A stretch of DNA of 64,000 bases, from the NCBI RefSeq assembly GCF_023516715.1, contig NZ_JAMGSI010000001.1:1426001-1490000 (forward strand). Reading direction: 5' to 3'. Both the position numbers and the translations under genes were made by a program. Source of the DNA: Akkermansia massiliensis (GTDB lineage Bacteria; Verrucomicrobiota; Verrucomicrobiia; Verrucomicrobiales; Akkermansiaceae). Shown piece by piece: positions 1 to 64,000 of this stretch; the stretch's first letter is position 1; every line of letters begins with the position of its first letter. The notes beneath the pieces were generated by a model. That model saw only the letters and a list, made by a program, of their open reading frames with translations. It was not told where the DNA came from and did not search any database.

Positions 1-734
1 GTATCCTGCGGTACGCACATGTATTCTTCCAGATAATCGGCTTCTGTAAGACATTTTGCCCGGCAGGATTTGAGGAATTCCTCATGGGTCATTGACTTGC
101 CCGTCTTGGCGTTGATGCGTTCGACAATGCCTGCATTCACCGCGTCCACAATGGTGACTTTATGGAAGCTCCATCCCATCGGATTGCCGTTATTGACACA
201 ATCGTTAATGAGCTGGTTAAAGACGGATTGTTTGCCGCGGTGAGTCGAGATGACGATGCGCTGGCCGCCCCACTGCGTCACGGCGGAGGATACCTTCAAC
301 AGTTTCTGCTGCTGTTTATGAACCGCATATTCATCCAGTACCACACAACCACGCTTGCCTGCCAATACATCCGGGTTGCTGGACAGGGCAAAAATGGTCC
401 GGCCTGTGGAAAAAGTAATGCTGAAGACCGTTTCGTCTTCAATGATTTCTTCTCCGAGTTCAACGGCCCCAAGATTATAGATTTCCGCCCATTTTTTGCA
501 GTCATCGACAAACAGTTTTGCCGCAGTCTTGTCCCGCGAGCATATCCACCAATCATATAATGCGCCTTTTTTGACGCAGGCACGCACCGCCTTGAGGGCG
601 GTGTATTCCGAAAAGCCCTCCTGGCGGCCTTTTTCCACCAGAATATTGTCGCTTTCGTCTTCCAGGTAACTCGCCTGGTAAGACATGCTCCGCGGCATCC
701 GTTCCGCCTTCTTGATAACATGGACCTTGCTCAT
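1..734 (-). CDS. phage terminase large subunit, Mu gp28-like (partial, C-terminus off left edge)
   Basis: This is the ATPase/nuclease motor that packages phage DNA. The reading frame is open from ATG at 734 to the window edge, about 244 residues. Near residue 60 is a tryptophan-rich segment (ALYDWWICSRDKTAAKLF), where the family has its P-loop-like motif. A Walker B-like VVLDE follows near residue 130, and the motor motif VISTHRG near 160. The nuclease domain lies beyond the edge. The gene starts 4 bases after the gp27-like stop, the same order as Mu 27-28. The P-loop is not canonical, so the call rests on Walker B, the STHRG motif and the neighbour. Confidence 0.75.
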   Translation of the reverse strand, partial: MSKVHVIKKAERMPRSMSYQASYLEDESDNILVEKGRQEGFSEYTALKAVRACVKKGALYDWWICSRDKTAAKLFVDDCKKWAEIYNLGAVELGEEIIEDETVFSITFSTGRTIFALSSNPDVLAGKRGCVVLDEYAVHKQQQKLLKVSSAVTQWGGQRIVISTHRGKQSVFNQLINDCVNNGNPMGWSFHKVTIVDAVNAGIVERINAKTGKSMTHEEFLKSCRAKCLTEADYLEEYMCVPQD

Positions 735-738
735 GGCG

Positions 739-1293
739 TTAAATCAGGTTCATGGCATTTTCAATGGCGGCAATTTGTTCTTCCGTGAGGCCATTGCCGG
801 ATTGGGCCTTTTTCTGGCTGGCCGCTTCCGCCGCGGCGGCTTCGCGGTTTTCCCGGCGGATGTCCGCCATTTCCCGGCGAAGGGACATCATGAGTTTGAT
901 AATATCCAGCATCTTGCCGGGCTTGTCGGCAATCATGGTTTGGATGTCGGACACGTCCAGGCCGTCAAGTGCGCCTTCCAGCATGTCCATGGCAGCCGCC
1001 AGTCCGGCTTCCGCAGGGCCTCCCTCTTCCGTGTATTTTTTGAGCAGGTCCACTTTCCAGGCATAGCGGTCACGGGCGGCAACCAAACGTTCCTGGCGGG
1101 CTAACCAGTCCTTGTGTGCGCCCTTGCGGTAATTGGTGACGTTCTGGGCATTAACATTGGGGTATCCCTCCGCGGCACACAAGGATGCCACATCACGCCA
1201 GGTTCCACCGTCGGCCAGACATCGGCTGACGGCATCCTGGACCCTGGCAGGCATGCGGCTGATTGCCGCCGCGGCTGTCCGGACGGTGGTCAT
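739..1293 (-). CDS. phage terminase small subunit, Mu gp27-like (DUF3486)
   Basis: 184 residues. The N-terminal third (about 1-65) looks like a DNA-binding helix-turn-helix with the segment WRDVASLCAAEGYPNVNAQN. The remainder is helical and charged, including an ADIRRENREAAAAEAA coiled-coil stretch near the C-terminus. This matches the DUF3486/gp27 family, which recognises phage DNA for packaging. Its start overlaps the stop of the upstream small gene in an ATGA junction, indicating translational coupling, and the terminase large subunit follows directly. Length and context fit the family well. Confidence 0.75.
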   Translation of the reverse strand: MTTVRTAAAAISRMPARVQDAVSRCLADGGTWRDVASLCAAEGYPNVNAQNVTNYRKGAHKDWLARQERLVAARDRYAWKVDLLKKYTEEGGPAEAGLAAAMDMLEGALDGLDVSDIQTMIADKPGKMLDIIKLMMSLRREMADIRRENREAAAAEAASQKKAQSGNGLTEEQIAAIENAMNLI

Positions 1294-1529
1294 GACAGCA
1301 GGGCCTCCTTTCCCGCGGTGAGAATTTTCCAGCGGACGCCAAACGGAGAGGGAGGCAGGCGGAGGACATATCCCAGGGCAGACAGGGTTTCCAGTTCCGC
1401 CTCTACCTGGCGGTGGTCAAATCCGGCAAGCCTCACTTCTGTAACCAGTTTTTCCGTGGACATGGAGAGGCCACCGCTGATGTTCAGCAGTTCAAGGATA
1501 AGCTGTCTTACTTTCTGCGCTTCGGTCAT
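1290..1529 (-). CDS. small phage protein at the Mu gp26 position, winged-helix-like
   Basis: 79 residues, beginning with MTEAQKVRQLILELL. The pattern of helix, helix, recognition-type helix (HRQVEAELETLSALGYV) and a beta-wing-like end suggests a winged-helix fold. No named family is recognised with certainty. Its position directly before gp27 corresponds to Mu gp26. The stop overlaps the next start (ATGA), so the two are probably translated together. An intergenic hairpin lies just upstream. A role in packaging or in regulating the late operon is inference from position only. Confidence 0.6.
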   Translation of the reverse strand: MTEAQKVRQLILELLNISGGLSMSTEKLVTEVRLAGFDHRQVEAELETLSALGYVLRLPPSPFGVRWKILTAGKEALLS

Positions 1530-1550
1530 GATGGTGGGATTTTAAAACAA

Positions 1551-1582
1551 TTCAGGCCGCGGCTTGCACACCGCGGCCTGAA
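1551..1582 (-). terminator. strong 12-bp hairpin inside late operon (terminator or attenuator)
   Basis: A perfect 12-bp inverted repeat (TTCAGGCCGCGG and its complement) encloses an 8-base loop. On the minus strand it is followed by TTGTTTT, a weak U-tract. It sits between the gp25-like and gp26-like genes, so it may lower expression of the packaging genes rather than end the transcript. Confidence 0.5.
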
Positions 1583-1588
1583 TGGCAG

Positions 1589-1945
1589 TTACTTCTCCGT
1601 AAGGCGGCCCCCTTCCAGGCGGCCTATTGACCGTTGGAGGCCCTGTAAATATTCGTTGGTGTCGTTTCGTATCTTGATGATTTCCGTGATGATGTCTTTT
1701 TTGTCCTGGGCCTGCGTTTGTTCCAGCCTGTCAATGCGGCCATCAATGCCATTGATACGCTTGTGCAGCACTTTCACATTGTCCATTGTGGCGGCTTGAC
1801 GGCTTTTCAAGATGGATACAGGCTGCTTTTCAATCTCGACGGATTGTGGTTTCCCCTGGGACTTTAGCCGCACCCACGCTTGCAAGGCGTTACCGACAAC
1901 AGACGCGACGGTGACGGCCTGCCACAGGAATTCACTGTTTTCCAT
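1589..1945 (-). CDS. small phage membrane/coiled-coil protein, Mu gp25-like (DUF2730 type)
   Basis: 118 residues from ATG at 1945, the only ATG near the 5' end; a TTG at 1966 would overlap the endolysin stop. The N-terminus (SEFLWQAVTVASVVGNAL) is a short hydrophobic segment. It is followed by a long charged region with a heptad-like pattern (INGIDGRIDRLEQTQAQDKKDI). That layout and its place between the endolysin and the gp26/27 pair match Mu gp25, a DUF2730 protein of unknown role. A lysis-associated function is possible but not shown by the sequence. Confidence 0.55.
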   Translation of the reverse strand: MENSEFLWQAVTVASVVGNALQAWVRLKSQGKPQSVEIEKQPVSILKSRQAATMDNVKVLHKRINGIDGRIDRLEQTQAQDKKDIITEIIKIRNDTNEYLQGLQRSIGRLEGGRLTEK

Positions 1946-1952
1946 GTTGGGG

Positions 1953-2492
1953 CTAGTAGTTGGCAATGCCTACGGCAATGGCTCCGCACAGATTAGAGGC
2001 GTTTTCAAGGGCCGTTTCATAGTCGGCATCGTTGTCGATGAAAAACGGCTCTACAATGACGCAGGGAGCCACGGTTCCGCGTAGCTGTGCGCCGCCGCGC
2101 TCTGTCCCGGTAATGGGCTTGATGCCCCGGTCCGGCAATCCCAGGGCCTTGACCATCTGCGTCTGGATGCACTGGGCCAGACGCTTCCCGCGGGGGGACG
2201 CATGCCAGTACAGGGTTTCCGTGCCGCTGGCCGTCTTGTTGAAAGCATTGGCATGCAGGGCCACAATCACGTCGGCGTTGGCCTCATTACAAGCCCGCAC
2301 GCAGGCAGTCATGCCCGTGCCTCCCCCTTCCGTTTCCCGGTTGACGATAACGGCCCCGTGGCCGTAACCGTTGAGATAGTTAACCAACAACTGGGCATAC
2401 GACTTCCAAAAACGGTACTCGCTCATTCCGTAATGGCTATTTTCCGCGCCAGGCGCGGACGGGCAATGTCCGATGTCGATACATACTTTCAT
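1953..2492 (-). CDS. phage endolysin, N-acetylmuramoyl-L-alanine amidase (Amidase_3)
   Basis: 179 residues, a single catalytic domain that cleaves the amide between MurNAc and the stem peptide at lysis. Expected zinc ligands are visible: H9 in CIDIGH, E25 in MSEYRF and H80 in ALHANA. The catalytic glutamate is E148 in VIVEPFF. The N-terminus has no signal peptide, so export would need a holin or a partner. The start at 2492 opens directly with the zinc-binding beta strand. Next upstream is a small membrane protein, as in many lysis cassettes. Confidence 0.88.
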   Translation of the reverse strand: MKVCIDIGHCPSAPGAENSHYGMSEYRFWKSYAQLLVNYLNGYGHGAVIVNRETEGGGTGMTACVRACNEANADVIVALHANAFNKTASGTETLYWHASPRGKRLAQCIQTQMVKALGLPDRGIKPITGTERGGAQLRGTVAPCVIVEPFFIDNDADYETALENASNLCGAIAVGIANY

Positions 2493-2516
2493 GATAGTTT
2501 TTCCTTTCTATACAGG

Positions 2517-2543
2517 TTCCGGGCGGGATGACCCCGCCCGGAA
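2517..2543 (-). other. 11-bp intergenic hairpin upstream of endolysin
   Basis: TTCCGGGCGGG pairs perfectly with CCCGCCCGGAA around a 5-base loop, lying between the small membrane protein stop and the endolysin start. No U-tract follows on the minus strand (AACCTGTATAG). An RNA-stability or attenuation element is more likely than a terminator. Confidence 0.4.
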
Positions 2544-2552
2544 AGGTTGGGG

Positions 2553-2876
2553 TTACTTGACTTGCTGGACAACGGGAGGGACGGACGTTTCCGGGGCGGC
2601 CTGCGTCCAAACCAGGGCATGCGTCTTATCGTCCCAGGTCAGTGTCCGGCCATCACGGGTGAGGGTGTATTGACCGTTCTGGATGCTGATTCCGGTATGG
2701 CCCGGAGGGTCGGCCTGCGTCTTGGAAGCGCAAGACGACTGGGTCAAGGACATCCAGGCGACGACGGCTCCAATGATGGCCCCGGCAAGGACCTTGGCCC
2801 AGTTGGAGGGGATTCTACACGCCATCAGGATGCGCGTGATGATTCCGGCAGCTTCTTCCTTGTTAATGTTATTCAT
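2553..2876 (-). CDS. small phage membrane protein next to endolysin (possible lysis accessory)
   Basis: 107 residues. A single hydrophobic segment at about 27-48 (VLAGAIIGAVVAWMSL) ends at a cysteine-containing SSCASK. It is followed by a short beta-rich hydrophilic tail (YTLTRDGRTLTWDDKTHALVW) and a proline-rich end. The N-terminus is charged and probably cytoplasmic. Position next to the amidase suggests a holin or spanin-like helper, but no family is recognised. It heads the lysis-packaging operon, directly after a terminator that separates it from the upstream exported protein. Confidence 0.6.
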   Translation of the reverse strand: MNNINKEEAAGIITRILMACRIPSNWAKVLAGAIIGAVVAWMSLTQSSCASKTQADPPGHTGISIQNGQYTLTRDGRTLTWDDKTHALVWTQAAPETSVPPVVQQVK

Positions 2877-2926
2877 GGTTCTTCATTTGTTAATTACCCT
2901 ATTTATAGGAGGGCGCCATTTTGGCA

Positions 2927-2958
2927 CAAAAAAGGCCGCACCTTGTACGGCGCGGCCT
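2927..2958 (-). terminator. intrinsic terminator after the exported-protein gene
   Basis: On the minus strand a 7-bp GC stem (AGGCCGC/GCGGCCT) with a loop containing GCCGTACAAGG is followed by six T. It separates the repressor-side genes from the late operon. The same loop core occurs in the terminator at 12,248-12,283. Confidence 0.75.
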
Positions 2959-2982
2959 GCATGGTAAAATGTTGTGGAGTTT

Positions 2983-3384
2983 TTAGTTGTTAAGCTCTTT
3001 TTCAGTTAATTCCTTGACAAACTTGTAAACCTTGTATGACCTTTCTCTATAGGTATAAACACCAATGATGCGTGCTTCTATGTCCACAGAATCACCTTCC
3101 GCTAATGGTTTTCCCTTGTATTTGTGCAGCAGCACAACCCTGCCATAATCAGGCTCCCAAGTGACAATGGTACGGCCAGCAAAGGCAGTCCAGCTTGCGC
3201 TCCCCATGTACATGAGCATGCCTTGAGGCACTTTTTGATTAAAGTACATTCGTATCTTTACAGGTTTTTCCTTAGCTAATTCTTCTTTAGGCAACGGCTC
3301 AAAGGTGTATTCTTTTTCCTCTGCCTGCCCCGTCCAGGAAAATGCCAAAGCTAAAAACAAAATAACGTAACGCATGCCAACCAT
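2983..3384 (-). CDS. small exported protein beside the repressor, candidate lysogenic-conversion gene
   Basis: 133 residues. A signal peptide is clear (RYVILFLALAFSWTGQAEE), with cleavage likely after GQA. The mature part is a small beta-rich domain. The start is MVGM at 3384 or the second methionine at 3375; both keep the signal peptide. The gene is more AT-rich than the phage structural genes, has its own terminator, and lies in the region normally transcribed in the lysogen. That is the usual setting of a moron. No family is recognised and no function is proposed. Confidence 0.55.
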   Translation of the reverse strand: MVGMRYVILFLALAFSWTGQAEEKEYTFEPLPKEELAKEKPVKIRMYFNQKVPQGMLMYMGSASWTAFAGRTIVTWEPDYGRVVLLHKYKGKPLAEGDSVDIEARIIGVYTYRERSYKVYKFVKELTEKELNN

Positions 3385-3412
3385 ATAGGATAATCGCCCA
3401 ACACCTACAAGC

Positions 3413-3694
3413 CTAAATCTTCTTAATCCATCCCACCATAGCGTCTTTCAGCAGGCATAATTTTTCCTCCGCCTGCAATGCCCTATCCCTCCATATTTTA
3501 ACTTCTGACGCCATTCCTTCTTCTTGAGTTTGCAGCAAGATGGAGAGGATTTTGTCCCGCATGCAGGATGATACATCCCCGCCATTTTCCAAGCGGACGA
3601 TATGCAAAACGCTATATCCGGACAACTCTGCAAGGTTCGACAAAGTCAATCTTGTCTTTTCTCTCAACGTCTTAAAGTCAATCTGTTTACACAT
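3413..3694 (-). CDS. XRE-type repressor-like protein, copy 1
   Basis: 93 residues. A Cro/CI helix-turn-helix occupies about 7-50 (TLREKTRLTLSNLAELSGYS, then VLHIVRLENGG). A helical tail follows (WRDRALQAEEKLCLLKDAM) that probably dimerises. The protein is a clear paralogue of the one at 3841-4134: both share the FK-LRE start, LSGYS turn, ILSILLQ and RALxAEEKL blocks. It lacks the peptidase domain of LexA/CI, so induction would not use RecA-driven cleavage. Palindromic operators lie in the gap upstream. Confidence 0.7.
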   Translation of the reverse strand: MCKQIDFKTLREKTRLTLSNLAELSGYSVLHIVRLENGGDVSSCMRDKILSILLQTQEEGMASEVKIWRDRALQAEEKLCLLKDAMVGWIKKI

Positions 3695-3749
3695 AGGACT
3701 AACACCTTACAAAGGATGACTTGTCCCGGCAATGTATCAATTCTTCAAT

Positions 3750-3767
3750 GTGTCTCACGTGAGACAC
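3750..3767. promoter_or_regulatory. perfect 18-bp palindromic operator between the two repressor genes
   Basis: GTGTCTCACGTGAGACAC reads identically on both strands. It lies 56 bases upstream of the copy-1 repressor start. With the sites at 3819 and 13,083 it shares a 16-bp frame starting TGT and ending ACA, and is probably bound by one of the two XRE proteins. Confidence 0.65.
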
Positions 3768-3818
3768 GTTTTTTCGGCGTTAACGATTAACAATAAGTAC
3801 TTATACTTTAAAGGCAAC

Positions 3819-3834
3819 TGTTCACCCGTGAACA
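3819..3834. promoter_or_regulatory. 16-bp palindromic operator between the two repressor genes
   Basis: The arms TGTTCAC and GTGAACA pair perfectly around CC. The site lies seven bases beyond the copy-2 repressor stop, so it is in the promoter region of copy 1 rather than of copy 2. A weaker relative (TGTTAACGCGTGTACA) overlaps the start of the rightward early gene at about 4165-4180. Confidence 0.6.
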
Positions 3835-3840
3835 AGTGAG

Positions 3841-4134
3841 CTAAATTTTTTTAAGCCATCCCTGCATGGCTGATTTGAGTTGATTGAGCTTTTCCTCTGC
3901 GCGTAACGCTCTATCTCGCCAATGCTGAATTTCTGTTTTGTCACCTTCTTCTGTTTTTTGTAACAGGATAGACAGGATTCTATCTCTCAGTCGTTTACTT
4001 CCTATGTCATTTAATTCTAATCCATTTATGGATGCAATGCTATAGCCAGACAACTCTGAAAGCTGGGAGAGAGTCATTCCAGATTGTTCACGGAGGCTCT
4101 TGAAATTTACGAGATTTGTATTTTTCTCTTGCAT
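3841..4134 (-). CDS. XRE-type repressor-like protein, copy 2 (divergent from early genes)
   Basis: 97 residues. The helix-turn-helix at about 10-52 (LREQSGMTLSQLSELSGYS, IASINGLELN) is followed by ILSILLQ and a helical tail (WRDRALRAEEKL), the same plan as copy 1. It is transcribed divergently from the early operon with only 29 bases between the starts, the position of Mu repressor c. Copy 2 is therefore the more likely master repressor, with copy 1 as a partner or antagonist. Which copy holds lysogeny cannot be told from sequence. Confidence 0.72.
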   Translation of the reverse strand: MQEKNTNLVNFKSLREQSGMTLSQLSELSGYSIASINGLELNDIGSKRLRDRILSILLQKTEEGDKTEIQHWRDRALRAEEKLNQLKSAMQGWLKKI

Positions 4135-4163
4135 GTTTACGAAATATGTAATACGAAAAGTGT

Positions 4164-4379
4164 ATGTTAACGCGTGTACACATTAAAAGCAATCGCCAAC
4201 TCTCCCCGGAGGTTTTGGCCGCGCGGGAAATTTTGAAGAGGAAAGGGTGGTCTTATAGGACTGCGGCCCCTTTCCTTGGTGTTACCTACCAGCAAATAAG
4301 CTTTGTCCTCAATGGACATAGGCAAAGCATATCCCTTCTTCGTCGCATTCATGCCCTCCCATATCGGAGAGGGAAATAA
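4164..4379 (+). CDS. first early gene, small helix-turn-helix protein (Ner/Cro position)
   Basis: 71 residues, basic. The segment LAAREILKRKGWSYRTAAPFLG followed by VTYQQISFVLNGHR reads as a helix-turn-helix of the Cro/Ner kind. It is the first rightward gene, opposite the copy-2 repressor, which is where Mu encodes Ner, the early-promoter down-regulator. The start at 4164 lies inside a degenerate operator-like palindrome, so repressor binding would block both promoter and start. No stronger start is visible downstream. Confidence 0.6.
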   Translation: MLTRVHIKSNRQLSPEVLAAREILKRKGWSYRTAAPFLGVTYQQISFVLNGHRQSISLLRRIHALPYRRGK

Positions 4380-4402
4380 CAACTTCAACCCCAAATACGA
4401 AA

Positions 4403-4600
4403 ATGAACGAACATCAACGCAAATATGCCCGCCGTGACCGGGAGGACAAACAGAAAGCCCTATATGGCTGCCCTCTGGTTTTCGCGCCAGAAGAAGAAAA
4501 ACACGCTATCCGCTGGGGAGCCGTCATCCTGGTCGCCTGCCTGGGTGTGTTCCTCTGGATTGTCGCCTTGGCCGTCATCGACTGTATTATTTACCGCTAA
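4403..4600 (+). CDS. small single-span membrane protein
   Basis: 65 residues. A highly charged N-terminus (HQRKYARRDREDKQKALYG) precedes one transmembrane helix at about 39-60 (GAVILVACLGVFLWIVALAVI). No family is recognised. It sits in the early operon between two HTH genes with short spacing, so it is co-expressed with transposition control functions. Superinfection exclusion is one possible role, from position only. Confidence 0.5.
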   Translation: MNEHQRKYARRDREDKQKALYGCPLVFAPEEEKHAIRWGAVILVACLGVFLWIVALAVIDCIIYR

Positions 4601-4605
4601 TAATC

Positions 4606-4884
4606 ATGACCGCGCCACTTACTGACAAGGACTGGGATGCCGTAAGCCCGGAGTTAAAGGTCCTGTGCCTGCTGCGTCTGCTGCGCCGTCCCGCTGTAAG
4701 GAAATGGGCGGCGCGTGAATTCGGTTTCCCTCCATCCGGTTCCCTCACCCAGCGGCAACTGGCCGCCTGGTGCGGCGTGGATGAATCCACTATCAGCCGA
4801 TGGGAACGGGACGCCATCATTAAAATGCGTGGAGCCGCCAGACGATGTGGCCTCACACAAGAAATTTCACAATACAAACACTAA
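4606..4884 (+). CDS. small helix-turn-helix protein of the early operon
   Basis: 92 residues. The C-terminal half contains a sigma-like or MerR-like helix-turn-helix (LTQRQLAAWCGVDESTISRW), followed by a basic stretch (RGAARRCGL). The N-terminus is helical (LKVLCLLRLLRRPAVRKW). It follows the membrane protein by five bases and ends six bases before the next start. A regulator of the phage early region is the reasonable reading; the target is unknown. Confidence 0.55.
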   Translation: MTAPLTDKDWDAVSPELKVLCLLRLLRRPAVRKWAAREFGFPPSGSLTQRQLAAWCGVDESTISRWERDAIIKMRGAARRCGLTQEISQYKH

Positions 4885-4889
4885 AAAAT

Positions 4890-5612
4890 ATGAGCAAAAA
4901 AGACATTACTCAAAACATGCTGAATTGCCTGGCGGAATACGCCAATAACGTGCGACGTGATTTAACATCCGCTTGCGCCAATGCGCTGAAAGCTGGGGCC
5001 TACCTCAACCATATCCGCACGACGAACAATATCCCCATGACGGACGCCCTGTCCCGGATTGGATTGAGCCGTGCCACCGCCTATCGCTGGATGGACGCGC
5101 ACAATACCGCTTGCAAAATCCTCGAACTACAGGCTACCCCCTCCGTTCTGGATGCGGATTTCGCGGGCCATTTGGCCGCTCTGGACGACATTGCCAAGGG
5201 CATGAGCCTGTCCCGTCTGGCACTGGGGGCTCCGGCTCCTAGCTCCGACATTGCTCGCTTGGACATCCTCCAAACAGGGGCGGAAACCGCAGAAACGGAA
5301 CAGGAGGAAGAACTCTATAAGCAAGCCGTGGAAAACGTAGAGTCCGGGAAATGGACTCTTATTCAGGCCATGCGGGCAGTCGGGGGAAAGGCTGCCCAAG
5401 ACATAGCCATCGAACGCCGTAAAGACCCCGTGTATATCGAAATCGACGAGGAAAGCAAGAAGCCCGTCGGAATCCTCCCGAAAGCCATCACCAGTCTTAA
5501 AACGGGCCTCCAAAACTGGAACGTCTTTGACGGTGAAGCAAAACGCGTCTTTGCCCAACTGTTGAAGGAAGTTCTTAGTGACCTGCCGGAAGAGCTTAAA
5601 AAGTACCTCTAA
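4890..5612 (+). CDS. phage early protein with N-terminal HTH, unknown function
   Basis: 240 residues from ATG at 4890; an upstream in-frame start at 4845 would overlap the previous gene. Residues about 48-75 read as a helix-turn-helix (TDALSRIGLSRATAYRWMDA). The middle is acidic (AETAETEQEEELYKQAVE). A second small alpha/beta part follows, and the C-terminus ends in DLPEELKKYL. The family is not recognised. It sits in the early operon before a DUF2786-type gene and the transposase. Confidence 0.5.
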   Translation: MSKKDITQNMLNCLAEYANNVRRDLTSACANALKAGAYLNHIRTTNNIPMTDALSRIGLSRATAYRWMDAHNTACKILELQATPSVLDADFAGHLAALDDIAKGMSLSRLALGAPAPSSDIARLDILQTGAETAETEQEEELYKQAVENVESGKWTLIQAMRAVGGKAAQDIAIERRKDPVYIEIDEESKKPVGILPKAITSLKTGLQNWNVFDGEAKRVFAQLLKEVLSDLPEELKKYL

Positions 5613-5624
5613 CTTTACGCGACT

Positions 5625-6296
5625 ATGAATCACGACGATTTGATAGCCAAACTTCAAAAGCTGCTCGCCCTCGCCCAGCGTGGCGAGGGCGGGGAAGCCG
5701 TCAATGCCCGCGAATTGCTGGACAAGATGATGGCCAAATACGGCATCGACGAGGCCAGCCTGACCGACATCCGCACCTTGAGATGTGCCACAGACTCCGA
5801 CGCAGAAAAGGAACTTCTGATTGTTGTCATCAGTTTTGCCCTGCAAATTCCAACGGTCCAGGTGGAAGCAGACATCATCGTCCGCACAGATGATTTTGGG
5901 ATGGACCTGAAAATGACGGTGGAACAACATGGATTGACTGCCGCTTTATTCCAACATCACCGTGTTGGGCTGGGAAGGTCCATTGAAAAACTGGCCTCAG
6001 ACCAATCCAGGCAGGCAGCCTTAATCCATGAGGAAATAGGCCGTCTGACCTCCAAAATAAGAGACCTGAAAGCCATCTCCGGCAACCTCAAAAAGACCCA
6101 GGAGAAGGCCCTTCAAATGGCCGTGTGCGCGTATGTCAACCTCAACAACCTGGTTGATTATGCTGGGTGGAAAAACGCCACCTCCGACGGTTCTGACGCC
6201 ATCCAGTCCGCCATGGCTTCATGCGTCCAAATGGACACCAACCCCAACCAACTTCCGGCACAACGCCTGGGCAACGATAACCAATCCGATGATTGA
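5625..6296 (+). CDS. phage early protein with DUF2786-like N-terminus
   Basis: 223 residues. The first 45 (IAKLQKLLALAQRGEGGEAVNARELLDKMMAKYGI) match the DUF2786 pattern found in many phage and plasmid proteins. The rest holds a hydrophobic strand (LLIVVISFALQIPTVQV) and a helical C-terminal region. The biochemical role of DUF2786 is not settled. The stop overlaps the start of the next gene (ATGATTGA), indicating coupled translation. Confidence 0.6.
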   Translation: MNHDDLIAKLQKLLALAQRGEGGEAVNARELLDKMMAKYGIDEASLTDIRTLRCATDSDAEKELLIVVISFALQIPTVQVEADIIVRTDDFGMDLKMTVEQHGLTAALFQHHRVGLGRSIEKLASDQSRQAALIHEEIGRLTSKIRDLKAISGNLKKTQEKALQMAVCAYVNLNNLVDYAGWKNATSDGSDAIQSAMASCVQMDTNPNQLPAQRLGNDNQSDD

Positions 6297-6582
6297 TTTA
6301 CCCATCATAGAACGGCAAATCCGTCTTAGGGCGGCCTATCGTTCCCTACGCCATAGTATCTACAGTGACCGTGAATTGTCCCGTATGGAATGGGAGCGTG
6401 ATTGCTGCCGCTATCCCCTGCGCGGCTATTTCAGGCAAAGAATGTACGAGAACATTAAAGCAGCCTGGTTCCTACGTAGCATCAGCAGGGGGACGTACCG
6501 CATCATCATGCGGAGTCAAAACGCATCTTGGGATGATGCCACCATCAACCTCGGCAAGGGCAAATGCCATTTTTCTAAATAA
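6289..6582 (+). CDS. small basic protein that ends with a transposase-like catalytic motif
   Basis: 97 residues, very basic, from ATG at 6289, which overlaps the previous stop. Most of the protein is helical and arginine-rich (LRAAYRSLRHSIYSDRELSR). The last 20 residues include ASWDDATIN followed by LG. The transposase encoded 18 bases downstream has the same nine residues at its first catalytic aspartate. The nucleotide sequences also match over this stretch with silent differences, so this is an old duplication rather than a recent one. Function is unknown. Confidence 0.5.
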   Translation: MIDLPIIERQIRLRAAYRSLRHSIYSDRELSRMEWERDCCRYPLRGYFRQRMYENIKAAWFLRSISRGTYRIIMRSQNASWDDATINLGKGKCHFSK

Positions 6583-6600
6583 TTCCTGATTCAATTTATC

Positions 6601-8238
6601 ATGGCAATACTTCCAGACCATTCTTTCAACGCCTTTTCCGCAGGCCGTTCCGGGCGACCTCGGAAAGTGGAACTGACGGAGGAACAGAAAAAAGAACTGG
6701 CAGCCCTCTACCTGGCGACCAACGCCACCAGGAAAAGCGGCAGCATGACGCTGGCGTGGTCCATTTTTGCCAGCCAACACCCGGAACTTGGATGGGATGC
6801 CGCAGCCAAATCCAGCAAGCACATCATTCCAGCAGTGGCGCGGGATGTTATGAAACATGCCCGGCCCATGGTTGGATACCATCGTGGAGGAGAACGCAAA
6901 TTAAGGGAATTAGCCTATTCCCCAGGACTCCTCCGCCGCAACCTGGACGGAGGACTGCTGCGAGCCGGACAACGCGCGTCCTGGGACGACGCCACCATTA
7001 ACTTTGGCGTGTGCGTCCCATGGCCTTGGAGGGGAAGCGGCGACAAGTGTGCTGAAAAATATGGCGTGCGCCTGGGACGCTTCCAACTTTTGGTCTGCCA
7101 TGACGACGCCACCAGCTTCATTCCCGCCTACTCTTATATTATCAGATACGAGCAAACCTACCGCGGGGAGGACGTGGCCGGATCCATGATACGCACCTGC
7201 CGGGACGTAGGCATTTTTGATTCCTTCGTATTGGAAGGAGGCGTCTGGAAAAGCGACCGTGTCCAGCGGTTGCTGGACGGCTTAGGCATCCGCCACATTG
7301 ACGCGAAAGGAAGACCCCAATGTAAATTAGTAGAAAACTTCTTCAATCGTCTCTGGTCCGTCCTCTCGGTGGTGCCCGGCCAGGTTGGCCGCTACCAGGC
7401 GGAAAACAAATCAACCAGCGAAAAATACGTCGCCTGCCGCAACGGACGCCAGGACCCGCGCACCCTTTTTCCCATGCTCACGGACGCCCTGGCCGCCATT
7501 GACTGGGCCATTAACTACCTCAATACACATCCGGTGGAATCCCGCGAGTACGGCAAGTGGATTCCCCGCGACCGTTGGGAGGCGGACCTTGCGGCGCATC
7601 CCATGCGCCAAGTGGATGCCGATTTCTCCTGGTTGCAGGCTCCGGCCATCGTGAAGCGCAAAGTGGTCAGGGGAATGCTCCGGGCTACCGTCCCCGGCCC
7701 TCTGGGGGTGCCGCAACGCTGGACCTTCAGCGCGCCGTGGCTCTGGACCGAAGAAGGAAAGGAACTCATGCTCCACTTTGACCCCTTGGGCGAATGGCCG
7801 CTTTCCGCCGTCGTGACGGCTCCGGGAAGCGTCAAAGTCCTGGGAGAAGTCTCCTGCACCAATCCGGTCAGCATGGGTGGATGTGGCGAAGACATTTCCC
7901 TTCAAATCCGCCAGATTGTTCGCACGGAATATCGCCTTTTGACTGCTACAGGAAAAACGGGCCGGGAATCCACCCTCCGCGCCCTCAACGGTCAAACCTC
8001 TATTGCCCAGGGCGTCAAAGGACAGGACGGCGACGTCACCGCGGACACTCCGCCGGACGCTGTCCAGGTTCCCGCTAAGGTGCGCGCTTCCAAGCTGGCA
8101 GACCCTCTTTCCCGCGCCGCGGCAGAGGACAGCCGCTCCACTGTTCCCCAACCAATCACCCCCGCCACGCGGGACGACTTCGCCGCCATGCGCCGCCGCG
8201 CCCGGCAGGCAAACACAGCAACCACCCTCAACTTCTAA
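6601..8238 (+). CDS. MuA-like DDE transposase/integrase
   Basis: 545 residues; catalyses phage DNA strand transfer during integration and replication. Residues about 1-110 are a helical DNA-binding region. The RNase H-like core follows: first acidic motif WDDATINF (D129/D130), a second strand block LLVCHDDATSFIPAYSY (162-179), then VLEGGVWKS with E212 where the second catalytic aspartate is expected. The third motif is KLVENFF with E245, 33 residues on, the classic D-D35-E spacing. A beta-barrel domain and a lysine/arginine-rich tail complete the protein. MuB follows after six bases. The glutamate at the second position is odd and may define a subfamily. Confidence 0.85.
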   Translation: MAILPDHSFNAFSAGRSGRPRKVELTEEQKKELAALYLATNATRKSGSMTLAWSIFASQHPELGWDAAAKSSKHIIPAVARDVMKHARPMVGYHRGGERKLRELAYSPGLLRRNLDGGLLRAGQRASWDDATINFGVCVPWPWRGSGDKCAEKYGVRLGRFQLLVCHDDATSFIPAYSYIIRYEQTYRGEDVAGSMIRTCRDVGIFDSFVLEGGVWKSDRVQRLLDGLGIRHIDAKGRPQCKLVENFFNRLWSVLSVVPGQVGRYQAENKSTSEKYVACRNGRQDPRTLFPMLTDALAAIDWAINYLNTHPVESREYGKWIPRDRWEADLAAHPMRQVDADFSWLQAPAIVKRKVVRGMLRATVPGPLGVPQRWTFSAPWLWTEEGKELMLHFDPLGEWPLSAVVTAPGSVKVLGEVSCTNPVSMGGCGEDISLQIRQIVRTEYRLLTATGKTGRESTLRALNGQTSIAQGVKGQDGDVTADTPPDAVQVPAKVRASKLADPLSRAAAEDSRSTVPQPITPATRDDFAAMRRRARQANTATTLNF

Positions 8239-8244
8239 AAAATC

Positions 8245-9192
8245 ATGAACAAATACGAATTATCAACACATCCGGACGTTGGCAGCCTGGCGGACAGGCA
8301 AGCCAGCCTCCACCTCAATGACCAGGACTTCTGCCGCCGTGTAGGGTTCTCACTGGCCGCATCCTCCTGGGGTAAAATCAAGGCCGGCACCTGGTCCGGC
8401 AATTGCGACAATGCCCTGGTGGCCGTCCAGCAGGCCCTTGCCTCCGGTGACGACCAGCCAGCCGCGCCCGTCGTGGATGGGGACACCGTTCTTCTTCCTC
8501 ATATCTCCCTGGCCGTGGACGCCGTAGAAGCGGCCTCCTGCACCAAAGACGAGCATCGGTTGGTTTTCATCGTCGGAAAAACAGGTTCCGGCAAATCCAA
8601 GACGGCGGCCTATCTGGCCTCCAGATTCAACGGAGCTATCATCAACGCGGCCCCGGCTTGGGAAAAAAGTTACCTGCACGCCCTGGCCTCCATCGGCGCG
8701 GGGCTGGGCATCGGCAACTCCTGGCGGTCTGCGGGCGACGCGGAACGCTCCATCATTCAAGCCCTCCAGACAGCCCCGCGCCTCATCATCATTGACGAGG
8801 CCAACCACTTCAACAGGGCAACTCTCAACTTCCTGAAAACCGTCCTCAACCTGACGCGGTGCGGCTTGGTCCTGCTGACCCTCCCGGACCATATGGCCCG
8901 CATGTCTGCGGACAGCCGCGAAGAATTCCCCCAGCTCCTGCGACGCAGCATCGCCATCATCCATATCCCCAGCATCACTGGGGAGGAAGTATCTGCCATT
9001 CAGCGCGGACTATTCCCGCAAATGGATATCCGCAACACCTCCCCCATTTGCGCCCTTGCCAACCAGTTCTACAACCTGGACACCGTCCGTCGCGTGCTGG
9101 AAGAAATCGACGCCGGACAAACGCCGGACGCCGCCGTCAAGGCGGTGCGCCGCCAAATTCAGGCCATCACTCCAACCCAATCCCTCAACTAG
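8245..9192 (+). CDS. MuB-like AAA+ ATPase, transposition target-capture protein
   Basis: 315 residues. Walker A is FIVGKTGSGKS (108-118) and Walker B LIIIDEANHF (180-189), with a sensor-like LVLLTLPDHM downstream. This is the layout of the MuB/TniB family, which binds target DNA and activates the transposase. The N-terminal 80 residues hold an HTH-like region (DQDFCRRVGFSLAASSWGKIKAG), as in MuB. Six bases separate it from the transposase gene. Confidence 0.85.
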   Translation: MNKYELSTHPDVGSLADRQASLHLNDQDFCRRVGFSLAASSWGKIKAGTWSGNCDNALVAVQQALASGDDQPAAPVVDGDTVLLPHISLAVDAVEAASCTKDEHRLVFIVGKTGSGKSKTAAYLASRFNGAIINAAPAWEKSYLHALASIGAGLGIGNSWRSAGDAERSIIQALQTAPRLIIIDEANHFNRATLNFLKTVLNLTRCGLVLLTLPDHMARMSADSREEFPQLLRRSIAIIHIPSITGEEVSAIQRGLFPQMDIRNTSPICALANQFYNLDTVRRVLEEIDAGQTPDAAVKAVRRQIQAITPTQSLN

Positions 9193-9193
9193 C

Positions 9194-9454
9194 ATGACCG
9201 CTCCCGCCACCATTGAAACGGAAACCGCCGCGCAATTCATCAGCATGGCTCTCTCCACTTATGGAGTGCCGTTCCAGGTACTTTCTCCGACTCCTTACCC
9301 CGACAAAATCGGCATCCGTCTGCACCCAGAAGAGCAATACTGTATCGTCCACGCGGAAGCTTTCCTGGCCTGGATGTCCACCACACGGCCATCCCTTGAC
9401 AAACTCCGCGCCACTCTCGACAAAAAAATCAAACTAAACCGTCGTCATGTCTAA
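9194..9454 (+). CDS. small phage protein of unknown function
   Basis: 86 residues, starting two bases after the MuB-like stop. The composition is ordinary for a soluble alpha/beta protein (TYGVPFQVLSPTPYPDKIGI, then a helical basic tail). No motif or family is recognised. Its end overlaps the next gene by eight bases, so it belongs to the same translationally coupled string. Confidence 0.5.
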   Translation: MTAPATIETETAAQFISMALSTYGVPFQVLSPTPYPDKIGIRLHPEEQYCIVHAEAFLAWMSTTRPSLDKLRATLDKKIKLNRRHV

Positions 9455-9677
9455 CTGGACCGTAACCGTCCGCAGGAAGAACGAGATGAAGCCCACCCAC
9501 CATCTCTGGCTTAACAGGAACATATGGTGGCTGGTCATCTCCCTATATAATAAGGAAACACGCAAAACGATGCGGCACCGTCAAAGTCTCCGGACGGAGG
9601 ACCAGGCCGTCGCCATCAAACGGCGGGACAAAGTTCTGCAGGCTCTCTATGCCGCCTACGGAAAGGAAGAAAAATAA
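9447..9677 (+). CDS. small basic phage protein of unknown function
   Basis: 76 residues, strongly basic, with WTVTVRRKNEMKPTHHLWLN at the start and a helical C-terminus (AVAIKRRDKVLQALYAAYG). It overlaps the previous gene by eight bases and ends one base before the MuF-like start. Nucleic-acid binding is possible from charge alone. No family is recognised. Confidence 0.5.
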   Translation: MSNWTVTVRRKNEMKPTHHLWLNRNIWWLVISLYNKETRKTMRHRQSLRTEDQAVAIKRRDKVLQALYAAYGKEEK

Positions 9678-9678
9678 T

Positions 9679-11568
9679 ATGGTCAGAGAGCCGGAAGCCA
9701 TGCCCTTTTGGGAAGCCCTATCCCTCTTGGAAGGGAAAGAAGCCGTCGCCTCCGCCATGACCACGGCGGAATGGCGGCGCATGCCCGTGGCTGTCCGGCT
9801 CAAATCTCAATTTTCCGCCACGCTCACTTCCGTAAAAGCCGCCAAGGCCATCACGGATTACCTGACGGGCTATGTCCGCGGAGACAAGGCCGTCAATGAC
9901 CTCGGCCAAGAATACCAAGTGTATCAAGGCCGGGCGGAATTCGTGGCCCAAATGAGGGACATCATGATCGAGGAGGGCTTCGGCAAAGTTCTTCATGACG
10001 GGACGTTGGACCCGGAAATTCATGACAACGACCTCCGGGACCTGCGCGGCTGCCGCCGCCTTCAACTCATCTTTGACACCCAGACGGAGCAGGCCGCCTC
10101 CTACGCCCAATGGCAGGAGGGACAGGACCCGGACATTCTGGACATCTTCCCCTGTCAAAAATTCGTCCGCGTCCGTCCGGTTCACACGCCGCGCCCTTAC
10201 CATGATGCCGCTATTGGCACCATCCGCCGCAAGGATGACCTGGCCTTCTGGGTTTCCCTCAATCGGGATTTTCAAGTTCCATGGGGGCCTTGGGGCTTCA
10301 ACTCCGGCTGCGGTGTGGAGGACGTGGACCGCGACGAGGCAGAGGCGGAAGGCGTCATCAAGCCGACAGACAAGGTCCAGCCAATCGCCAAAGACTTTTT
10401 GGAAGGTCTGAACGAATCCATCCGTGGCCTGGATGACCAGGCGCGCCGCTATATTCAAGCCCAGCTTGATAATCAGGTCCGCTTCCTGGGTGATTCCGCG
10501 TTTTTCAACCCCAAGGACCAGCCGCTGCCCGTTGACCCGGCACAGATCCCGCCCGTGCGTCCGGCCAAAACTCCGGAGCAAATCGACGCCCAGAAAAAGC
10601 GCATTGGAGAAACCATTGCCGCTCGCCAGCAGCGGCAGGCAGACCAGCGCGCCGCCGTGGAAAAAACAGCCAAGGAAGACTTCCGCGCCCGCAGGGACGC
10701 CGCCCTTGGACCTCTCCGGGAACACAGGGACAGCTTGCTCCAGCAAGTGGCGCAAGACAAATCTATTGAGTCCTGGATGGCTTATAGAGCCGCGGATGAA
10801 GCTTACATCAAAGCGGCGAAATCCTGGAATCCCGGAGGCATGCTTCACAAAGCCATGATTAAGGACATTGCCCAGCGTCAAGCAAAACTATGGGACAAGA
10901 CCTATCGCGACTCCCTCCGCTTCCTAGGCACGGAAGGCATGCTTGTGCCTAAAGACAAGCGAGGCATGATTGCCCCGTCCTCCGTCATCATTGACTCACA
11001 TCTACGCATCAAGGCAGACAAGCCGCGCAAACTCTCCCCCAACATCCGCAAGGGGCTGGACCTCGTTACATCCATTGTCCCGGCAGACAAGCTCCCTTCC
11101 GGGCTGGGCCTGCAAATCGTCAAAAACAACAGTCTCCGCGCTTTCCAACTGGACGGAAATATTAAAATATCCGACCAGCACGCCCCGTCTGTCGTCGCTC
11201 ACGAGCTGGCCCATGCCATCGAATTTTCCAACCCTGACGTTCTCCGTAAATCCGCAGCTTTCCTGTACGACCGCGGGGAGGGGATGCCTGCAAAATCCTT
11301 ATCCAAACTTGAACCGGGAGTTAAATACAAATCCGTGGAAAAAGCCCTGGAAGACAAATGGAAGGAACGGGGAGGACGGGCTTATATTGGCAAAGTTTAC
11401 GTAAGGGGCTATCATTCGGAAATGAAAAGGGAGGACTTTGTGGCAAACGTCCAAGGCTCTGAAATCCTGTCCATGGGAATTCAACGCCTACTGGAAGACC
11501 CCGTCAGATTCCGCCAGCAGGACCCGGACTATTTTAACTTCATTAAATCCCAATTAAGCCGCATATGA
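9679..11568 (+). CDS. MuF-type minor head protein fused to a C-terminal zincin metallopeptidase-like domain
   Basis: 629 residues from ATG at 9679, preceded by GGAAG. Residues about 60-240 carry the MuF/SPP1 gp7 signature: RRLQLIFDTQTEQAASYAQW, RVRPVHTPRPYHDAA and WGFNSGCGVEDVD. A charged coiled coil (about 285-400) follows. The C-terminal domain has VVAHELAHAIEF with the zinc-binding HELAH at 508-512 and a likely third ligand in GSEILSM (E595). MuF proteins sit at the portal, and many carry C-terminal enzymatic or toxin domains that are delivered or act in the virion. Here the gene follows the transposition genes instead of the terminase, an unusual place. The next gene overlaps by four bases. 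Confidence 0.78.
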   Translation: MVREPEAMPFWEALSLLEGKEAVASAMTTAEWRRMPVAVRLKSQFSATLTSVKAAKAITDYLTGYVRGDKAVNDLGQEYQVYQGRAEFVAQMRDIMIEEGFGKVLHDGTLDPEIHDNDLRDLRGCRRLQLIFDTQTEQAASYAQWQEGQDPDILDIFPCQKFVRVRPVHTPRPYHDAAIGTIRRKDDLAFWVSLNRDFQVPWGPWGFNSGCGVEDVDRDEAEAEGVIKPTDKVQPIAKDFLEGLNESIRGLDDQARRYIQAQLDNQVRFLGDSAFFNPKDQPLPVDPAQIPPVRPAKTPEQIDAQKKRIGETIAARQQRQADQRAAVEKTAKEDFRARRDAALGPLREHRDSLLQQVAQDKSIESWMAYRAADEAYIKAAKSWNPGGMLHKAMIKDIAQRQAKLWDKTYRDSLRFLGTEGMLVPKDKRGMIAPSSVIIDSHLRIKADKPRKLSPNIRKGLDLVTSIVPADKLPSGLGLQIVKNNSLRAFQLDGNIKISDQHAPSVVAHELAHAIEFSNPDVLRKSAAFLYDRGEGMPAKSLSKLEPGVKYKSVEKALEDKWKERGGRAYIGKVYVRGYHSEMKREDFVANVQGSEILSMGIQRLLEDPVRFRQQDPDYFNFIKSQLSRI

Positions 11569-11864
11569 TGTATCTTACGAAATCCCAGATGGATAAAATG
11601 GATGCTCTTTTTGACGCCCAGGAACTCCCGGACACGTTTCCCGAAGACATGGAATATGCCTTCATGGACTTGCTCGCTCCGGAAATGACCCTGGAACGTT
11701 ATCTTGCCATGCCGGAGCAGGAGCGGAAGAAATGGTGGATTAACTGTGACACCCAGCCCGCAGCACCTACGGGATTCACGGACCCGGAAAACGGAGAAGA
11801 AATCTACGCCACCCACTACTACTTTGAGCCTGCCAGTCCGGAAATCCTCGACCGAATTTATTAA
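11565..11864 (+). CDS. small acidic protein coupled to the MuF-zincin gene (candidate immunity or inhibitor)
   Basis: 99 residues, acidic, with no signal peptide or membrane segment (LTKSQMDKMDALFDAQELPD at the start). The ATG overlaps the stop of the MuF-zincin gene in an ATGA junction, so the two are made together. A small acidic partner directly after a MuF fusion with an enzymatic tail is the usual setting of an immunity protein. That assignment is inference from context, since no family is recognised. Confidence 0.5.
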   Translation: MMYLTKSQMDKMDALFDAQELPDTFPEDMEYAFMDLLAPEMTLERYLAMPEQERKKWWINCDTQPAAPTGFTDPENGEEIYATHYYFEPASPEILDRIY

Positions 11865-11865
11865 T

Positions 11866-12231
11866 ATGAAAAAAGCAAAACAACTCGAACTTCCTATTGC
11901 CTATCCTGAAAGCGGACGCTGGTTCGTTCCGGTCCGGCAATATAAAATAGACGAAAGGACCTATGCCCTCCGCATGGGCAAGCCTGTCCAGTTGGGCACC
12001 TCCTACGAAATATCCCGTGAGTTCCGCGTTGGCCGCCGTGTTCTGGCACGTCTGGCTGATGCTGGATTCATCGAACGTCTTCGTCCCACTCCATTCATGA
12101 GCATGTACTACTATGCCGACGTGGCTTCTTTTTTGGAACGCACGCGCCAAGACCCCAATTTCTGGACGGAAGCGCGTCGGGAGGCTTATCTGAACGGAGA
12201 AAATCCAGAAGAGGCTTCCATTATTCATTAG
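11866..12231 (+). CDS. small winged-helix-like phage protein
   Basis: 121 residues from ATG at 11866, one base after the previous stop. The central part (LGTSYEISREFRVGRRVLAR and LADAGFIERLRP) looks like a helix-turn-helix with a wing, a common layout for a small DNA-binding regulator or head-joining factor. The C-terminus is helical and charged. It is the last gene before a strong terminator, so the rightward early transcript probably ends here. Confidence 0.45.
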   Translation: MKKAKQLELPIAYPESGRWFVPVRQYKIDERTYALRMGKPVQLGTSYEISREFRVGRRVLARLADAGFIERLRPTPFMSMYYYADVASFLERTRQDPNFWTEARREAYLNGENPEEASIIH

Positions 12232-12247
12232 AGGCACGGAGATTATC

Positions 12248-12283
12248 CAGGGCGAGCCGTACAAGGCCGCCCTGTTTTTTTTT
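12248..12283 (+). terminator. intrinsic terminator ending the rightward phage operon
   Basis: CAGGGCG pairs with CGCCCTG around a 13-base loop, followed by nine T. The loop contains GCCGTACAAGG, also present in the leftward terminator at 2927-2958. The methyltransferase gene beyond it needs its own promoter, and TATACT at about 12,284-12,289 is a candidate -10 element. Confidence 0.85.
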
Positions 12284-12297
12284 ATATACTCCGCCGC

Positions 12298-13017
12298 ATG
12301 TTCACCAACTCCCCTATTATCTGCGGTGATTCTCTTCCGGTCATGCGCGGTCTTCCGGACCAATCCTATGATGCTATCATCACTGACCCCCCTTATGCTT
12401 CCGGAGGATTGACGACCGCGGAGCGCAAGACTTCCCCGGCACGCAAATACATTTCATCCGCCAAATATCTTTCTTTCGAGTCGGATACACGGGACCAGCG
12501 TTCCCATTTCCTCTGGTCTGTCATGTGGATGCAGGAGGCTTTCAGGCTCACCCGCCACAGCGGCTGGTTCATGTGCTTTACAGACTGGCGGCAATTGCCG
12601 ACAACCAGTGATGCCTTGCAGGTGGCAGGCTGGACTTGGCGTGCCCTCGTCACGTGGGACAAGACGGAGGCTTGCCGCCCGCATCAGGGTATGTTCCGCA
12701 ACCAATCGGAGTTCATCTTGATTGCTACACGCGGGAGCATTGGCAAAGAGCAGGACCGCCCGCGCGTCTTTCCGGCTGGCGTCTGGCGGGAATACCTCCG
12801 CCCAGGGGACAAGATGCACCTCACAGGCAAGCCCGTCAATCTTATGACCCATCTCATGAGCGTTCTTCCTGCGGATTCCTGCCTTCTGGACCCCTTTGCC
12901 GGGTCTGGCACTACTCTTCTCGCTGCCCGGCAACTGGGCCACACGGCCCACGGCATTGAGCTTTCCCCTGACTATGCCCGTATCGCCAGAGACAGGCTGG
13001 CAGCACCCGCCAACTAG
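12298..13017 (+). CDS. phage DNA methyltransferase (N4-cytosine/N6-adenine type, beta-group motif order)
   Basis: 239 residues. Motif IV TDPPYASGG lies near residue 23 and motif I LDPFAGSGTT near residue 200, the order of beta-group amino-methyltransferases. The SAM-binding glycine loop and the catalytic DPPY are intact. No separate target-recognition domain or restriction enzyme gene is visible, so an orphan methylase protecting phage DNA is the likely role. It lies between the terminator and the phage end, an isolated cargo-type position. Confidence 0.85.
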   Translation: MFTNSPIICGDSLPVMRGLPDQSYDAIITDPPYASGGLTTAERKTSPARKYISSAKYLSFESDTRDQRSHFLWSVMWMQEAFRLTRHSGWFMCFTDWRQLPTTSDALQVAGWTWRALVTWDKTEACRPHQGMFRNQSEFILIATRGSIGKEQDRPRVFPAGVWREYLRPGDKMHLTGKPVNLMTHLMSVLPADSCLLDPFAGSGTTLLAARQLGHTAHGIELSPDYARIARDRLAAPAN

Positions 13018-13082
13018 CCGCGGAGACTCCGCGGACGCCTCGCCACTCCGCGCGGAGAGCGACCCAGAGAGCGTGGAGAGGG

Positions 13083-13098
13083 TGTCCCACATGGGACA
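13083..13098. promoter_or_regulatory. third operator-type palindrome, at the prophage right end
   Basis: The arms TGTCCCA and TGGGACA pair perfectly around CA. Length and outer TGT/ACA bases match the two operators at 3750 and 3819, 9.3 kb away. It lies just inside the terminal repeat cluster, where repressor binding could also interfere with transposase binding. Confidence 0.5.
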
Positions 13099-13099
13099 A

Positions 13100-13258
13100 A
13101 TGACCCTTTCAGAATTTCAGGTTTCACCCTTTCAGGGAATTATGTGTGTAAATGCTCCCGTGACCCTTTCGTCTCCCCTCAACAACCTAGTAATTTCAAG
13201 GCTTTTCAACCTTCTTCAACCAATTTCCACCCTTTTCAACTATTTATGCTTGGTCACA
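13100..13258. repeat. prophage right end with MuA-type binding repeats
   Basis: Four imperfect copies of a TSACCCTTTCA motif lie at about 13,100, 13,123, 13,160 and 13,227, all in the same orientation. Three short CTTTTCAAC-like repeats lie between 13,201 and 13,241. Mu-family ends carry several transposase sites of this sort and terminate in CA; the last CA pairs are at 13,256 and 13,258. Beyond this the sequence is the coding sequence of a host exported protein. Confidence 0.7.
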
Positions 13259-14097
13259 CTGACGGGCTTCGGCTCCGGAGCGGGAGGGGCCGGGGTATCA
13301 TCCGTGCGGACAGTCAGCGCATTCAGATTCAGGGTTCCGGTTCCGGCGGAGCTGCCTTCCTTCACCACGTCAAAAACGAGCGTCCCTGCCTCATCCGCTG
13401 CCGCGGTCCATTCCACCGCCATGTAGGTATCCGCGTCCGCCGTGTTGACGCCCCCTTTCCACGTGTCTTCCGTGCGGGAACCGGTGGAGGTCTGAAGCGC
13501 CTTCACGTCCACATGCTCTCCGGACACCAGGGAAACGGACTGGTACGCCGGCTTTCCGTTGCCCAGGAAAAAAGAAACGGCATATTCCTTGCCCGGCGCC
13601 AGTCCGGAGAGGGAGACGCGCACCGTCCCGGCCCGGACCGCCATGCCGTTGGTAAACAATTGCAGACTCGTATTCAGGGCTTCCCCATGATTCGGAAAGG
13701 AGAAGGCGCTTTCCGCCTGCAGCACGCCGCCCGGCTGCCCTCCGCGGGTTTCCCCCTTTTCCCGCCACGTTGAATTGGCGTTGTTATAGCACATGTTTCC
13801 CACGCTCGCTTCCGATTTGGCCGTTACCGCCAGATAAACGGAGCGGCCAAACAGCGTTCCAGCCAGCACGGGGGAGGAAGAGGCTTCCAGGTTATTCCTC
13901 CGCAGGGGCACGCTTTTCAGCGTGGAGGATGGCGTGGTGGTCACCACCCCCATATTCGTCCAGCCCGGCTGTGCCGCAGAAGCCGCATTGCCGAAGTCCA
14001 CGCCAAAGGATTCCACCGTTCCCGCACCCTGCCCCGGATTCCCCAGAGCGGAGAGAGCCACCGCCACAAGGACGCCGAAGAGAGATTTCTTTTTCAT
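13240..14097 (-). pseudogene. host exported protein truncated at its 3' end by the prophage
   Basis: 285 residues from ATG at 14,097. The signal peptide is KKKSLFGVLVAVALSALGNP. The body resembles the neighbouring PEP-CTERM protein: both begin with a VDFGNA/INLGSS block followed by an aromatic motif, and both have TYYLYV/KEYAVSFFLG and ADTYMAVEW-like blocks. The neighbour ends with a PEP-CTERM sorting tail, but this one stops after APPAPEPKPVSVTKHK. The last four or five codons are phage-end sequence. The sorting tail was therefore probably cut off by insertion, and the product would be secreted unanchored. Confidence 0.7.
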
Positions 14098-14140
14098 AGA
14101 TATAAGGTTATTAAATAATCTAACAGATAGACTTCTGCAA

Positions 14141-14198
14141 ATAAAAAATGCCGGAAAGGAGGGATGAACAACATGGGCGGTCCATCCCTTCTTTCCGG
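14141..14198 (-). terminator. intrinsic terminator after the PEP-CTERM gene
   Basis: A 16-bp stem with one G-T pair (14,151-14,166 with 14,183-14,198) is followed on the minus strand by ATTTTTTATTT. It ends the PEP-CTERM transcript and isolates the truncated paralogue downstream. Confidence 0.85.
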
Positions 14199-14229
14199 AC
14201 ATCTCGTCAAAGATAATGCTGAATGCTCC

Positions 14230-15039
14230 TTAGTTTTTGCGCCGCCGCAACAGCAGCGCCGCCAGTCCGAGCAACCCCAGGGATGCCGTGGCCGGTTCGG
14301 GAATGGGTTCGGTTGCCAGCATGAATCCGTTCAAGCTGACATCTGCATTTACCACATCCGCGGCCGCTCCGGCGGAGCGTTCATAAGTGAGCGTCACCTG
14401 GCCCGAATTGTTTGTGGTGAATGCCCATTCCATCCCCACGCCGGAAGAATCCGTCGTCCCCTGGAAGGTTGAACCGGTCACCGTTCCCGCTCCTTCATAG
14501 CCGTCCATCAGGCTGCCTGTGACATTGCTGACACCGCCCGAGAGGGCCATGCTGGTTTTATTGGTTGAGAAACCGTTGTTGCCCAGAACGTACAGATAAT
14601 AGGTGGTATTGGCCGCCAGGCCGCTCAACGTGAATTGCAGGCCGACGGTCTGCCCCTTCACCCCGTTGCACTTGCCGGAAATGGAAGATTGCGCCATGCT
14701 GTCCGGGAAGAGGGAGTTGATGGAGGGGGACGTGCCTGTCGCGTCCAGGTAACCCGCATTCATGGCGGCGGTGCTTTTGTACGCCATGGTGAGCGTGACG
14801 TCCTGACCGCCCAGATTGCCGAGAACCACGGACGGGGAAACATTTCCCCCGTTTTTGCTCAAGGAAGCAATGGAGGCGTAGGAGGCGGCTTTTCCTCCCG
14901 TGATGGAGGAAGCCTGGGTAGCCACACTGATCCAATCCGGATCCCCCGCAGAGGAAGAACCCAGATTAATTTTCAGGGAAGCCGCAGAAGCCGCGGAGAC
15001 GGCACCTGCCAATAATAGCAGAATGAATGATTTCTTCAT
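14230..15039 (-). CDS. PEP-CTERM sorted exported protein
   Basis: 269 residues from ATG at 15,039; a longer frame upstream lacks support. It has a signal peptide (KKSFILLLLAGAVSAASAAS) and a glycine/serine/threonine-rich beta domain. The end is a textbook PEP-CTERM tail: the PEP motif in IPEPATASLGLLG, a hydrophobic span, then RRRKN. Such proteins are cleaved by an exosortase and are typically surface or matrix proteins in Verrucomicrobiota. It is the intact paralogue of the truncated gene next door. An inverted-repeat-bounded non-coding segment lies directly upstream. Confidence 0.85.
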   Translation of the reverse strand: MKKSFILLLLAGAVSAASAASLKINLGSSSAGDPDWISVATQASSITGGKAASYASIASLSKNGGNVSPSVVLGNLGGQDVTLTMAYKSTAAMNAGYLDATGTSPSINSLFPDSMAQSSISGKCNGVKGQTVGLQFTLSGLAANTTYYLYVLGNNGFSTNKTSMALSGGVSNVTGSLMDGYEGAGTVTGSTFQGTTDSSGVGMEWAFTTNNSGQVTLTYERSAGAAADVVNADVSLNGFMLATEPIPEPATASLGLLGLAALLLRRRKN

Positions 15040-15067
15040 GGTTTTAGCCAATTCACAAGATATATGC

Positions 15068-15344
15068 CGGATTTGGAATCCGGTATGGATGTTACAGCCG
15101 TGAAAAATTGTTCTTCCTGATGCTCTGCAACATTTCCCCATCCCCCTTTTCACAGCCTTATACCGCCGGCCCTGACGGCTACCGCCGCCAACATGCAGAG
15201 ACGGTCAGTAATGATCGCCGGAACAAAAAGAAAGCCTGTTATATCAGGAAATCCCTACGGCAATTTCCAGGATATTGCCAAGCCAAATTTCCTTAAAACG
15301 TTTTTCTTTCAATTTTGTAGGCTTGACTCCGGATTCCAAATCCG
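15068..15344. repeat. exact 16-bp inverted repeats flanking a non-coding segment
   Basis: CGGATTTGGAATCCGG at 15,068-15,083 recurs as its exact reverse complement at 15,329-15,344. The left copy starts 29 bases upstream of the PEP-CTERM start codon, in its leader region. Each copy is itself partly palindromic. No recombinase gene is adjacent. An invertible promoter and a shared protein-binding site are both possible. Confidence 0.6.
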
Positions 15345-15526
15345 TCCGTTTTATAACCCTGTCCTGACCAATAAGTTATTTTTTATCATTTAAAACCGGA
15401 ATATTTATGATTTCCAGACTTGACCAAATATTCTTTTTCTGCATTTCCACGAATTCCATTAATTATTCCGTTTTTCATGGAGGAAGATGGTTGCAGCCAT
15501 CTACGGTTCCACATCCGGAACCAGCA

Positions 15527-15556
15527 ATAAAAAACGGACGGTTTCCCGTCCGTTTT
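15527..15556 (-). terminator. intrinsic terminator after the oxidoreductase gene
   Basis: ACGGACGG pairs with CCGTCCGT (AT flanks extend the stem), and six T follow on the minus strand. It begins about 30 bases beyond the oxidoreductase stop. Confidence 0.85.
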
Positions 15557-15584
15557 CTGGAAATTGAAGTGTTGAACTACCGGA

Positions 15585-16907
15585 TCAGTAGTCCAGTTCA
15601 CCTCTCATGACCCGGCGCTCGAATTCGGCCACGTCCACCACCTGGCCGGTCAGCCGGGCGTGTTCCGTGGCAAAGGCCATGACATGGGAGTGGGCGGATT
15701 CTTCAATGGAGGTGGTCATGTCCGCCGGAGAGGGAACCGTCAGCATGTCATCGTAAAGGGCTTCCACCAGCCCCCAGTCACCGCCGCCGTGGCCCTGGTA
15801 GCCGCCAGCCAGTTCCTCCAGCTCCACCACGCGGGTTTTTCCGCCAAAGTGGGGCGTGACGGTGATTTCACCGGGGCCGTTTTCCTTGTAGAAGGCTCCG
15901 GCGCGGATTTTGCCTTTGGTGCCGTATACTTCAATATGGCGGCCCTGTTCAAAGGCCGTCATCGTGAAGGTGCCGGTCAGGCCGCCTTCAAAGCGCATGA
16001 TGGAAACCTGGTGGTCCGGCTGGTCGTTGTCGCACTGGAGGTAGTCCCTGCCCCACGGGGAGGTTTCAAGCCATTCGCAGATTTCCTCTGCGGTGGCTTC
16101 CTGCGCGCGGTCGTAAACCATGCCCAGCCAGCGCTTGCATTCGTCGTCCGTGGCGTATTTGCGGGCGTCCCAGGGGTCTTCCCCCACCGGGGTGGTCCAG
16201 TCCGTGCAGCGTTCCGGCCGGGGGGAGGAGAGCGTTTTTTTCGTGAAGAAGGTGAGCTCCCCGAAGCTGGCTACGGAGAGGCACTTGCGCCGCCCCATGA
16301 GCCAGTAGAGGATGTCCATGTCATGGCAGCATTTGGCCACGATCATGGGGGTGGAGGTTTTGCTGTTGCCCCAGTGGCCGCGCACGAAGGAGTGGGCGAA
16401 GTGCCACGCCCCCACGCCTTCATTGGCGTTGAAGGTGATGACGTCCCCTATTTCCCCGCTGGCGATGATTTTTTTCAGGGTGCGGTAGAACTGGGTGTAG
16501 CGCAGCACGTGGCACACGGCCACGCGGCGTTTCAGCTGGCGCGCCAGGTCGCGCAGTTCCAGCGCTTCCTTCAGCGTCTTGGCGATGGGTTTTTCCAGCA
16601 GGACGTGGTAGCCCAGCTCCATGGCCTTTTTGCACGGGGCGTAGTGGTAGTCGTCCTGCGTGCCGATGATGGCTACGTCCGCCAGGCGCGGTTCCTCCAG
16701 CAGGGAGGCGGCGTCCTTGAACAGGCGGATGGAGTCCCGCTCCTCCTCCGGGGCAAAGTCACGCACGGCTTCCGTGCGCTGCTTCACGGGGTCCGCCGCG
16801 GCGGCGATGCGGTAGCGGTCTTTTTGTTCCATGGCCAGCTTCATGTAGGTGCGCGTGCGGGAGCCGCACCCGATGCCGGCGAGAGAGAGTCTTTTTTGTT
16901 CAGGCAT
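15585..16907 (-). CDS. Gfo/Idh/MocA-family NAD(P)-dependent oxidoreductase
   Basis: 440 residues from ATG at 16,907. The N-terminal Rossmann fold begins LAGIGCGSRTRTYM (dinucleotide-binding glycines), and the family EKP motif is LLEKPIAKT with the lysine near residue 106. The C-terminal half is the beta-sheet substrate domain, with a CCHDMDILYW helix likely near the active site. No signal peptide, so a cytoplasmic enzyme acting on a sugar or polyol derivative. The exact substrate cannot be read from sequence. The M3 peptidase upstream is close enough (22 bases) to share a transcript. Confidence 0.82.
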   Translation of the reverse strand: MPEQKRLSLAGIGCGSRTRTYMKLAMEQKDRYRIAAAADPVKQRTEAVRDFAPEEERDSIRLFKDAASLLEEPRLADVAIIGTQDDYHYAPCKKAMELGYHVLLEKPIAKTLKEALELRDLARQLKRRVAVCHVLRYTQFYRTLKKIIASGEIGDVITFNANEGVGAWHFAHSFVRGHWGNSKTSTPMIVAKCCHDMDILYWLMGRRKCLSVASFGELTFFTKKTLSSPRPERCTDWTTPVGEDPWDARKYATDDECKRWLGMVYDRAQEATAEEICEWLETSPWGRDYLQCDNDQPDHQVSIMRFEGGLTGTFTMTAFEQGRHIEVYGTKGKIRAGAFYKENGPGEITVTPHFGGKTRVVELEELAGGYQGHGGGDWGLVEALYDDMLTVPSPADMTTSIEESAHSHVMAFATEHARLTGQVVDVAEFERRVMRGELDY

Positions 16908-16929
16908 GAGGGTTATATTAGAGATTGAT

Positions 16930-19032
16930 TTAAAGGACGCCGGATTTGACAAGCAGAGCTTCCGCGTCCGGATCACGGCCCATGAAGTCGCGGTAGAGTT
17001 CCGCGGCAGGCTTGCTGTTGCCCTTGCTGAGGATGCAGCGGCGGAAGTCGCGCCCGGTCTGCGGGTTGAGCACCCCTTCCTTCAGGAAGCGGCTGAAGGC
17101 GTCCGCTTCCAGCACTTCCGCCCATTTGTAGGAGTAGTAGCCGGAGGCATAACCCGTGGGGTCCGCGAAGATGTGGGTCAGGCGGCGCGCCACGGAGGGA
17201 CCGCGGTGGGTCATGGGCACCCGGTAGTCCGCCAGGATGCGTTCATCCGTTTCCTCCAGCGGAGCGCCCTTGTACTGCGGCCAGTTCACGTGAAGCTCCA
17301 GGTCCAGCTTGCCGAAGCAGAGCTGGCGCATGAAGTCCGTGCCGCTCATGTAGTTGCGGGCGGCGCGCATTTTGGAGAACAGTTCGTCCGGGATTGTTGC
17401 ACCCGTTTCATAGTGCGCGGCGAAGAGGTCCACGGATTCCCGCTCCCAGCACCAGTTTTCATTGATCTGGGAGGGCAGTTCCACAAAGTCCCAGGCCACG
17501 TTGGTGCCAGCCAGGGATTTCACCTCCACATCAGAGAGGAGCTGGTGCAGCAGGTGGCCGAATTCATGGAAGATGGTTTCCACCTCCCGGTGGGACAGCA
17601 GCGCGGGCTTGTCCCCAACGGGCTTGGTCATGTTGCCGACCATGAGGCCCAGATGGGGCACGCGGGGCTTGCCGCCGCGCGGGGGTTCCCCCACGCTGAG
17701 GTAGTTCATCCACGCTCCGGCGCGCTTGGAGTCCCGCGGATGCCAGTCCGCATAAAAGGAACCGAGATGTTCCCCGCTTTCCGCATCATGCAGTTCATAG
17801 AACAGGACGTCCGGGTGCCATACTTCCACCGCGCCTTCCGGCACTTCCCCGGATTCACCGGGCTTGAACGCCACCGTGGGGCGCGGCGTTACCGTGATGC
17901 CGTACAGGCCGGAGTAGATGGAGAAGAGGCCGTCCATCACCTTTTCCACAGAGTAGTACGGGCGCAAATCTTCCTCGTCAAAGGAGTAGAGCTCGCGGCG
18001 GCGTTTTTCAGACCAGTAGGCGGTTTCCCACGGGGAGAGCTTTTCCACGGGTTTTCCGGTTTTTTCCTCCTTGTACCGCCGTACGGCTTCCATGTCTTTC
18101 AGGAAGGAGGGCTTCACCTTGTCATGGAGGTCATTAATAAAATTCAAGGCGTTGGCTCCGCTCCCGGCCATGCGGCGGGAGGTGGCGTAGTCCGCAAAGC
18201 AGCCATACCCCAGCAGATGGGCCTTTTTATCCCGCAGTTCCAGGATTTCCGCAATGAGGGCCTCGTTGTCATATTCCCCGTCCTTCCCTATGGAGCAGGA
18301 GCCTTCCCACATTTTACGGCGCAGTCCGTCCGAGTCCGCAAATTGCATGACGGGCTGGAGGGAGGTAAATTTCTGCGTGAAACGCCAGCGGGGGGCTTCT
18401 TCCGTGCCGTGGCCGTTGGCCAGGGCGTCCAGCCGGGCGGCTTCCTTCGCGGAGTCCGGCAGGCCGGAGAGTTCCGCTTCATTTTCCACGATGAGTTCCC
18501 AGGCGTTGGTGGAGTCCAGCACGTTTTCCGCGAATTTCTTGGTCTTCAGGGAGAGCCGGGCTTCTATTTCCGCATATTCCGGCTTTACCTCGTCCGGCAG
18601 GTCCGCCCCGCTTTCACGGAAGTCCGCCAGCGTTTCCTGAATGAAGCGCTGCCTGACGGGGGAGAGGTTTTTCACCCAGTCACAGGCCGCGGCTGCTTTC
18701 AGGACCGTCCACAGGCACGGGTTCAGCGGAACGGAGGAGGAGAAGGCGACCACTTCCGGCAGCATTTCCCCGATGGCTTCCCGCTGGGCAGGTTCGTCAT
18801 TGACGGAGTCCAGATGCATGATGCGGCCCCAGCCGAGGTGCAGTTCCTCAGAGGCTTTTTCCAGAGCGCCGAAGGTGCTTTCATAGGTCAGGGAGTCCAG
18901 CGGCTGGTCGCAGATGGCCTGGATGTTCGCCCTGGCGCGGGCGATGGCTTCCATAACGTCCGGCTTGATGGCGTCCGGCGTGAGCCGTGACCAGGAAACG
19001 AGGAAGGAGGGGTCCAGATAGGGATGGTTCAT
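16930..19032 (-). CDS. M3-family zinc oligopeptidase (oligopeptidase A / dipeptidyl carboxypeptidase type)
   Basis: 700 residues from ATG at 19,032, the usual length for the family. The zinc motif HEFGH is at 489-493, in ETIFHEFGHLLHQLLS. The third ligand is expected in the downstream ELPSQINENW block, which is present and typical of M3A enzymes. The C-terminal DPTGYASGYYSYKWAEVL motif is another family hallmark. No signal peptide, so it degrades short peptides in the cytoplasm. Whether it is a PrlC-type or Dcp-type enzyme cannot be decided here. Confidence 0.92.
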   Translation of the reverse strand: MNHPYLDPSFLVSWSRLTPDAIKPDVMEAIARARANIQAICDQPLDSLTYESTFGALEKASEELHLGWGRIMHLDSVNDEPAQREAIGEMLPEVVAFSSSVPLNPCLWTVLKAAAACDWVKNLSPVRQRFIQETLADFRESGADLPDEVKPEYAEIEARLSLKTKKFAENVLDSTNAWELIVENEAELSGLPDSAKEAARLDALANGHGTEEAPRWRFTQKFTSLQPVMQFADSDGLRRKMWEGSCSIGKDGEYDNEALIAEILELRDKKAHLLGYGCFADYATSRRMAGSGANALNFINDLHDKVKPSFLKDMEAVRRYKEEKTGKPVEKLSPWETAYWSEKRRRELYSFDEEDLRPYYSVEKVMDGLFSIYSGLYGITVTPRPTVAFKPGESGEVPEGAVEVWHPDVLFYELHDAESGEHLGSFYADWHPRDSKRAGAWMNYLSVGEPPRGGKPRVPHLGLMVGNMTKPVGDKPALLSHREVETIFHEFGHLLHQLLSDVEVKSLAGTNVAWDFVELPSQINENWCWERESVDLFAAHYETGATIPDELFSKMRAARNYMSGTDFMRQLCFGKLDLELHVNWPQYKGAPLEETDERILADYRVPMTHRGPSVARRLTHIFADPTGYASGYYSYKWAEVLEADAFSRFLKEGVLNPQTGRDFRRCILSKGNSKPAAELYRDFMGRDPDAEALLVKSGVL

Positions 19033-19180
19033 GTTGCTTGATGTATTTGTTATTGAAAATGAAGATGGCCTTATTCCGGGAATACAGGAGTTCATGGGAG
19101 CTCCGGCCTTCCCTGCGGCGGCCATGAAAAGATGAAGTTTACCATGTTTTAGGAGAATCCGGAGGAGCGGCGTTTGCCTG

Positions 19181-19726
19181 TTAAATATTTTTAATGAATG
19201 CTGCGGGGTTCCCGCCTACCAGGGTATGCGGACCGACATCCTTCGTTACGACGGAGCCGGCGCCTACGATAGCCCCTTCACCCACCGTGACGCCGGGACA
19301 GAGAACCGCCCTGGAACAGATCCACGCCCCTTTTTTTATCACTACAGGCTTATTTTTCAAGATGAACAAGTTGCCGGCATCATGATTGGACGTCAGTATG
19401 GAGACCTGCGGCCCGATCAGCACGTCATCTTCTATCGTGACGCTTCCCGCGGCCATCACGTCCAGGCCTTCATTGATGAATACGCGCTCGCCCACCGAGA
19501 CGCAGTGTCCGCGGTCAATCTGGAAGGGGGGAGAGATGTTGGAGGATTCGGGGAACCTGCCCTCAAAGAGTTCATTCACGAGCGCCCGCACTTCCCCGTC
19601 AAACGGTGGGAGCGAATTGATTTTCTGGCAAAGCGTGCGGCTTCTCACCGTTTCCGGCCACAGTATTTCCTTGAATTCCCTGGTGTTGATCGGTTCTCCG
19701 TTTTTCAGTCTTTCGTAAATATCCAT
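19181..19726 (-). CDS. maltose/galactoside O-acetyltransferase-like protein (left-handed beta-helix)
   Basis: 181 residues from ATG at 19,726, preceded by GGAAAGG; a start at 19,756 would add ten residues. The N-terminal helical segment (MDIYERLKNGEPINTREFKE) resembles the Maa/LacA cap. Hexapeptide repeats follow, with the active-site region ILTSNHDA and coenzyme A-site sequence GVTVGEGAIVGAGSVVTKDV. The family transfers acetyl from acetyl-CoA to sugars. It stands alone between the peptidase and a TPR protein, so the acceptor is unknown. Confidence 0.85.
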   Translation of the reverse strand: MDIYERLKNGEPINTREFKEILWPETVRSRTLCQKINSLPPFDGEVRALVNELFEGRFPESSNISPPFQIDRGHCVSVGERVFINEGLDVMAAGSVTIEDDVLIGPQVSILTSNHDAGNLFILKNKPVVIKKGAWICSRAVLCPGVTVGEGAIVGAGSVVTKDVGPHTLVGGNPAAFIKNI

Positions 19727-19820
19727 GTTGTTCGCCTTTCCAAAGTTTTTATTCATCCCAGTCCCTTTCCCGTCTAGTCTCCAGTCCGTTCCATGAGAAA
19801 CGGCAGGATGGCAGGATGGA

Positions 19821-21434
19821 TTATTTTCCGGCGGCGCGGGCTTGTTTCAGCGTGTCCAGCACTCCGGCATGGTTCGGGAAGCGTTTGAGCGCCTGTTCGC
19901 ACATGTCCGCGCATTCCCGGTATTTCCCGGCCTTCAGATAGGCGCGGGCCAGCTTCCATTCCACGGGGTACGGCACCACGGGGGGCAGCAGCAGGGAGGA
20001 GAAGCGCTGGCTCCCGATGGCCTCGGACATCCAGACGCTGGCGGAGTCCGGGAACATGAGGGAGCGGATTTCAGAGGAATACAGGCTTCCCATCTGGAGG
20101 CAGCGAGCCCAGTAGGAGACGCTCATCTGCCGCCGGGCGGCGTCCGCGCCGTCCATGAGCAGGCGCAGAACGCCGGACAGTTTGTCAAAGGCGGACGCCA
20201 CGGCGCCCGGCCTGCCCTGCCTGGCAGAATAACAGGCGCCCATGTATTGGGTGACCACTGCCGCCATGCCGTTGCTCAAGTCCGGAAATCCCTTGGGCAG
20301 CGGTCCCGGAGAAGCCTTGAGCACAAGAGCCTGCGCGGGCAGGTCAGGCCGGGCCAGCATCAGGCGCGCGGGCAGTGTCCTGGCCTCCCATATTTGCAGG
20401 AGGGTGCCGGGGGCCAGCGGATGCTTTTTGTCCAGGGGAACGGAAGCGGCGCGGGCGGCGACGGCGTTCGCCTGCCTGTAATGTCCGGCGCAGAATTCGG
20501 AAACGGCCCGGTAAAGGATGGAGCGGAACCAGGCGTCATCCAGCGCGGGGGGAACGTTTTCCGCCTTTTCCCAGGCCAGGCACAGGTTTTCAGAGTCCTT
20601 GAAGGCGGCGCATGCCCCTTCATAGTCCCCCGTGCGGAACAGGCAATGGCCCAGCAGATGATGGGCGGACGCGGAGAAGGGGTTGGCGGCCACGGCCTTG
20701 CGGGCGGTTTCCACCGTTTCCGGGGAAATGACGGGAGCCACTTCCTCCAGCAGGGCGCGCATGAACAGGGCGGCCTGGGAGCCAGGGCGTTCTTTCAGGA
20801 CGGCGTCCACCACGCGGACGGCCTCTTTCTGCCCCTCTCCGGGGTTGCCCTGCCCGTCAAAGCCGTCCCGCAGGAGCATGGCGTAAAAGAGGGGTGCGTA
20901 AGGGTCGCGCTTCCAGGTGGAGCAGATGGTTTTCCACGCTTCCTGCGCCTTCACGGGCCCGTTCATCAGCAGCACGGCCAGGGCGTCCGCATAGGCGCGT
21001 TCCTGTTCCGGACAGTCCGGACGCAGCGCCAGCTCCTTCATGCGCTTCATGGAATGGACGCGCTGGTCCTGAAAAGCGGGTCCGGCGCCCATCAGGCTCA
21101 TGCACCTGCCCCAGTGGGCCATGAGGCAGTCCGGGTCCAGCCGGAGCGCGGCGTCAAATTTCCGGAAAGCACGCATGTCCCCGAAGGTGAGCAGATGCGT
21201 CATTCCTTCCAGCACCAGCATTTGCGCGGCAGGAGAGGAGGAGCCCACCATCATCGGCTCCACGCCGGGCGGCAGCACGGCAGGCTGTGCCGGAACGCCG
21301 GCGCGGAAGACGGCCTCCCGCCAGCCGTTCAGGGACGGGCTGCTCATCCAGTACCCGTGTTCCCCGCCTCCAGCAGCGGAACAGAATCCCGCCATGGCGG
21401 CGGCCAGCAGGACATGGCGGAAAGAGGTGTTCAT
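19821..21434 (-). CDS. exported TPR-repeat protein
   Basis: 537 residues. The signal peptide is NTSFRHVLLAAAMAGFCSAA with likely cleavage near residue 22. TPR-like helix pairs run through the mature part, for example FRKFDAALRLDPDCLMAHW near residue 100 and a final repeat LKAGKYRECADMCEQALKRF near the C-terminus. TPR arrays form protein-docking surfaces, here in the periplasm or at the outer membrane. It follows argS by 13 bases on the same strand. No enzymatic motif is visible. Confidence 0.8.
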   Translation of the reverse strand: MNTSFRHVLLAAAMAGFCSAAGGGEHGYWMSSPSLNGWREAVFRAGVPAQPAVLPPGVEPMMVGSSSPAAQMLVLEGMTHLLTFGDMRAFRKFDAALRLDPDCLMAHWGRCMSLMGAGPAFQDQRVHSMKRMKELALRPDCPEQERAYADALAVLLMNGPVKAQEAWKTICSTWKRDPYAPLFYAMLLRDGFDGQGNPGEGQKEAVRVVDAVLKERPGSQAALFMRALLEEVAPVISPETVETARKAVAANPFSASAHHLLGHCLFRTGDYEGACAAFKDSENLCLAWEKAENVPPALDDAWFRSILYRAVSEFCAGHYRQANAVAARAASVPLDKKHPLAPGTLLQIWEARTLPARLMLARPDLPAQALVLKASPGPLPKGFPDLSNGMAAVVTQYMGACYSARQGRPGAVASAFDKLSGVLRLLMDGADAARRQMSVSYWARCLQMGSLYSSEIRSLMFPDSASVWMSEAIGSQRFSSLLLPPVVPYPVEWKLARAYLKAGKYRECADMCEQALKRFPNHAGVLDTLKQARAAGK

Positions 21435-21447
21435 AAGGAAGAAACGG

Positions 21448-23205
21448 TTACATTCTGTCCGGAAGCTGGATGCCCAGCAGGCCCAGCCCGTGCTTGAGGG
21501 TGCGGGCCGTCAGCTCGCACAGGGCCAGGCGGGAGTGCCGCACCGCCCCTTCCGATTTCAGGACCGGGCACGCCTCATAGAAGGAGTGGAAGGCGCGGGC
21601 CAGGTCAAACAGGTAGGCGGCCAGCACGTTCGGGCGGCAGTCGTCCAGCACCTGGGGCACCACTTCCCCGTAGCGGGCCAGGAGGCGGGCCAGGTGGATT
21701 TCCGCATCTTCTGAAAGCTGAATGGGGGCGGACCAGTCCAGCGGGCTGCCGTCCAGCTTGCGGAAGATGGAACGGACGCGCACATAGGAGTTCTGGAGGT
21801 ACGGGGCCGTGTCCCCCTGGAGGGCCAGCATTTTGTCCCAGTTGAAGACGTAATCCGTCATTCGGTTCTGGGAGAGCTCCGCAAATTTTACGGCTCCTAT
21901 GCCCACGACTTCCGCCACGCGCTTTTTTTCCTCCTCCGGCATGTCCGGGCTTTTTTCCTCCACTACGCGGGCGGCGCGTTCAATGGCTTCATCCAGCACG
22001 TCCTGGAGGGAAACGGTGTCCCCGGAACGCGTCTTGAACGGCTTGCGGTCGTCTCCCAGGATGGAGCCGAACGCGATGTGGCGGTAATCCCCATCCATGC
22101 CGCGGCGGCGCTGGGCGGAGAATATCTGGCGGAAATGCAGGGCCTGCGGTGCGCCCACCACGTACCAGATGGAATCCGCCCCCCACGTCCTGATGCGGTG
22201 GTCCAGCGTCGCGAGGTCCGTCGTGGCGTACAGGAAGCCGCCGTCCGCCTTCCGGATGATGCAGGGGTTGGCGCGCCATTCCCCCTTGTCCTGCACGAGG
22301 AAGGGGTCTTCATTGGGCGGCACGGAGCCGTCGGAAAACACGCAGATGGCGCCGTCGCTCTCCCGGGCCATTCCGGCGGCGATCATGCCGTCCACCAGCG
22401 GAGCCAGGGCGTCGTTGTAAAAGCTTTCCCCCAGCCAGTAGTCAAAGTGGATGTCAAGCTGGTCGTAGATTTTGGAAAGGCCGGATTTGGAGACTTCCAC
22501 GCAGCGCTTCCAGATCGCCAGGTTTTCCCCGTCCCCGGCCTGGAGCTTCACCAGCTCCGCCTTGCAGGTGTCCAGCAGTTCCGGCTTTTCCTTGCACATC
22601 AGGTTCACGTCCTTGTACACCCGCAGCAGTTCGTCAATGGGGTTGGCGGCCAGGGCCTGCTCGTCCAGAATGTTCTTCCAGCCCCACAGGATCATGCCGA
22701 ACTGGGTGCCCCAGTCCCCGATGTGGTTGTCCGTAATCACGTTGTGCCCCACAAAGCGGGCCACGCGGGAGAGGGCGTCCCCGATGATGGTGGAACGGAT
22801 GTGGCCCACATGCATGGGCTTGGCGACGTTGGGCGCGGAAAAGTCAATGACGATGGTTTTGGGGTCCTGCACCTTCTCCACCCCCAGACGGTCGTCCGCC
22901 AGCATGGCCAGCAGGCGCGCGGCGTAAAATTCCGGCTTGATGCGGAAGTTGATGAACCCGGGTCCGGCGATTTCCAGGGAACAGACGCCGTCCTGCCCCA
23001 TCCGGTCCACCACCTGCTGGGCCAGAGCGCGGGGATTCGTGCGGCACCGCTTGGCAAGCACCATGGCGGCGTTGCTCTGGTAGTCCCCGAACCGCAAATC
23101 CGCGGAGGGCGTCACCGAAGCGCAAAAATCAGCGGGAAGCTCCTCCCCCAACACCGCTTTCAATGCGGCGGACAACTTTTCTTCAAGAATTCCGGGTATG
23201 GTCAT
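21448..23205 (-). CDS. argS: arginyl-tRNA synthetase
   Basis: 585 residues from ATG at 23,205, the usual length. The class I HIGH motif appears as HVGH at 132-135 within NVAKPMHVGHIRST. The KMSKS region is degenerate (RKPFKTRSGDTVSL), as in many ArgRS, where the conserved lysine lies elsewhere. The N-terminal Add1 domain and C-terminal anticodon-binding helices ending in LGIQLPDRM are present. It attaches arginine to its tRNA. A downstream TPR gene lies on the same strand 13 bases away. Confidence 0.95.
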   Translation of the reverse strand: MTIPGILEEKLSAALKAVLGEELPADFCASVTPSADLRFGDYQSNAAMVLAKRCRTNPRALAQQVVDRMGQDGVCSLEIAGPGFINFRIKPEFYAARLLAMLADDRLGVEKVQDPKTIVIDFSAPNVAKPMHVGHIRSTIIGDALSRVARFVGHNVITDNHIGDWGTQFGMILWGWKNILDEQALAANPIDELLRVYKDVNLMCKEKPELLDTCKAELVKLQAGDGENLAIWKRCVEVSKSGLSKIYDQLDIHFDYWLGESFYNDALAPLVDGMIAAGMARESDGAICVFSDGSVPPNEDPFLVQDKGEWRANPCIIRKADGGFLYATTDLATLDHRIRTWGADSIWYVVGAPQALHFRQIFSAQRRRGMDGDYRHIAFGSILGDDRKPFKTRSGDTVSLQDVLDEAIERAARVVEEKSPDMPEEEKKRVAEVVGIGAVKFAELSQNRMTDYVFNWDKMLALQGDTAPYLQNSYVRVRSIFRKLDGSPLDWSAPIQLSEDAEIHLARLLARYGEVVPQVLDDCRPNVLAAYLFDLARAFHSFYEACPVLKSEGAVRHSRLALCELTARTLKHGLGLLGIQLPDRM

Positions 23206-23344
23206 GTCTGCCCAGATGAACGGACATTCCAACGCCGTAGTCAAGGCGCAACTGTCATGAAGACATATCTTTTGACCTGCAACCCAGCCCGGAAATTGCC
23301 CGGGAGGACCATTGGGACGAATGAGACCGGTGAGACAATTGCTT

Positions 23345-23904
23345 TTACGAGCTTCCCGACTTTCTCCTCTGCTTCCGCAGCCGGGTCATTCTCTCCCTTA
23401 AGCCTCCCTCCTGCAAAAACCGTTCTTCCAGTACATTCAATTGTTTTTTCAAGAGAAAAGCGGCCTGATAAATCAGACAAACCGCCATATTCGCGAACAC
23501 TTCATCGTTTCTGGAATGAGCCAGATTTAAAAACCATTCCGAATGGTCATGCCGCAGGGAGGCCTTCCGCATCAACAGAGATTCGGGAGAATCCTTATCC
23601 CATAGCCTCAACCCGCGCATACGCAAATAATCTTCATAGTCCAGCAGAAGCTCTTCCAAGCTGGCCCGGGCTACATTGGTCAGCTTGATTTCCGTTTCAC
23701 GGGAAGTGGCGGAAGCCATGCTCCCCTCCGCAATATTCTGCTTGCCGGAACGCGCCGCCTGCACCATCTGGTCAGTAGTACGCGCATCACGACTCAAGTA
23801 GCGTCGCAGAAAGCTACCGTCAAATCGTAAATGATTTGGGCGTTGCGGAATGAAAGAAGCCGTCTGTAGCCGCCTCCCTTAGGCAGTAAACGCCCGTCAT
23901 CCAT
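23345..23904 (-). pseudogene. four-helix-bundle (S23-like) protein gene broken by a frameshift
   Basis: The intact product would be about 186 residues. The first frame starts at ATG 23,904 after a strong GGGAGG site and encodes DDGRLLPKGGGYRRLLSFRN and QIIYDLTVAFC. It then runs into TGA at 23,794-23,796. The family sequence resumes in another frame with RRYLSRDARTTDQMVQAARS and IAEGS, continuing to the TAA at 23,345. One base appears lost near 23,806. The four-helix-bundle suffix family has no settled function. A reading error in the assembly would look the same. Confidence 0.7.
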
Positions 23905-24399
23905 CTGTCCTCCCTTCCCTCTCCGTCCCAAAGGACCCAGCCGTCCCCATCGTCCCATTCACGCGCTTCATCGTTTTATGGTACGATGAAAAAAAGGGAG
24001 ACTCAATTTTTTTCTCCCCGTCCCTCCCCGCGAACCGGGCGGCCAGCGCCCGAATCCGCCTTTTCCGTCAGCAGGCCTTTTCTAGAAGGACCGCATTCTG
24101 GAAGCCTTCAGCCATGCTTCCAGTTTCCTGGAGGCCTTTACCTCTTTTTCCCGTTTCTTTTCCGGCACGGACTTTCCGGAGAAAGCCTTCGCCAGAACCA
24201 ATGCCAGTTTTCTTTTCATTTTCATTCTATTTTTCTATAGGGTTTGCTCCACCGGGAGCGGAGGAATTCAGGAAGAATCCCTGCCGTATCCCTTCGGGGA
24301 ACACCGCCTACTTACTGTATGCAGGAAGTTTAGTCCATTAGAAAAAAAACGATTCCTTGTCATACTTGATACAATAAGGAAGAGAAAGCCCGCAGGCCG
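23905..24399. other. 495-bp low-information intergenic region
   Basis: No known gene is recognised. A short palindrome with a long A-tract (CATCGT...ACGATG then seven A) lies near 23,970-23,992. A possible 47-codon reading frame on the minus strand is listed separately. Confidence 0.5.
24082..24225 (-). CDS. possible 47-residue basic small protein
   Basis: The frame starts with MKMKRKLALVLAKAFSG, is lysine-rich and helical (KASRKLEAWLKASRM), and ends at TAG 24,082. No clear ribosome-binding site precedes it. The hydrophobic-then-basic pattern could be a short peptide, or chance. Nothing similar is recognised. Confidence 0.3.
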   Translation of the reverse strand: MKMKRKLALVLAKAFSGKSVPEKKREKEVKASRKLEAWLKASRMRSF

Positions 24400-24924
24400 T
24401 TAATCAAGAGACTTTTCCAGCAGGTCCGCATCCTTGGCCGCAGAGGGGTCAAAGGGGCGGCCTATCTTTTTCATCTCCATTTCCACACGCTGGTGTGACG
24501 ATTCGCCCTCCATCATGACGTCCAGGGAGCGTTTCAGGGAAGCCAGGTTGGACGTGTAAAGCTTCTGCCGCGCCGCCGAACGGGAGGCCAGCACGCCCCG
24601 CCGGTCAAACAGGGCCAGCACCGTATAAACGTCCCCGTTTTTCCCTCCGGCAATCAGGCCGACGCCAAAGAGGGGAATATTGCCCAGGAAGTCGTTTTTA
24701 GCCTTGTGGTAGCGGTAGGTCCACAAGACGCCGTTTTTCATGGTCACCACGTCGGAGGGCTGGCCCAGAGCGTCGTAAACGTCCGCCTTGGAGGATTTTC
24801 CCGGCGCCAGCCTGCCGTATACTTCCGGGGACGCCACGGATTTGTTGCCGTATGTGACGGAACAGGCGGCCAGGGCCAGGCAAAGGGCTCCCAGGAAGGG
24901 CAAGAGGACATAACGCATCTGCAT
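24400..24924 (-). CDS. small outer-membrane lipoprotein, BamE/SmpA-like
   Basis: 174 residues. The signal peptide ends in a lipobox (ALAACS), giving a lipid-modified cysteine. The mature N-terminus SPEVYGRLAPGKSSKADVYD then ALGQPSD and GVLWTYRYHK follows the BamE/OmlA fold pattern (a helix pair, then strands with the G-P turn). A charged helical tail (MMEGESSHQRVEMEMKK) extends past the usual domain. BamE proteins help outer-membrane protein assembly; calling this the true BamE would need more support. It is transcribed alone. Confidence 0.65.
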   Translation of the reverse strand: MQMRYVLLPFLGALCLALAACSVTYGNKSVASPEVYGRLAPGKSSKADVYDALGQPSDVVTMKNGVLWTYRYHKAKNDFLGNIPLFGVGLIAGGKNGDVYTVLALFDRRGVLASRSAARQKLYTSNLASLKRSLDVMMEGESSHQRVEMEMKKIGRPFDPSAAKDADLLEKSLD

Positions 24925-25034
24925 GGAGGAAAGGTACGTGGCCCGGATTCCAAGTCAATCCCGCAGCCCATCATTTCCCGTGGATGCACCGGAAAGGCCG
25001 CCCCGGGAAGAAGCTCCCGCCCGGAGGCCCCCCC

Positions 25035-25889
25035 CTACTTCTCGCCGAAGTCATATTTCTCCGTCTTCCACAGGAACATGCGCCGGTACAGGTGGTATTC
25101 CGTCACGCAGAGGACGGGCATGCCGATGATTCCGATGAACGGCAGCAGGCGGAACAGATGGCGGCACAGGAAGAGCACCACCATCAGGAAGCTTTCCCTG
25201 AATACGGTCATGTACAGGGAATACGGGTTGATGAGCGTCCTCTTGTACAGGGAGGAGGCCAGCAGCGGCCCCAGGATGGGAATGATGCCCAGCACGACCA
25301 CGGCCGCAAAGGTCCAGCCCCTGCGGCGCCCAACATACGCATCATACTGGTCCACGGATTGTTCCCCCTGGAGCACCGCCTTTCCGCAGGCGGGGCAGCG
25401 CTGGTTCAGCGTAGGCTCATGGAGCGGCTGGCCGCAGTAGAAGCACCGCCGGTAGCTGCGGAGGACTTCCTCATGCCTTTTCCATCCGGTGGACGGAATC
25501 ACGGTGCGCAGCCTGGAATAACCAATCCAGTTCAGGGCGCGGGGTTTGGGATTGGACGTGCCGCACTTGGGGCAGTGCAGGCCGCACGGGTACATCATGG
25601 TGCCGCATTTGGAGCAGAAAATGCGGTGGTCGTATTCCCGGCGGCGGCAAAAAAGGTAGTAGGCCCCCAGGGCCAGCCCGCCCAGGAGGCCCAGCGCGAT
25701 CACCACCCACGGATACAGCAGGGAGTAGGCCACCAGGTATTCCGTCCAGGAGTGGTCGGACTGGTGCATGAGGGATTCCGGGCCGATGGGGTTCTGCGCC
25801 ACGTCCGGAAGGCCGCTCACGTATTTTTCACCCATGTCCCTCAGCGGCCCCGCGGGGAGCCATTGTTGTATGGGAATGGGTTCTCTCAT
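25035..25889 (-). CDS. membrane protein with two zinc ribbons
   Basis: 284 residues. A transmembrane span at about 52-80 (PWVVIALGLLGGLALGAYYL) precedes two zinc-ribbon units: CSKCGTMMYPCGLHCPKCG, then CFYCGQPL with CPACG. At least two more spans follow (TFAAVVVLGIIPILGPLLA and FLMVVLFLCRHLFRLLPFIG). Such zinc-ribbon membrane proteins are common in PVC bacteria, with unknown roles. No enzyme motif is visible. Its 5' end lies about 190 bases from the divergent GNAT gene. Confidence 0.65.
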   Translation of the reverse strand: MREPIPIQQWLPAGPLRDMGEKYVSGLPDVAQNPIGPESLMHQSDHSWTEYLVAYSLLYPWVVIALGLLGGLALGAYYLFCRRREYDHRIFCSKCGTMMYPCGLHCPKCGTSNPKPRALNWIGYSRLRTVIPSTGWKRHEEVLRSYRRCFYCGQPLHEPTLNQRCPACGKAVLQGEQSVDQYDAYVGRRRGWTFAAVVVLGIIPILGPLLASSLYKRTLINPYSLYMTVFRESFLMVVLFLCRHLFRLLPFIGIIGMPVLCVTEYHLYRRMFLWKTEKYDFGEK

Positions 25890-26082
25890 GATTTGGCATG
25901 CATGCAGGGTTCACAATACAGACAGGATTTCCCCCCGGTTTCCGTCAAAAAAGCCTGTGTCATCCAGCATACGGCGTCCCCGGCGGAATAGGGAGGGGAA
26001 AGTGGGCCATGGACGGAAAATTCCGCCGGGAACGTGGAAGAGGCCCTTTTCATCCGGGGCTTTTCCGTGTAATATTCCCGCC

Positions 26083-26583
26083 ATGCCAACACTCCGCCAA
26101 GCCGCCAAGGACGACATCATGCTGATTCATGAACTGGCCCTCCAGGCTTTTCCGGCCACTTACCGGGACCTCCTTTCCCAGGAGCAGATGGATTTCATGA
26201 TGGACTGGATGTATTCCCCCGCCAATCTGGAGAAGCAGATGGAGGAAGGGCACGTGTATTTCATCGCCTCCCATCAGGGGGAGGACTGCGGCTACCTGTC
26301 CGTCCAGCCGGAAGGCCCCGGCGTCTTCCACTTGCAGAAAATTTATGTTCTGCCCGGCTTCCAGGGGCTGCACATCGGCAGCTACCTGTTCCGCCAGGCC
26401 GTCAGCTACATCAGGAGCATCCACCCGGAACCGTGCCTGATGCGCCTGAACGTGAACCGCTATAATACCCGGGCGGTGGAGTTTTACCGGCGCATGGGGA
26501 TGCGGGAACTGGAACGCGGGGATTTCCACATCGGCCACGGTTATTACATGACGGATTACATCATGGGGCTGGATATTGCCTGA
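26083..26583 (+). CDS. GNAT-family N-acetyltransferase
   Basis: 166 residues from ATG at 26,083. The acetyl-CoA-binding motif is in the IYVLPGFQGLHIGSYLFRQA stretch (the Q/R-x-x-G-x-G/A region). The C-terminal NVNRYNTRAVEFYRRMGM is the usual GNAT motif B with the catalytic-region tyrosine. It acetylates a small amine or a protein N-terminus; the substrate is unknown. It sits next to the TlpA-like gene but 164 bases away, with no sign of coupling. Confidence 0.85.
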   Translation: MPTLRQAAKDDIMLIHELALQAFPATYRDLLSQEQMDFMMDWMYSPANLEKQMEEGHVYFIASHQGEDCGYLSVQPEGPGVFHLQKIYVLPGFQGLHIGSYLFRQAVSYIRSIHPEPCLMRLNVNRYNTRAVEFYRRMGMRELERGDFHIGHGYYMTDYIMGLDIA

Positions 26584-26747
26584 AGCGTTTTTCCCATGGG
26601 AACGGGCCGCCGGGCTTCCCCGGACCGGAAGTGCGCAGCCCGTCGAAACAGAACAGGCGGGACAGCCGAGGAAACAACCGGAGAAGGCAGCGCGGGGCGC
26701 GAGCTTCCTTCTTGACACTCAATGCGGGATTCTGCATCATTCATCCT

Positions 26748-27761
26748 ATGAAAACCTTTACTGCCCTCATTCTGTCCGGCTCCATTGCCGCCATGACGGC
26801 CCCGGCTTTCCTCCACGCGGCGGACAACGGGAACGGCGCCAAAGTCACCTACCCATCCTTTGACGAAGGCAGCCACCTCCACGGGCCGAGAATCAAGGCT
26901 TCCGACCTGAAGGGGAAGGTGGTGTTTTTTGAATACTGGGGCATCAACTGCCCTCCCTGCATCGCCAGCATGCCGCATTTGCAGGAATTACAGGACAAAT
27001 TCCAATCCAAGGGTTTCACCGTGGTTGGCAGTCACCGCCAGGGGCTGACCCCCAGGGTGAAGCAGTTCCTGGAGGAAAAGAAGATTACCTTCCCCGTCTA
27101 TCAGGGGCTGGATATTCCGGCGGCCTCCTGCCCGGGCGGCCTGCCGCATGCGGTGCTGATCGGGGCCAACGGAAAGGTGGTGGCCAAGGGGCATCCCACC
27201 CAGCTTTACGACCTGGTGAAAAAGGAGGTGATGAAGGTGGAACGCGGCCTTCCCATCCTGGAAGGCGTGGAGCTGGACAAGTACAAATCCCTGGCCAAGA
27301 CGGTCGTTTCCAACGGCAGCAACATCGAGTCCAAGATCACGCCCCTGCGGAAGAAAACGGACGACGAGGAGGCCCAGGCCGTCTGCGCCGCTTTTGACGA
27401 ATGGCTGGGAGACGCCAAGGACATGGTGCAGGCCCAGATCCAGTCCAACCCGCTGGAAGCGGTGACGGCCATCACGCGCCTCAAGACGGCGGTCCCCTCC
27501 GTCAAGGAGTTCGACGAACCGCTGGCGACTCTGAAGGCGAACAAGGACCTGCCGAAGCTGGCCGACCTCAACAAGAAGATTTCCGCCCTGGAACAGCGCA
27601 AGGCGAAAGGGAGAAAGGTTTCTGAATCCGACCTCAAATCCCTGACGCAGGCCGTGGACAAATTCGCGGAGTCCGATAATGAAGCCACGCAGACCGTTGC
27701 GGGCAATCTGAAAAAGAGCCTTTCTTCCCTGGCTGTGCCAGAGGCTCCGGAAGATAAATAA
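26748..27761 (+). CDS. periplasmic TlpA/thioredoxin-fold protein with long helical C-terminus
   Basis: 337 residues from ATG at 26,748. The signal peptide is KTFTALILSGSIAAMTAPAF. The thioredoxin-like domain covers about 40-170, with the redox motif CPPC at 68-71 in WGINCPPCIASMPHL and the cis-proline region GGLPHAVLIG. The last 150 residues are helical and charged (LADLNKKISALEQRKAKGRK), an extension not usual for TlpA. It probably exchanges disulfides in the periplasm; the tail may dock a partner. A strong terminator follows. Confidence 0.82.
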   Translation: MKTFTALILSGSIAAMTAPAFLHAADNGNGAKVTYPSFDEGSHLHGPRIKASDLKGKVVFFEYWGINCPPCIASMPHLQELQDKFQSKGFTVVGSHRQGLTPRVKQFLEEKKITFPVYQGLDIPAASCPGGLPHAVLIGANGKVVAKGHPTQLYDLVKKEVMKVERGLPILEGVELDKYKSLAKTVVSNGSNIESKITPLRKKTDDEEAQAVCAAFDEWLGDAKDMVQAQIQSNPLEAVTAITRLKTAVPSVKEFDEPLATLKANKDLPKLADLNKKISALEQRKAKGRKVSESDLKSLTQAVDKFAESDNEATQTVAGNLKKSLSSLAVPEAPEDK

Positions 27762-27793
27762 GCCTTTCAGCCGAACGGCATTTCATCCGGAAC

Positions 27794-27826
27794 AAACAGG
27801 CGTTTACGGACGCCTGTTTCTTTTTT
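27794..27826 (+). terminator. intrinsic terminator after the TlpA-like gene
   Basis: AAACAGGCGT pairs with ACGCCTGTTT around six bases, followed by C and six T. It overlaps the 3' end of the convergent TfoX-like gene. Confidence 0.88.
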
Positions 27827-28163
27827 CTCCGGAAGCTTTTTTCTTCTTCCCGGATAAGACATCCGGAGCGGAGAGAACGGAACAGGTTGCCCGGACAAAG
27901 GAGGAGAGAGCCCGGTCATCATCCAGTTCCGTCATCAGGAAATGCGGCCTGGCGCCGGGATAGGGACTGCCCTGCTCCTGCTGCGGAAGCAGCTTCAGGC
28001 CCGGCTCCGTGATTTTGACAAATAATTGGTTGTCACATACCAGGCCGAAATATTTCCGGTCACAGTACAGGCCGTATTCCCCAAACATTTTTTTGAAGGA
28101 AATGTCCCCGGCATGCCGGAGCTGGAAACAGATATATTCTACAACATCCGGGGAAGAAGCCAT
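27804..28163 (-). CDS. TfoX N-terminal-domain protein
   Basis: 119 residues from ATG at 28,163; an in-frame start further up is less likely. The TfoX-N fold is shown by VVEYICFQLRHAGDISFKKM, FGEYGLYCDRKYFGLVCDNQ and LFVKITEP. The C-terminus is short, basic and disordered (KKKKASGEKRNRRP). TfoX-N domains occur in competence regulators and in many small stand-alone proteins; this one lacks the TfoX-C domain, so a competence role is not implied. It converges on the TlpA-like gene. Confidence 0.78.
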   Translation of the reverse strand: MASSPDVVEYICFQLRHAGDISFKKMFGEYGLYCDRKYFGLVCDNQLFVKITEPGLKLLPQQEQGSPYPGARPHFLMTELDDDRALSSFVRATCSVLSAPDVLSGKKKKASGEKRNRRP

Positions 28164-28469
28164 GCTCCATGTTCTCATACCTGCCCCGCCTTCTGCAAGC
28201 AGCAAACTCCGGCCTGCGGCCTACCGGATTGGAAAGCCCCGGCACGGTACGGAATGGGGCGCTTCCTCCCTCTCTTTTCCGCCGGGATTTCTGCACCCCG
28301 GAATGCCCCGTCTTCCACCGCTTCCGCATCCGGAACCTGCATTTTTTCCAAGAGCAGGCGCAGGAACGGCCAAAAGGCGGTTTTTACCCGTCCACGCACA
28401 TTTTTTCCCAGTCTCCGGAAATTCGGCGGCGTTCTAATAAACATTGACAGTGACGGCTAAAAACGCCAT

Positions 28470-28660
28470 TAAACACGCCGAAGCAACGGGGAATTCCGTG
28501 AGAACCGGAAACAGTCGCGCTGCGGTATCGGGTTACAAACCCTCAAGGAACGCTTTTCCGCCAGCGTTCCGGTCAGCCAGTCCTCCCATTCCGGAGGGTG
28601 AAGGCGAGGGGGAGGTTGGAGACCCGGAGTCCGAATATCCTTGCTCCGGTTCACCATACC
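28470..28660 (+). ncRNA. cobalamin riboswitch
   Basis: The conserved core is visible: GGGGAATTCCGTGAGAACCGG, then a CAGTCGCGCTGCGG block, matching the class consensus of a GGGAA-CCGGTGAAAATCCGG core with an ACTG-CGCGC stem. A downstream CCAGTCCTCCC with a long pairing region and GGAGTCCGAATATCC completes the domain. It lies about 10 bases upstream of cbiK and should repress the corrin operon when adenosylcobalamin is high. Boundaries are approximate. Confidence 0.85.
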
Positions 28661-28670
28661 TTATCAACGC

Positions 28671-31580
<2,910 letters not shown>

Positions 31581-31586
31581 CTTCTC

Positions 31587-32249
31587 ATGACCTCTGAATT
31601 TAACATCCGCTGGGACATGCCCCCCGCCGCCATTGAGGCGGAAAGCTTTGCCGCCATTGAACGAGAGTTCCACGGCTGGGAAGAGCTGCCGCCTGCCGAA
31701 TGGAAGGTCATGCGGCGGCTCATCCACACCACGGCGGACCTTTCCATCGGCGAGGGGCTGGCGTTCCGCCATGATCCCATTCCCTCCGCCCTGGAGGCGC
31801 TCCGCAGGCACTGCCCCATCTTTTGCGATTCCAACATGATCCGCGCCGGACTTTCCGTGGAACGGCTGAGGCGCGCCCATCCCGGCTACGCACGGGAGGA
31901 CATCCACTGCCATATTTCCGATGCCGACATTGCGGAACAGGCCAAATCCACAGGCAGGACGCGCGCCATCTGCGCCGCGGAAAAAGCGCGCCCCATCCTG
32001 GACGGAGCCATCGTCCTCATCGGGAACGCTCCCCTTTCCCTGGCCCGCATCGCCCGGTACGCGCTGGAGGAAGGCATCAGGCCCGCCCTGATCGTAGGCA
32101 TGCCGGTGGGCTTCGTCAACGTCGTGGAATCCAAGCTGCTGACCGGGACGTGCCCCGTCCCGCAGATTGTCCTGGACGGGCGGCGCGGCGGGAGCGCCCT
32201 GGCCGTGACCACCCTGCACGCCATTCTGGAAAACCTGCCCGCCTCCTAA
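31587..32249 (+). CDS. cbiC: cobalt-precorrin-8 methylmutase CbiC
   Basis: 220 residues. Family motifs are RLIHTTADLS near residue 46, CDSNMIRAGLS near 80 and KLLTGTCPVPQIVLDGRRGG near the C-terminus. The catalytic histidine is the one in the IHTTAD block. CbiC moves a methyl group from C11 to C12, giving cobyrinic acid. It lies six bases after the membrane protein and on the same transcript. Length matches the family. Confidence 0.9.
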   Translation: MTSEFNIRWDMPPAAIEAESFAAIEREFHGWEELPPAEWKVMRRLIHTTADLSIGEGLAFRHDPIPSALEALRRHCPIFCDSNMIRAGLSVERLRRAHPGYAREDIHCHISDADIAEQAKSTGRTRAICAAEKARPILDGAIVLIGNAPLSLARIARYALEEGIRPALIVGMPVGFVNVVESKLLTGTCPVPQIVLDGRRGGSALAVTTLHAILENLPAS

Positions 32250-32282
32250 GTTTTCCGCATTCCAAAAAGCCGTCCCCCATCC

Positions 32283-33401
32283 ATGTCCGCCCCCCTCCGC
32301 CAGCCGCTCCGGAAAGGATTTTCCACAGGAGCCAATGCCGCCGCCGCCATCACGGCCGCATGGAAAACGCTGAACGGGGAAGAAATCAACGGACCGCTTC
32401 CCCTGCTTTTCCCGGACGGGGAGACGAGAACGCTTCCGCTGGCAGACTGCGCGCCGGGGTTCGCCCGCATCGTCAAGGACGGAGGGGACGACCCGGACTG
32501 CACCCATGGAGCCGTGCTGGAAGCGCGCGTAAGCGCAGCCGTGCCGGAGCAGGCCGCCCGGGAAGATTATCTCCTGCCCATTGGCCGGGCCCTCCTCATC
32601 CTGCGCTCCGGCGGAGGCATAGGCCTGTGCACGCTGCCGGGCCTGGACTGCGAGCAGCACAAATGGGCCATCAACCACGGACCGCGGCGCATGATTACGG
32701 ACAATCTGGCACGCGCCGGCATGCGGGAAGGGTGCTGGCTGGCGGAAATTTCCGTGCGGGACGGGGAAAAGCTCGCCGGGAAAACGCTCAATCCCCTGCT
32801 TGGCGTGGTGGGGGGCATCTCCATTCTGGGCACCAGCGGCATCGTTCGCCCGTACAGCCATGAAGCCTACATCGCCACCATCCGCATCTGCGTGCGCTCT
32901 ACCCGGCTTTCCGGCTTCAGGAAGGCCGTGTTCTGCACCGGGGGCCGCACCGCCGCGCTGGCGAAGACCCTCCTGCCGGAATACCCCTCCATTTCCTTCA
33001 TCTGCATTGGGGATTTCATTGCGGAAAGCCTCCAGAGCGCAGGTGAACAGGGCATGACGGAAGCCGTAGTGGCCTGCATGCCGGGCAAGCTCTGCAAGTA
33101 CGCCGCCGGATTTGCCAACACCCACGCCCACAAGGTGGCCCAGGACATGCCGCTCTTTCTCCGCACGGCGGAACGCCATGCGCCGCTTTCCGGGGAAGCG
33201 CGCCGGGGCATCCTGGCCTGTTCTTCCGTCCGCCAGGCGCTCTCCCTGACGCCGGAAGAGGCCCACCTTTCCATTTACCGCGACCTCGCCGCGGAAGCGC
33301 AGCGCCAGTTCCAGCGCCACGTGCCCGGCCTTCCCGTCCGTTTCCTGATTTCCGGCTTTTCCGGCAACCTCCTTCTCGACATACCTCCATGCCACCCCTG
33401 A
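32283..33401 (+). CDS. cbiD: cobalt-precorrin-5B C1-methyltransferase CbiD
   Basis: 372 residues. The start LRKGFSTGANAAAAITAAW is the CbiD signature, and CTLPGLDCEQHKWAINHGPR and GGISILGTSGIVRPYS are further hallmarks. The C-terminal part (GKLCKYAAGFANTHAHKVAQ) also matches. CbiD methylates C1 after ring contraction. The 3' end overlaps cbiET by 13 bases. Confidence 0.92.
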   Translation: MSAPLRQPLRKGFSTGANAAAAITAAWKTLNGEEINGPLPLLFPDGETRTLPLADCAPGFARIVKDGGDDPDCTHGAVLEARVSAAVPEQAAREDYLLPIGRALLILRSGGGIGLCTLPGLDCEQHKWAINHGPRRMITDNLARAGMREGCWLAEISVRDGEKLAGKTLNPLLGVVGGISILGTSGIVRPYSHEAYIATIRICVRSTRLSGFRKAVFCTGGRTAALAKTLLPEYPSISFICIGDFIAESLQSAGEQGMTEAVVACMPGKLCKYAAGFANTHAHKVAQDMPLFLRTAERHAPLSGEARRGILACSSVRQALSLTPEEAHLSIYRDLAAEAQRQFQRHVPGLPVRFLISGFSGNLLLDIPPCHP

Positions 33402-34606
33402 CTGTTTTTTCCTGCGGCACAGGCCCGCTTCAACCGTCCCCGGCCCTGCTTGGCAAACTGGCAGAGGCACAGAGCATTTACGCCTCCTCCGCCCTGCTGG
33501 AAGCCTGTCCCCCTTCCGACGCCCGGCGCATCCCCATCGGCAAAAACGCGCGGGAACAGGCGCGGGAAGCCCTGGAAGAAGCACGGCACGGCAACAACGT
33601 AGTGGTGCTGGCCTCCGGAGACGCCCTGTTCCACGGCATGGGCGGCACGCTCCAATCCCTGGCTTGTGACGGAGACCGGCTGGAATTCATCCCCGCCCCC
33701 ACGTCCTTCCAGGCCCTGTTCCACCGCCTGGGCATGGCGTGGGACCGCGCACGCTGCTTCAGCGCGCACAGCACGGAATATATTCCGTGGGGGGAAATTC
33801 TGGCCCAGCCGCTCGCCGTCATCTACGGAGGCCATCCCTTCACCGCCTGCCGCCTGGCCGCGGCGGCCATGGAGTTCCATCCGTCAGCGGCGGGGCGTTC
33901 CGCCGTGGCGGCCCAATGCCTGGGAATGGCTGACGAGCGCATTCTGCAAGGAACCCTGGCGGAGCTGGCCAGGGAGGAATGCTCCCCTACTTCCATGCTC
34001 CTGCTGCTGCCGGACAACCGCCCCGGAGCCGCGCCCGTCCTGCCTCTGGGACTGCCCGCGGATTTTTATGAAAAGGAGAACAACCTGATTACGGCGGAGG
34101 AAGTGAGGGCGGTCATCCTGTCCAAGCTGCGCCTTCCGGCCTGGGGGGTGCTGTGGGACGTGGGAGCCGGGAGCGGCTCCATCGGCCTGGAAGCCGCCGC
34201 CCTGCGCCCCGGACTTTCCGTGTACGGGCTGGAACGGCAGGCTGGCCGCCTGGAACTGATGCGCCGGAATTGCCGGCGCCTGGGCTGCGTGAATTACACC
34301 TGCATGCAGGGAGAAGCGCCGGAGGCCCTGGACGCGTTGCCCAAGCCCGACCGCATTTTCACGGGAGGAGGGGGCGCCGGGCTGGAATCCATCATGCAGG
34401 CCTGTTTTGACGCCCTGAACCCCGGCGGCCTTCTGGTAGCCTCCGCCGTAACCACGGAAAGCGAGCACCTGCTTTACGGCTGGAACGCCGCCGCACGCAC
34501 GGGGATGTTCTCCCTGGACATCGCCTCCGAATCTCCCATTGCCGGAACCTACCACCATCTGCGGCACGGCAACCGCATCACCCTTTTCACCTATTCCCGC
34601 GCATGA
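33389..34606 (+). CDS. fused precorrin-6Y methylase CbiE-CbiT (CobL-type)
   Basis: 405 residues. The N-terminal half is a TP-methylase (TVFSCGTGPLQPSPALLGKL, LASGDALFHGMGGTL), the CbiE part. From about residue 225 a class I SAM methyltransferase follows (WGVLWDVGAGSGSIGLEAAA), the CbiT part, ending after HLRHGNRITLFTY. The fusion adds methyls at C5 and C15 and decarboxylates the C12 acetate. It overlaps cbiD by 13 bases and the next gene by four, so the order is translationally coupled. Confidence 0.9.
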   Translation: MPPLTVFSCGTGPLQPSPALLGKLAEAQSIYASSALLEACPPSDARRIPIGKNAREQAREALEEARHGNNVVVLASGDALFHGMGGTLQSLACDGDRLEFIPAPTSFQALFHRLGMAWDRARCFSAHSTEYIPWGEILAQPLAVIYGGHPFTACRLAAAAMEFHPSAAGRSAVAAQCLGMADERILQGTLAELAREECSPTSMLLLLPDNRPGAAPVLPLGLPADFYEKENNLITAEEVRAVILSKLRLPAWGVLWDVGAGSGSIGLEAAALRPGLSVYGLERQAGRLELMRRNCRRLGCVNYTCMQGEAPEALDALPKPDRIFTGGGGAGLESIMQACFDALNPGGLLVASAVTTESEHLLYGWNAAARTGMFSLDIASESPIAGTYHHLRHGNRITLFTYSRA

Positions 34607-37221
34607 ATACCGCCCGTTTTCCCATCCATTTCATAGGAGCCGGCCCCGGAGCCGAAGACCTGATTACCGAACGAGGCGCCGCCCTCCTGAAGGAGGCCGA
34701 CGTAGTCGTGTATGCCGGGTCCCTGGTCAACCCGGCGCACCTCAAGCGCTGCCGCCCGGAGGCGGAACTTCATGACAGCGCCAGAATGAACCTGAAGGAA
34801 CAGGTGGAAGTGATGGCCCGGGGCGTGCTGGAAGGGAAAAAAGTGGTGCGCCTCCACACGGGGGACCCCTCCATGTACGGAGCCGTCGCGGAGCAATTCG
34901 ACCTGCTTGACAAGAAGGGCATTGAATCCATCGTGGTGCCGGGAGTCAGCAGCGTTTTTGCGGCGGCGGCGGCCCTGCGCACGGAACTGACCTATCCGGG
35001 ACTCGCCCAGAGCCTGGTGCTGACGCGCACCCCGGGAAGAACGCCCATGCCCTCCGGGGAGGCCTGCGAGGCCTTTGCCAAGACGGGCGCCACGCTGGCG
35101 TTCTTCCTCAGCGCGGGCAAGCTGGACGAACTGGCCGCACGGCTGGTCTCCGCCGGGAAATCCCCCGATACGGCGGCGGCGGTGGTGTACCGCGCCACCT
35201 GGCCGGATGAAAAAATCATCCGCGGCACGCTGTCCACCATTGCGGCGGAAACGGCGCGGGCGGGCATCGGCAGGCAGGCCCTCATCCTGGTGGGTGACGC
35301 CATCGGCGCGCACGACTGCGGGCAGTCCCTGCTCTATCACGGCCAATTCAGCCACGGCTACCGGAATGAGAAGGAAGACGAACGGTTCGACGGAAGCTGC
35401 GCGTTTTACGCTTTCACGGAAAAAGGAGTCCGCAAGGCGCAGGAGATTTCCCAGTCCCTGGGGAAAACCGTTATCCATTCCGTAGGCAGGGCCGGGGAAA
35501 CGGAAGGTGTCAAGCGGGTTCCCCCGGAGGACTTCGACCCGTTGCTTGCCCGGCAGTGGAACCTGTTTGACGCGCACGTTTTCATCGGGGCCACGGGAAT
35601 TGCCGTCAGGAAAACGGCTCCCCTGCTCCGGGACAAGGCCACGGACCCGGCGGTAGTTTGCTGTTCGGAGTCCGGCTCCCACCTCATTCCCCTGCTTTCC
35701 GGCCACCTGGGCGGCGGCAACCGCCTGGCGCGCAGGCTGGCCCGCATCAGCGGCGGGGAGGCCGTCATCACCACCGCCACGGACACGCGGGGAATCACCG
35801 CCTTTGACGAAGCGGCAGCCAGGGAAAAGGCCTGCGTTCTCAACCCGGACGCCATCAAAACCCTGAATGCGGCCCTGCTTGCCGGAGACACCGTATCTTT
35901 TCACGGTCCGCAGGAAATCCACGAACGGTACTGGCGGGACTGTCCCCAGGTCATTCCGGCGCGGGCGGATGGAGCGGAAGCCGCGGAAAAACCGTACGTT
36001 CCCGCCGTCTATTGGGATGAAGAGCCCCCGGAATCTGCGGGGGGAGCTGCCGCCCTGCTTATTCAGTCATCCTCCTTCGTGCTTGGAATAGGCTGCAAAA
36101 AAGGAACGGAACCCGGGCTGCTGCAGCAATACGCGGAAGGCTTTCTTGCCCGGCAGGGAATCTCCCGGTCCCGTATCAAAGCCCTTGCCTCCTGCACGCT
36201 CAAGGAGCAGGAACCGGCCATCCTGGCCCTGGCCGCAACATGGAATGTGCCTTTCCATGTCTTTGAGCCAGCCGAGCTGGACGCGGTGGAAATTCCCACG
36301 CCGTCAGACGCCGTCTTTGAAAAAACGGGGACTCATTCCGTTTCCGAGGCTTCCGCCATTCTGGCCTCCGGGGGTAAAATCAGCACTCCTAAAACCGTTT
36401 GCGGCGGGAACGTCACGCTGGCCCTGGCAACGTGCCCTCACGGCAGCCGGAACAAGGCCCGTCAAGGAGCCGGAAATGTCATCGTCATCGGGCTGGGGTC
36501 CGGGTCTCCGGGCCAGCTTACGCCGGAAGCGGCGGCAGCCATGGAGCAATGCACCTGCATAGCCGGCTACACCAAATACCTGGATTTCATCCGGGAACGC
36601 ATCCACGGAAAAAAGATGATCCAGACCGGGATGATGGGGGAAGTGCCGCGGTGCACGGCCGCGCTGGAAGCGGCTCTGAACGGGGAAAATGTCTGCATGG
36701 TCTGCTCCGGTGACCCGGGCATCCTGGCCATGGCCGGGCTGCTCTACGAAATGAGGAAGGAAAACGAACGCTTTTCCCCGGTCCGCATTGAAGTGCTCCC
36801 GGGAATTACGGCGGCCAGCATTTCCGCCTCCGCGCTGGGGGCGCCCCTCCAGAACGGCTTCTGCCTGCTCAGCCTGTCCGACCTGCTGGTCCCTGCGGAG
36901 GAAATCCGTGCCAACCTGGAGCAAAGCGCCGGAACGGCGCTGCCCGTGGTCCTTTACAACCCCGCCGGACGCAAACGCCGCCATCTGCTGGAGGAGGCCC
37001 TGCGCATCTTCCGGAACCAACGCGGGGGGAAAACCCTCTGCGCCTACGTGAAGCACGCGGGGCGCCCGGCCCAACGGAAATGGGTGGGGACGCTGGACGA
37101 ATTCCCGCTGGAGGACGTGGACATGTCCACGCTGGTGCTTCTGGGAGGCCCCCGGACCATCAGGGACGGAGACGTCCTTTTTGAACGGAGAGGCTACGCC
37201 GACAAGTACGGAATATCCTGA
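34603..37221 (+). CDS. triple fusion CbiF-CbiG-CbiH
   Basis: 872 residues. Residues 1-250 are CbiF, cobalt-precorrin-4 C11-methyltransferase (IHFIGAGPGAEDLITERGAA, VVPGVSSVFAAAAALRTEL). Residues about 267-610 are CbiG, which opens the lactone and releases acetaldehyde (GATGIAVRKTAPLLRDKATD, LSGHLGGGNRLARRLA, VLGIGCKKGT). Residues about 625-872 are CbiH, precorrin-3B C17-methyltransferase/ring contraction (VIVIGLGSGSPGQLTPEAAA, VLPGITAASISASALGAP). Three consecutive steps around ring contraction in one chain would allow channelling. Two-way fusions are common; three-way is less so. Confidence 0.88.
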   Translation: MNTARFPIHFIGAGPGAEDLITERGAALLKEADVVVYAGSLVNPAHLKRCRPEAELHDSARMNLKEQVEVMARGVLEGKKVVRLHTGDPSMYGAVAEQFDLLDKKGIESIVVPGVSSVFAAAAALRTELTYPGLAQSLVLTRTPGRTPMPSGEACEAFAKTGATLAFFLSAGKLDELAARLVSAGKSPDTAAAVVYRATWPDEKIIRGTLSTIAAETARAGIGRQALILVGDAIGAHDCGQSLLYHGQFSHGYRNEKEDERFDGSCAFYAFTEKGVRKAQEISQSLGKTVIHSVGRAGETEGVKRVPPEDFDPLLARQWNLFDAHVFIGATGIAVRKTAPLLRDKATDPAVVCCSESGSHLIPLLSGHLGGGNRLARRLARISGGEAVITTATDTRGITAFDEAAAREKACVLNPDAIKTLNAALLAGDTVSFHGPQEIHERYWRDCPQVIPARADGAEAAEKPYVPAVYWDEEPPESAGGAAALLIQSSSFVLGIGCKKGTEPGLLQQYAEGFLARQGISRSRIKALASCTLKEQEPAILALAATWNVPFHVFEPAELDAVEIPTPSDAVFEKTGTHSVSEASAILASGGKISTPKTVCGGNVTLALATCPHGSRNKARQGAGNVIVIGLGSGSPGQLTPEAAAAMEQCTCIAGYTKYLDFIRERIHGKKMIQTGMMGEVPRCTAALEAALNGENVCMVCSGDPGILAMAGLLYEMRKENERFSPVRIEVLPGITAASISASALGAPLQNGFCLLSLSDLLVPAEEIRANLEQSAGTALPVVLYNPAGRKRRHLLEEALRIFRNQRGGKTLCAYVKHAGRPAQRKWVGTLDEFPLEDVDMSTLVLLGGPRTIRDGDVLFERRGYADKYGIS

Positions 37222-37264
37222 CCTGATCCGGAAAGACAGCATCCGCAGAATTTGCCTGTTTCCC

Positions 37265-39148
37265 ATGAATAAGCCTTTTCACGCCTTCTGCATCGCCTCC
37301 ACCCAGTCCGGGGGAGGCAAAACCACGGTATCCCTCGCCCTGATGGCGGCGCTCTCCGCCCGGGGATTACGCGTGCAGGCCTTCAAGTGCGGCCCGGACT
37401 ACATTGACCCCTCCTTCCACCGGCAGGCGACGGGATTGCCTTCCTTCAATCTGGATACGTGGATGATGGGGAAAAACGGAGTCCGTTCCCAATGGGCACG
37501 GCACGCCTCCTGCGCGGACATCGCCATCTGCGAGGGAGTCATGGGCCTCTTTGACGCCAGAACGCCTGAAAGCCTGGAAGGAAGCACGGCGGACTGCGCC
37601 CTCACGCTCGGCCTGCCCGTCCTGCTGGTGGTTCAGGCGCGCGGCATGGCGGGGTCCATTGCCGCCGTCGTCCGCGGCTTCTCCCAGCACCATCCCGGCC
37701 TGAACATAGCGGGAGTTATTGCCAACGGCGTGGGAAGCGCCGCGCACGCGGACCTTCTGCGCCGGGCGCTGGACCACCACAGGATGCCGCCGCTGGTGGC
37801 GGCGTTCCCCAAAAACGCGGAATGGACGCTCCCGGAACGGCAGCTGGGCCTGGTTCCCGCGGAAGAGGAAGCCCGGCAGCAATCCTGGTTCCTCCGGCTG
37901 GCGGCAGAGGCAGAAAAGCGCGTCAACTGGGAACTGCTGATGAACATCACGGAACGCAGACGTCCGGAACCGCTGAAAGTTCCCCTGCCGCCCGCCCCTC
38001 CCCGCGGGATTCTGGCCGTAGCCCGGGATAATGCCTTCTGTTTTTACTACGGGGACAACCTGGAACGGCTGAAGCAAACGGGCTGGGACATCACCTGCTT
38101 TTCTCCGCTGGAAGACACCGCCCTTCCGGAAGGAACCCAGGCCCTCTACCTGGGGGGCGGCTATCCGGAAACCTTCGCGGGCCGTCTGGAAAGCAATGAG
38201 GCCATGCGGAACGCCATCCTGGAATTTGCCAAGAACGGCGGAGAAATCTTTGCCGAATGCGGGGGATACATGTACCTTTGCAAGGAACTGGCGCTTCCGG
38301 ACGGGACAAGCAGGAACATGTGCGGAGTCATTGACGGAACGGCCCGGATGGGGGAAAAGCTCCGTTCCCTGGGATACCGGGAAGCCGTGATGGAAACGGG
38401 AGCCCCGTTCGGGCTGCCTTTCACCCGCATCCGCGGCCATGAATTCCATTGGTCCCGAATTGAACTGAACCGGCCCTACCCGCCCCTTTACACAGTGACG
38501 GACAAGAATGGAAACAAGAGCCGGGAAGGAGTGGCGGATGGGAACGTGAAGGCCGGCTACATCCACCTGTACTGGGGAACGGAAACCCCGGACCACCCGC
38601 AGGAGCCTCAGCCGGGGCTGGGGCGCGTCATCCTGCTCAACGGAGCCTCCAGCGCGGGGAAAAGCACGCTGGCCCGGACCCTGCACCGCCTCATGGAGGA
38701 GGACTCCATGATTTTTTCCATGGACGATTATCTGGCCATGAGCCGGGGAAGGCATGAAAACGCCCTGGACGCCGTCCGGGAAACCGGGCTCCCCTTCATC
38801 GAGTCCTTCCACGCCGCCATTGCAGAGGCCGCGCGGAAAGGCGCCCTGGTCATCGTGGACCACGTCATCGGCGAATCCCGCGCCTGGGTTCAAGACCTCC
38901 TGAACCGCCTGAGCGGCATTCCCCGCGCCCTCATCAAAGTGGACTGCCGGGAGGACATCCTGCTGGAACGCGAGCGGAACCGTACCGACCGGACTCCGGA
39001 CCCGGCCCATGCGGAGCGCCAATACGGATGCATTCACCAGAATTTCCCGCATGACTTCTCCATAGACACATCGGAAGCGACGCCCCGGGAATGCGCCCAG
39101 AAACTCATGGAACAACTTCCACCGGAATTCAGGGCGACGCAGGAATGA
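37265..39148 (+). CDS. cbiA: cobyrinate a,c-diamide synthase CbiA fused to a C-terminal P-loop kinase domain
   Basis: 627 residues from ATG at 37,265. The N-terminal part is CbiA: P-loop IASTQSGGGKTTVSL (10-24) and glutaminase triad region with C332 in IFAECGGYMYL and the LGGGYPETFAG stretch. It amidates the a and c carboxylates using glutamine and ATP. From residue 454 a second P-loop enzyme begins (RVILLNGASSAGKSTLARTL), with FSMDDYLAMS and IVDHVIGESR, resembling chloramphenicol phosphotransferase-like kinases. The kinase substrate is unknown; a corrinoid or side-chain alcohol fits the context. CbiA is normally about 450 residues. Confidence 0.88.
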   Translation: MNKPFHAFCIASTQSGGGKTTVSLALMAALSARGLRVQAFKCGPDYIDPSFHRQATGLPSFNLDTWMMGKNGVRSQWARHASCADIAICEGVMGLFDARTPESLEGSTADCALTLGLPVLLVVQARGMAGSIAAVVRGFSQHHPGLNIAGVIANGVGSAAHADLLRRALDHHRMPPLVAAFPKNAEWTLPERQLGLVPAEEEARQQSWFLRLAAEAEKRVNWELLMNITERRRPEPLKVPLPPAPPRGILAVARDNAFCFYYGDNLERLKQTGWDITCFSPLEDTALPEGTQALYLGGGYPETFAGRLESNEAMRNAILEFAKNGGEIFAECGGYMYLCKELALPDGTSRNMCGVIDGTARMGEKLRSLGYREAVMETGAPFGLPFTRIRGHEFHWSRIELNRPYPPLYTVTDKNGNKSREGVADGNVKAGYIHLYWGTETPDHPQEPQPGLGRVILLNGASSAGKSTLARTLHRLMEEDSMIFSMDDYLAMSRGRHENALDAVRETGLPFIESFHAAIAEAARKGALVIVDHVIGESRAWVQDLLNRLSGIPRALIKVDCREDILLERERNRTDRTPDPAHAERQYGCIHQNFPHDFSIDTSEATPRECAQKLMEQLPPEFRATQE

Positions 39149-39208
39149 AGAGAGGAATGGCCGACGGCGGAGAACAGGTTTACCTGAGAGTTTTCAGAAG
39201 AGAATATC

Positions 39209-39745
39209 TTAAAACTCAACATTCCTCTGAGCCTTGATTCCCTGCTGAAAGGCATGCCTGACGCATTCAATCCGGCTCACGGTATCGGCCACGGCGATCA
39301 TTTCCTCCGGAGCATCCCGGCCTGTCAGGACAACGACCTTTCCGGGGGTAATTTTTTTCAAAGCATCCACGACTTCCGCAACGGAAATGAAGCCGTAATT
39401 CAGGGGGTAAAAAATCTCGTCCAGAATCACGGTTCCCACGGACTCATCCGCCAGCTTCTCCCGGGCCACCCTCCACCCGTCCCGAGCGGCGGAAGCGTGG
39501 CGTTCACGGGACTCTTCATCCCTGGCGCGGCCCGTAAATCCGGCCCCGGAACACACCACCTCCGCATTCGGAAACTGCCGGAGAGCCACCACCTCCCCAT
39601 AGGAACCGTCGTGCTTGATAAACTGAATTACGGCCACTTTCCCACCATGCCCCAACGCGCGCAGGGCCATGCCGAAGGCGGAAGTCGTCTTTCCCTTGCC
39701 GGGCCCGGTCAGGACAAGAATGCGGGAGCCTTTCATGCCCGGCAT
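39209..39745 (-). CDS. cobO: corrinoid adenosyltransferase CobO/BtuR
   Basis: 178 residues from ATG at 39,745, preceded by AGGGG; a methionine at 39,736 is an alternative. The ATP-binding loop LVLTGPGKGKTTSAFGMALR is the CobO hallmark, and VIQFIKHDGSYGE, VILDEIFYPLNYGFI and VVVLTGRDAPEEMI also match. It transfers the adenosyl group of ATP to cobalt. It is convergent with the cbi operon and 60 bases from it, so it has its own promoter. Confidence 0.92.
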   Translation of the reverse strand: MPGMKGSRILVLTGPGKGKTTSAFGMALRALGHGGKVAVIQFIKHDGSYGEVVALRQFPNAEVVCSGAGFTGRARDEESRERHASAARDGWRVAREKLADESVGTVILDEIFYPLNYGFISVAEVVDALKKITPGKVVVLTGRDAPEEMIAVADTVSRIECVRHAFQQGIKAQRNVEF

Positions 39746-39977
39746 TATACAGCCCCTGAGAGTAATACCCAACCCAAATTCCCCTTGATTCCCGGCGTAA
39801 AATGCACTACCGGGCTCCGCATTCCCCTGCTGGTCAGGGAGAAAGCATCTCCACCGGCAGCACAAAATTTCATGAAGCACAGGCACTCATGCCATCTCCG
39901 CAAACCTGCGGGCAGACGTGAATAGGACTTTACAGAACCGCCCTCCTCACGGTAGCTTATGCCCGCGCTTGTTGCAT

Positions 39978-40065
39978 GGAGAGATGGCAGAGCGGTTTAA
40001 TGCAGCGGTCTTGAAAACCGCCGTGGGGCAACCCACCGTGGGTTCGAATCCCACTCTCTCCGCCA
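39978..40065 (+). tRNA. tRNA-Ser (anticodon UGA), CCA encoded
   Basis: GGAGAGA at 39,978-39,984 pairs with TCTCTCC at 40,055-40,061. The anticodon arm reads GCGGTCTTGAAAACCGC, placing TGA in the loop. A long variable arm (TGGGGCAACCCA region) marks a serine tRNA, and GGTTCGAATCC is the T arm. The discriminator G is followed by CCA. Confidence 0.95.
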
Positions 40066-40088
40066 GTTTTCAGATTTTAAGATGAGTA

Positions 40089-40113
40089 AAACCCTTGGTT
40101 TCTCAAGGTTTTT
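40089..40113 (+). terminator. probable terminator after tRNA-Ser
   Basis: AACC(C)TTG pairs with CAAGGTT with one bulge, followed by a short T-run. The stem is AT-rich and weak, so confidence is moderate. Confidence 0.45.
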
Positions 40114-40212
40114 CGTTTCCAGGCTGTAGTGTTCTGTGCTGTGGCATGAATCTCCTGTATATCTTTTCAAAAGGGACCTATATACTTAGTAACAAGTAAA
40201 TAACTCTAATTT

Positions 40213-43092
40213 TTATCTATCTTCCATGATCCATGCGTTCAGATCGATATATTCCGGTGGGGCGGATTTTCCTTTCAAGTCGTCAAAACAGCAATCCGCC
40301 ATGCGCTTGAATATTTCCGGATATTGCTGAATGAAGTTTTTTGCACTCTTGCATTCATCTTTTTCCCCCCAACCGCAGGGGGGCGAGAAATTGTAAATGA
40401 TCTGGAGAGAATCAAGGAGATTCCGGAGATTGTTTTCCACTTGTTCCGGGTTACTGTTGCTTACATGGAAAGCGTACGCACAAGTATCGATTCCTTGCGC
40501 CCGGTTTTCCTTAAGCAGCAACGACGGATTGACCCGGAGACGTTTTTCTTGAGGACAGTTTTCCTCTGTATGCCGGCTTTCCCGGCCGACGTTCCACGGC
40601 ATTCCAAGAATTCCCGTCCGGACGGAAGGATAGCGTTTTTTAATGCATGAAGCGAGAAGAAGGCAGGCAACGGCTTCTTCCGCCCTCCCTGCCAGGAGAA
40701 TGCGCTTCGCATGCGGGGTGGCGGCGAGAAATTCAAGGATATCCCGTTTCATGTTGTCCAAATGGTCTTCCAGGTTCCAGGAAGAATAACGGATACGAAC
40801 GACGGGACGCCCCGTTGAATGCAGCCACGGTTTTTCCGGGGCGCCGCAGAGAGCAATGACATATTCATCCGCAATAGAAGAGTCCGGCGCCATGAATGAA
40901 TAGGAAGAGAACCAGTAATTACCGTCTTCTCTGCGAAGAAAGGTTTCCTTTCCCCAGTAATCCCAGCCTATGACGAGTTTTTTGTCCGAGTATTCAAGGA
41001 TTTCGCCTCCATCGTTGCAATTTAAACGCTTTCCCCTGTTTCCCGTGATGCACAAGCCATCCGTCCAATCCTGCTGGCGCAAATGAATAAGGGAGGAGGC
41101 ATGGGGAGGAGATTGAAGGAAGGCGGCTTCTTCCTTCTTCCGTAAACGGTAGGCGCCTTCTTCCATTTTCGTAAAGGTTTCCACGCCCCATTTATCCCAT
41201 TTCAATGTGATTTCCACTCCGGTCAGAGACAGCACGTCGGCTTCATCCCGAGGGCCGTCCAGGCGCATGGCCCGTCCATTGCTGATTTTCATGCATCCTT
41301 TCCAGTCAGAATGGATGATGTCCACGAGGTGTTCATCATTTCCGGCATCTGTAGAAGCACCGTTCTGCATTTTCCGGAATTCCTCGGAAACAGTACCTCC
41401 CCGCATGATGGAAGCATTGCTTTTTTGCATAATCAGATGGCTGTGAATTCCCCGCTTTTTCAGATAGGGAGCTATGTCAGCACACCCGTGTTCCAGCATG
41501 ACGGTCTGGAATAGCTGATCTTCCGCAAAGCCAAATTGATAGAATCCCGTTTGCCTTAAACAACGGTACATGGCTTCCTTCATAGCCGCGCGGTCGGTTT
41601 CCCAAGCCAGCAGATCCTCCATGACCCGCCGCGACATGACTTGAGCCGGCCCCAGGGCCAGCAGGAAGGATTTTTCCAGATAAGGGTATCCTTCATGCCG
41701 TTTCAGCCACAGGCCCTCCCCACGGTGGCAGCTTGAATAACCATCGGGCAACAGGGCATGAAAATCGGCAACATGCCGGAAGTAGTCCGGGTCATAGAAG
41801 TCATCATCGTCAATCTTGGCAAAAAGGTCATAGGATGAAATATCCAGGCCACGGACGGTATCCATAAAGTTGGTAAGCTGGTTTCTGTTAGGGCAGAGGC
41901 GCAGCGTCACTCTTCCGGCATCGATGAACGGCTGCACATGGGGAAGCAGAATCCTGCGGGCCGTTTCAGCCGAAACTCCCTTAACTGCTGCAAATACATG
42001 CAGATGTGGATAGCTCTGGTTCATCATGCAGAGAATCTGGCGAAGGAGGTCTTCCACCCGCTTGTATGATGCAATGCATGCCGCCATATTGAATGGCCGT
42101 CCAAGTGGCCGTTTTTGAGAAGGAGAAACTGTTTCCGAAACCGTCCATGGTTTCCCATCGTCATACCGCGGCATAAAAACTCCCCCGTGAAGCAACGGTT
42201 CGTCCTTTCCCTCCATGGAGGCAGGCTGCCGCCCGGCTTTTCCCTCCCTGAAAATTTTCTTGAAAAACAAGGCAGCTTCATCCAGCAGGCCATCCACGCC
42301 GATCTGTCCCTCGTCAAACAAGGGGCCCTTGAAGTAGGAGAGGTATTCGTCAACATTCCTGTCCAGGTGCTCCACATACCGGACCAGTTCCGCATGATTG
42401 CGAAAATCACGAGCATTGATGAACCGCCCGGGGTTGAATTCGCGGCAGGCATCCGGTGCTCCCCAGTAGACGGGCAGGCTTCCGGCAGCAAAAGCATCCG
42501 TCAGTTTTTGCGTTATGTAACCGGGGGAAGCATAGTTTTCAAACGCTATGGTGAATTTGTACCGGGAGCAGAATTCGACTTTGTCTTTAACGATCATGCC
42601 CGTGTTGTTCAGAAGCTGGCCGGAACTGTCTACGTATTTGTATTGGGAAAGAGTTTCCAAAAAACGGACGGCCTCCCGGAATTCTCCCCCGGAATAGACG
42701 AAATTACAGAATTTTTCATGCCGATTGAGAATATCCCCTGGAACGGAGGAGTATTGTTCAATGTGACCCGTCCTGCGGATATAGTCGGCGTTTAACCACG
42801 CAGGAAAACGAAAATGACGGTCCCCGGAAAGCGTTCCATCTCTCAGGCTTGTCAGGGAATAGCATCCTTCCTTCCAGCGCGGCAAAACAGGTTCTTCCGT
42901 ATAAAACAGACGAGGACCTTTAAAGGAACGTGCGGCATTTCCAAAGATTGAATAAATCAGCAAGTCGGCACGGGCCAGGTCATCCACAAAAACAGCGCCC
43001 AAACGTTCTTTCAAGATCAGGCCCAGAATGTGGTTTTGCGGTTTGAACCCGGATTCAAAGTCGGTAAAAGCTACGCAAACGGGAGAGTCCAT
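40213..43092 (-). CDS. multi-domain glycosyltransferase: GT10 fucosyltransferase + GT2 + tandem WG modules + C-terminal domain
   Basis: 959 residues from ATG at 43,092. Residues 1-290 are a GT10 (alpha-1,3/4-fucosyltransferase) domain, with KFTIAFENYASPGYITQKL near 179-197 and LPVYWGAPDA. A GT2-like domain follows (ACIASYKRVEDLL, KIDDDDFYDPDYF, acidic cluster at about 428). Two copies of a 58-residue module come next (592-650, 670-729), with signatures ITLKWDKWGVETF and LVIGWDYWGKETF. The last 150 residues match the C-terminus of the 44-47 kb protein. No signal peptide, so it acts in the cytoplasm on a glycan chain. Last gene of the leftward glycan operon. Confidence 0.8.
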   Translation of the reverse strand: MDSPVCVAFTDFESGFKPQNHILGLILKERLGAVFVDDLARADLLIYSIFGNAARSFKGPRLFYTEEPVLPRWKEGCYSLTSLRDGTLSGDRHFRFPAWLNADYIRRTGHIEQYSSVPGDILNRHEKFCNFVYSGGEFREAVRFLETLSQYKYVDSSGQLLNNTGMIVKDKVEFCSRYKFTIAFENYASPGYITQKLTDAFAAGSLPVYWGAPDACREFNPGRFINARDFRNHAELVRYVEHLDRNVDEYLSYFKGPLFDEGQIGVDGLLDEAALFFKKIFREGKAGRQPASMEGKDEPLLHGGVFMPRYDDGKPWTVSETVSPSQKRPLGRPFNMAACIASYKRVEDLLRQILCMMNQSYPHLHVFAAVKGVSAETARRILLPHVQPFIDAGRVTLRLCPNRNQLTNFMDTVRGLDISSYDLFAKIDDDDFYDPDYFRHVADFHALLPDGYSSCHRGEGLWLKRHEGYPYLEKSFLLALGPAQVMSRRVMEDLLAWETDRAAMKEAMYRCLRQTGFYQFGFAEDQLFQTVMLEHGCADIAPYLKKRGIHSHLIMQKSNASIMRGGTVSEEFRKMQNGASTDAGNDEHLVDIIHSDWKGCMKISNGRAMRLDGPRDEADVLSLTGVEITLKWDKWGVETFTKMEEGAYRLRKKEEAAFLQSPPHASSLIHLRQQDWTDGLCITGNRGKRLNCNDGGEILEYSDKKLVIGWDYWGKETFLRREDGNYWFSSYSFMAPDSSIADEYVIALCGAPEKPWLHSTGRPVVRIRYSSWNLEDHLDNMKRDILEFLAATPHAKRILLAGRAEEAVACLLLASCIKKRYPSVRTGILGMPWNVGRESRHTEENCPQEKRLRVNPSLLLKENRAQGIDTCAYAFHVSNSNPEQVENNLRNLLDSLQIIYNFSPPCGWGEKDECKSAKNFIQQYPEIFKRMADCCFDDLKGKSAPPEYIDLNAWIMEDR

Positions 43093-43162
43093 CCGAGTGG
43101 CGTGAGATAAGAGTTTTTCCGAGAAAACATGCGATTTCCTGTCCAACCGGCATCAAACGGAA

Positions 43163-43970
43163 CTAGTCCAGGCGGAGATGCGCATACGGGCTTTTTGCCT
43201 CCTGCAATAACGGCAGAATACGAGAGAGAAAGCACTCCTGCAGAGCCGGATTTTGAGAAAGAGGGATGACTTCATCGTCATGAAATTCCCGGATGACATT
43301 TTTGTATTTAGCCGCTTTCATGAAGTGCATCCAGCAGGCATCAGGATAAGGGGTCACCTGCGGATGAGCGGTTATATCCACTTCGTAAAGCGCCGCAATT
43401 CCAAAGCGGGGCAAGTTGTTCATGCCGCAGATGAGGGAGTCGCCACCGCCATTTACCGGCCGAGGACCATAAATCATCAATCTTTGCTGATGAACCAGGG
43501 TATTGTGCCCCCCGGATGGAGACGCAATCCTCCGGACCGGATATCATTTGAAAGGCCGCTTCCAGTTCCCGGGTAAAATAAATTTGGTCAGCGTCTATTT
43601 TAGAAACGCAAAACAGCTGCCCTTCATAAAGACGGCGAATGAATTCCATGCCGAAATTCAAGTAGGTGTCAATTCTGTTTTCCCGGGGAAGGCTCCTCAA
43701 GTCATCCACGGAATGAGGAGGAACGACATGATGCGGATAATGAAGAAAGCTGACCCGGCATTGACAAGCGTGGCAAAGGTGATGTTCCCATTCCTTGACC
43801 AGATCAATGCTGCGGTCATCCATATCCGCCCAGAGCACCACAACGTGGTCCAGAACGGGAGCTACGCTCAACAAACATGGGATAACTGCGTTTTCTTCAT
43901 TGAGAACACGGAGAAAACCTATCCGTTTCATGTTTTCGGCCAATTTTGTTTTTTGTGATTGGCATTCCAT
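43163..43970 (-). pseudogene. glycosyltransferase (GT-A-like) gene broken by frameshift in a G6 tract
   Basis: The 5' frame (RIGFLRVLNEENAVIPCLLS, VVLWADMDDRS, SKIDADQIYFTRELEAAF) runs to ISGPEDCVSIRG and then leaves the family sequence. The 3' frame resumes with HNTLVHQQRLMIYGPRPVNG and GMNNLPRFGIAALYEV to the stop at 43,163. The change falls in six consecutive G (43,508-43,513 on the plus strand as C); five would restore the frame. The full product would be about 268 residues. It is placed between the two GT10-containing genes. Sequence error or phase variation are both possible. Confidence 0.72.
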
Positions 43971-44016
43971 TTTTTTGATTAGGGATTTTTAATTATTGAG
44001 GGATTTTGCGAAACGC

Positions 44017-47000
44017 CTAGGCGGATATACGCAGATTTCTCACCTCCCCATGGTTCCCGCTTTCCGTTTCCATCATCCGGAACATTTCTTCAATCCAGGA
44101 TTGAACCAATGCCGGCTTTTCCTTTACCAGATGTACGATTTTTCCGTGAACAACAGTATGATGTTCCTTGCTGCCAGCCTGATAGGCATATGTTTTCAGA
44201 AGGTAAGGAGCCAATCTGTTCGTCGCTTCTTCATCAAGAGTCCAATGTTGACTGGTACTGTAAAAGGCAAACAAACAAAGTCCGGAGGATTCCGGCTGCT
44301 GAAGCAGTTTGAGTGGATCTCCATAACGCTCCAAAAGATTTTTAAACGGTCTTTTTTTCCTTATCTGTTCATGAGATGGGGAAACTTTTATTCCCCGGTA
44401 TACAGGAGACTGTCCACTTAAATCCACCGGCCATGGGCATCCCCACACGCCAATATGAAGATGCGGGAAATCCTTTTTCAATCGCTGCGCCAGAATAAGG
44501 GCTGCAAACGCATCCTTGCAAATCCCCATCAGCAGGACGGATTGAAGCCGGGGCATCTTTCGTATTCCTTTTTCAACATCACGATACATGCGTTCCAGCA
44601 GCAGCAACCCCTCCCATTGATGATACCTCATGCCGATAAAAGGACGGCTGGAATGCCGGAACACGGAGTTATAGCCGTCATACGGGTTGATGAGCAATTC
44701 CCGCGCGTATTTGTTCACTTCATTGATGGTAGAAGAATAATGATAGTCAAGGTACTGATATTTACCCTCTTCCATCCTCAGAAATTCTTCAGTCCCCCAG
44801 TTATCCCATTTAAGAACGAGTTTGTTTTCATCATGTTGAAGTATGGTTGCGTGGTCATTGCGGTGAAGCCGGCGTCCCCGTTTTTCATTCATCTGAAATT
44901 GGTCTGTCCACTGAGGATGGCTGATGAGAATGGTGTCCACGGGAAGCAAGTCCGGTGCGGGAACATTCCCCTGGGAAGAAACCGGCGGCGCCGGGGCGGA
45001 GTAATGAAATTCACCGGCGGCATCTTCCAGAATGGGAATGACTCTTCCGCTGTCAATGAGGGACTGCATGTAGGCATTTTCCGTTGGCGCATGATGCTTT
45101 GAAGAACCCGCAGCCCTCAGGTTCATATCCGTATCTCCCAAATAGTAAAGCTGGGCTTCAGGGAATAAATAGTCCGCCAGACAAAGCGCCTTGCTCAACG
45201 TGGTAAAATTGCCCGTGCTGCGGTGAACTTCCCCCGGCATGAATTTCCAGTTTTCCAGCCCTTCCCTACAAGCAAATTCATTGGAATAGCCCAATTCTTC
45301 ATTGTTGAAGTAAATTTCCGGGACTCCGCGTAAAATTTCCATATGCCTTTCCTCAGGGGAAAAAGCCAGGTATCCGGCGAAGCAGGAAACAAGAACAATA
45401 TCCGTCCTTTTTCCCGCCAGACCGGAATTCAAGTTATCCATTTTGCTGATTCTCATTACTTTGTCGCAAGAGTCGACAAAAGAGGAATAGTTGCGTTTCA
45501 AATCACGTTTATTTGAGACGATGCAAATGCGTTTTTTATGCCCTTCTGAAGCCAGAAAACATTGCCAGTCTTTAAATTCACCTAACCGTGACAAGGCTTT
45601 CCACTCTTCTTCCGTATCAATTTGCAGACAACAGGGAAAATCATTCGGGTAAGGGCAGGAGCCGTCATCAAACATCGTACCCGATTCCAGAAATTTTTTC
45701 CGGGTAACAACATTAATATTTCCGTCAAAAAAATAGAAAAATTTCTTGGCGTCCTGTTCCCGATGCGCCAGATGGAAATGTCCCTCCATGTGACCAATCA
45801 TTTTGGTTTTGCGGGCCGTGTAGGCGGATTGAATTTTCCCTTTTTCCATGTCTTCCGCCATTTGGCGCAACAGGCCCCGACGACGGAAGGGAGAAGTCGG
45901 CTGAAGTACGGCGAATATGTCACAGGAGAAACGGGTCAATACCTGGCGTACGCAATTTTCCATTCGGCGGTCGTCCACCGTCTCCCGGAAGCACCGGATG
46001 CCTTCCCGACGGCAGCGTTCCAGAACTTCTTCACTGTCCGTACTGACAACCGGAACAAATCCTTCCTGGAGGGCATAGGAAACGGAATACAGGAACAGGG
46101 GCCTTCCATTCAACAAGCGCCTGTTTTTATCCGGACAGCGCTCCGAATGTTTTTTAGCCGGAATAATGGCCAGCTTGCGGATGAATTGGGAAGCCGTGTC
46201 CTTCCCTTCCGGACAGAACACGGGAAACGGAGTTGCCGCCAGCGATTGGGGCAGCAGAAGTTCCGCCTTTCCCGTCCATTGTTTTCCGTCATCATGACGG
46301 GACATGACGGGATAGCCGTGATGCAGACGGCAAGCCTCCGTACGCGGCCTGCCAGTCCGGCATATATTCCCGCTGCATGAAATCATGGAAAAGAATTCTG
46401 CCAGACGGTTCATATATTCTCCGATGTCCGGCTGGCCCGGTACAAAAACGGGACCGTCCATATAACTGAGGTAAAGGTCTTCATCCTGATCAAGACGAAT
46501 CACATATTCAGCCAGGGCCTCCGGGGTGGAAAAGTCCGCGGCATTGACGAACCGGGATGGATTGGCCTCCATCCCTGCATCGGGGGCTCCCCAATAAATG
46601 GGAAGGGAAAGAGCGGCAAGAGAATCAAACAGTTTTTCAGTCACGTAACCAGCAGCCGGATAGTTTTCAAAGGCAATCGTGAATTTGCAGGAGGAGCAGA
46701 AAGCTATTTTATCCCGAACGCAGGAGCCCATGTTGTTCATGACCATCCCGCCGCAATCTACATGCTTGTACCGGGAAAGCAGGCGCAGGAAATGAATTCT
46801 TTCCGGAGCATTCCCATTGGAATACACAAAGCTGCAAAATCGGGTATGCCTGGACAGAAGGGATTTTCTGTCTTTGGAGTATTGTTCTATTTTTCCCGTT
46901 CTTCTGACAGGGCCATTGTTCATCCAGCAGGGCATCCTCAAATGACATTCGGGATAAGGAATATCTCCCTTCATGAATGAAATGGCATAATCGCACTCAT

Positions 47001-47244
47001 CCCAACGCGGTTTGACGGATTCCCCCGTATAAAAAACTCGAATCCCCTTAAAGTTCTGATGTTTTTCTCCAAAAACGGAGTAGATTAAAAAATCCGCCTG
47101 ATCCTGGTCATCCACAACGGTCATGCCCAGTCTTTCCGTCAAAACCGCGGACAGAATATTATCATGTGGATCAAATCCCGGCCAGAAGTCCGCAAAAGCG
47201 GCACGTTTGACCTGCCGGGAATTTATATCTGTTGCCTCAACCAT
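44017..47244 (-). CDS. multi-domain glycan enzyme: GT10 + CMP-sialate synthetase-like + GT29-like + WG module
   Basis: 1075 residues. Residues 1-290 are a GT10 fucosyltransferase domain (KFTIAFENYPAAGYVTEKLF, SLPIYWGAPDA). Residues 356-565 look like a CMP-sialic acid/CMP-KDO cytidylyltransferase (LAIIPAKKHSERCPDKNRRL, VLQPTSPFRRRG, DTEEEW). Residues 572-735 resemble the sialyltransferase (GT29) fold, with RICIVSNKRDLKRNYSSF, DKVMRISKMDN and KRTDIVLVS. A WG module spans 774-832 (LVLKWDNWGTEEF). The C-terminal 215 residues match the 40-43 kb protein. It would make an activated sugar and add it, beside a fucosyltransferase. Overlaps the upstream gene by 22 bases. Confidence 0.75.
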   Translation of the reverse strand: MVEATDINSRQVKRAAFADFWPGFDPHDNILSAVLTERLGMTVVDDQDQADFLIYSVFGEKHQNFKGIRVFYTGESVKPRWDECDYAISFMKGDIPYPECHLRMPCWMNNGPVRRTGKIEQYSKDRKSLLSRHTRFCSFVYSNGNAPERIHFLRLLSRYKHVDCGGMVMNNMGSCVRDKIAFCSSCKFTIAFENYPAAGYVTEKLFDSLAALSLPIYWGAPDAGMEANPSRFVNAADFSTPEALAEYVIRLDQDEDLYLSYMDGPVFVPGQPDIGEYMNRLAEFFSMISCSGNICRTGRPRTEACRLHHGYPVMSRHDDGKQWTGKAELLLPQSLAATPFPVFCPEGKDTASQFIRKLAIIPAKKHSERCPDKNRRLLNGRPLFLYSVSYALQEGFVPVVSTDSEEVLERCRREGIRCFRETVDDRRMENCVRQVLTRFSCDIFAVLQPTSPFRRRGLLRQMAEDMEKGKIQSAYTARKTKMIGHMEGHFHLAHREQDAKKFFYFFDGNINVVTRKKFLESGTMFDDGSCPYPNDFPCCLQIDTEEEWKALSRLGEFKDWQCFLASEGHKKRICIVSNKRDLKRNYSSFVDSCDKVMRISKMDNLNSGLAGKRTDIVLVSCFAGYLAFSPEERHMEILRGVPEIYFNNEELGYSNEFACREGLENWKFMPGEVHRSTGNFTTLSKALCLADYLFPEAQLYYLGDTDMNLRAAGSSKHHAPTENAYMQSLIDSGRVIPILEDAAGEFHYSAPAPPVSSQGNVPAPDLLPVDTILISHPQWTDQFQMNEKRGRRLHRNDHATILQHDENKLVLKWDNWGTEEFLRMEEGKYQYLDYHYSSTINEVNKYARELLINPYDGYNSVFRHSSRPFIGMRYHQWEGLLLLERMYRDVEKGIRKMPRLQSVLLMGICKDAFAALILAQRLKKDFPHLHIGVWGCPWPVDLSGQSPVYRGIKVSPSHEQIRKKRPFKNLLERYGDPLKLLQQPESSGLCLFAFYSTSQHWTLDEEATNRLAPYLLKTYAYQAGSKEHHTVVHGKIVHLVKEKPALVQSWIEEMFRMMETESGNHGEVRNLRISA

Positions 47245-49583
47245 GCGTGACCCCCGTGTTTTTGAAGAGATTTATCCTTTACGATCATTTTTACTTTCGG
47301 TTTGATCGCCATGAGATTTTTTTGATTAAAGTCCAATGTTTCAGGGAATAAATATTCAGGAGATAAAACAAGGGGATGCCGGCCAATCACATATTTATTG
47401 AGGTGGCTTTCATCGTGCCAAACGGCAATGACACCGTCCTCAAGATCCCGCCTGACGGCATCCGCCAACTCCCGGCACATGCGGAGATAGTCTTCAGCCC
47501 TTCCCCCGTTAAAGCCTCCGGCGACATAATATTCTCCTTCGGAATGGAGCACCCGCGCCCGGGACATTCCATTTTTTTCGTAGGGGTAAGTGGAACGGGG
47601 GCGTTGGTAGTACCCCGGATGAAGCGTCACCATGAGACCCTGCCGGTTCATCGGGAAAATTTCCTGACCGACAGGCCCTACGGGAAGCAAAGTTCCATTC
47701 ATGAAATAAATGTAGTCATATTGCTGCAATTCCTCCCGAACGGTTAAAAAAGTCTCAAACCTTCTCAAGGTTTCCATGGGCCACGGATAAAACGGCTTGC
47801 GGACAAGAGTCACGTCATCGCCGGTTTCCACTTCCGGATGATCCGTGAACAGAAAATAATGCACATCATGCCCTGTCAGGAAATATTGTTTGGAGGCCGC
47901 ATAAAACTCCTCCCAGAACGTCATATAACGCCCTGTGGCTATAAACAGGACAGCCACTTTTTTCCGGGGAGAAAAAGGTTCCTCCTGTCTGCCGCCGCTC
48001 GACAAATAGAAGGTTCCATCCTCCATCTTTTTAAACGCCTCCACGCCCCAGCAATCCCACTTGAGAGTTATTTTCTCATCAGTGACGGAGAGGACGTCCG
48101 CTTCGTCGTCCCGTTCAAAACGGCGCGCCCTGTTCCCAAAGACACGGACAATATCATGCCATTGCGGATGATGCACTTCCATGAGACGCTCCTCATTAAC
48201 CTGATTCGTAGAAATGTTCCAGTTTCTGCCCCGGAAATCTCCCGGAACCAGCCCTCCGCGCATCACGGAAGCATTGCCGGTCTGAATCGCCAGATGCATT
48301 GGCAGGGCCATTTCCTGTACATACCGGGTGCGGTTGCTGCTTCCGGTATCCAGCATCATCATGTGCATGAAGTTGTCTTCCGTAAATCCATACCCGGCAT
48401 GACGGAGCCTGGGCGAGATCTGGGATATCATGTGAGGATTGGTCTCACAAATTATTAATTTTTCCAGCACATCCCGGCTCAATACCAAGGTGGGGCCAAA
48501 GCAGCCGAAAAATCCGTTTCCGGAGAAGGGATACCCTCCACGCACGCTTAGATATTCGCCCGGCCCGCAATAAAAGCTGCTGAATTCCGGCGGAAGATGC
48601 AGATGGAATTTATTGACTGACTTGAAATAATCCCTTCCGTACAAATCATCGTCGTCAATTTTGGCGAAAAGATCGTAATCGGAAACGTTCAAATCCCTTA
48701 TCGTGTCCAAGAAATTGGATAGCTGGTTCTTGTTGGGGAAAAGCCGCATCGTCAAACGGCCTTCGTGAATAAAATGTTCAAAGAGAGGGAGCACTGTTCT
48801 GCGGTACGTGCCTTCCGGTATCCCCTTGACAGCTGCGAACACATGAAGATTCGGATAGCTCTGATCCATCATGCACCAAATCTGCCTCTGCAAATCCGTC
48901 AGACGCTTATAGGATGAGAGACAAACAGCAATTTTGCAATCGGGTCTCTGCTTAGTCCGTTCGTGCTGGTAAAACAGATTGTGGCGGGCCACACGGATCT
49001 TGAGGTCTCCATGGCTGTTGGCAGCCTCCAGGGCAATATCAGTCGGCAACCGGTAATCGGCAAAAACCCGGGCCACCCTGGGGCGTCGGGCAGCAGGGAT
49101 GACGAGAGCATGCGTTCCCCATACGTAGGAGGTATTGGCATCCGTCTTTCCCGTTTTGAAATCTTCAAACAAGATTTCATCAGATTCCCCCGGAGCCCCT
49201 TGCGGAGACCATACTGCATGATGGAACAGCCGGAAAATATCCGTCTCCGGATGCTCCTTCATTTCCTTCCTGAGAGCCGTTTCCAAGCGGGAAGAAGCCA
49301 CCATCGGCACGGCATCGCTTTCTCCGAAAATAATCAGGTCACTCCCAGCATAATTTCTGTCCTCCAGAAGACGTATGAAAGATGCCCTCAGAGAACGGAC
49401 GTGCGAACGTTCCGCAGACGCCGGGGACCGTCCCAGGTAGGATGCACTTTCCTCTTCCCGCGCATCCCTGAGGGGGGAAAGATCCGCGGTAGAGGGATAG
49501 AGCTCCAGCTCGTAACCCATCCGGTGCAATTCCGAAGCTCCCTCCGACTTTTCCCCAGGAGACACAATCAAAACACATTTCAT
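47223..49583 (-). CDS. multi-domain glycosyltransferase: GT25-like + GT2 + WG module + GT6 (ABO-type)
   Basis: 786 residues. Residues 1-210 resemble GT25 (LIIFGESDAVPM, YVWGTHALVIPAA, YRLPTDIALE). Residues 215-450 are GT2 (AVCLSSYKRLTDL, LFAKIDDDDLYGRDYF, 310-313). The WG module is at 469-527 (ITLKWDCWGVEAFKKM). The C-terminal 541-770 is a clear GT6, the histo-blood-group A/B transferase family: FYAASKQYFLTGHDVHYFLF, YYVAGGFNGG, VWHDESHLNKYV, LSPEYLFPE. At the metal-site position it has N629-G-T instead of DXD, as bacterial GT6 enzymes use a non-DXD motif. It should add alpha-1,3-linked Gal or GalNAc. Confidence 0.82.
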   Translation of the reverse strand: MKCVLIVSPGEKSEGASELHRMGYELELYPSTADLSPLRDAREEESASYLGRSPASAERSHVRSLRASFIRLLEDRNYAGSDLIIFGESDAVPMVASSRLETALRKEMKEHPETDIFRLFHHAVWSPQGAPGESDEILFEDFKTGKTDANTSYVWGTHALVIPAARRPRVARVFADYRLPTDIALEAANSHGDLKIRVARHNLFYQHERTKQRPDCKIAVCLSSYKRLTDLQRQIWCMMDQSYPNLHVFAAVKGIPEGTYRRTVLPLFEHFIHEGRLTMRLFPNKNQLSNFLDTIRDLNVSDYDLFAKIDDDDLYGRDYFKSVNKFHLHLPPEFSSFYCGPGEYLSVRGGYPFSGNGFFGCFGPTLVLSRDVLEKLIICETNPHMISQISPRLRHAGYGFTEDNFMHMMMLDTGSSNRTRYVQEMALPMHLAIQTGNASVMRGGLVPGDFRGRNWNISTNQVNEERLMEVHHPQWHDIVRVFGNRARRFERDDEADVLSVTDEKITLKWDCWGVEAFKKMEDGTFYLSSGGRQEEPFSPRKKVAVLFIATGRYMTFWEEFYAASKQYFLTGHDVHYFLFTDHPEVETGDDVTLVRKPFYPWPMETLRRFETFLTVREELQQYDYIYFMNGTLLPVGPVGQEIFPMNRQGLMVTLHPGYYQRPRSTYPYEKNGMSRARVLHSEGEYYVAGGFNGGRAEDYLRMCRELADAVRRDLEDGVIAVWHDESHLNKYVIGRHPLVLSPEYLFPETLDFNQKNLMAIKPKVKMIVKDKSLQKHGGHAWLRQQI

Positions 49584-49595
49584 AAAATGTACCTG

Positions 49596-51851
49596 TTAAA
49601 GTTTAATCCATTGCGGGCAGAAAATGTCCTGCTCGTCCTCAATCTTTCCGGTAAACCACTGTTTTTGAATAAAAACCCTCTGCTGGTCTCCAAGCCATGC
49701 CCCCCACCAGGAAAAGGAGGAACAGGAAAGGACGAGTTCCTGCATGGACGTCAATTCCCGGAGGGCGTCCAGCGTCTCATGCTCATCCATGACTATTTCA
49801 AAACGCGTTGCTTCCGGAACGCCCTCCATCAATTTCCGGGCCAATTCCGGAGAATCGGAAAAGACGACCAGCTTACTGATGTTGCCGGAAAGCCTCCGTA
49901 AAGCTTCATTAAGAAAGGGAACATCCGGCGTATGGTACATGTCTGTACGGTCAAGATAGTCCCCCATCCTTATATGAACGCCGGCCACGCCCTCCTGGAC
50001 GGGAGCAATAAGAGGAGCAAACAGGGAACGGATTTCTTCCGCAACATCCTTGAAATACCGCTCACTCTGGAAATACCCTCTCAAGGCGCCGTAGCGAACC
50101 GTTTCAGGAATGGGATGGTAGGAAAATCCGGGCTCCCTGTATGTCACGGGATCGTTATATCCGCCGTCCGGGCACAGCGAACAGGCCTCACCCAGATAAG
50201 TCATCAGCTCCCAGGTCTCGGAACTGTATCTCCAGGGAATACGGCATCCCACACCCAGCCGGAGAGCATGCGCATAGGCAGCAGCTATCTGGAACAGATG
50301 ATTGCACGTACGCGAGCCGGGCATAAACTGCGTCGTGACGTAACCGGGAGATGCCGGAACAGAAGCGGGACGCAAGGATAAAAATTTACCGGTAACAGTC
50401 TTCTGCGGTTTCCGGGCATCCAGGCAAACCGTGCCCAGCAGGTCAAAAGGATGTTCATCCCTGTCGGATCGCCTTTCAAGACACTGAAGGTGCAAATGGC
50501 GGGAATTACCCGGAGCATGCTGGGAAACCTGGAACCCCAGCTCTTCCAAAACATAACTCAGGAAATCGGCAGACCACAGGGATTGTTGCTTGTAGACTTC
50601 CATAAATGCACACAAATCATTCTCCGGAGTGTGATTTCCTTTCCCCTGTTTCTTCATGTATTGCCTGAACGCAGGCGTCATCACCCCGCGCATCAGGCGC
50701 ACGTCCCGGAAACTTAATCGTAAGATTCCTCCGGGTTTTAGAGCACGGAAGGCTTCCGTGAAAAATCGGCAGGCCTCTGCAGACGTTACTGTTCCAATGA
50801 CATGCTCCAGATAAAAAGCGTCTACGGAATCGTCCTTCCACGGGAGTGGCCTGGTAATATCATAATTGGGAGCGTCCAGATTCAACCAGCCATTCAACCT
50901 CCGGGTGCCGCACCCCAAATGGATATACAGCAGAGGAGATTGGTCCATGATTTCCACGTTGCCGAAAGAAAGACGGCGTTCAGCCCATAACCGGGCCAGG
51001 GACGGCATGTCCGACCGCTGGAATATCTCCGTTTCAGACCCGATAAACCGTTCTCCCTCCAAAAGGAGCTGCTCCATAGGCCACATCTGCCATTTCAGCT
51101 TCAGTTCACCCTTGGAGCCAATGCTCCACCAGCCATAGCAGGAAGTATCCCGCCTCCTGAACGCCCCGTTGGAATAAAACAGCATTTCCCCTTTCCAATG
51201 AAGATGAACAACATCGCACACAGCGGAGGGAATTTTGTAATTAAACGAATACAGGGCCTGCATGATGTCGGGAGAACACCAGTGGGCCGTTACCATGTCA
51301 TTATCCCGTTCCGGGTAATAAACATTGGACATGTAAAGCCGTTTCGTGGATTTCAAGCGGCCTCCGAGCCTGCCTGCCAGTTCACCTACGATCACATCCT
51401 CTGCCCCGCATTCCGCAAAACCCGGCGCATTCACCAGCTTTTCCACCATGCTGCGCTTCAGCAGGTAGCCCGCCCCTCCGCTCGGTGAATTGCGAAGCGC
51501 AACCATCGCATCCCCAATCAGATCATAATCTTCATCTATCAAGGAGGTCAACCGGCTCAATTCCAAATACGTATCGTCATCACATTTAAAGAGCCATTCA
51601 AATTCGTAATTCTCCAGCGCGTAACGAAAGAAGGATTTCACTTTTGCGGGGAGCTCATTGTAGCCATCGGGCGCATCAAGCCCCACCGTATCTTCTTCTT
51701 CCCCCTCCGGAACCCGGTTTCCTCCTACAAAGAACATGCATTCAACGTTCTGCGCGGGATGGGCCAGCCAGGTAGACCTTACCGCTTTCCGTTTATCTCC
51801 CGTTCCATGGCATGAACAAATGCCTACGACAATATTTGTTTTCTTTTTCAT
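49596..51851 (-). CDS. multi-domain glycosyltransferase: GT31 + WG module + SAM methyltransferase + GT11 fucosyltransferase
   Basis: 751 residues from ATG at 51,851, with a GGGAGG site ahead. Residues 1-205 are GT31 (beta-1,3-galactosyltransferase/Fringe type): KRKAVRSTWLAHP, FEWLFKCDDDTYLELSRL with DDD at 91-93. A WG-related module lies at 214-270 (KLKWQMWPMEQLL). Residues 305-460 are a class I methyltransferase (YIHLGCGTRRLNGWLNLD, FRALKPGGILRLS). Residues 490-751 are GT11, alpha-1,2-fucosyltransferase: GVHIRMGDYLDR (624-635) and SSFSWWGAWLGD (711-722). The pairing of beta-1,3-Gal and alpha-1,2-Fuc domains is what builds a type 1 H epitope. Confidence 0.82.
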   Translation of the reverse strand: MKKKTNIVVGICSCHGTGDKRKAVRSTWLAHPAQNVECMFFVGGNRVPEGEEEDTVGLDAPDGYNELPAKVKSFFRYALENYEFEWLFKCDDDTYLELSRLTSLIDEDYDLIGDAMVALRNSPSGGAGYLLKRSMVEKLVNAPGFAECGAEDVIVGELAGRLGGRLKSTKRLYMSNVYYPERDNDMVTAHWCSPDIMQALYSFNYKIPSAVCDVVHLHWKGEMLFYSNGAFRRRDTSCYGWWSIGSKGELKLKWQMWPMEQLLLEGERFIGSETEIFQRSDMPSLARLWAERRLSFGNVEIMDQSPLLYIHLGCGTRRLNGWLNLDAPNYDITRPLPWKDDSVDAFYLEHVIGTVTSAEACRFFTEAFRALKPGGILRLSFRDVRLMRGVMTPAFRQYMKKQGKGNHTPENDLCAFMEVYKQQSLWSADFLSYVLEELGFQVSQHAPGNSRHLHLQCLERRSDRDEHPFDLLGTVCLDARKPQKTVTGKFLSLRPASVPASPGYVTTQFMPGSRTCNHLFQIAAAYAHALRLGVGCRIPWRYSSETWELMTYLGEACSLCPDGGYNDPVTYREPGFSYHPIPETVRYGALRGYFQSERYFKDVAEEIRSLFAPLIAPVQEGVAGVHIRMGDYLDRTDMYHTPDVPFLNEALRRLSGNISKLVVFSDSPELARKLMEGVPEATRFEIVMDEHETLDALRELTSMQELVLSCSSFSWWGAWLGDQQRVFIQKQWFTGKIEDEQDIFCPQWIKL

Positions 51852-51868
51852 GGTTTTTCCTCCCATTT

Positions 51869-52915
51869 CTAAGCCGGCAGTTTTTCCACCGCGTCAAAGA
51901 CTTCCTCCCAGCTGGCTACAGACGCTTCCAGCCCTCCAAGCTCCAGTCCACGCTCCCGCGCCGCGTGGGCCATGTCGGACCTCAGGTTGGGCTCGTAGGC
52001 CATCTTGCTGGCGTAGTAGATAAAATCCCTTTCATGGTCGCACAGCCATCCGGTCTTGCCATGCTCCACCATCTGCCTCCAGCCTCCACGGTTGTCCACC
52101 ACAAGCACGCTTCCGCTTGCCATGGATTCAAAACCGACACGCGGCCAGTTCTCCGTCGTGTCCGTCGGCTGGAGCACGATTTGGCAGTGCTTGTAAAAGT
52201 CCTGCTGGCTCACCTCCCTCTGGTCGCGGGCCGTGCGTATCCAACTGTAAGGCTCTCCGATTTTCTCCCGGCTCCTCTGGTCAAACCCCAGAAAAAGGCC
52301 ACGCTTGAAGACAGGCGCCACGAAATATTCATAAATATGGAGCGTATTGGCCGCAAATTTGTCCGCGTCCTGGCGCGAGATGCGCCCGCAGCCGAAGTAT
52401 TCCTGCGTCCTCTCCTCAATGAAAGGGAAGGATTCGTTGTGGAAGTAAGGCTTGAACGTCATGAAAGCAATGGTAGGGTCGTCGTTGCAGCGCTTGAGCA
52501 GGGGCATGTTCTTCTGCCTGACTTCCTCGTTCTGGTAAAGGAACATGGCAATGAGCCCCTGCTTCATGAGTTCCTTTTCCTTGTTGAAAAGCCAGGTCAT
52601 GCAGTTGACAAAGATGGTGCGTTTGGTGCGCTGGCGAATGGCGGGCATGTTTTCCAGAAATTCTCCGTTGCAAAATCCGATGATGGCATCCCCTTCCTGC
52701 AGGACTGTCCAGTCATTGGGAGCGTGGATATGGACGCCCAGACGGATCATTTCCAAATAAAGGGCTTCATTTTCAAATCCGCCGTTGGTGGGGATGATAT
52801 GCACGTCAATACCCATGTGGAGCCAGACCAGAATCTGGTGGTGGAGTTCGGTTCCCGCGCCCCCGTAGAGACTGGGGAACCCGTTGACATAGATCTTTTT
52901 CAATGTGGTGCTCAT
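51869..52915 (-). CDS. GT4-family glycosyltransferase, first gene of the glycan operon
   Basis: 348 residues. The GT-B fold is shown by an N-terminal NGFPSLYGGAGTELHHQILV strand-loop and the family E-x7-E region near PTDTTENWPRVGFESMASGS, followed by VLVVDNRGGWRQMVEHGKTG. The acceptor and donor cannot be read from sequence. The next gene in the operon follows after 17 bases. The protein lacks a signal peptide or membrane span. Confidence 0.82.
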   Translation of the reverse strand: MSTTLKKIYVNGFPSLYGGAGTELHHQILVWLHMGIDVHIIPTNGGFENEALYLEMIRLGVHIHAPNDWTVLQEGDAIIGFCNGEFLENMPAIRQRTKRTIFVNCMTWLFNKEKELMKQGLIAMFLYQNEEVRQKNMPLLKRCNDDPTIAFMTFKPYFHNESFPFIEERTQEYFGCGRISRQDADKFAANTLHIYEYFVAPVFKRGLFLGFDQRSREKIGEPYSWIRTARDQREVSQQDFYKHCQIVLQPTDTTENWPRVGFESMASGSVLVVDNRGGWRQMVEHGKTGWLCDHERDFIYYASKMAYEPNLRSDMAHAARERGLELGGLEASVASWEEVFDAVEKLPA

Positions 52916-53599
52916 GAAATAATGGAGTTAGATGTTGAACGAATTCATTGATGGACGCTAGCACGCTGCCTTTTAAGCTGGCAATGGGTAAATTTTGAAA
53001 ATATGGCAAAGAAATACGTGCCACCGGAGAAGAATCCCCTCCCTTTTCCCACGTTGCCATCCGCCTCAAAAACTCACCAAATATCATAACGTTCCCGACG
53101 TGTTTACGTTGCTGGTTTTTGATTCATGGTAGTCGCAACCATTGAACAAACATCATTTCATTACCATGAACAACACTTTCAATATCGGCGCCATGGACAC
53201 CGTCTATCCCTTCATTCCCATGTACCCCAACGGACAGCCCCAGGGCAACTTCCTGGTCAACGGACTCTCCGCTCCCGTCCTTATCCCCAAACGAACTGCT
53301 TCCAACAACACCCGGCACGAATAGTCCGGATACCTCAAGGTCATGGCTCCCGCCACCTGTTTTCTCCACCTTCACGCCCACTCCTCCATCTCCCTTTCCA
53401 TCCCCACCAAGGATCTGGAACTCTCCACGGAGCCGGGTTCAGACGCATGGTATAACCGAACATCATTGCTTATATTAATTTTATTATTTATTTTAAATAT
53501 ATTATATTTTTTATAAGTATTTTATTATATGATGAAGAAAATCAAAATTTGAGTAAATATTATAGCTTGCACTCTTTCTCTTATTTTCATGATTATAGC
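52916..53599. other. 684-bp gap between glycan operon and Rhs island
   Basis: It contains the promoter region of the glycan operon near 52,916-53,100, a short broken reading frame at 53,166-53,459 (listed separately) and a very AT-rich stretch at about 53,470-53,580. No intact gene is supported. The base-composition change marks the edge of the decayed island. Confidence 0.6.
53166..53459 (+). pseudogene. short gene remnant interrupted by an in-frame TAG
   Basis: The frame begins MNNTFNIGAMDTVYPFIPMY, reaches KRTASNNTRHE and stops at TAG (53,322-53,324). It is open again after it (SGYLKVMAPATCFLHLHAHS, then LSIPTKDLELSTEPGSDAW). Codon use is like that of the host genes. The family is not recognised; an Rhs-associated N-terminal part is possible from position. 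Confidence 0.4.
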
Positions 53600-53889
53600 A
53601 TCTTCAATGTGCTGGGTGAAGCCGTGGACGAACGCGGCGCGCTCTCCTGCTCCGGCATGAAAAGCATTCACCGCAGCGCTCCGCCGCTGGACGAGCAATC
53701 CACCAGCACGGAAGTGCTGGAAACGGGCATCAAAGTAATCGACCTCATCTGCCCTTTCGCAAAATCGGCGCCTTCGGCGGCGCGGGGGGGGGGGAACGCA
53801 CCCGTGCAGGGAACGACTTGTACAATGAAATGATAGAATCCGGCGTGATTAACCTGGAAAAGCCGGAGGAATCCAAGGTGGCCCTGGTC
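53600..53889 (+). pseudogene. fragment of ATP synthase beta subunit (atpD) with internal deletion and G11 tract
   Basis: Two AtpD-like blocks are recognisable. The first is [20 protein letters not shown], then [20 protein letters not shown] and [13 protein letters not shown]. The second, in another frame, is [20 protein letters not shown] then [12 protein letters not shown]. Between them the P-loop region is deleted and replaced by IGAFGGAG and eleven consecutive G (53,784-53,794). Three frames are involved, so no functional beta subunit can be made. A full atpD is expected elsewhere. The fragment joins directly to Rhs-repeat sequence at about 53,889. Confidence 0.75.
53784..53794 (+). repeat. 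homopolymer of eleven G
   Basis: The run lies at the junction of the two atpD-like blocks. Tracts of this length are prone to slippage, so its length may vary between cells, or between assemblies. Confidence 0.85.
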
Positions 53890-55859
53890 ATTGATGGTTT
53901 TACAGTGAGCCAGACGAACCATGCGGGCATTCATTCCTCGCAGGAACGCTCCTATACCTCTACAGGCATGATTCTGCATCAGACGGATGCCCGGGGCAAT
54001 GCCACAACGATTGAAACTGACTTAGACGGACGACCAGTCAAATCCACGGATGCAGCCGGCAACGTAACCACCACCAGCTACCTGCCCTGCTGCGATGCTG
54101 TGGCTTCCATCACCGATTCCATGGGAGGTACTACTTGCTATTCCTACGACATCCAGGGAAGAAAGATAGCCGAATACGGCACGTCCCTCCAGCCGGCCAG
54201 TTTCGCCTACGATGAAGCCGATCGTATGGTCTCACTGACTACTTTCAGGGTGGACGAAGGGGACATCATCACTGATCCTTCCGGCCGCGCCGACGGGGAC
54301 ACTACCACCTGGCTCTACGACGAGGCCACGGGAATGGAACTGAAGAAAACCTATGCCGACGGCTCCTGCGTTCTCAGAACCTACGACCAGTTCAACCGTC
54401 CGGAAACCGTCACCAAGGCCAGAGGCATTGTCACGACGTACGCCTATGCTCCATTGACAGGAGAACTTGTCTCCGTCTCCCACAGCGACGATACTCCGGG
54501 ATGGGAGTTCTCCTGCAATCATCTCGGGCAGATGACTTTTATCCGGGACGCCTCCGGCCTCCGGGAACTTTCCCATGACAGTTACGGCAGAATGGTTCGG
54601 GACACTTCCTTTGGAACGGTAGAAAGCAGCCTTCAGGAAGACTTCGACACGTTCGGACGTTCCACCGGCTACCGCCTCATGACCGGAACCCGCACGGTGC
54701 AGCACTCCCATCTTGACTACGATCGGAAAGGTGGCATGATTGGGATGAATCTGGATGGTTTGGCCTCTTCCTTCACTTGGGAATACGATGAAACCAGCGG
54801 CTTCCTCAACCGGCTCACCTACCCCAACGGCATGGTTCGCAGCAACATCTATCTACCATCCCAAGCTCAACCTCGTGGCTTCCATTGGCTATGAGAAGCA
54901 GGGAAATGGAGGCATGGCCGCCGGCCATGAATACCAGTATGATGCCCTGACGCGTCCAGTTCAACGCCGGGACTCCTGGGATGGAACCACTCCTGCCACG
55001 CTAAGAGATTTTACCTACAATAGCCGCAGTGAATTGACTGGAGATCAACTCAGGGAGAGAGGCAGCTACAGCTACCGGTACGACAACATCGGCAACCGCA
55101 AGACTGCACGGGAACTGGAGGAAGAAGTATCCTACAATGCCAACCGGCTCAACCAGTACACGGACATTACCAGAAATACGGAACCATTCATTCCCACTTA
55201 CGATGCAGACGGTAATCAGACCAGGATCAAGACCTCGACAGGCATTTGGAAAGTGAGCTATGATGCCAATGACCGCCCTGTGTTATTTTACTCAAGAAGA
55301 CGGAAGAACCGTGATTACTTGCTCCTACGATTACCAGGGACGCCGCTTTGAGAAAAAAGTAGCAGTTAATGGTTCAACTGTCAGCCATGCATGGTATCTA
55401 TACCAGGGCTATTTGCAAATAGCTGAACTGGATTTGATGCGTCCTTCTTACAGACTTGTGAAGACCTATCTGTGGGATCCTACAGAATCGACTGCTACGC
55501 GCATCCTGATGATGACCAACTGGAAGGAGGATGGAACAAGTGTCAACGAGCATCTTTACTTCATGCATGATATGCTCAAAAACGTCACTTCCATCTTCGA
55601 CTGTAAGCAGACGCGAAGGGCGCGCTATGAATATGCCTCCCTTGGAGCCCTAATCACGGCGCAGGGCGACAGGGCTCAGGAAAACAAGTTCAGGTTTTCC
55701 TGCGAGTTCATGGACGACGAGCTTGGCCTGATCTACTACAATTACCGCTACCTGAATCCTACAGATGGCAGGTGGATTAACAGGGATCTTATTCGGGAAT
55801 ACGGAGGACGAAACTTATATGGATTTATCAAAAATAGAATTTTTAAACAACTTGATTAA
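53890..55859 (+). pseudogene. Rhs core remnant with two frameshifts and a terminal nonsense codon
   Basis: YD-repeat signatures run throughout: [55 protein letters not shown] then GGRNLYGFIKN. The first frame ends at TGA about 54,892 because of an ATCT duplication (54,847-54,854); removing one unit restores NIYHPKLN. A second shift lies in TTTT at 55,286-55,289, where three T would read VLFTQEDGRTV. The frame then ends at TAA (55,857-55,859), directly upstream of an in-frame toxin domain. A functional full-length Rhs cannot be made as sequenced. Confidence 0.82.
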
Positions 55860-55937
55860 CTTGGTCTATATATATTAATTAATGCTACTGAATCTGTAAA
55901 ATACATATATCATGATGGACTGGTTTTTCCTTCAAAT

Positions 55938-56618
55938 TTGTCAGATGCCTATGAAGGAACAATAGGTCATTGTCCAAAATGCGGATGTGTGTTAGTATGG
56001 ATCCATGGTTATAATACTACTCTAGCAGAAGCGATGACAAGATTTGAAGTGGTTGAAAAAGCTTATAAGAGTTCGGAAGGAAAATGCGATGTTTATGGGT
56101 TTGCGTGGAACGGGAATCCTGGTGCTTCAAACTTTAAAGACGCGGTAAAAGGTTCTAGATTTACAGGATCAGGTGCATTTTCTCATTTTCTTAGAGATTT
56201 AAAAGCCAAATGTCCTAACATAAAAGTACATATCGGAACTCATAGCTTAGGAGCTGGAGTAGCTCTTGAAGCATTGGCTCATGGGGAAGATATCGGCAAT
56301 ATAGGCAATGTTTTCTTGGCCAATCCTGCAGTTGACAATGAGTCTCTGGAACCAGGAGAAGAATTTGAAAAAGCTCCTGCTAATGCTGATTCTATTCATT
56401 TAGCAATCAGCAAAGAAGATGATATTTTAGAATTCGTTTATCCACTTTCTGAATTCAATGTGGCTCTGGGAGAGAATGGCCCAGATCATCCCGAAAATGT
56501 GCCAGCAAATGTAATAACTCATGATTTTACGAATGACTTTGGCGACAACCATGGCGCTGTTTATATCCCTTCTAATAATTCGAATTTTTGGAATATAGCC
56601 AGCGGATTATTTAAATGA
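55938..56618 (+). CDS. alpha/beta-hydrolase (lipase-like) Rhs-tip toxin domain
   Basis: 226 residues from a TTG at 55,938; the same frame is open back to 55,860, just past the Rhs nonsense codon. The hydrolase features are VWIHGYNTT (oxyanion region), the nucleophile elbow GTHSLGAG (S103), aspartates in SKEDD (161-162) and a histidine in GDNHGAVY (H205). This fits a DUF900-type or lipase effector. Without the Rhs frame it may not be delivered; the domain itself looks intact. It is AT-rich relative to the Rhs core, as polymorphic toxin tips often are. Confidence 0.68.
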   Translation: MSDAYEGTIGHCPKCGCVLVWIHGYNTTLAEAMTRFEVVEKAYKSSEGKCDVYGFAWNGNPGASNFKDAVKGSRFTGSGAFSHFLRDLKAKCPNIKVHIGTHSLGAGVALEALAHGEDIGNIGNVFLANPAVDNESLEPGEEFEKAPANADSIHLAISKEDDILEFVYPLSEFNVALGENGPDHPENVPANVITHDFTNDFGDNHGAVYIPSNNSNFWNIASGLFK

Positions 56619-56663
56619 TGAATAAATTACGCATTTCTCATAATTTAATTATGCTAGTTTTCT

Positions 56664-57317
56664 ATGAAAATAAAAAAAATGAACAATAAATTGGGAATAG
56701 TAAAATTTCTGGTTGGAGTTAGTATATTTATAATTACATTATTCATATTTTTTCCTCTTCCGTTGGTTTATACCTGTCTTTATATCAAATATAGCGTAAA
56801 TCCATCCGACATAACCCCAGAAGTTTTTGAAAAAACAGTTGATAAGAAACCAAAAGATTTACATAGCTTGTTAAGCATTTTTCGTAAGAAAAGCACATCC
56901 ATGAATCAATATCTTTCTAAAATGAAAAATATTGATGAAATCCGCGATGACTTAAAGAAAGGAATGCCATACCTAATGAATAAGGTTAAATTTGATAAAA
57001 TTAATTGGTTTTTTAGTGAAAAAGATAAAGAAAAAGTAAAATATATATACGACATCCCCCTCTTCTCAACATGGTCTCAAGCAGAGGGAATGGGTAATTA
57101 TGATGCAGTTGGTTACTTTTTTCTTGATGATGAATTGAAAATTCTAGGATGGAGTATAGGATGTATGATATTAGGTTCCCAATATCTTGAGGGAAGAGCC
57201 ACGCCTGATATTTATAAAGTGCATCCAAGTTATATGATTCCGATACATATTTTTAATCCCAATGATTCTTTATTGAAGGCAGAAGAGTTATCCAAATTTG
57301 CTTGTTGTGTTAAATGA
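56664..57317 (+). CDS. membrane-anchored candidate immunity protein for the hydrolase toxin
   Basis: 217 residues. A transmembrane segment at about 12-40 (IVKFLVGVSIFIITLFIFFP) is followed by a soluble alpha/beta domain (YDIPLFSTWSQAEGMGNYDA). It is AT-rich like the toxin and starts 45 bases after it on the same strand. A membrane-tethered partner fits protection against a lipase-type toxin. The assignment rests on position and composition; no family is recognised. Confidence 0.5.
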   Translation: MKIKKMNNKLGIVKFLVGVSIFIITLFIFFPLPLVYTCLYIKYSVNPSDITPEVFEKTVDKKPKDLHSLLSIFRKKSTSMNQYLSKMKNIDEIRDDLKKGMPYLMNKVKFDKINWFFSEKDKEKVKYIYDIPLFSTWSQAEGMGNYDAVGYFFLDDELKILGWSIGCMILGSQYLEGRATPDIYKVHPSYMIPIHIFNPNDSLLKAEELSKFACCVK

Positions 57318-57477
57318 AAATTAAAGAAATATCATTCTGTAAAAGCTGTTTACAAATCATAAAATATTATTTACCTATTTTAAATATAACAAAAAATCTA
57401 TGCATGATTCTTGTTTTTTTCATAAAAATCATCCACATGAACTTTAAAAACTACAAGTATATCATAAATTATTTAAC

Positions 57478-58002
57478 ATGAAAACTAATATTATATTCCT
57501 TTCGATTTTTTTAGCATTAAACTTATTAGGATCTTGTACATCCATAACCCCCAAAAAAGAAGAAACAAGAAATCCCTATATTCCACCTTATTATCTACAT
57601 TACAATACTCCTGCCTACATTGTAGGAAAAGATATGATTAGAAATTCATTACAATCATACTGGGATTTGTCGTCAAACATGACTCCACAACCAAATCTTA
57701 ATCCGTATGATAAAAAATGGAATGGAAGCGAAGCAGCCCTTATGTTAGCGGCAGCTATCGGGGATATTGATACCATGAAGAAATTACTCGAATTAGGGGC
57801 TGATATTAATGTTGCTTCAAATGAAATGAAGCTACCCTCTATGACCTTTCCCTACAAAGAAACTGCCTTACATTATGCTGCTCGTACAGGACAAATAAGT
57901 GCCTACAATTTTCTGATTAAACAAGGAGCTAACCAGAATTTGAAAAATACTGACAGAAAAACAGCCAAGCAATTACTGGAGGCTAAATTAAAAAATAATT
58001 AA
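57478..58002 (+). CDS. ankyrin-repeat lipoprotein
   Basis: 174 residues. The signal peptide KTNIIFLSIFLALNLLGSC ends at a lipobox with Cys20. Two ankyrin repeats follow: EAALMLAAAIGDIDTMKKLL then ELGADINVAS, and ETALHYAARTGQISAYNFLI. Ankyrin lipoproteins often serve as periplasmic immunity proteins next to toxin loci; a partner here would be the hydrolase. Gene spacing (160 bases) is wider than in a tight operon. Confidence 0.65.
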   Translation: MKTNIIFLSIFLALNLLGSCTSITPKKEETRNPYIPPYYLHYNTPAYIVGKDMIRNSLQSYWDLSSNMTPQPNLNPYDKKWNGSEAALMLAAAIGDIDTMKKLLELGADINVASNEMKLPSMTFPYKETALHYAARTGQISAYNFLIKQGANQNLKNTDRKTAKQLLEAKLKNN

Positions 58003-58022
58003 AATTATCCTGTCTCTTCGGA

Positions 58023-59051
58023 ATGAAATTTATAATAAAATGGATAAAAAATAATAAGAAAATCAGTTTCTCTATTATAGCATTATTGGCTTTGCTCATC
58101 TTTGTCCTTTATCCTGGCAATGATATTACATGCCTGGACATAGTACCCCCTGCGACAGCCAATGTTCAATCTGCCCAGGCCGGAGATGTGTTAAAAATGG
58201 ATATTCCCCATTCGGAACACAAGCTCACCTTGATTTTCATTCCAAAAGGAAGTTACCCAATTACAAAATCTGGCCATCGTACGGAAATTACTTATCCCTA
58301 CTGGCTGGGGAAGTACGAAATCACACAGGAGGAATGGGAAAAGATGATGGGATGGATCCCGATTCCGGAATTGGAAGACAGATGGACCATCACAACGGGC
58401 GCACGGTACCCCATGTGCCAGGTATCCTATGATGAATGCCTGGATTTTTGTGATCGATTAACCGAGATTGCACGACAACAGGGGATTCTTCCGGAAGGAT
58501 ATTGCTTTTCCCTGCCTACGGAGGCACAGTGGGAATTAGCCTATTCCTGCGGCAAGGAAATCGTTCTTCCCGATAATCTTGAGAAAGTAGCATGGATGGA
58601 TTTTCACGATGCCAATACAGGGGCCTATCCTGTGGGACAAAAAGAACCCAATGCATGGGGGTTTCATGACATGTTGGGCAATGTATGGGAGTTATGTGCG
58701 GATTTTTATCATTCTCATCGTTTGCATGGCCGCAATCCCGTCAACTGGAAAACGGATACCGGCAATTTATCAACCGATACTGGTTTATCAGTCACCTCCC
58801 TCGGGGGAGGAGTGTTTTCTTTCATACCTGATAATGAGAAAGAGATACCTCGTGAAAGATATCATGCTGATTCAAGAAGAGCCAGTACCGGATTGAGAGT
58901 AGCGTTAGTCCCGGTTCAGCAACATCAATTACTGAAAAAAAGGTTAAAACACTTACACCCTGTTCCGGATTGGTTGATGGACATTAGGTACTCATTTGAA
59001 CTAATCTACATGTATATGAAAACATATTGGAAGACTTTAACGAATTTATGA
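58023..59051 (+). CDS. membrane-anchored formylglycine-generating-enzyme-like (SUMF1/FGE) protein
   Basis: 342 residues. An N-terminal anchor (ISFSIIALLALLIFVLYPG) is followed by an FGE-sulfatase fold with FIPKGSYPI, YWLGKYEITQEEWEKMMG, FSLPTEAQWELAYSCG and NAWGFHDMLGNVWELCADFY. These are the family's typical strand motifs, but the two active-site cysteines of true FGE are not evident at the expected positions. Many such proteins are binding or structural, so enzymatic activity is uncertain. It closes the AT-rich toxin island. Confidence 0.75.
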   Translation: MKFIIKWIKNNKKISFSIIALLALLIFVLYPGNDITCLDIVPPATANVQSAQAGDVLKMDIPHSEHKLTLIFIPKGSYPITKSGHRTEITYPYWLGKYEITQEEWEKMMGWIPIPELEDRWTITTGARYPMCQVSYDECLDFCDRLTEIARQQGILPEGYCFSLPTEAQWELAYSCGKEIVLPDNLEKVAWMDFHDANTGAYPVGQKEPNAWGFHDMLGNVWELCADFYHSHRLHGRNPVNWKTDTGNLSTDTGLSVTSLGGGVFSFIPDNEKEIPRERYHADSRRASTGLRVALVPVQQHQLLKKRLKHLHPVPDWLMDIRYSFELIYMYMKTYWKTLTNL

Positions 59052-59481
59052 TCATTTGAAAAATATTCCTGTTTTTGTTTTGGACTATTTCCCAAATGCC
59101 GTACCAGTTTAACAGCCAAGCTTGGCGATTGTCGTTTTCAGACGCAGGAAATGCCAGTACATTGTAACACGGATAGTGTTCGGTTTGACAGCAGCGAACG
59201 AGCCGGCTCCTATTTCCGGCAAATCTGTTTCCCTTGCGCTCTGTGAATGCACTGGTTAACGAATTTCTCGCAGTCTTTCACAGCAGCAGCACTCTGGAAG
59301 GAAGTTAGCCTGCGGTCATCTGGGGCGGTAAGACGCCTACAAAACTAGAGAAATCTTTACGATGCCTACGAGAAGGGCGCTGCCATCCTGTCTTTTCAGA
59401 GAGGACTCATCAGAATAGCGTGAGGAAGAGGATTTTCGGAAATTCCCATCATCTTATTGCACGCTGCATTACCGGCGCTGA
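59052..59481. other. 430-bp gap without recognisable genes
   Basis: Short open stretches occur on both strands but none shows a motif, signal peptide or ribosome site. The sequence may be a decayed remnant at the end of the toxin island. Confidence 0.5.
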
Positions 59482-59991
59482 TCACTTGATTTCCTTCTGC
59501 ATGTAAACAATGTCAAAGGTGCGGCCCAGTTTAAAGCCGATGTTTTTCAGGCGCCCGGCATGGATAAAGCCCTGGCTAGCGTGAAAGGACATGCTTTGTT
59601 CGTTTTCAGAGGATATTTCCGCAATGATGTGGCGGATGCCCTGCTTCACGGCATCCTCTTCCAGACGGCCCAGGCACATCCGGCCAATGCCCCGGCCAAG
59701 ATGGGAGGGAGCAATGAAGTAAGTGACGGTGGCCGTTTCCCGGAATGTGGGTACAGGCTTATACGCACTCAGGAAGCAGAAGCCCACTACTTCCCCGGTC
59801 CGGCAGTCCACCACGGCATACGCCGGATAACCTTTCACGCGTTCCAGAATATGGGGATAAAAGGATTCCGGCAGTTCCGCATCCGAGAAAGCAGCCGTTC
59901 CGTTCATCACGTAATGGTTGAAGATACGGATGACGGCCTCCCGGTGGGAGTCTGCCAACGGTTCAAATACTATTTTTTCCACCATATTCAT
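59482..59991 (-). CDS. GNAT acetyltransferase, phosphinothricin-acetyltransferase-like
   Basis: 169 residues. The core is VTYFIAPSHLGRGIGRMCL (acetyl-CoA pyrophosphate loop R/Q-x-x-G-x-G/A), with an N-terminal HYVMNGTAAFSDAEL stretch typical of the PAT/Pat-like group. The C-terminus has SENEQSMSFHASQGFIHAG. It probably acetylates a small amine; the substrate is unknown. Transcribed alone, divergent from the toxin island. Confidence 0.8.
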   Translation of the reverse strand: MNMVEKIVFEPLADSHREAVIRIFNHYVMNGTAAFSDAELPESFYPHILERVKGYPAYAVVDCRTGEVVGFCFLSAYKPVPTFRETATVTYFIAPSHLGRGIGRMCLGRLEEDAVKQGIRHIIAEISSENEQSMSFHASQGFIHAGRLKNIGFKLGRTFDIVYMQKEIK

Positions 59992-60136
59992 TGCTTATTG
60001 TTTCACCGCAGTGCAAAGATTTTCTAAAGAATGGCTTTCATGCCTTTACATCCGTTCCCGCCTGCCTCTCCGGTATTTGCCAACCACTGCCGCAGGAATA
60101 AAAGGGCTTATGCGGAACACAGCCTTGCACTTCCTT

Positions 60137-60264
60137 TAAGACATTTCCAGCAGTAATTCCGTTCCGCCATTTTCAGAATAGCTGATTTTTCCTTTAAAAG
60201 CATTTCGGCGCCCTGTGACCAGGCCAACGCCCGCCGTCAGCCTCCATCCGGTCCTTTTCTCCAT
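60137..60264 (-). CDS. possible 42-codon reading frame after uvrA (C-terminal remnant?)
   Basis: The frame MEKRTGWRLTAGVGLVTGRR then NAFKGKISYSENGGTELLLE ends at TAA 60,137. The end resembles the G-T-rich finish of a kinase-type ATPase domain but is too short to assign. It lies just beyond the uvrA terminator. The surrounding 60,000-60,327 region shows nothing else. Confidence 0.25.
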
Positions 60265-60265
60265 A

Positions 60266-60300
60266 TAAAAGGACCGTTCCAGTAATTCCGGAACGGTCCT
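60266..60300 (-). terminator. intrinsic terminator after uvrA
   Basis: AGGACCGTTCC pairs with GGAACGGTCCT around nine bases, followed by TTTTAT on the minus strand. It lies about 27 bases beyond the uvrA stop. Confidence 0.82.
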
Positions 60301-60327
60301 GAAAGACAAGGTTTTTGTTTTAACGGG

Positions 60328-63300
60328 TTACACGCTGTCCGGTTCCAGCTCCCGGCGGATGTATTCCGCCGTGGGGGAGTTCTTTTTGGCTATCTGCTCC
60401 GGGGTTCCTTCCGCCACGATGGTTCCTCCGGCTTCACCGGGGCCGGGGCCCATGTCGATGATGTAGTCCGCCTCCGCCATGATTTCCGTGTTGTGTTCGA
60501 TGACGATGACCGTGTTTCCCTGGTCCGCCAGACGGTGCAGCACATCGATGAGCAGCCGCACGTCTCGCGGATGCAGGCCGATGGAAGGTTCTTCAATGAG
60601 GTACAGGTCGCCAGGCAGTTCCTTGCCCTTCATCAGGGCGTTCCGGCTGACGCGCCGCCCCTTGATGAGCTCCGTCACCAGCTTGAGCCGCTGGGCTTCC
60701 CCGCCGGAGAGCGTATTGGAAGCCTGCCCCAAGGTCAGGTAGCCCAGGCCGGTTTCCGCCAGCAGTTTGAGCGGGTCTGAGATGCGGGGCTGGCTTTCAA
60801 AGAATTCCGCCGCTTCCGCAAAGTCCATCTGGAGCACGTCCGCAATGGTTTTCCCCTTGTACCTCACGGTCAGGGTGGCGGCGTTGTAGCGCTTGCCCCG
60901 GCAGGTTTCACACGGCACGTAGCAGGGGGGCAGAAAGTCCATTTCCAGCTTTTGCATGCCCGTGCCCTTGCAGGATTCACAGTTACCCTGCCCCGTGTTG
61001 AAGGAAAAGCGGCCGCGGTCGAAGCCCAGTCTGCGGGCGTCCGCCGTTTGCGCGAACAGGGTCCGGATGTCGTCCAAAAAGCCCACATAGGTGGCGGGCG
61101 TAGAACGGGGCGTCTTGCCGATGGGGCTTTGGTCCACGCCGTACACCATGCGCAGCGTGTCAAACCCGGAGGAGGTTTTCCACAGCTTTTTCTGGTCCCG
61201 AGTGAGCTTGTCGCCGATGGCCTGGCGCGCCGCCAGCCGGATGGTTCCCGTCATCAGGGAGGTTTTCCCCGCGCCGGATACGCCGGTGAGCACCGTCAGC
61301 CGCCCCTTGGGAATGGCCGCATTCACGTCCTTCAGGTTGTGCAGGCGGCAGCCCTCCACCCGCAGCCACGCGGTTTCATCTTTTCTGGCCGGAACCCTGC
61401 GCCTTTTCCCGCGGTAGGGATGGCGCGGCTTATGATGCAGGGCCGCGCCCGTGACGGAGTCCGGCATGGCTGCCAGTTCCTCAAAGGTGCCCTGAGCCAT
61501 AATCCTGCCGCCATGGATGCCGGCTCCCGGCCCCATGTCCACAATGTGGTCCGCACGCTTCATGGTGTCTTCATCATGTTCCACGACCAGCAGGGTATTG
61601 CCCCGGCGCTTGAGTTCATCCAGTGTACCCAGCAGCAGTTCGTTGTCCCGCGGATGCAGGCCGATGGTGGGTTCATCCAGCACGTAAAGCACGCCGCGCA
61701 GGTGGGAGCCCAGCTGGGATGCCAGGCGGATGCGCTGGGTTTCCCCGCCGGAAAGCGTCGTGGCGCTGCGGTCCAGGGAGAGGTAGCCCAGCCCCACCCG
61801 CTGGAGGAAGTTGAGGCGCTGCGTGATTTCCGCCACCACGTCACGGGCAATGAGAGCTTCCTCCCGTTCAAATTTCCATCCTTTGACCAGTTCCGCGGCG
61901 GCTACGGCAGGCAGGGAGGCGATTTCACCGGGAGTCACTCCCTGAAGCCGCACGGCGCGCGCAAATTCATTCAAACGCACTCCCTGGCAGGCGGGGCAGA
62001 TTTTCACCCCTTTGTCATCGTCCGCCTGCCGCGCCAGTTCCTTGTCATATTTCAGTTCGGCTTCCAGCAGAGATTGCGCCTGGTCTTCCTTCATCTTTCC
62101 CTTGCCCACGATGCCATGCCCGCGGCACACAGGGCACCACCCGCGTGGAGAGTTGAAGGAGAACGTGTACGGTTCCAGTTCCGGGAAAGATTGCCCGCAG
62201 GAGGCGCACGCAAGCTTGGTCCCCATCAACTCCGGCCGGCTGGAACCGGGCGGAAGCACTTGCAGGAAACCTTCCCCCATTTCCAGCGCGGCATGCACCG
62301 CTCCGGCAAGTTTTTCCGGGGTCCAGGAGGCCTCCGGACGTGAAACGACCAGGTCCAGGTCATGGCTGGAATAACGGTCCAGCGGCTGGAATCCGCTCAA
62401 CGGAACCAATTTGCCATCCACCCACATTTCCTCATATCCCTTTCCTTCCGCCCAGCGGGCCAGGTCCGCGTAATGCCCCTTGCGTCCCCTGACGAGGGGA
62501 GCCAGCAAGGCCAGACTGCCGTGTTTTTTCAGCTGCCGCACCACCAGCTCCACCACTTCGGATTCCGATCTTTTGCCCACCGGCACGCCGCACTGCGGGC
62601 AGTAGGCCTGCCCCAGCTTGGCATATAGCAGACGCATGAATTGCCAGATTTCCGTCACGGTGCCCACAGTGGATTTGGTGCCGCCGCGGGACATGTTCTG
62701 TTCAATGGCCACCGTGGGGGGCAATCCGGTCAAGCGGTCAATGTCAGGGCTTTCCAGTTGTTCCGTGAATTGCCGGGCGTACGGGGACATGACGTCCATG
62801 AAACGCCGCTGCCCTTCCGCAAAAAAGATGTCGAAGGCCAGGGAGCTTTTCCCGGAGCCGGAGAGCCCGGTCAGCACGGTCATTTCTCCGCGCGGCACGT
62901 CCAGGTCCACGTTTTTCAGGTTATGGTGGCGCGCTCCCCGCAGGGCCATCACGCCTTCCGGTATGTCCACGTCAGCGGATTCCGGCATAGCGGCGTCCGC
63001 CGGATCGTAAACGGAAGGGCGCCCTTCCAGCACATCCCGGAGGTATTTGCCCGTATATCCCTTCCCGGAGGCTACAATTTCCTCCGGCGTTCCCGTGGCT
63101 ACCACATGGCCGCCGCCTGCGCCGCCTTCCGGCCCCAGGTCGATCACGTAGTCCGCGGATTTGATGAATTCCGGGTTGTGCTCGATGACCAGCAGGGTGT
63201 GCCCCTGCTCCACCAGTTCCCGGAACACGGCCAGCAGAATTTCAATATCGGCAAAGTGAAGTCCCGTTCCCGGCTCGTCCAGAATCAGCATCTTGGGGCT

Positions 63301-64000
63301 GTTCGCGCCGGATCCAATCTGGTCCAGCAGGATTTTAGCCAGCTTCAACCGCTGGTTTTCCCCGCCGGAGAGAGTGTTCAGCGGCTGCCCCAGGGTCAGG
63401 TGCCCCAGCCCTACGCGCTGAAGCACGCCCAGCTTGGAAGCAATGCGGGAGGCCTTGGCCCCTTTTTCCGCTCTGAAGTATTCCAGCGCGGCCGCCACCG
63501 TCATGCCGAGCACGTCCGCAATGTTCCTGCCGTCGCGGTACACGCTCAGCACTTCACTTCCGTACCGGGAGCCGTGGCACAGCGGGCACTGCACGAAGAT
63601 ATCTGAAAGAAATTGCATTTCCACCTTTTCACTCCCCATGCCCATGCAGCGCGGACAGCGGCCGTCGCCGCTGTTGAAGGAGAAGAAACCGGGCTTCATG
63701 CCGCGCGCACGGGCCGTTTCCGTCTCCGAGAAGAGGGAACGTATTTCTTCAAAGACCCCGGCATAAACGGCAGGAGTGGAGCGCGGGGTCCGGACGATGG
63801 GGCTCTGGTCCACCATCACCACTTCATCCAGTTGTTCCCAGCCCTTGATGGATTTGACATGGGCGGGTTCATCCTCGCATACGGCCCCTTTTTCCACCAG
63901 AGCGTTCAGGTACAGCACGTCGTGCGCCAGGGTGCTTTTTCCAGACCCGCTGACGCCGGTCAGGCAGGTGAAGACGCCCAGAGGCACTTTCACGTCCAGC
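60328..64000 (-). CDS. uvrA: tandem-duplicated excinuclease UvrA (partial, N-terminus off right edge)
   Basis: At least 1,220 residues are visible, and the N-terminus is outside the window. Three nucleotide-binding P-loops appear: GVSGSGKSTLAHD near the right edge, GLSGSGKSSLAFD, and GVSGAGKTSLMTG. Each has its LSGG signature (NTLSGGENQRLKL, TTLSGGETQRIRL, NTLSGGEAQRLKL) and a linked Walker B DEP or EEP. Zinc-finger pairs are CPRCMG with CPLCHG, CASCG with CPVCRG, and CESCKG with CETCRG. The pattern shows the second half of one UvrA followed by a complete second copy, like the double-length UvrA known from Chlamydiae. It detects DNA lesions for nucleotide excision repair. Confidence 0.92.
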   Translation of the reverse strand, partial: LDVKVPLGVFTCLTGVSGSGKSTLAHDVLYLNALVEKGAVCEDEPAHVKSIKGWEQLDEVVMVDQSPIVRTPRSTPAVYAGVFEEIRSLFSETETARARGMKPGFFSFNSGDGRCPRCMGMGSEKVEMQFLSDIFVQCPLCHGSRYGSEVLSVYRDGRNIADVLGMTVAAALEYFRAEKGAKASRIASKLGVLQRVGLGHLTLGQPLNTLSGGENQRLKLAKILLDQIGSGANSPKMLILDEPGTGLHFADIEILLAVFRELVEQGHTLLVIEHNPEFIKSADYVIDLGPEGGAGGGHVVATGTPEEIVASGKGYTGKYLRDVLEGRPSVYDPADAAMPESADVDIPEGVMALRGARHHNLKNVDLDVPRGEMTVLTGLSGSGKSSLAFDIFFAEGQRRFMDVMSPYARQFTEQLESPDIDRLTGLPPTVAIEQNMSRGGTKSTVGTVTEIWQFMRLLYAKLGQAYCPQCGVPVGKRSESEVVELVVRQLKKHGSLALLAPLVRGRKGHYADLARWAEGKGYEEMWVDGKLVPLSGFQPLDRYSSHDLDLVVSRPEASWTPEKLAGAVHAALEMGEGFLQVLPPGSSRPELMGTKLACASCGQSFPELEPYTFSFNSPRGWCPVCRGHGIVGKGKMKEDQAQSLLEAELKYDKELARQADDDKGVKICPACQGVRLNEFARAVRLQGVTPGEIASLPAVAAAELVKGWKFEREEALIARDVVAEITQRLNFLQRVGLGYLSLDRSATTLSGGETQRIRLASQLGSHLRGVLYVLDEPTIGLHPRDNELLLGTLDELKRRGNTLLVVEHDEDTMKRADHIVDMGPGAGIHGGRIMAQGTFEELAAMPDSVTGAALHHKPRHPYRGKRRRVPARKDETAWLRVEGCRLHNLKDVNAAIPKGRLTVLTGVSGAGKTSLMTGTIRLAARQAIGDKLTRDQKKLWKTSSGFDTLRMVYGVDQSPIGKTPRSTPATYVGFLDDIRTLFAQTADARRLGFDRGRFSFNTGQGNCESCKGTGMQKLEMDFLPPCYVPCETCRGKRYNAATLTVRYKGKTIADVLQMDFAEAAEFFESQPRISDPLKLLAETGLGYLTLGQASNTLSGGEAQRLKLVTELIKGRRVSRNALMKGKELPGDLYLIEEPSIGLHPRDVRLLIDVLHRLADQGNTVIVIEHNTEIMAEADYIIDMGPGPGEAGGTIVAEGTPEQIAKKNSPTAEYIRRELEPDSV

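Follow-up and report, generated by a model that had tools for sequence, protein, structure and literature searches.

The last gene of a cbi operon in Akkermansia massiliensis, located in a 64,000-nucleotide stretch of the genome (hereafter the window), encodes CbiA joined to a kinase domain of the chloramphenicol phosphotransferase (CPT) family, and we consider it probable that this domain is a non-orthologous L-threonine kinase feeding CobD. Its role as a kinase of the corrinoid pathway is well supported, and threonine is favoured among the substrates that an earlier note on this DNA had offered. The L-threonine kinase reading is based on gene content, gene order and evolution, from which we infer catalysis and substrate. 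In broader terms, and with somewhat less assurance, it appears likely that such domains form an unassigned class of L-threonine kinases with the CPT fold, which in Akkermansia and gut Desulfovibrio would serve the assembly of the B12 nucleotide loop, mostly as CbiA fusions, often with translational coupling to CobD, and as a relict gene in the A. muciniphila type strain.

Results

The CbiA-CPT fusion and its operon

The gene order is cbiK-cbiL-permease-cbiC-cbiD-cbiET-cbiFGH-cbiA::CPT, with the fusion as the last gene of the operon. The operon, the parts of the fusion and the right flank are as follows (window positions):

28432..28658, + strand: cobalamin riboswitch RF00174 at the operon head (cmscan 45.3 bits, gathering 31.5, E=3.6e-8)
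28641..29636, + strand: cbiK, cobaltochelatase (ORF; orthologue and order kept in other Akkermansia; gene list in PMC6974653)
29638..30345, + strand: cbiL (ORF, conserved order)
30342..31580, + strand: putative (possibly cobalt) permease (ORF)
31587..32249, + strand: cbiC (ORF, conserved order)
32283..33401, + strand: cbiD (PF01888, E=7.7e-67)
33389..34606, + strand: cbiET fusion (ORF, conserved order)
34603..37221, + strand: cbiFGH fusion (ORF, conserved order)
37265..38578, + strand: CbiA part, residues 1-438 (Walker A around residues 15-20, Cys332; NF002204, PF07685, PF01656)
38579..38614, + strand: linker, residues 439-450 (AlphaFold2 pLDDT under 50 at 441-450)
38615..39148, + strand: CPT-like kinase domain, residues 451-627, proposed L-threonine kinase (PF07931; AlphaFold2; 1qhs fold)
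38642-38665, + strand: P-loop GASSAGKS, residues 460-467
38723-38725, + strand: invariant Asp487
39209..39886, - strand: cobO/btuR, corrinoid adenosyltransferase, convergent neighbour (NF004637, 185.5 bits, cut-off 185)
39978..40062, + strand: tRNA gene, conserved right flank (Rfam RF00005, synteny)

This is the operon described for vitamin B12-making Akkermansia (PMC6974653); there the permease is likened to a putative cobalt transporter, and the passages found on the operon make no mention of the extra kinase domain. Elsewhere in the window, positions 739-13100 likely hold a Mu-like prophage, whose ORFs, judged by reading, include a 545-aa transposase-like protein, an adjoining ATPase, and amidase-like and portal/MuF-like proteins.

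The ORF 37265-39148 (+ strand) translates into 627 amino acids with no internal stop. Residues 7-437 match the NCBIfam model NF002204 with 485 bits (484.9; cut-off 254; E=1.9e-145), PF07685 and PF01656 (Pfam) match this part as well, and the Walker A motif and the glutaminase Cys332, which is invariant in 12 relatives, are in place, bearing out the claim of the earlier note that a full CbiA with intact Cys332 is present. The second complete P-loop enzyme that it had reported behind CbiA was also recovered: residues 453-618 match PF07931 (CPT) over profile positions 1-171 of 172 (E=9.8e-32, 110.6 bits, gathering cut-off 22). The fusion is real; since it recurs in other Akkermansia and in Desulfovibrionaceae, a sequencing artefact is excluded. 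The AlphaFold2 model of the full-length protein (pTM 0.64) is too weak for judging how the domains pack.

The kinase domain forms a separate clade of CPT-like proteins

The full-length PF07931 match is accompanied by the residues expected of the family: the P-loop GxSSxGK and the Asp after strand 2 are invariant in 45/45 aligned sequences, in cob-linked and other members alike. The P-loop, Asp487 and Arg569/573/576 are common to the cob-linked clade and other CPT-like proteins; the P-loop and the Asp and Arg of catalytic type are intact. The clade is recognized by His516, Gly536-Glu537, Trp541, His582, Arg585, Gln586 and His591, and a two-residue insert near 579 sets the cob-linked subfamily apart from CPT. 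In the tree, all 23 cob-linked domains group in a single clade (SH-aLRT 100), separate from 64 other CPT-like proteins that include the Streptomyces CPT. The domain scores 59.9 bits against the equivalog model of chloramphenicol phosphotransferase proper, NF033114, well below its cut-off of 250.

Modelled alone with AlphaFold2, the kinase domain reaches a pLDDT of 91, and its best match in the PDB is CPT 1qhs (Z 20.4, rmsd 2.3 over 165 residues), followed by APS kinases and O-phosphoseryl-tRNA kinase. The common fold does not settle the substrate of the domain. By PF07931 and the structure match it is a P-loop kinase and not a PduX-type GHMP kinase, and no match to PF02283 (CobU/CobP) was seen among the best 25 of 29 Pfam families for the fusion protein. 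CPT-family kinases are common outside B12 loci, which counts against the reading preferred here; a plasmid search gave two actinobacterial matches.

CobU is present and a PduX-type kinase was not found

The genome encodes CobU with an intact P-loop at C1:609775-610305, outside the window, in a locus of known arrangement that contains a cobD-cbiP fusion, cbiB, cobT, cobS, cbiR and cobU (compare PMC7733943). In the fusion of this locus, the CobD half spans residues 6-352 and CbiP follows directly, from residue 370; cobD-cbiP lies ~0.85 Mb from the CbiA-CPT fusion. GalK and IspE are the only GHMP-fold kinases of the genome, and a PduX-type kinase was not found. The GHMP kinases that were classified in the other tested genomes with a CPT domain are IspE, and none of these genomes has a further one left unexplained. 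Since CobU is present, cobinamide kinase is not lacking, and since a PduX was not found, the missing step is the phosphorylation of L-threonine, which gives the threonine phosphate on which CobD acts.

The earlier statement that no standard kinase is in the window is correct in that CobU is absent from it, but CobU occurs elsewhere in the same genome. The earlier note would have counted the presence of all standard kinases elsewhere, together with inactivity of the domain on substrates of the pathway, against a corrinoid role; what the genome holds is CobU, with a GHMP/PduX kinase absent, so that not all of the standard kinases are present elsewhere. Beside the cobU locus, a cobalamin riboswitch match (L026 8453-8600, - strand; 33.1 bits, gathering 31.5) lies just upstream of a 1319-aa autotransporter-like gene, an unusual target of B12 control.

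Co-occurrence with CbiB and CobD in Akkermansia

Across 51 Akkermansia genomes, the CPT domain and CbiB occur together in 15, neither is found in 36, and no genome has one without the other; these genomes are related, so that the pattern amounts to few independent events rather than 51. The set consists of a 40-genome sample of the genus, nine further CPT-positive genomes (all with CbiB) and two CPT-negative ones (no CbiB). Within the 40-genome sample, PF07931 and CbiB (PF03186) occur in the same six genomes, which are also those with matches of CobD strength (265 bits or more), and CbiD is found in only three of the six. In one genome (G173) the CPT domain is in pieces around a gap in the assembly. 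Weaker, ~790-aa CobD-like matches in CbiB-less Akkermansia were considered as a hidden CobD fusion and rejected, three of them being HisD-HisC fusions by sequence reading. Distant PF07931 matches in seven other Akkermansiaceae, all without CbiB, were taken as generic members of the family and left out of account.

The domain outlives the corrin-ring operon in MucT-type genomes

Three MucT-type genomes lack the region corresponding to window 28214-38620, with the entire cbi operon and CbiA except for a short remnant, and only the CPT domain (window 38621-39097) is left between conserved flanks. The left flank extends to 28214; the right one comprises the tRNA (~39898-40065), which directly follows the retained domain, and in G113 and G038 also the sequence from 60346 onwards. 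Short tails of the retained copies ('GVHLYRR', 'RFRLYWK') resemble the CbiA end 'GYIHLYW', which argues for a deletion rather than a late fusion. The retained domain is under purifying selection, with dN/dS of 0.26-0.31 among the MucT-type copies and 0.12-0.31 across all pairs. Since these genomes retain CbiB, and the domain has survived in them the loss of CbiA and of the corrin-ring operon, it should serve a separate function in the later steps of the pathway; the kinase domain is not tied to CbiA. The CbiR route of MucT keeps the linker (PMC7733943), so that the need of MucT for threonine phosphate is not obvious beyond the salvage of cobyric acid.

At the same site cobO (window 39209-39886) is also missing, its loss having gone with that of the cbi operon. 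Window 40065-60346 (~20 kb, including glycosyltransferase-like genes) has no counterpart at this site in the MucT-type loci L027 and L029.

The kinase gene overlaps cobD in two phyla

The stop of the kinase overlaps the start of cobD in 12/12 junctions measured, whether the kinase is fused or stands alone, and in either phylum. The overlap is 4 bp in seven (L031, L032, L103, L107, L117, L206, L207) and 11 bp in two (L104, L120); for the other three our script chose an upstream in-frame cobD start, and a later ATG (MKADAHGG) would restore 4 bp. A stand-alone kinase gene lies directly upstream of cobD-cbiP-cbiB in L031, L032 and L120, the last being the Akkermansiaceae member UBA7331 with its copy before cobD-cbiP, and the stand-alone gene of G028 and G139 has the 4-bp overlap with cobD-cbiP. 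In A. glycaniphila, cobD-cbiP and cbiB come directly after the CbiA-CPT fusion. A further stand-alone copy adjoins cobO (L030), and the copy in L110 lies between cbiET and cobT.

The scan of one genome per species also placed the CbiA-CPT fusion directly before cobD-cbiP in Desulfovibrionaceae, including Desulfovibrio piger. In this family a CobD-level match (240 bits or more) is found in 71/149 genomes and the kinase domain in seven of the 149, six of which are among the CobD-positive ones. The ~65 CobD-bearing genomes without the domain show that CobD does not require it and that another kinase is needed there; the CPT-like domain is one solution among several for genomes with CobD. In CPT-less Desulfovibrionaceae, the displaced kinase was not found when the ORFs immediately preceding cbiB or cobD were scanned; these encode MerR and LysR regulators, rRNA methylases and one protein without a match. 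This gap fits the general one in verified producers, since pduX and cobD are absent from most of their genomes (PMC6461909). Several gut Desulfovibrionaceae (L102, L106, L107, L206, L207) carry a B12 gene set of the Akkermansia type with the same fusions, some with cbiR, and this likeness suggests a transfer between the two phyla.

Discussion

Threonine is favoured as the substrate because CobU is present, a GHMP/PduX kinase is absent, the domain tracks CobD and CbiB, and its stop codon runs into the cobD start. The context agrees with L-threonine kinase (EC 2.7.1.177) in the co-occurrence and linkage with CobD/CbiB in genomes where PduX is lacking, but CobD also occurs without the domain. In the proposed mechanism, the domain would phosphorylate the side-chain hydroxyl of L-threonine with ATP, yielding L-threonine O-3-phosphate, which CobD would decarboxylate to (R)-1-amino-2-propanol O-2-phosphate. 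CbiB would join this product to adenosylcobyric acid to form AdoCbi-P, and CobU, CobT and CobS would then complete the cobamide. The ancestral gene order was probably cbiA > kinase > cobD-cbiP > cbiB, with overlapping genes, and the fusion may have arisen by the joining of the two adjacent genes, the kinase presumably taking no part in the CbiA reaction.

The strongest competitor, which we nevertheless regard as unlikely, is a kinase of (R)-1-amino-2-propanol or another amino alcohol, or one of broader specificity (serine or ethanolamine, for norcobamides). It would supply the substrate of CbiB and would also track CbiB; however, the domain is linked most closely to cobD, the gene of an enzyme that acts on threonine phosphate, and the cobD start is overlapped in every adjacent arrangement measured; an aminopropanol kinase would leave CobD idle. 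That the domain aids CbiA, for instance as a regulator or as an ATP-dependent partner when the a,c-diamide is formed, agrees with its fusion to CbiA in two phyla, but the domain exists without CbiA and CbiA without the domain (Desulfovibrionaceae L257-L259), which makes this very improbable. We give slightly less credence again to an extra cobinamide or corrinoid salvage kinase: the domain sits in corrinoid operons and is retained in salvaging strains, yet the genome already has CobU with its P-loop intact, CobU is found near cbiB or cobD in most relatives examined, and the CobU family is not among the best 25 of the 29 Pfam families matched. The presence of CobU led us to give up the cobinamide kinase reading. 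An antibiotic (chloramphenicol-type) kinase, or one for an unrelated substrate carried by chance, has the family name and the closest PDB fold in its favour and is the least credible, given the low equivalog score, the separate clade, the exact association with CbiB and the cobalamin riboswitch ahead of the operon. From the earlier list of substrates, the corrinoid-pathway kinase survives with threonine favoured by the cobD linkage, and cobinamide (CobU present) and aminopropanol (CobD would be left idle) are less likely.

The L-threonine kinase reading offers a specific candidate for the missing kinase in an important gut genus and in gut Desulfovibrio; if true, it would add a non-orthologous enzyme to the bacterial L-threonine kinases PduX and BluE, and would allow better predictions of B12 makers in the gut. 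It also gives a predicted function to a stand-alone gene of the type strain, a probiotic, and puts right a family label that misleadingly points to an antibiotic kinase. Our literature search found no paper joining chloramphenicol phosphotransferase with cobamide; the fusion is not thereby shown to be unreported.

With the CPT of Streptomyces venezuelae (PF07931, 1qhs/1qhx), the domain has in common the fold, the P-loop and the invariant Asp and Arg; it differs in its 25% identity, its other clade, its score below the CPT equivalog cut-off, its linkage to B12 genes, and the subfamily-specific H516, GE536-537, W541, H582, Q586, H591 and insert near 579. The cobinamide kinase CobU/CobP is also a P-loop kinase of the same pathway, but belongs to a separate family and is additionally present in the same genome. 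The CobD of Methanosarcina mazei, a bifunctional kinase/decarboxylase with the kinase within the CobD protein, likewise couples threonine kinase to CobD, whereas here the kinase lies upstream of CobD, CbiA-fused or separate, and the CobD half is followed by CbiP. PduX, the L-threonine kinase of Salmonella (EC 2.7.1.177), has the same proposed reaction and pathway position, but is a GHMP-fold kinase, in contrast to the P-loop kinase described here. BluE, the L-threonine kinase of Rhodobacterales, is likewise a non-orthologous replacement of PduX (PMC6249242, PMC8123684), again with the same proposed reaction. The domain would therefore take the place of PduX or BluE, its fold being unrelated to theirs or at most a distant relative: the kind of reaction is known, and the enzyme family and its arrangement are new as far as the searched literature shows.
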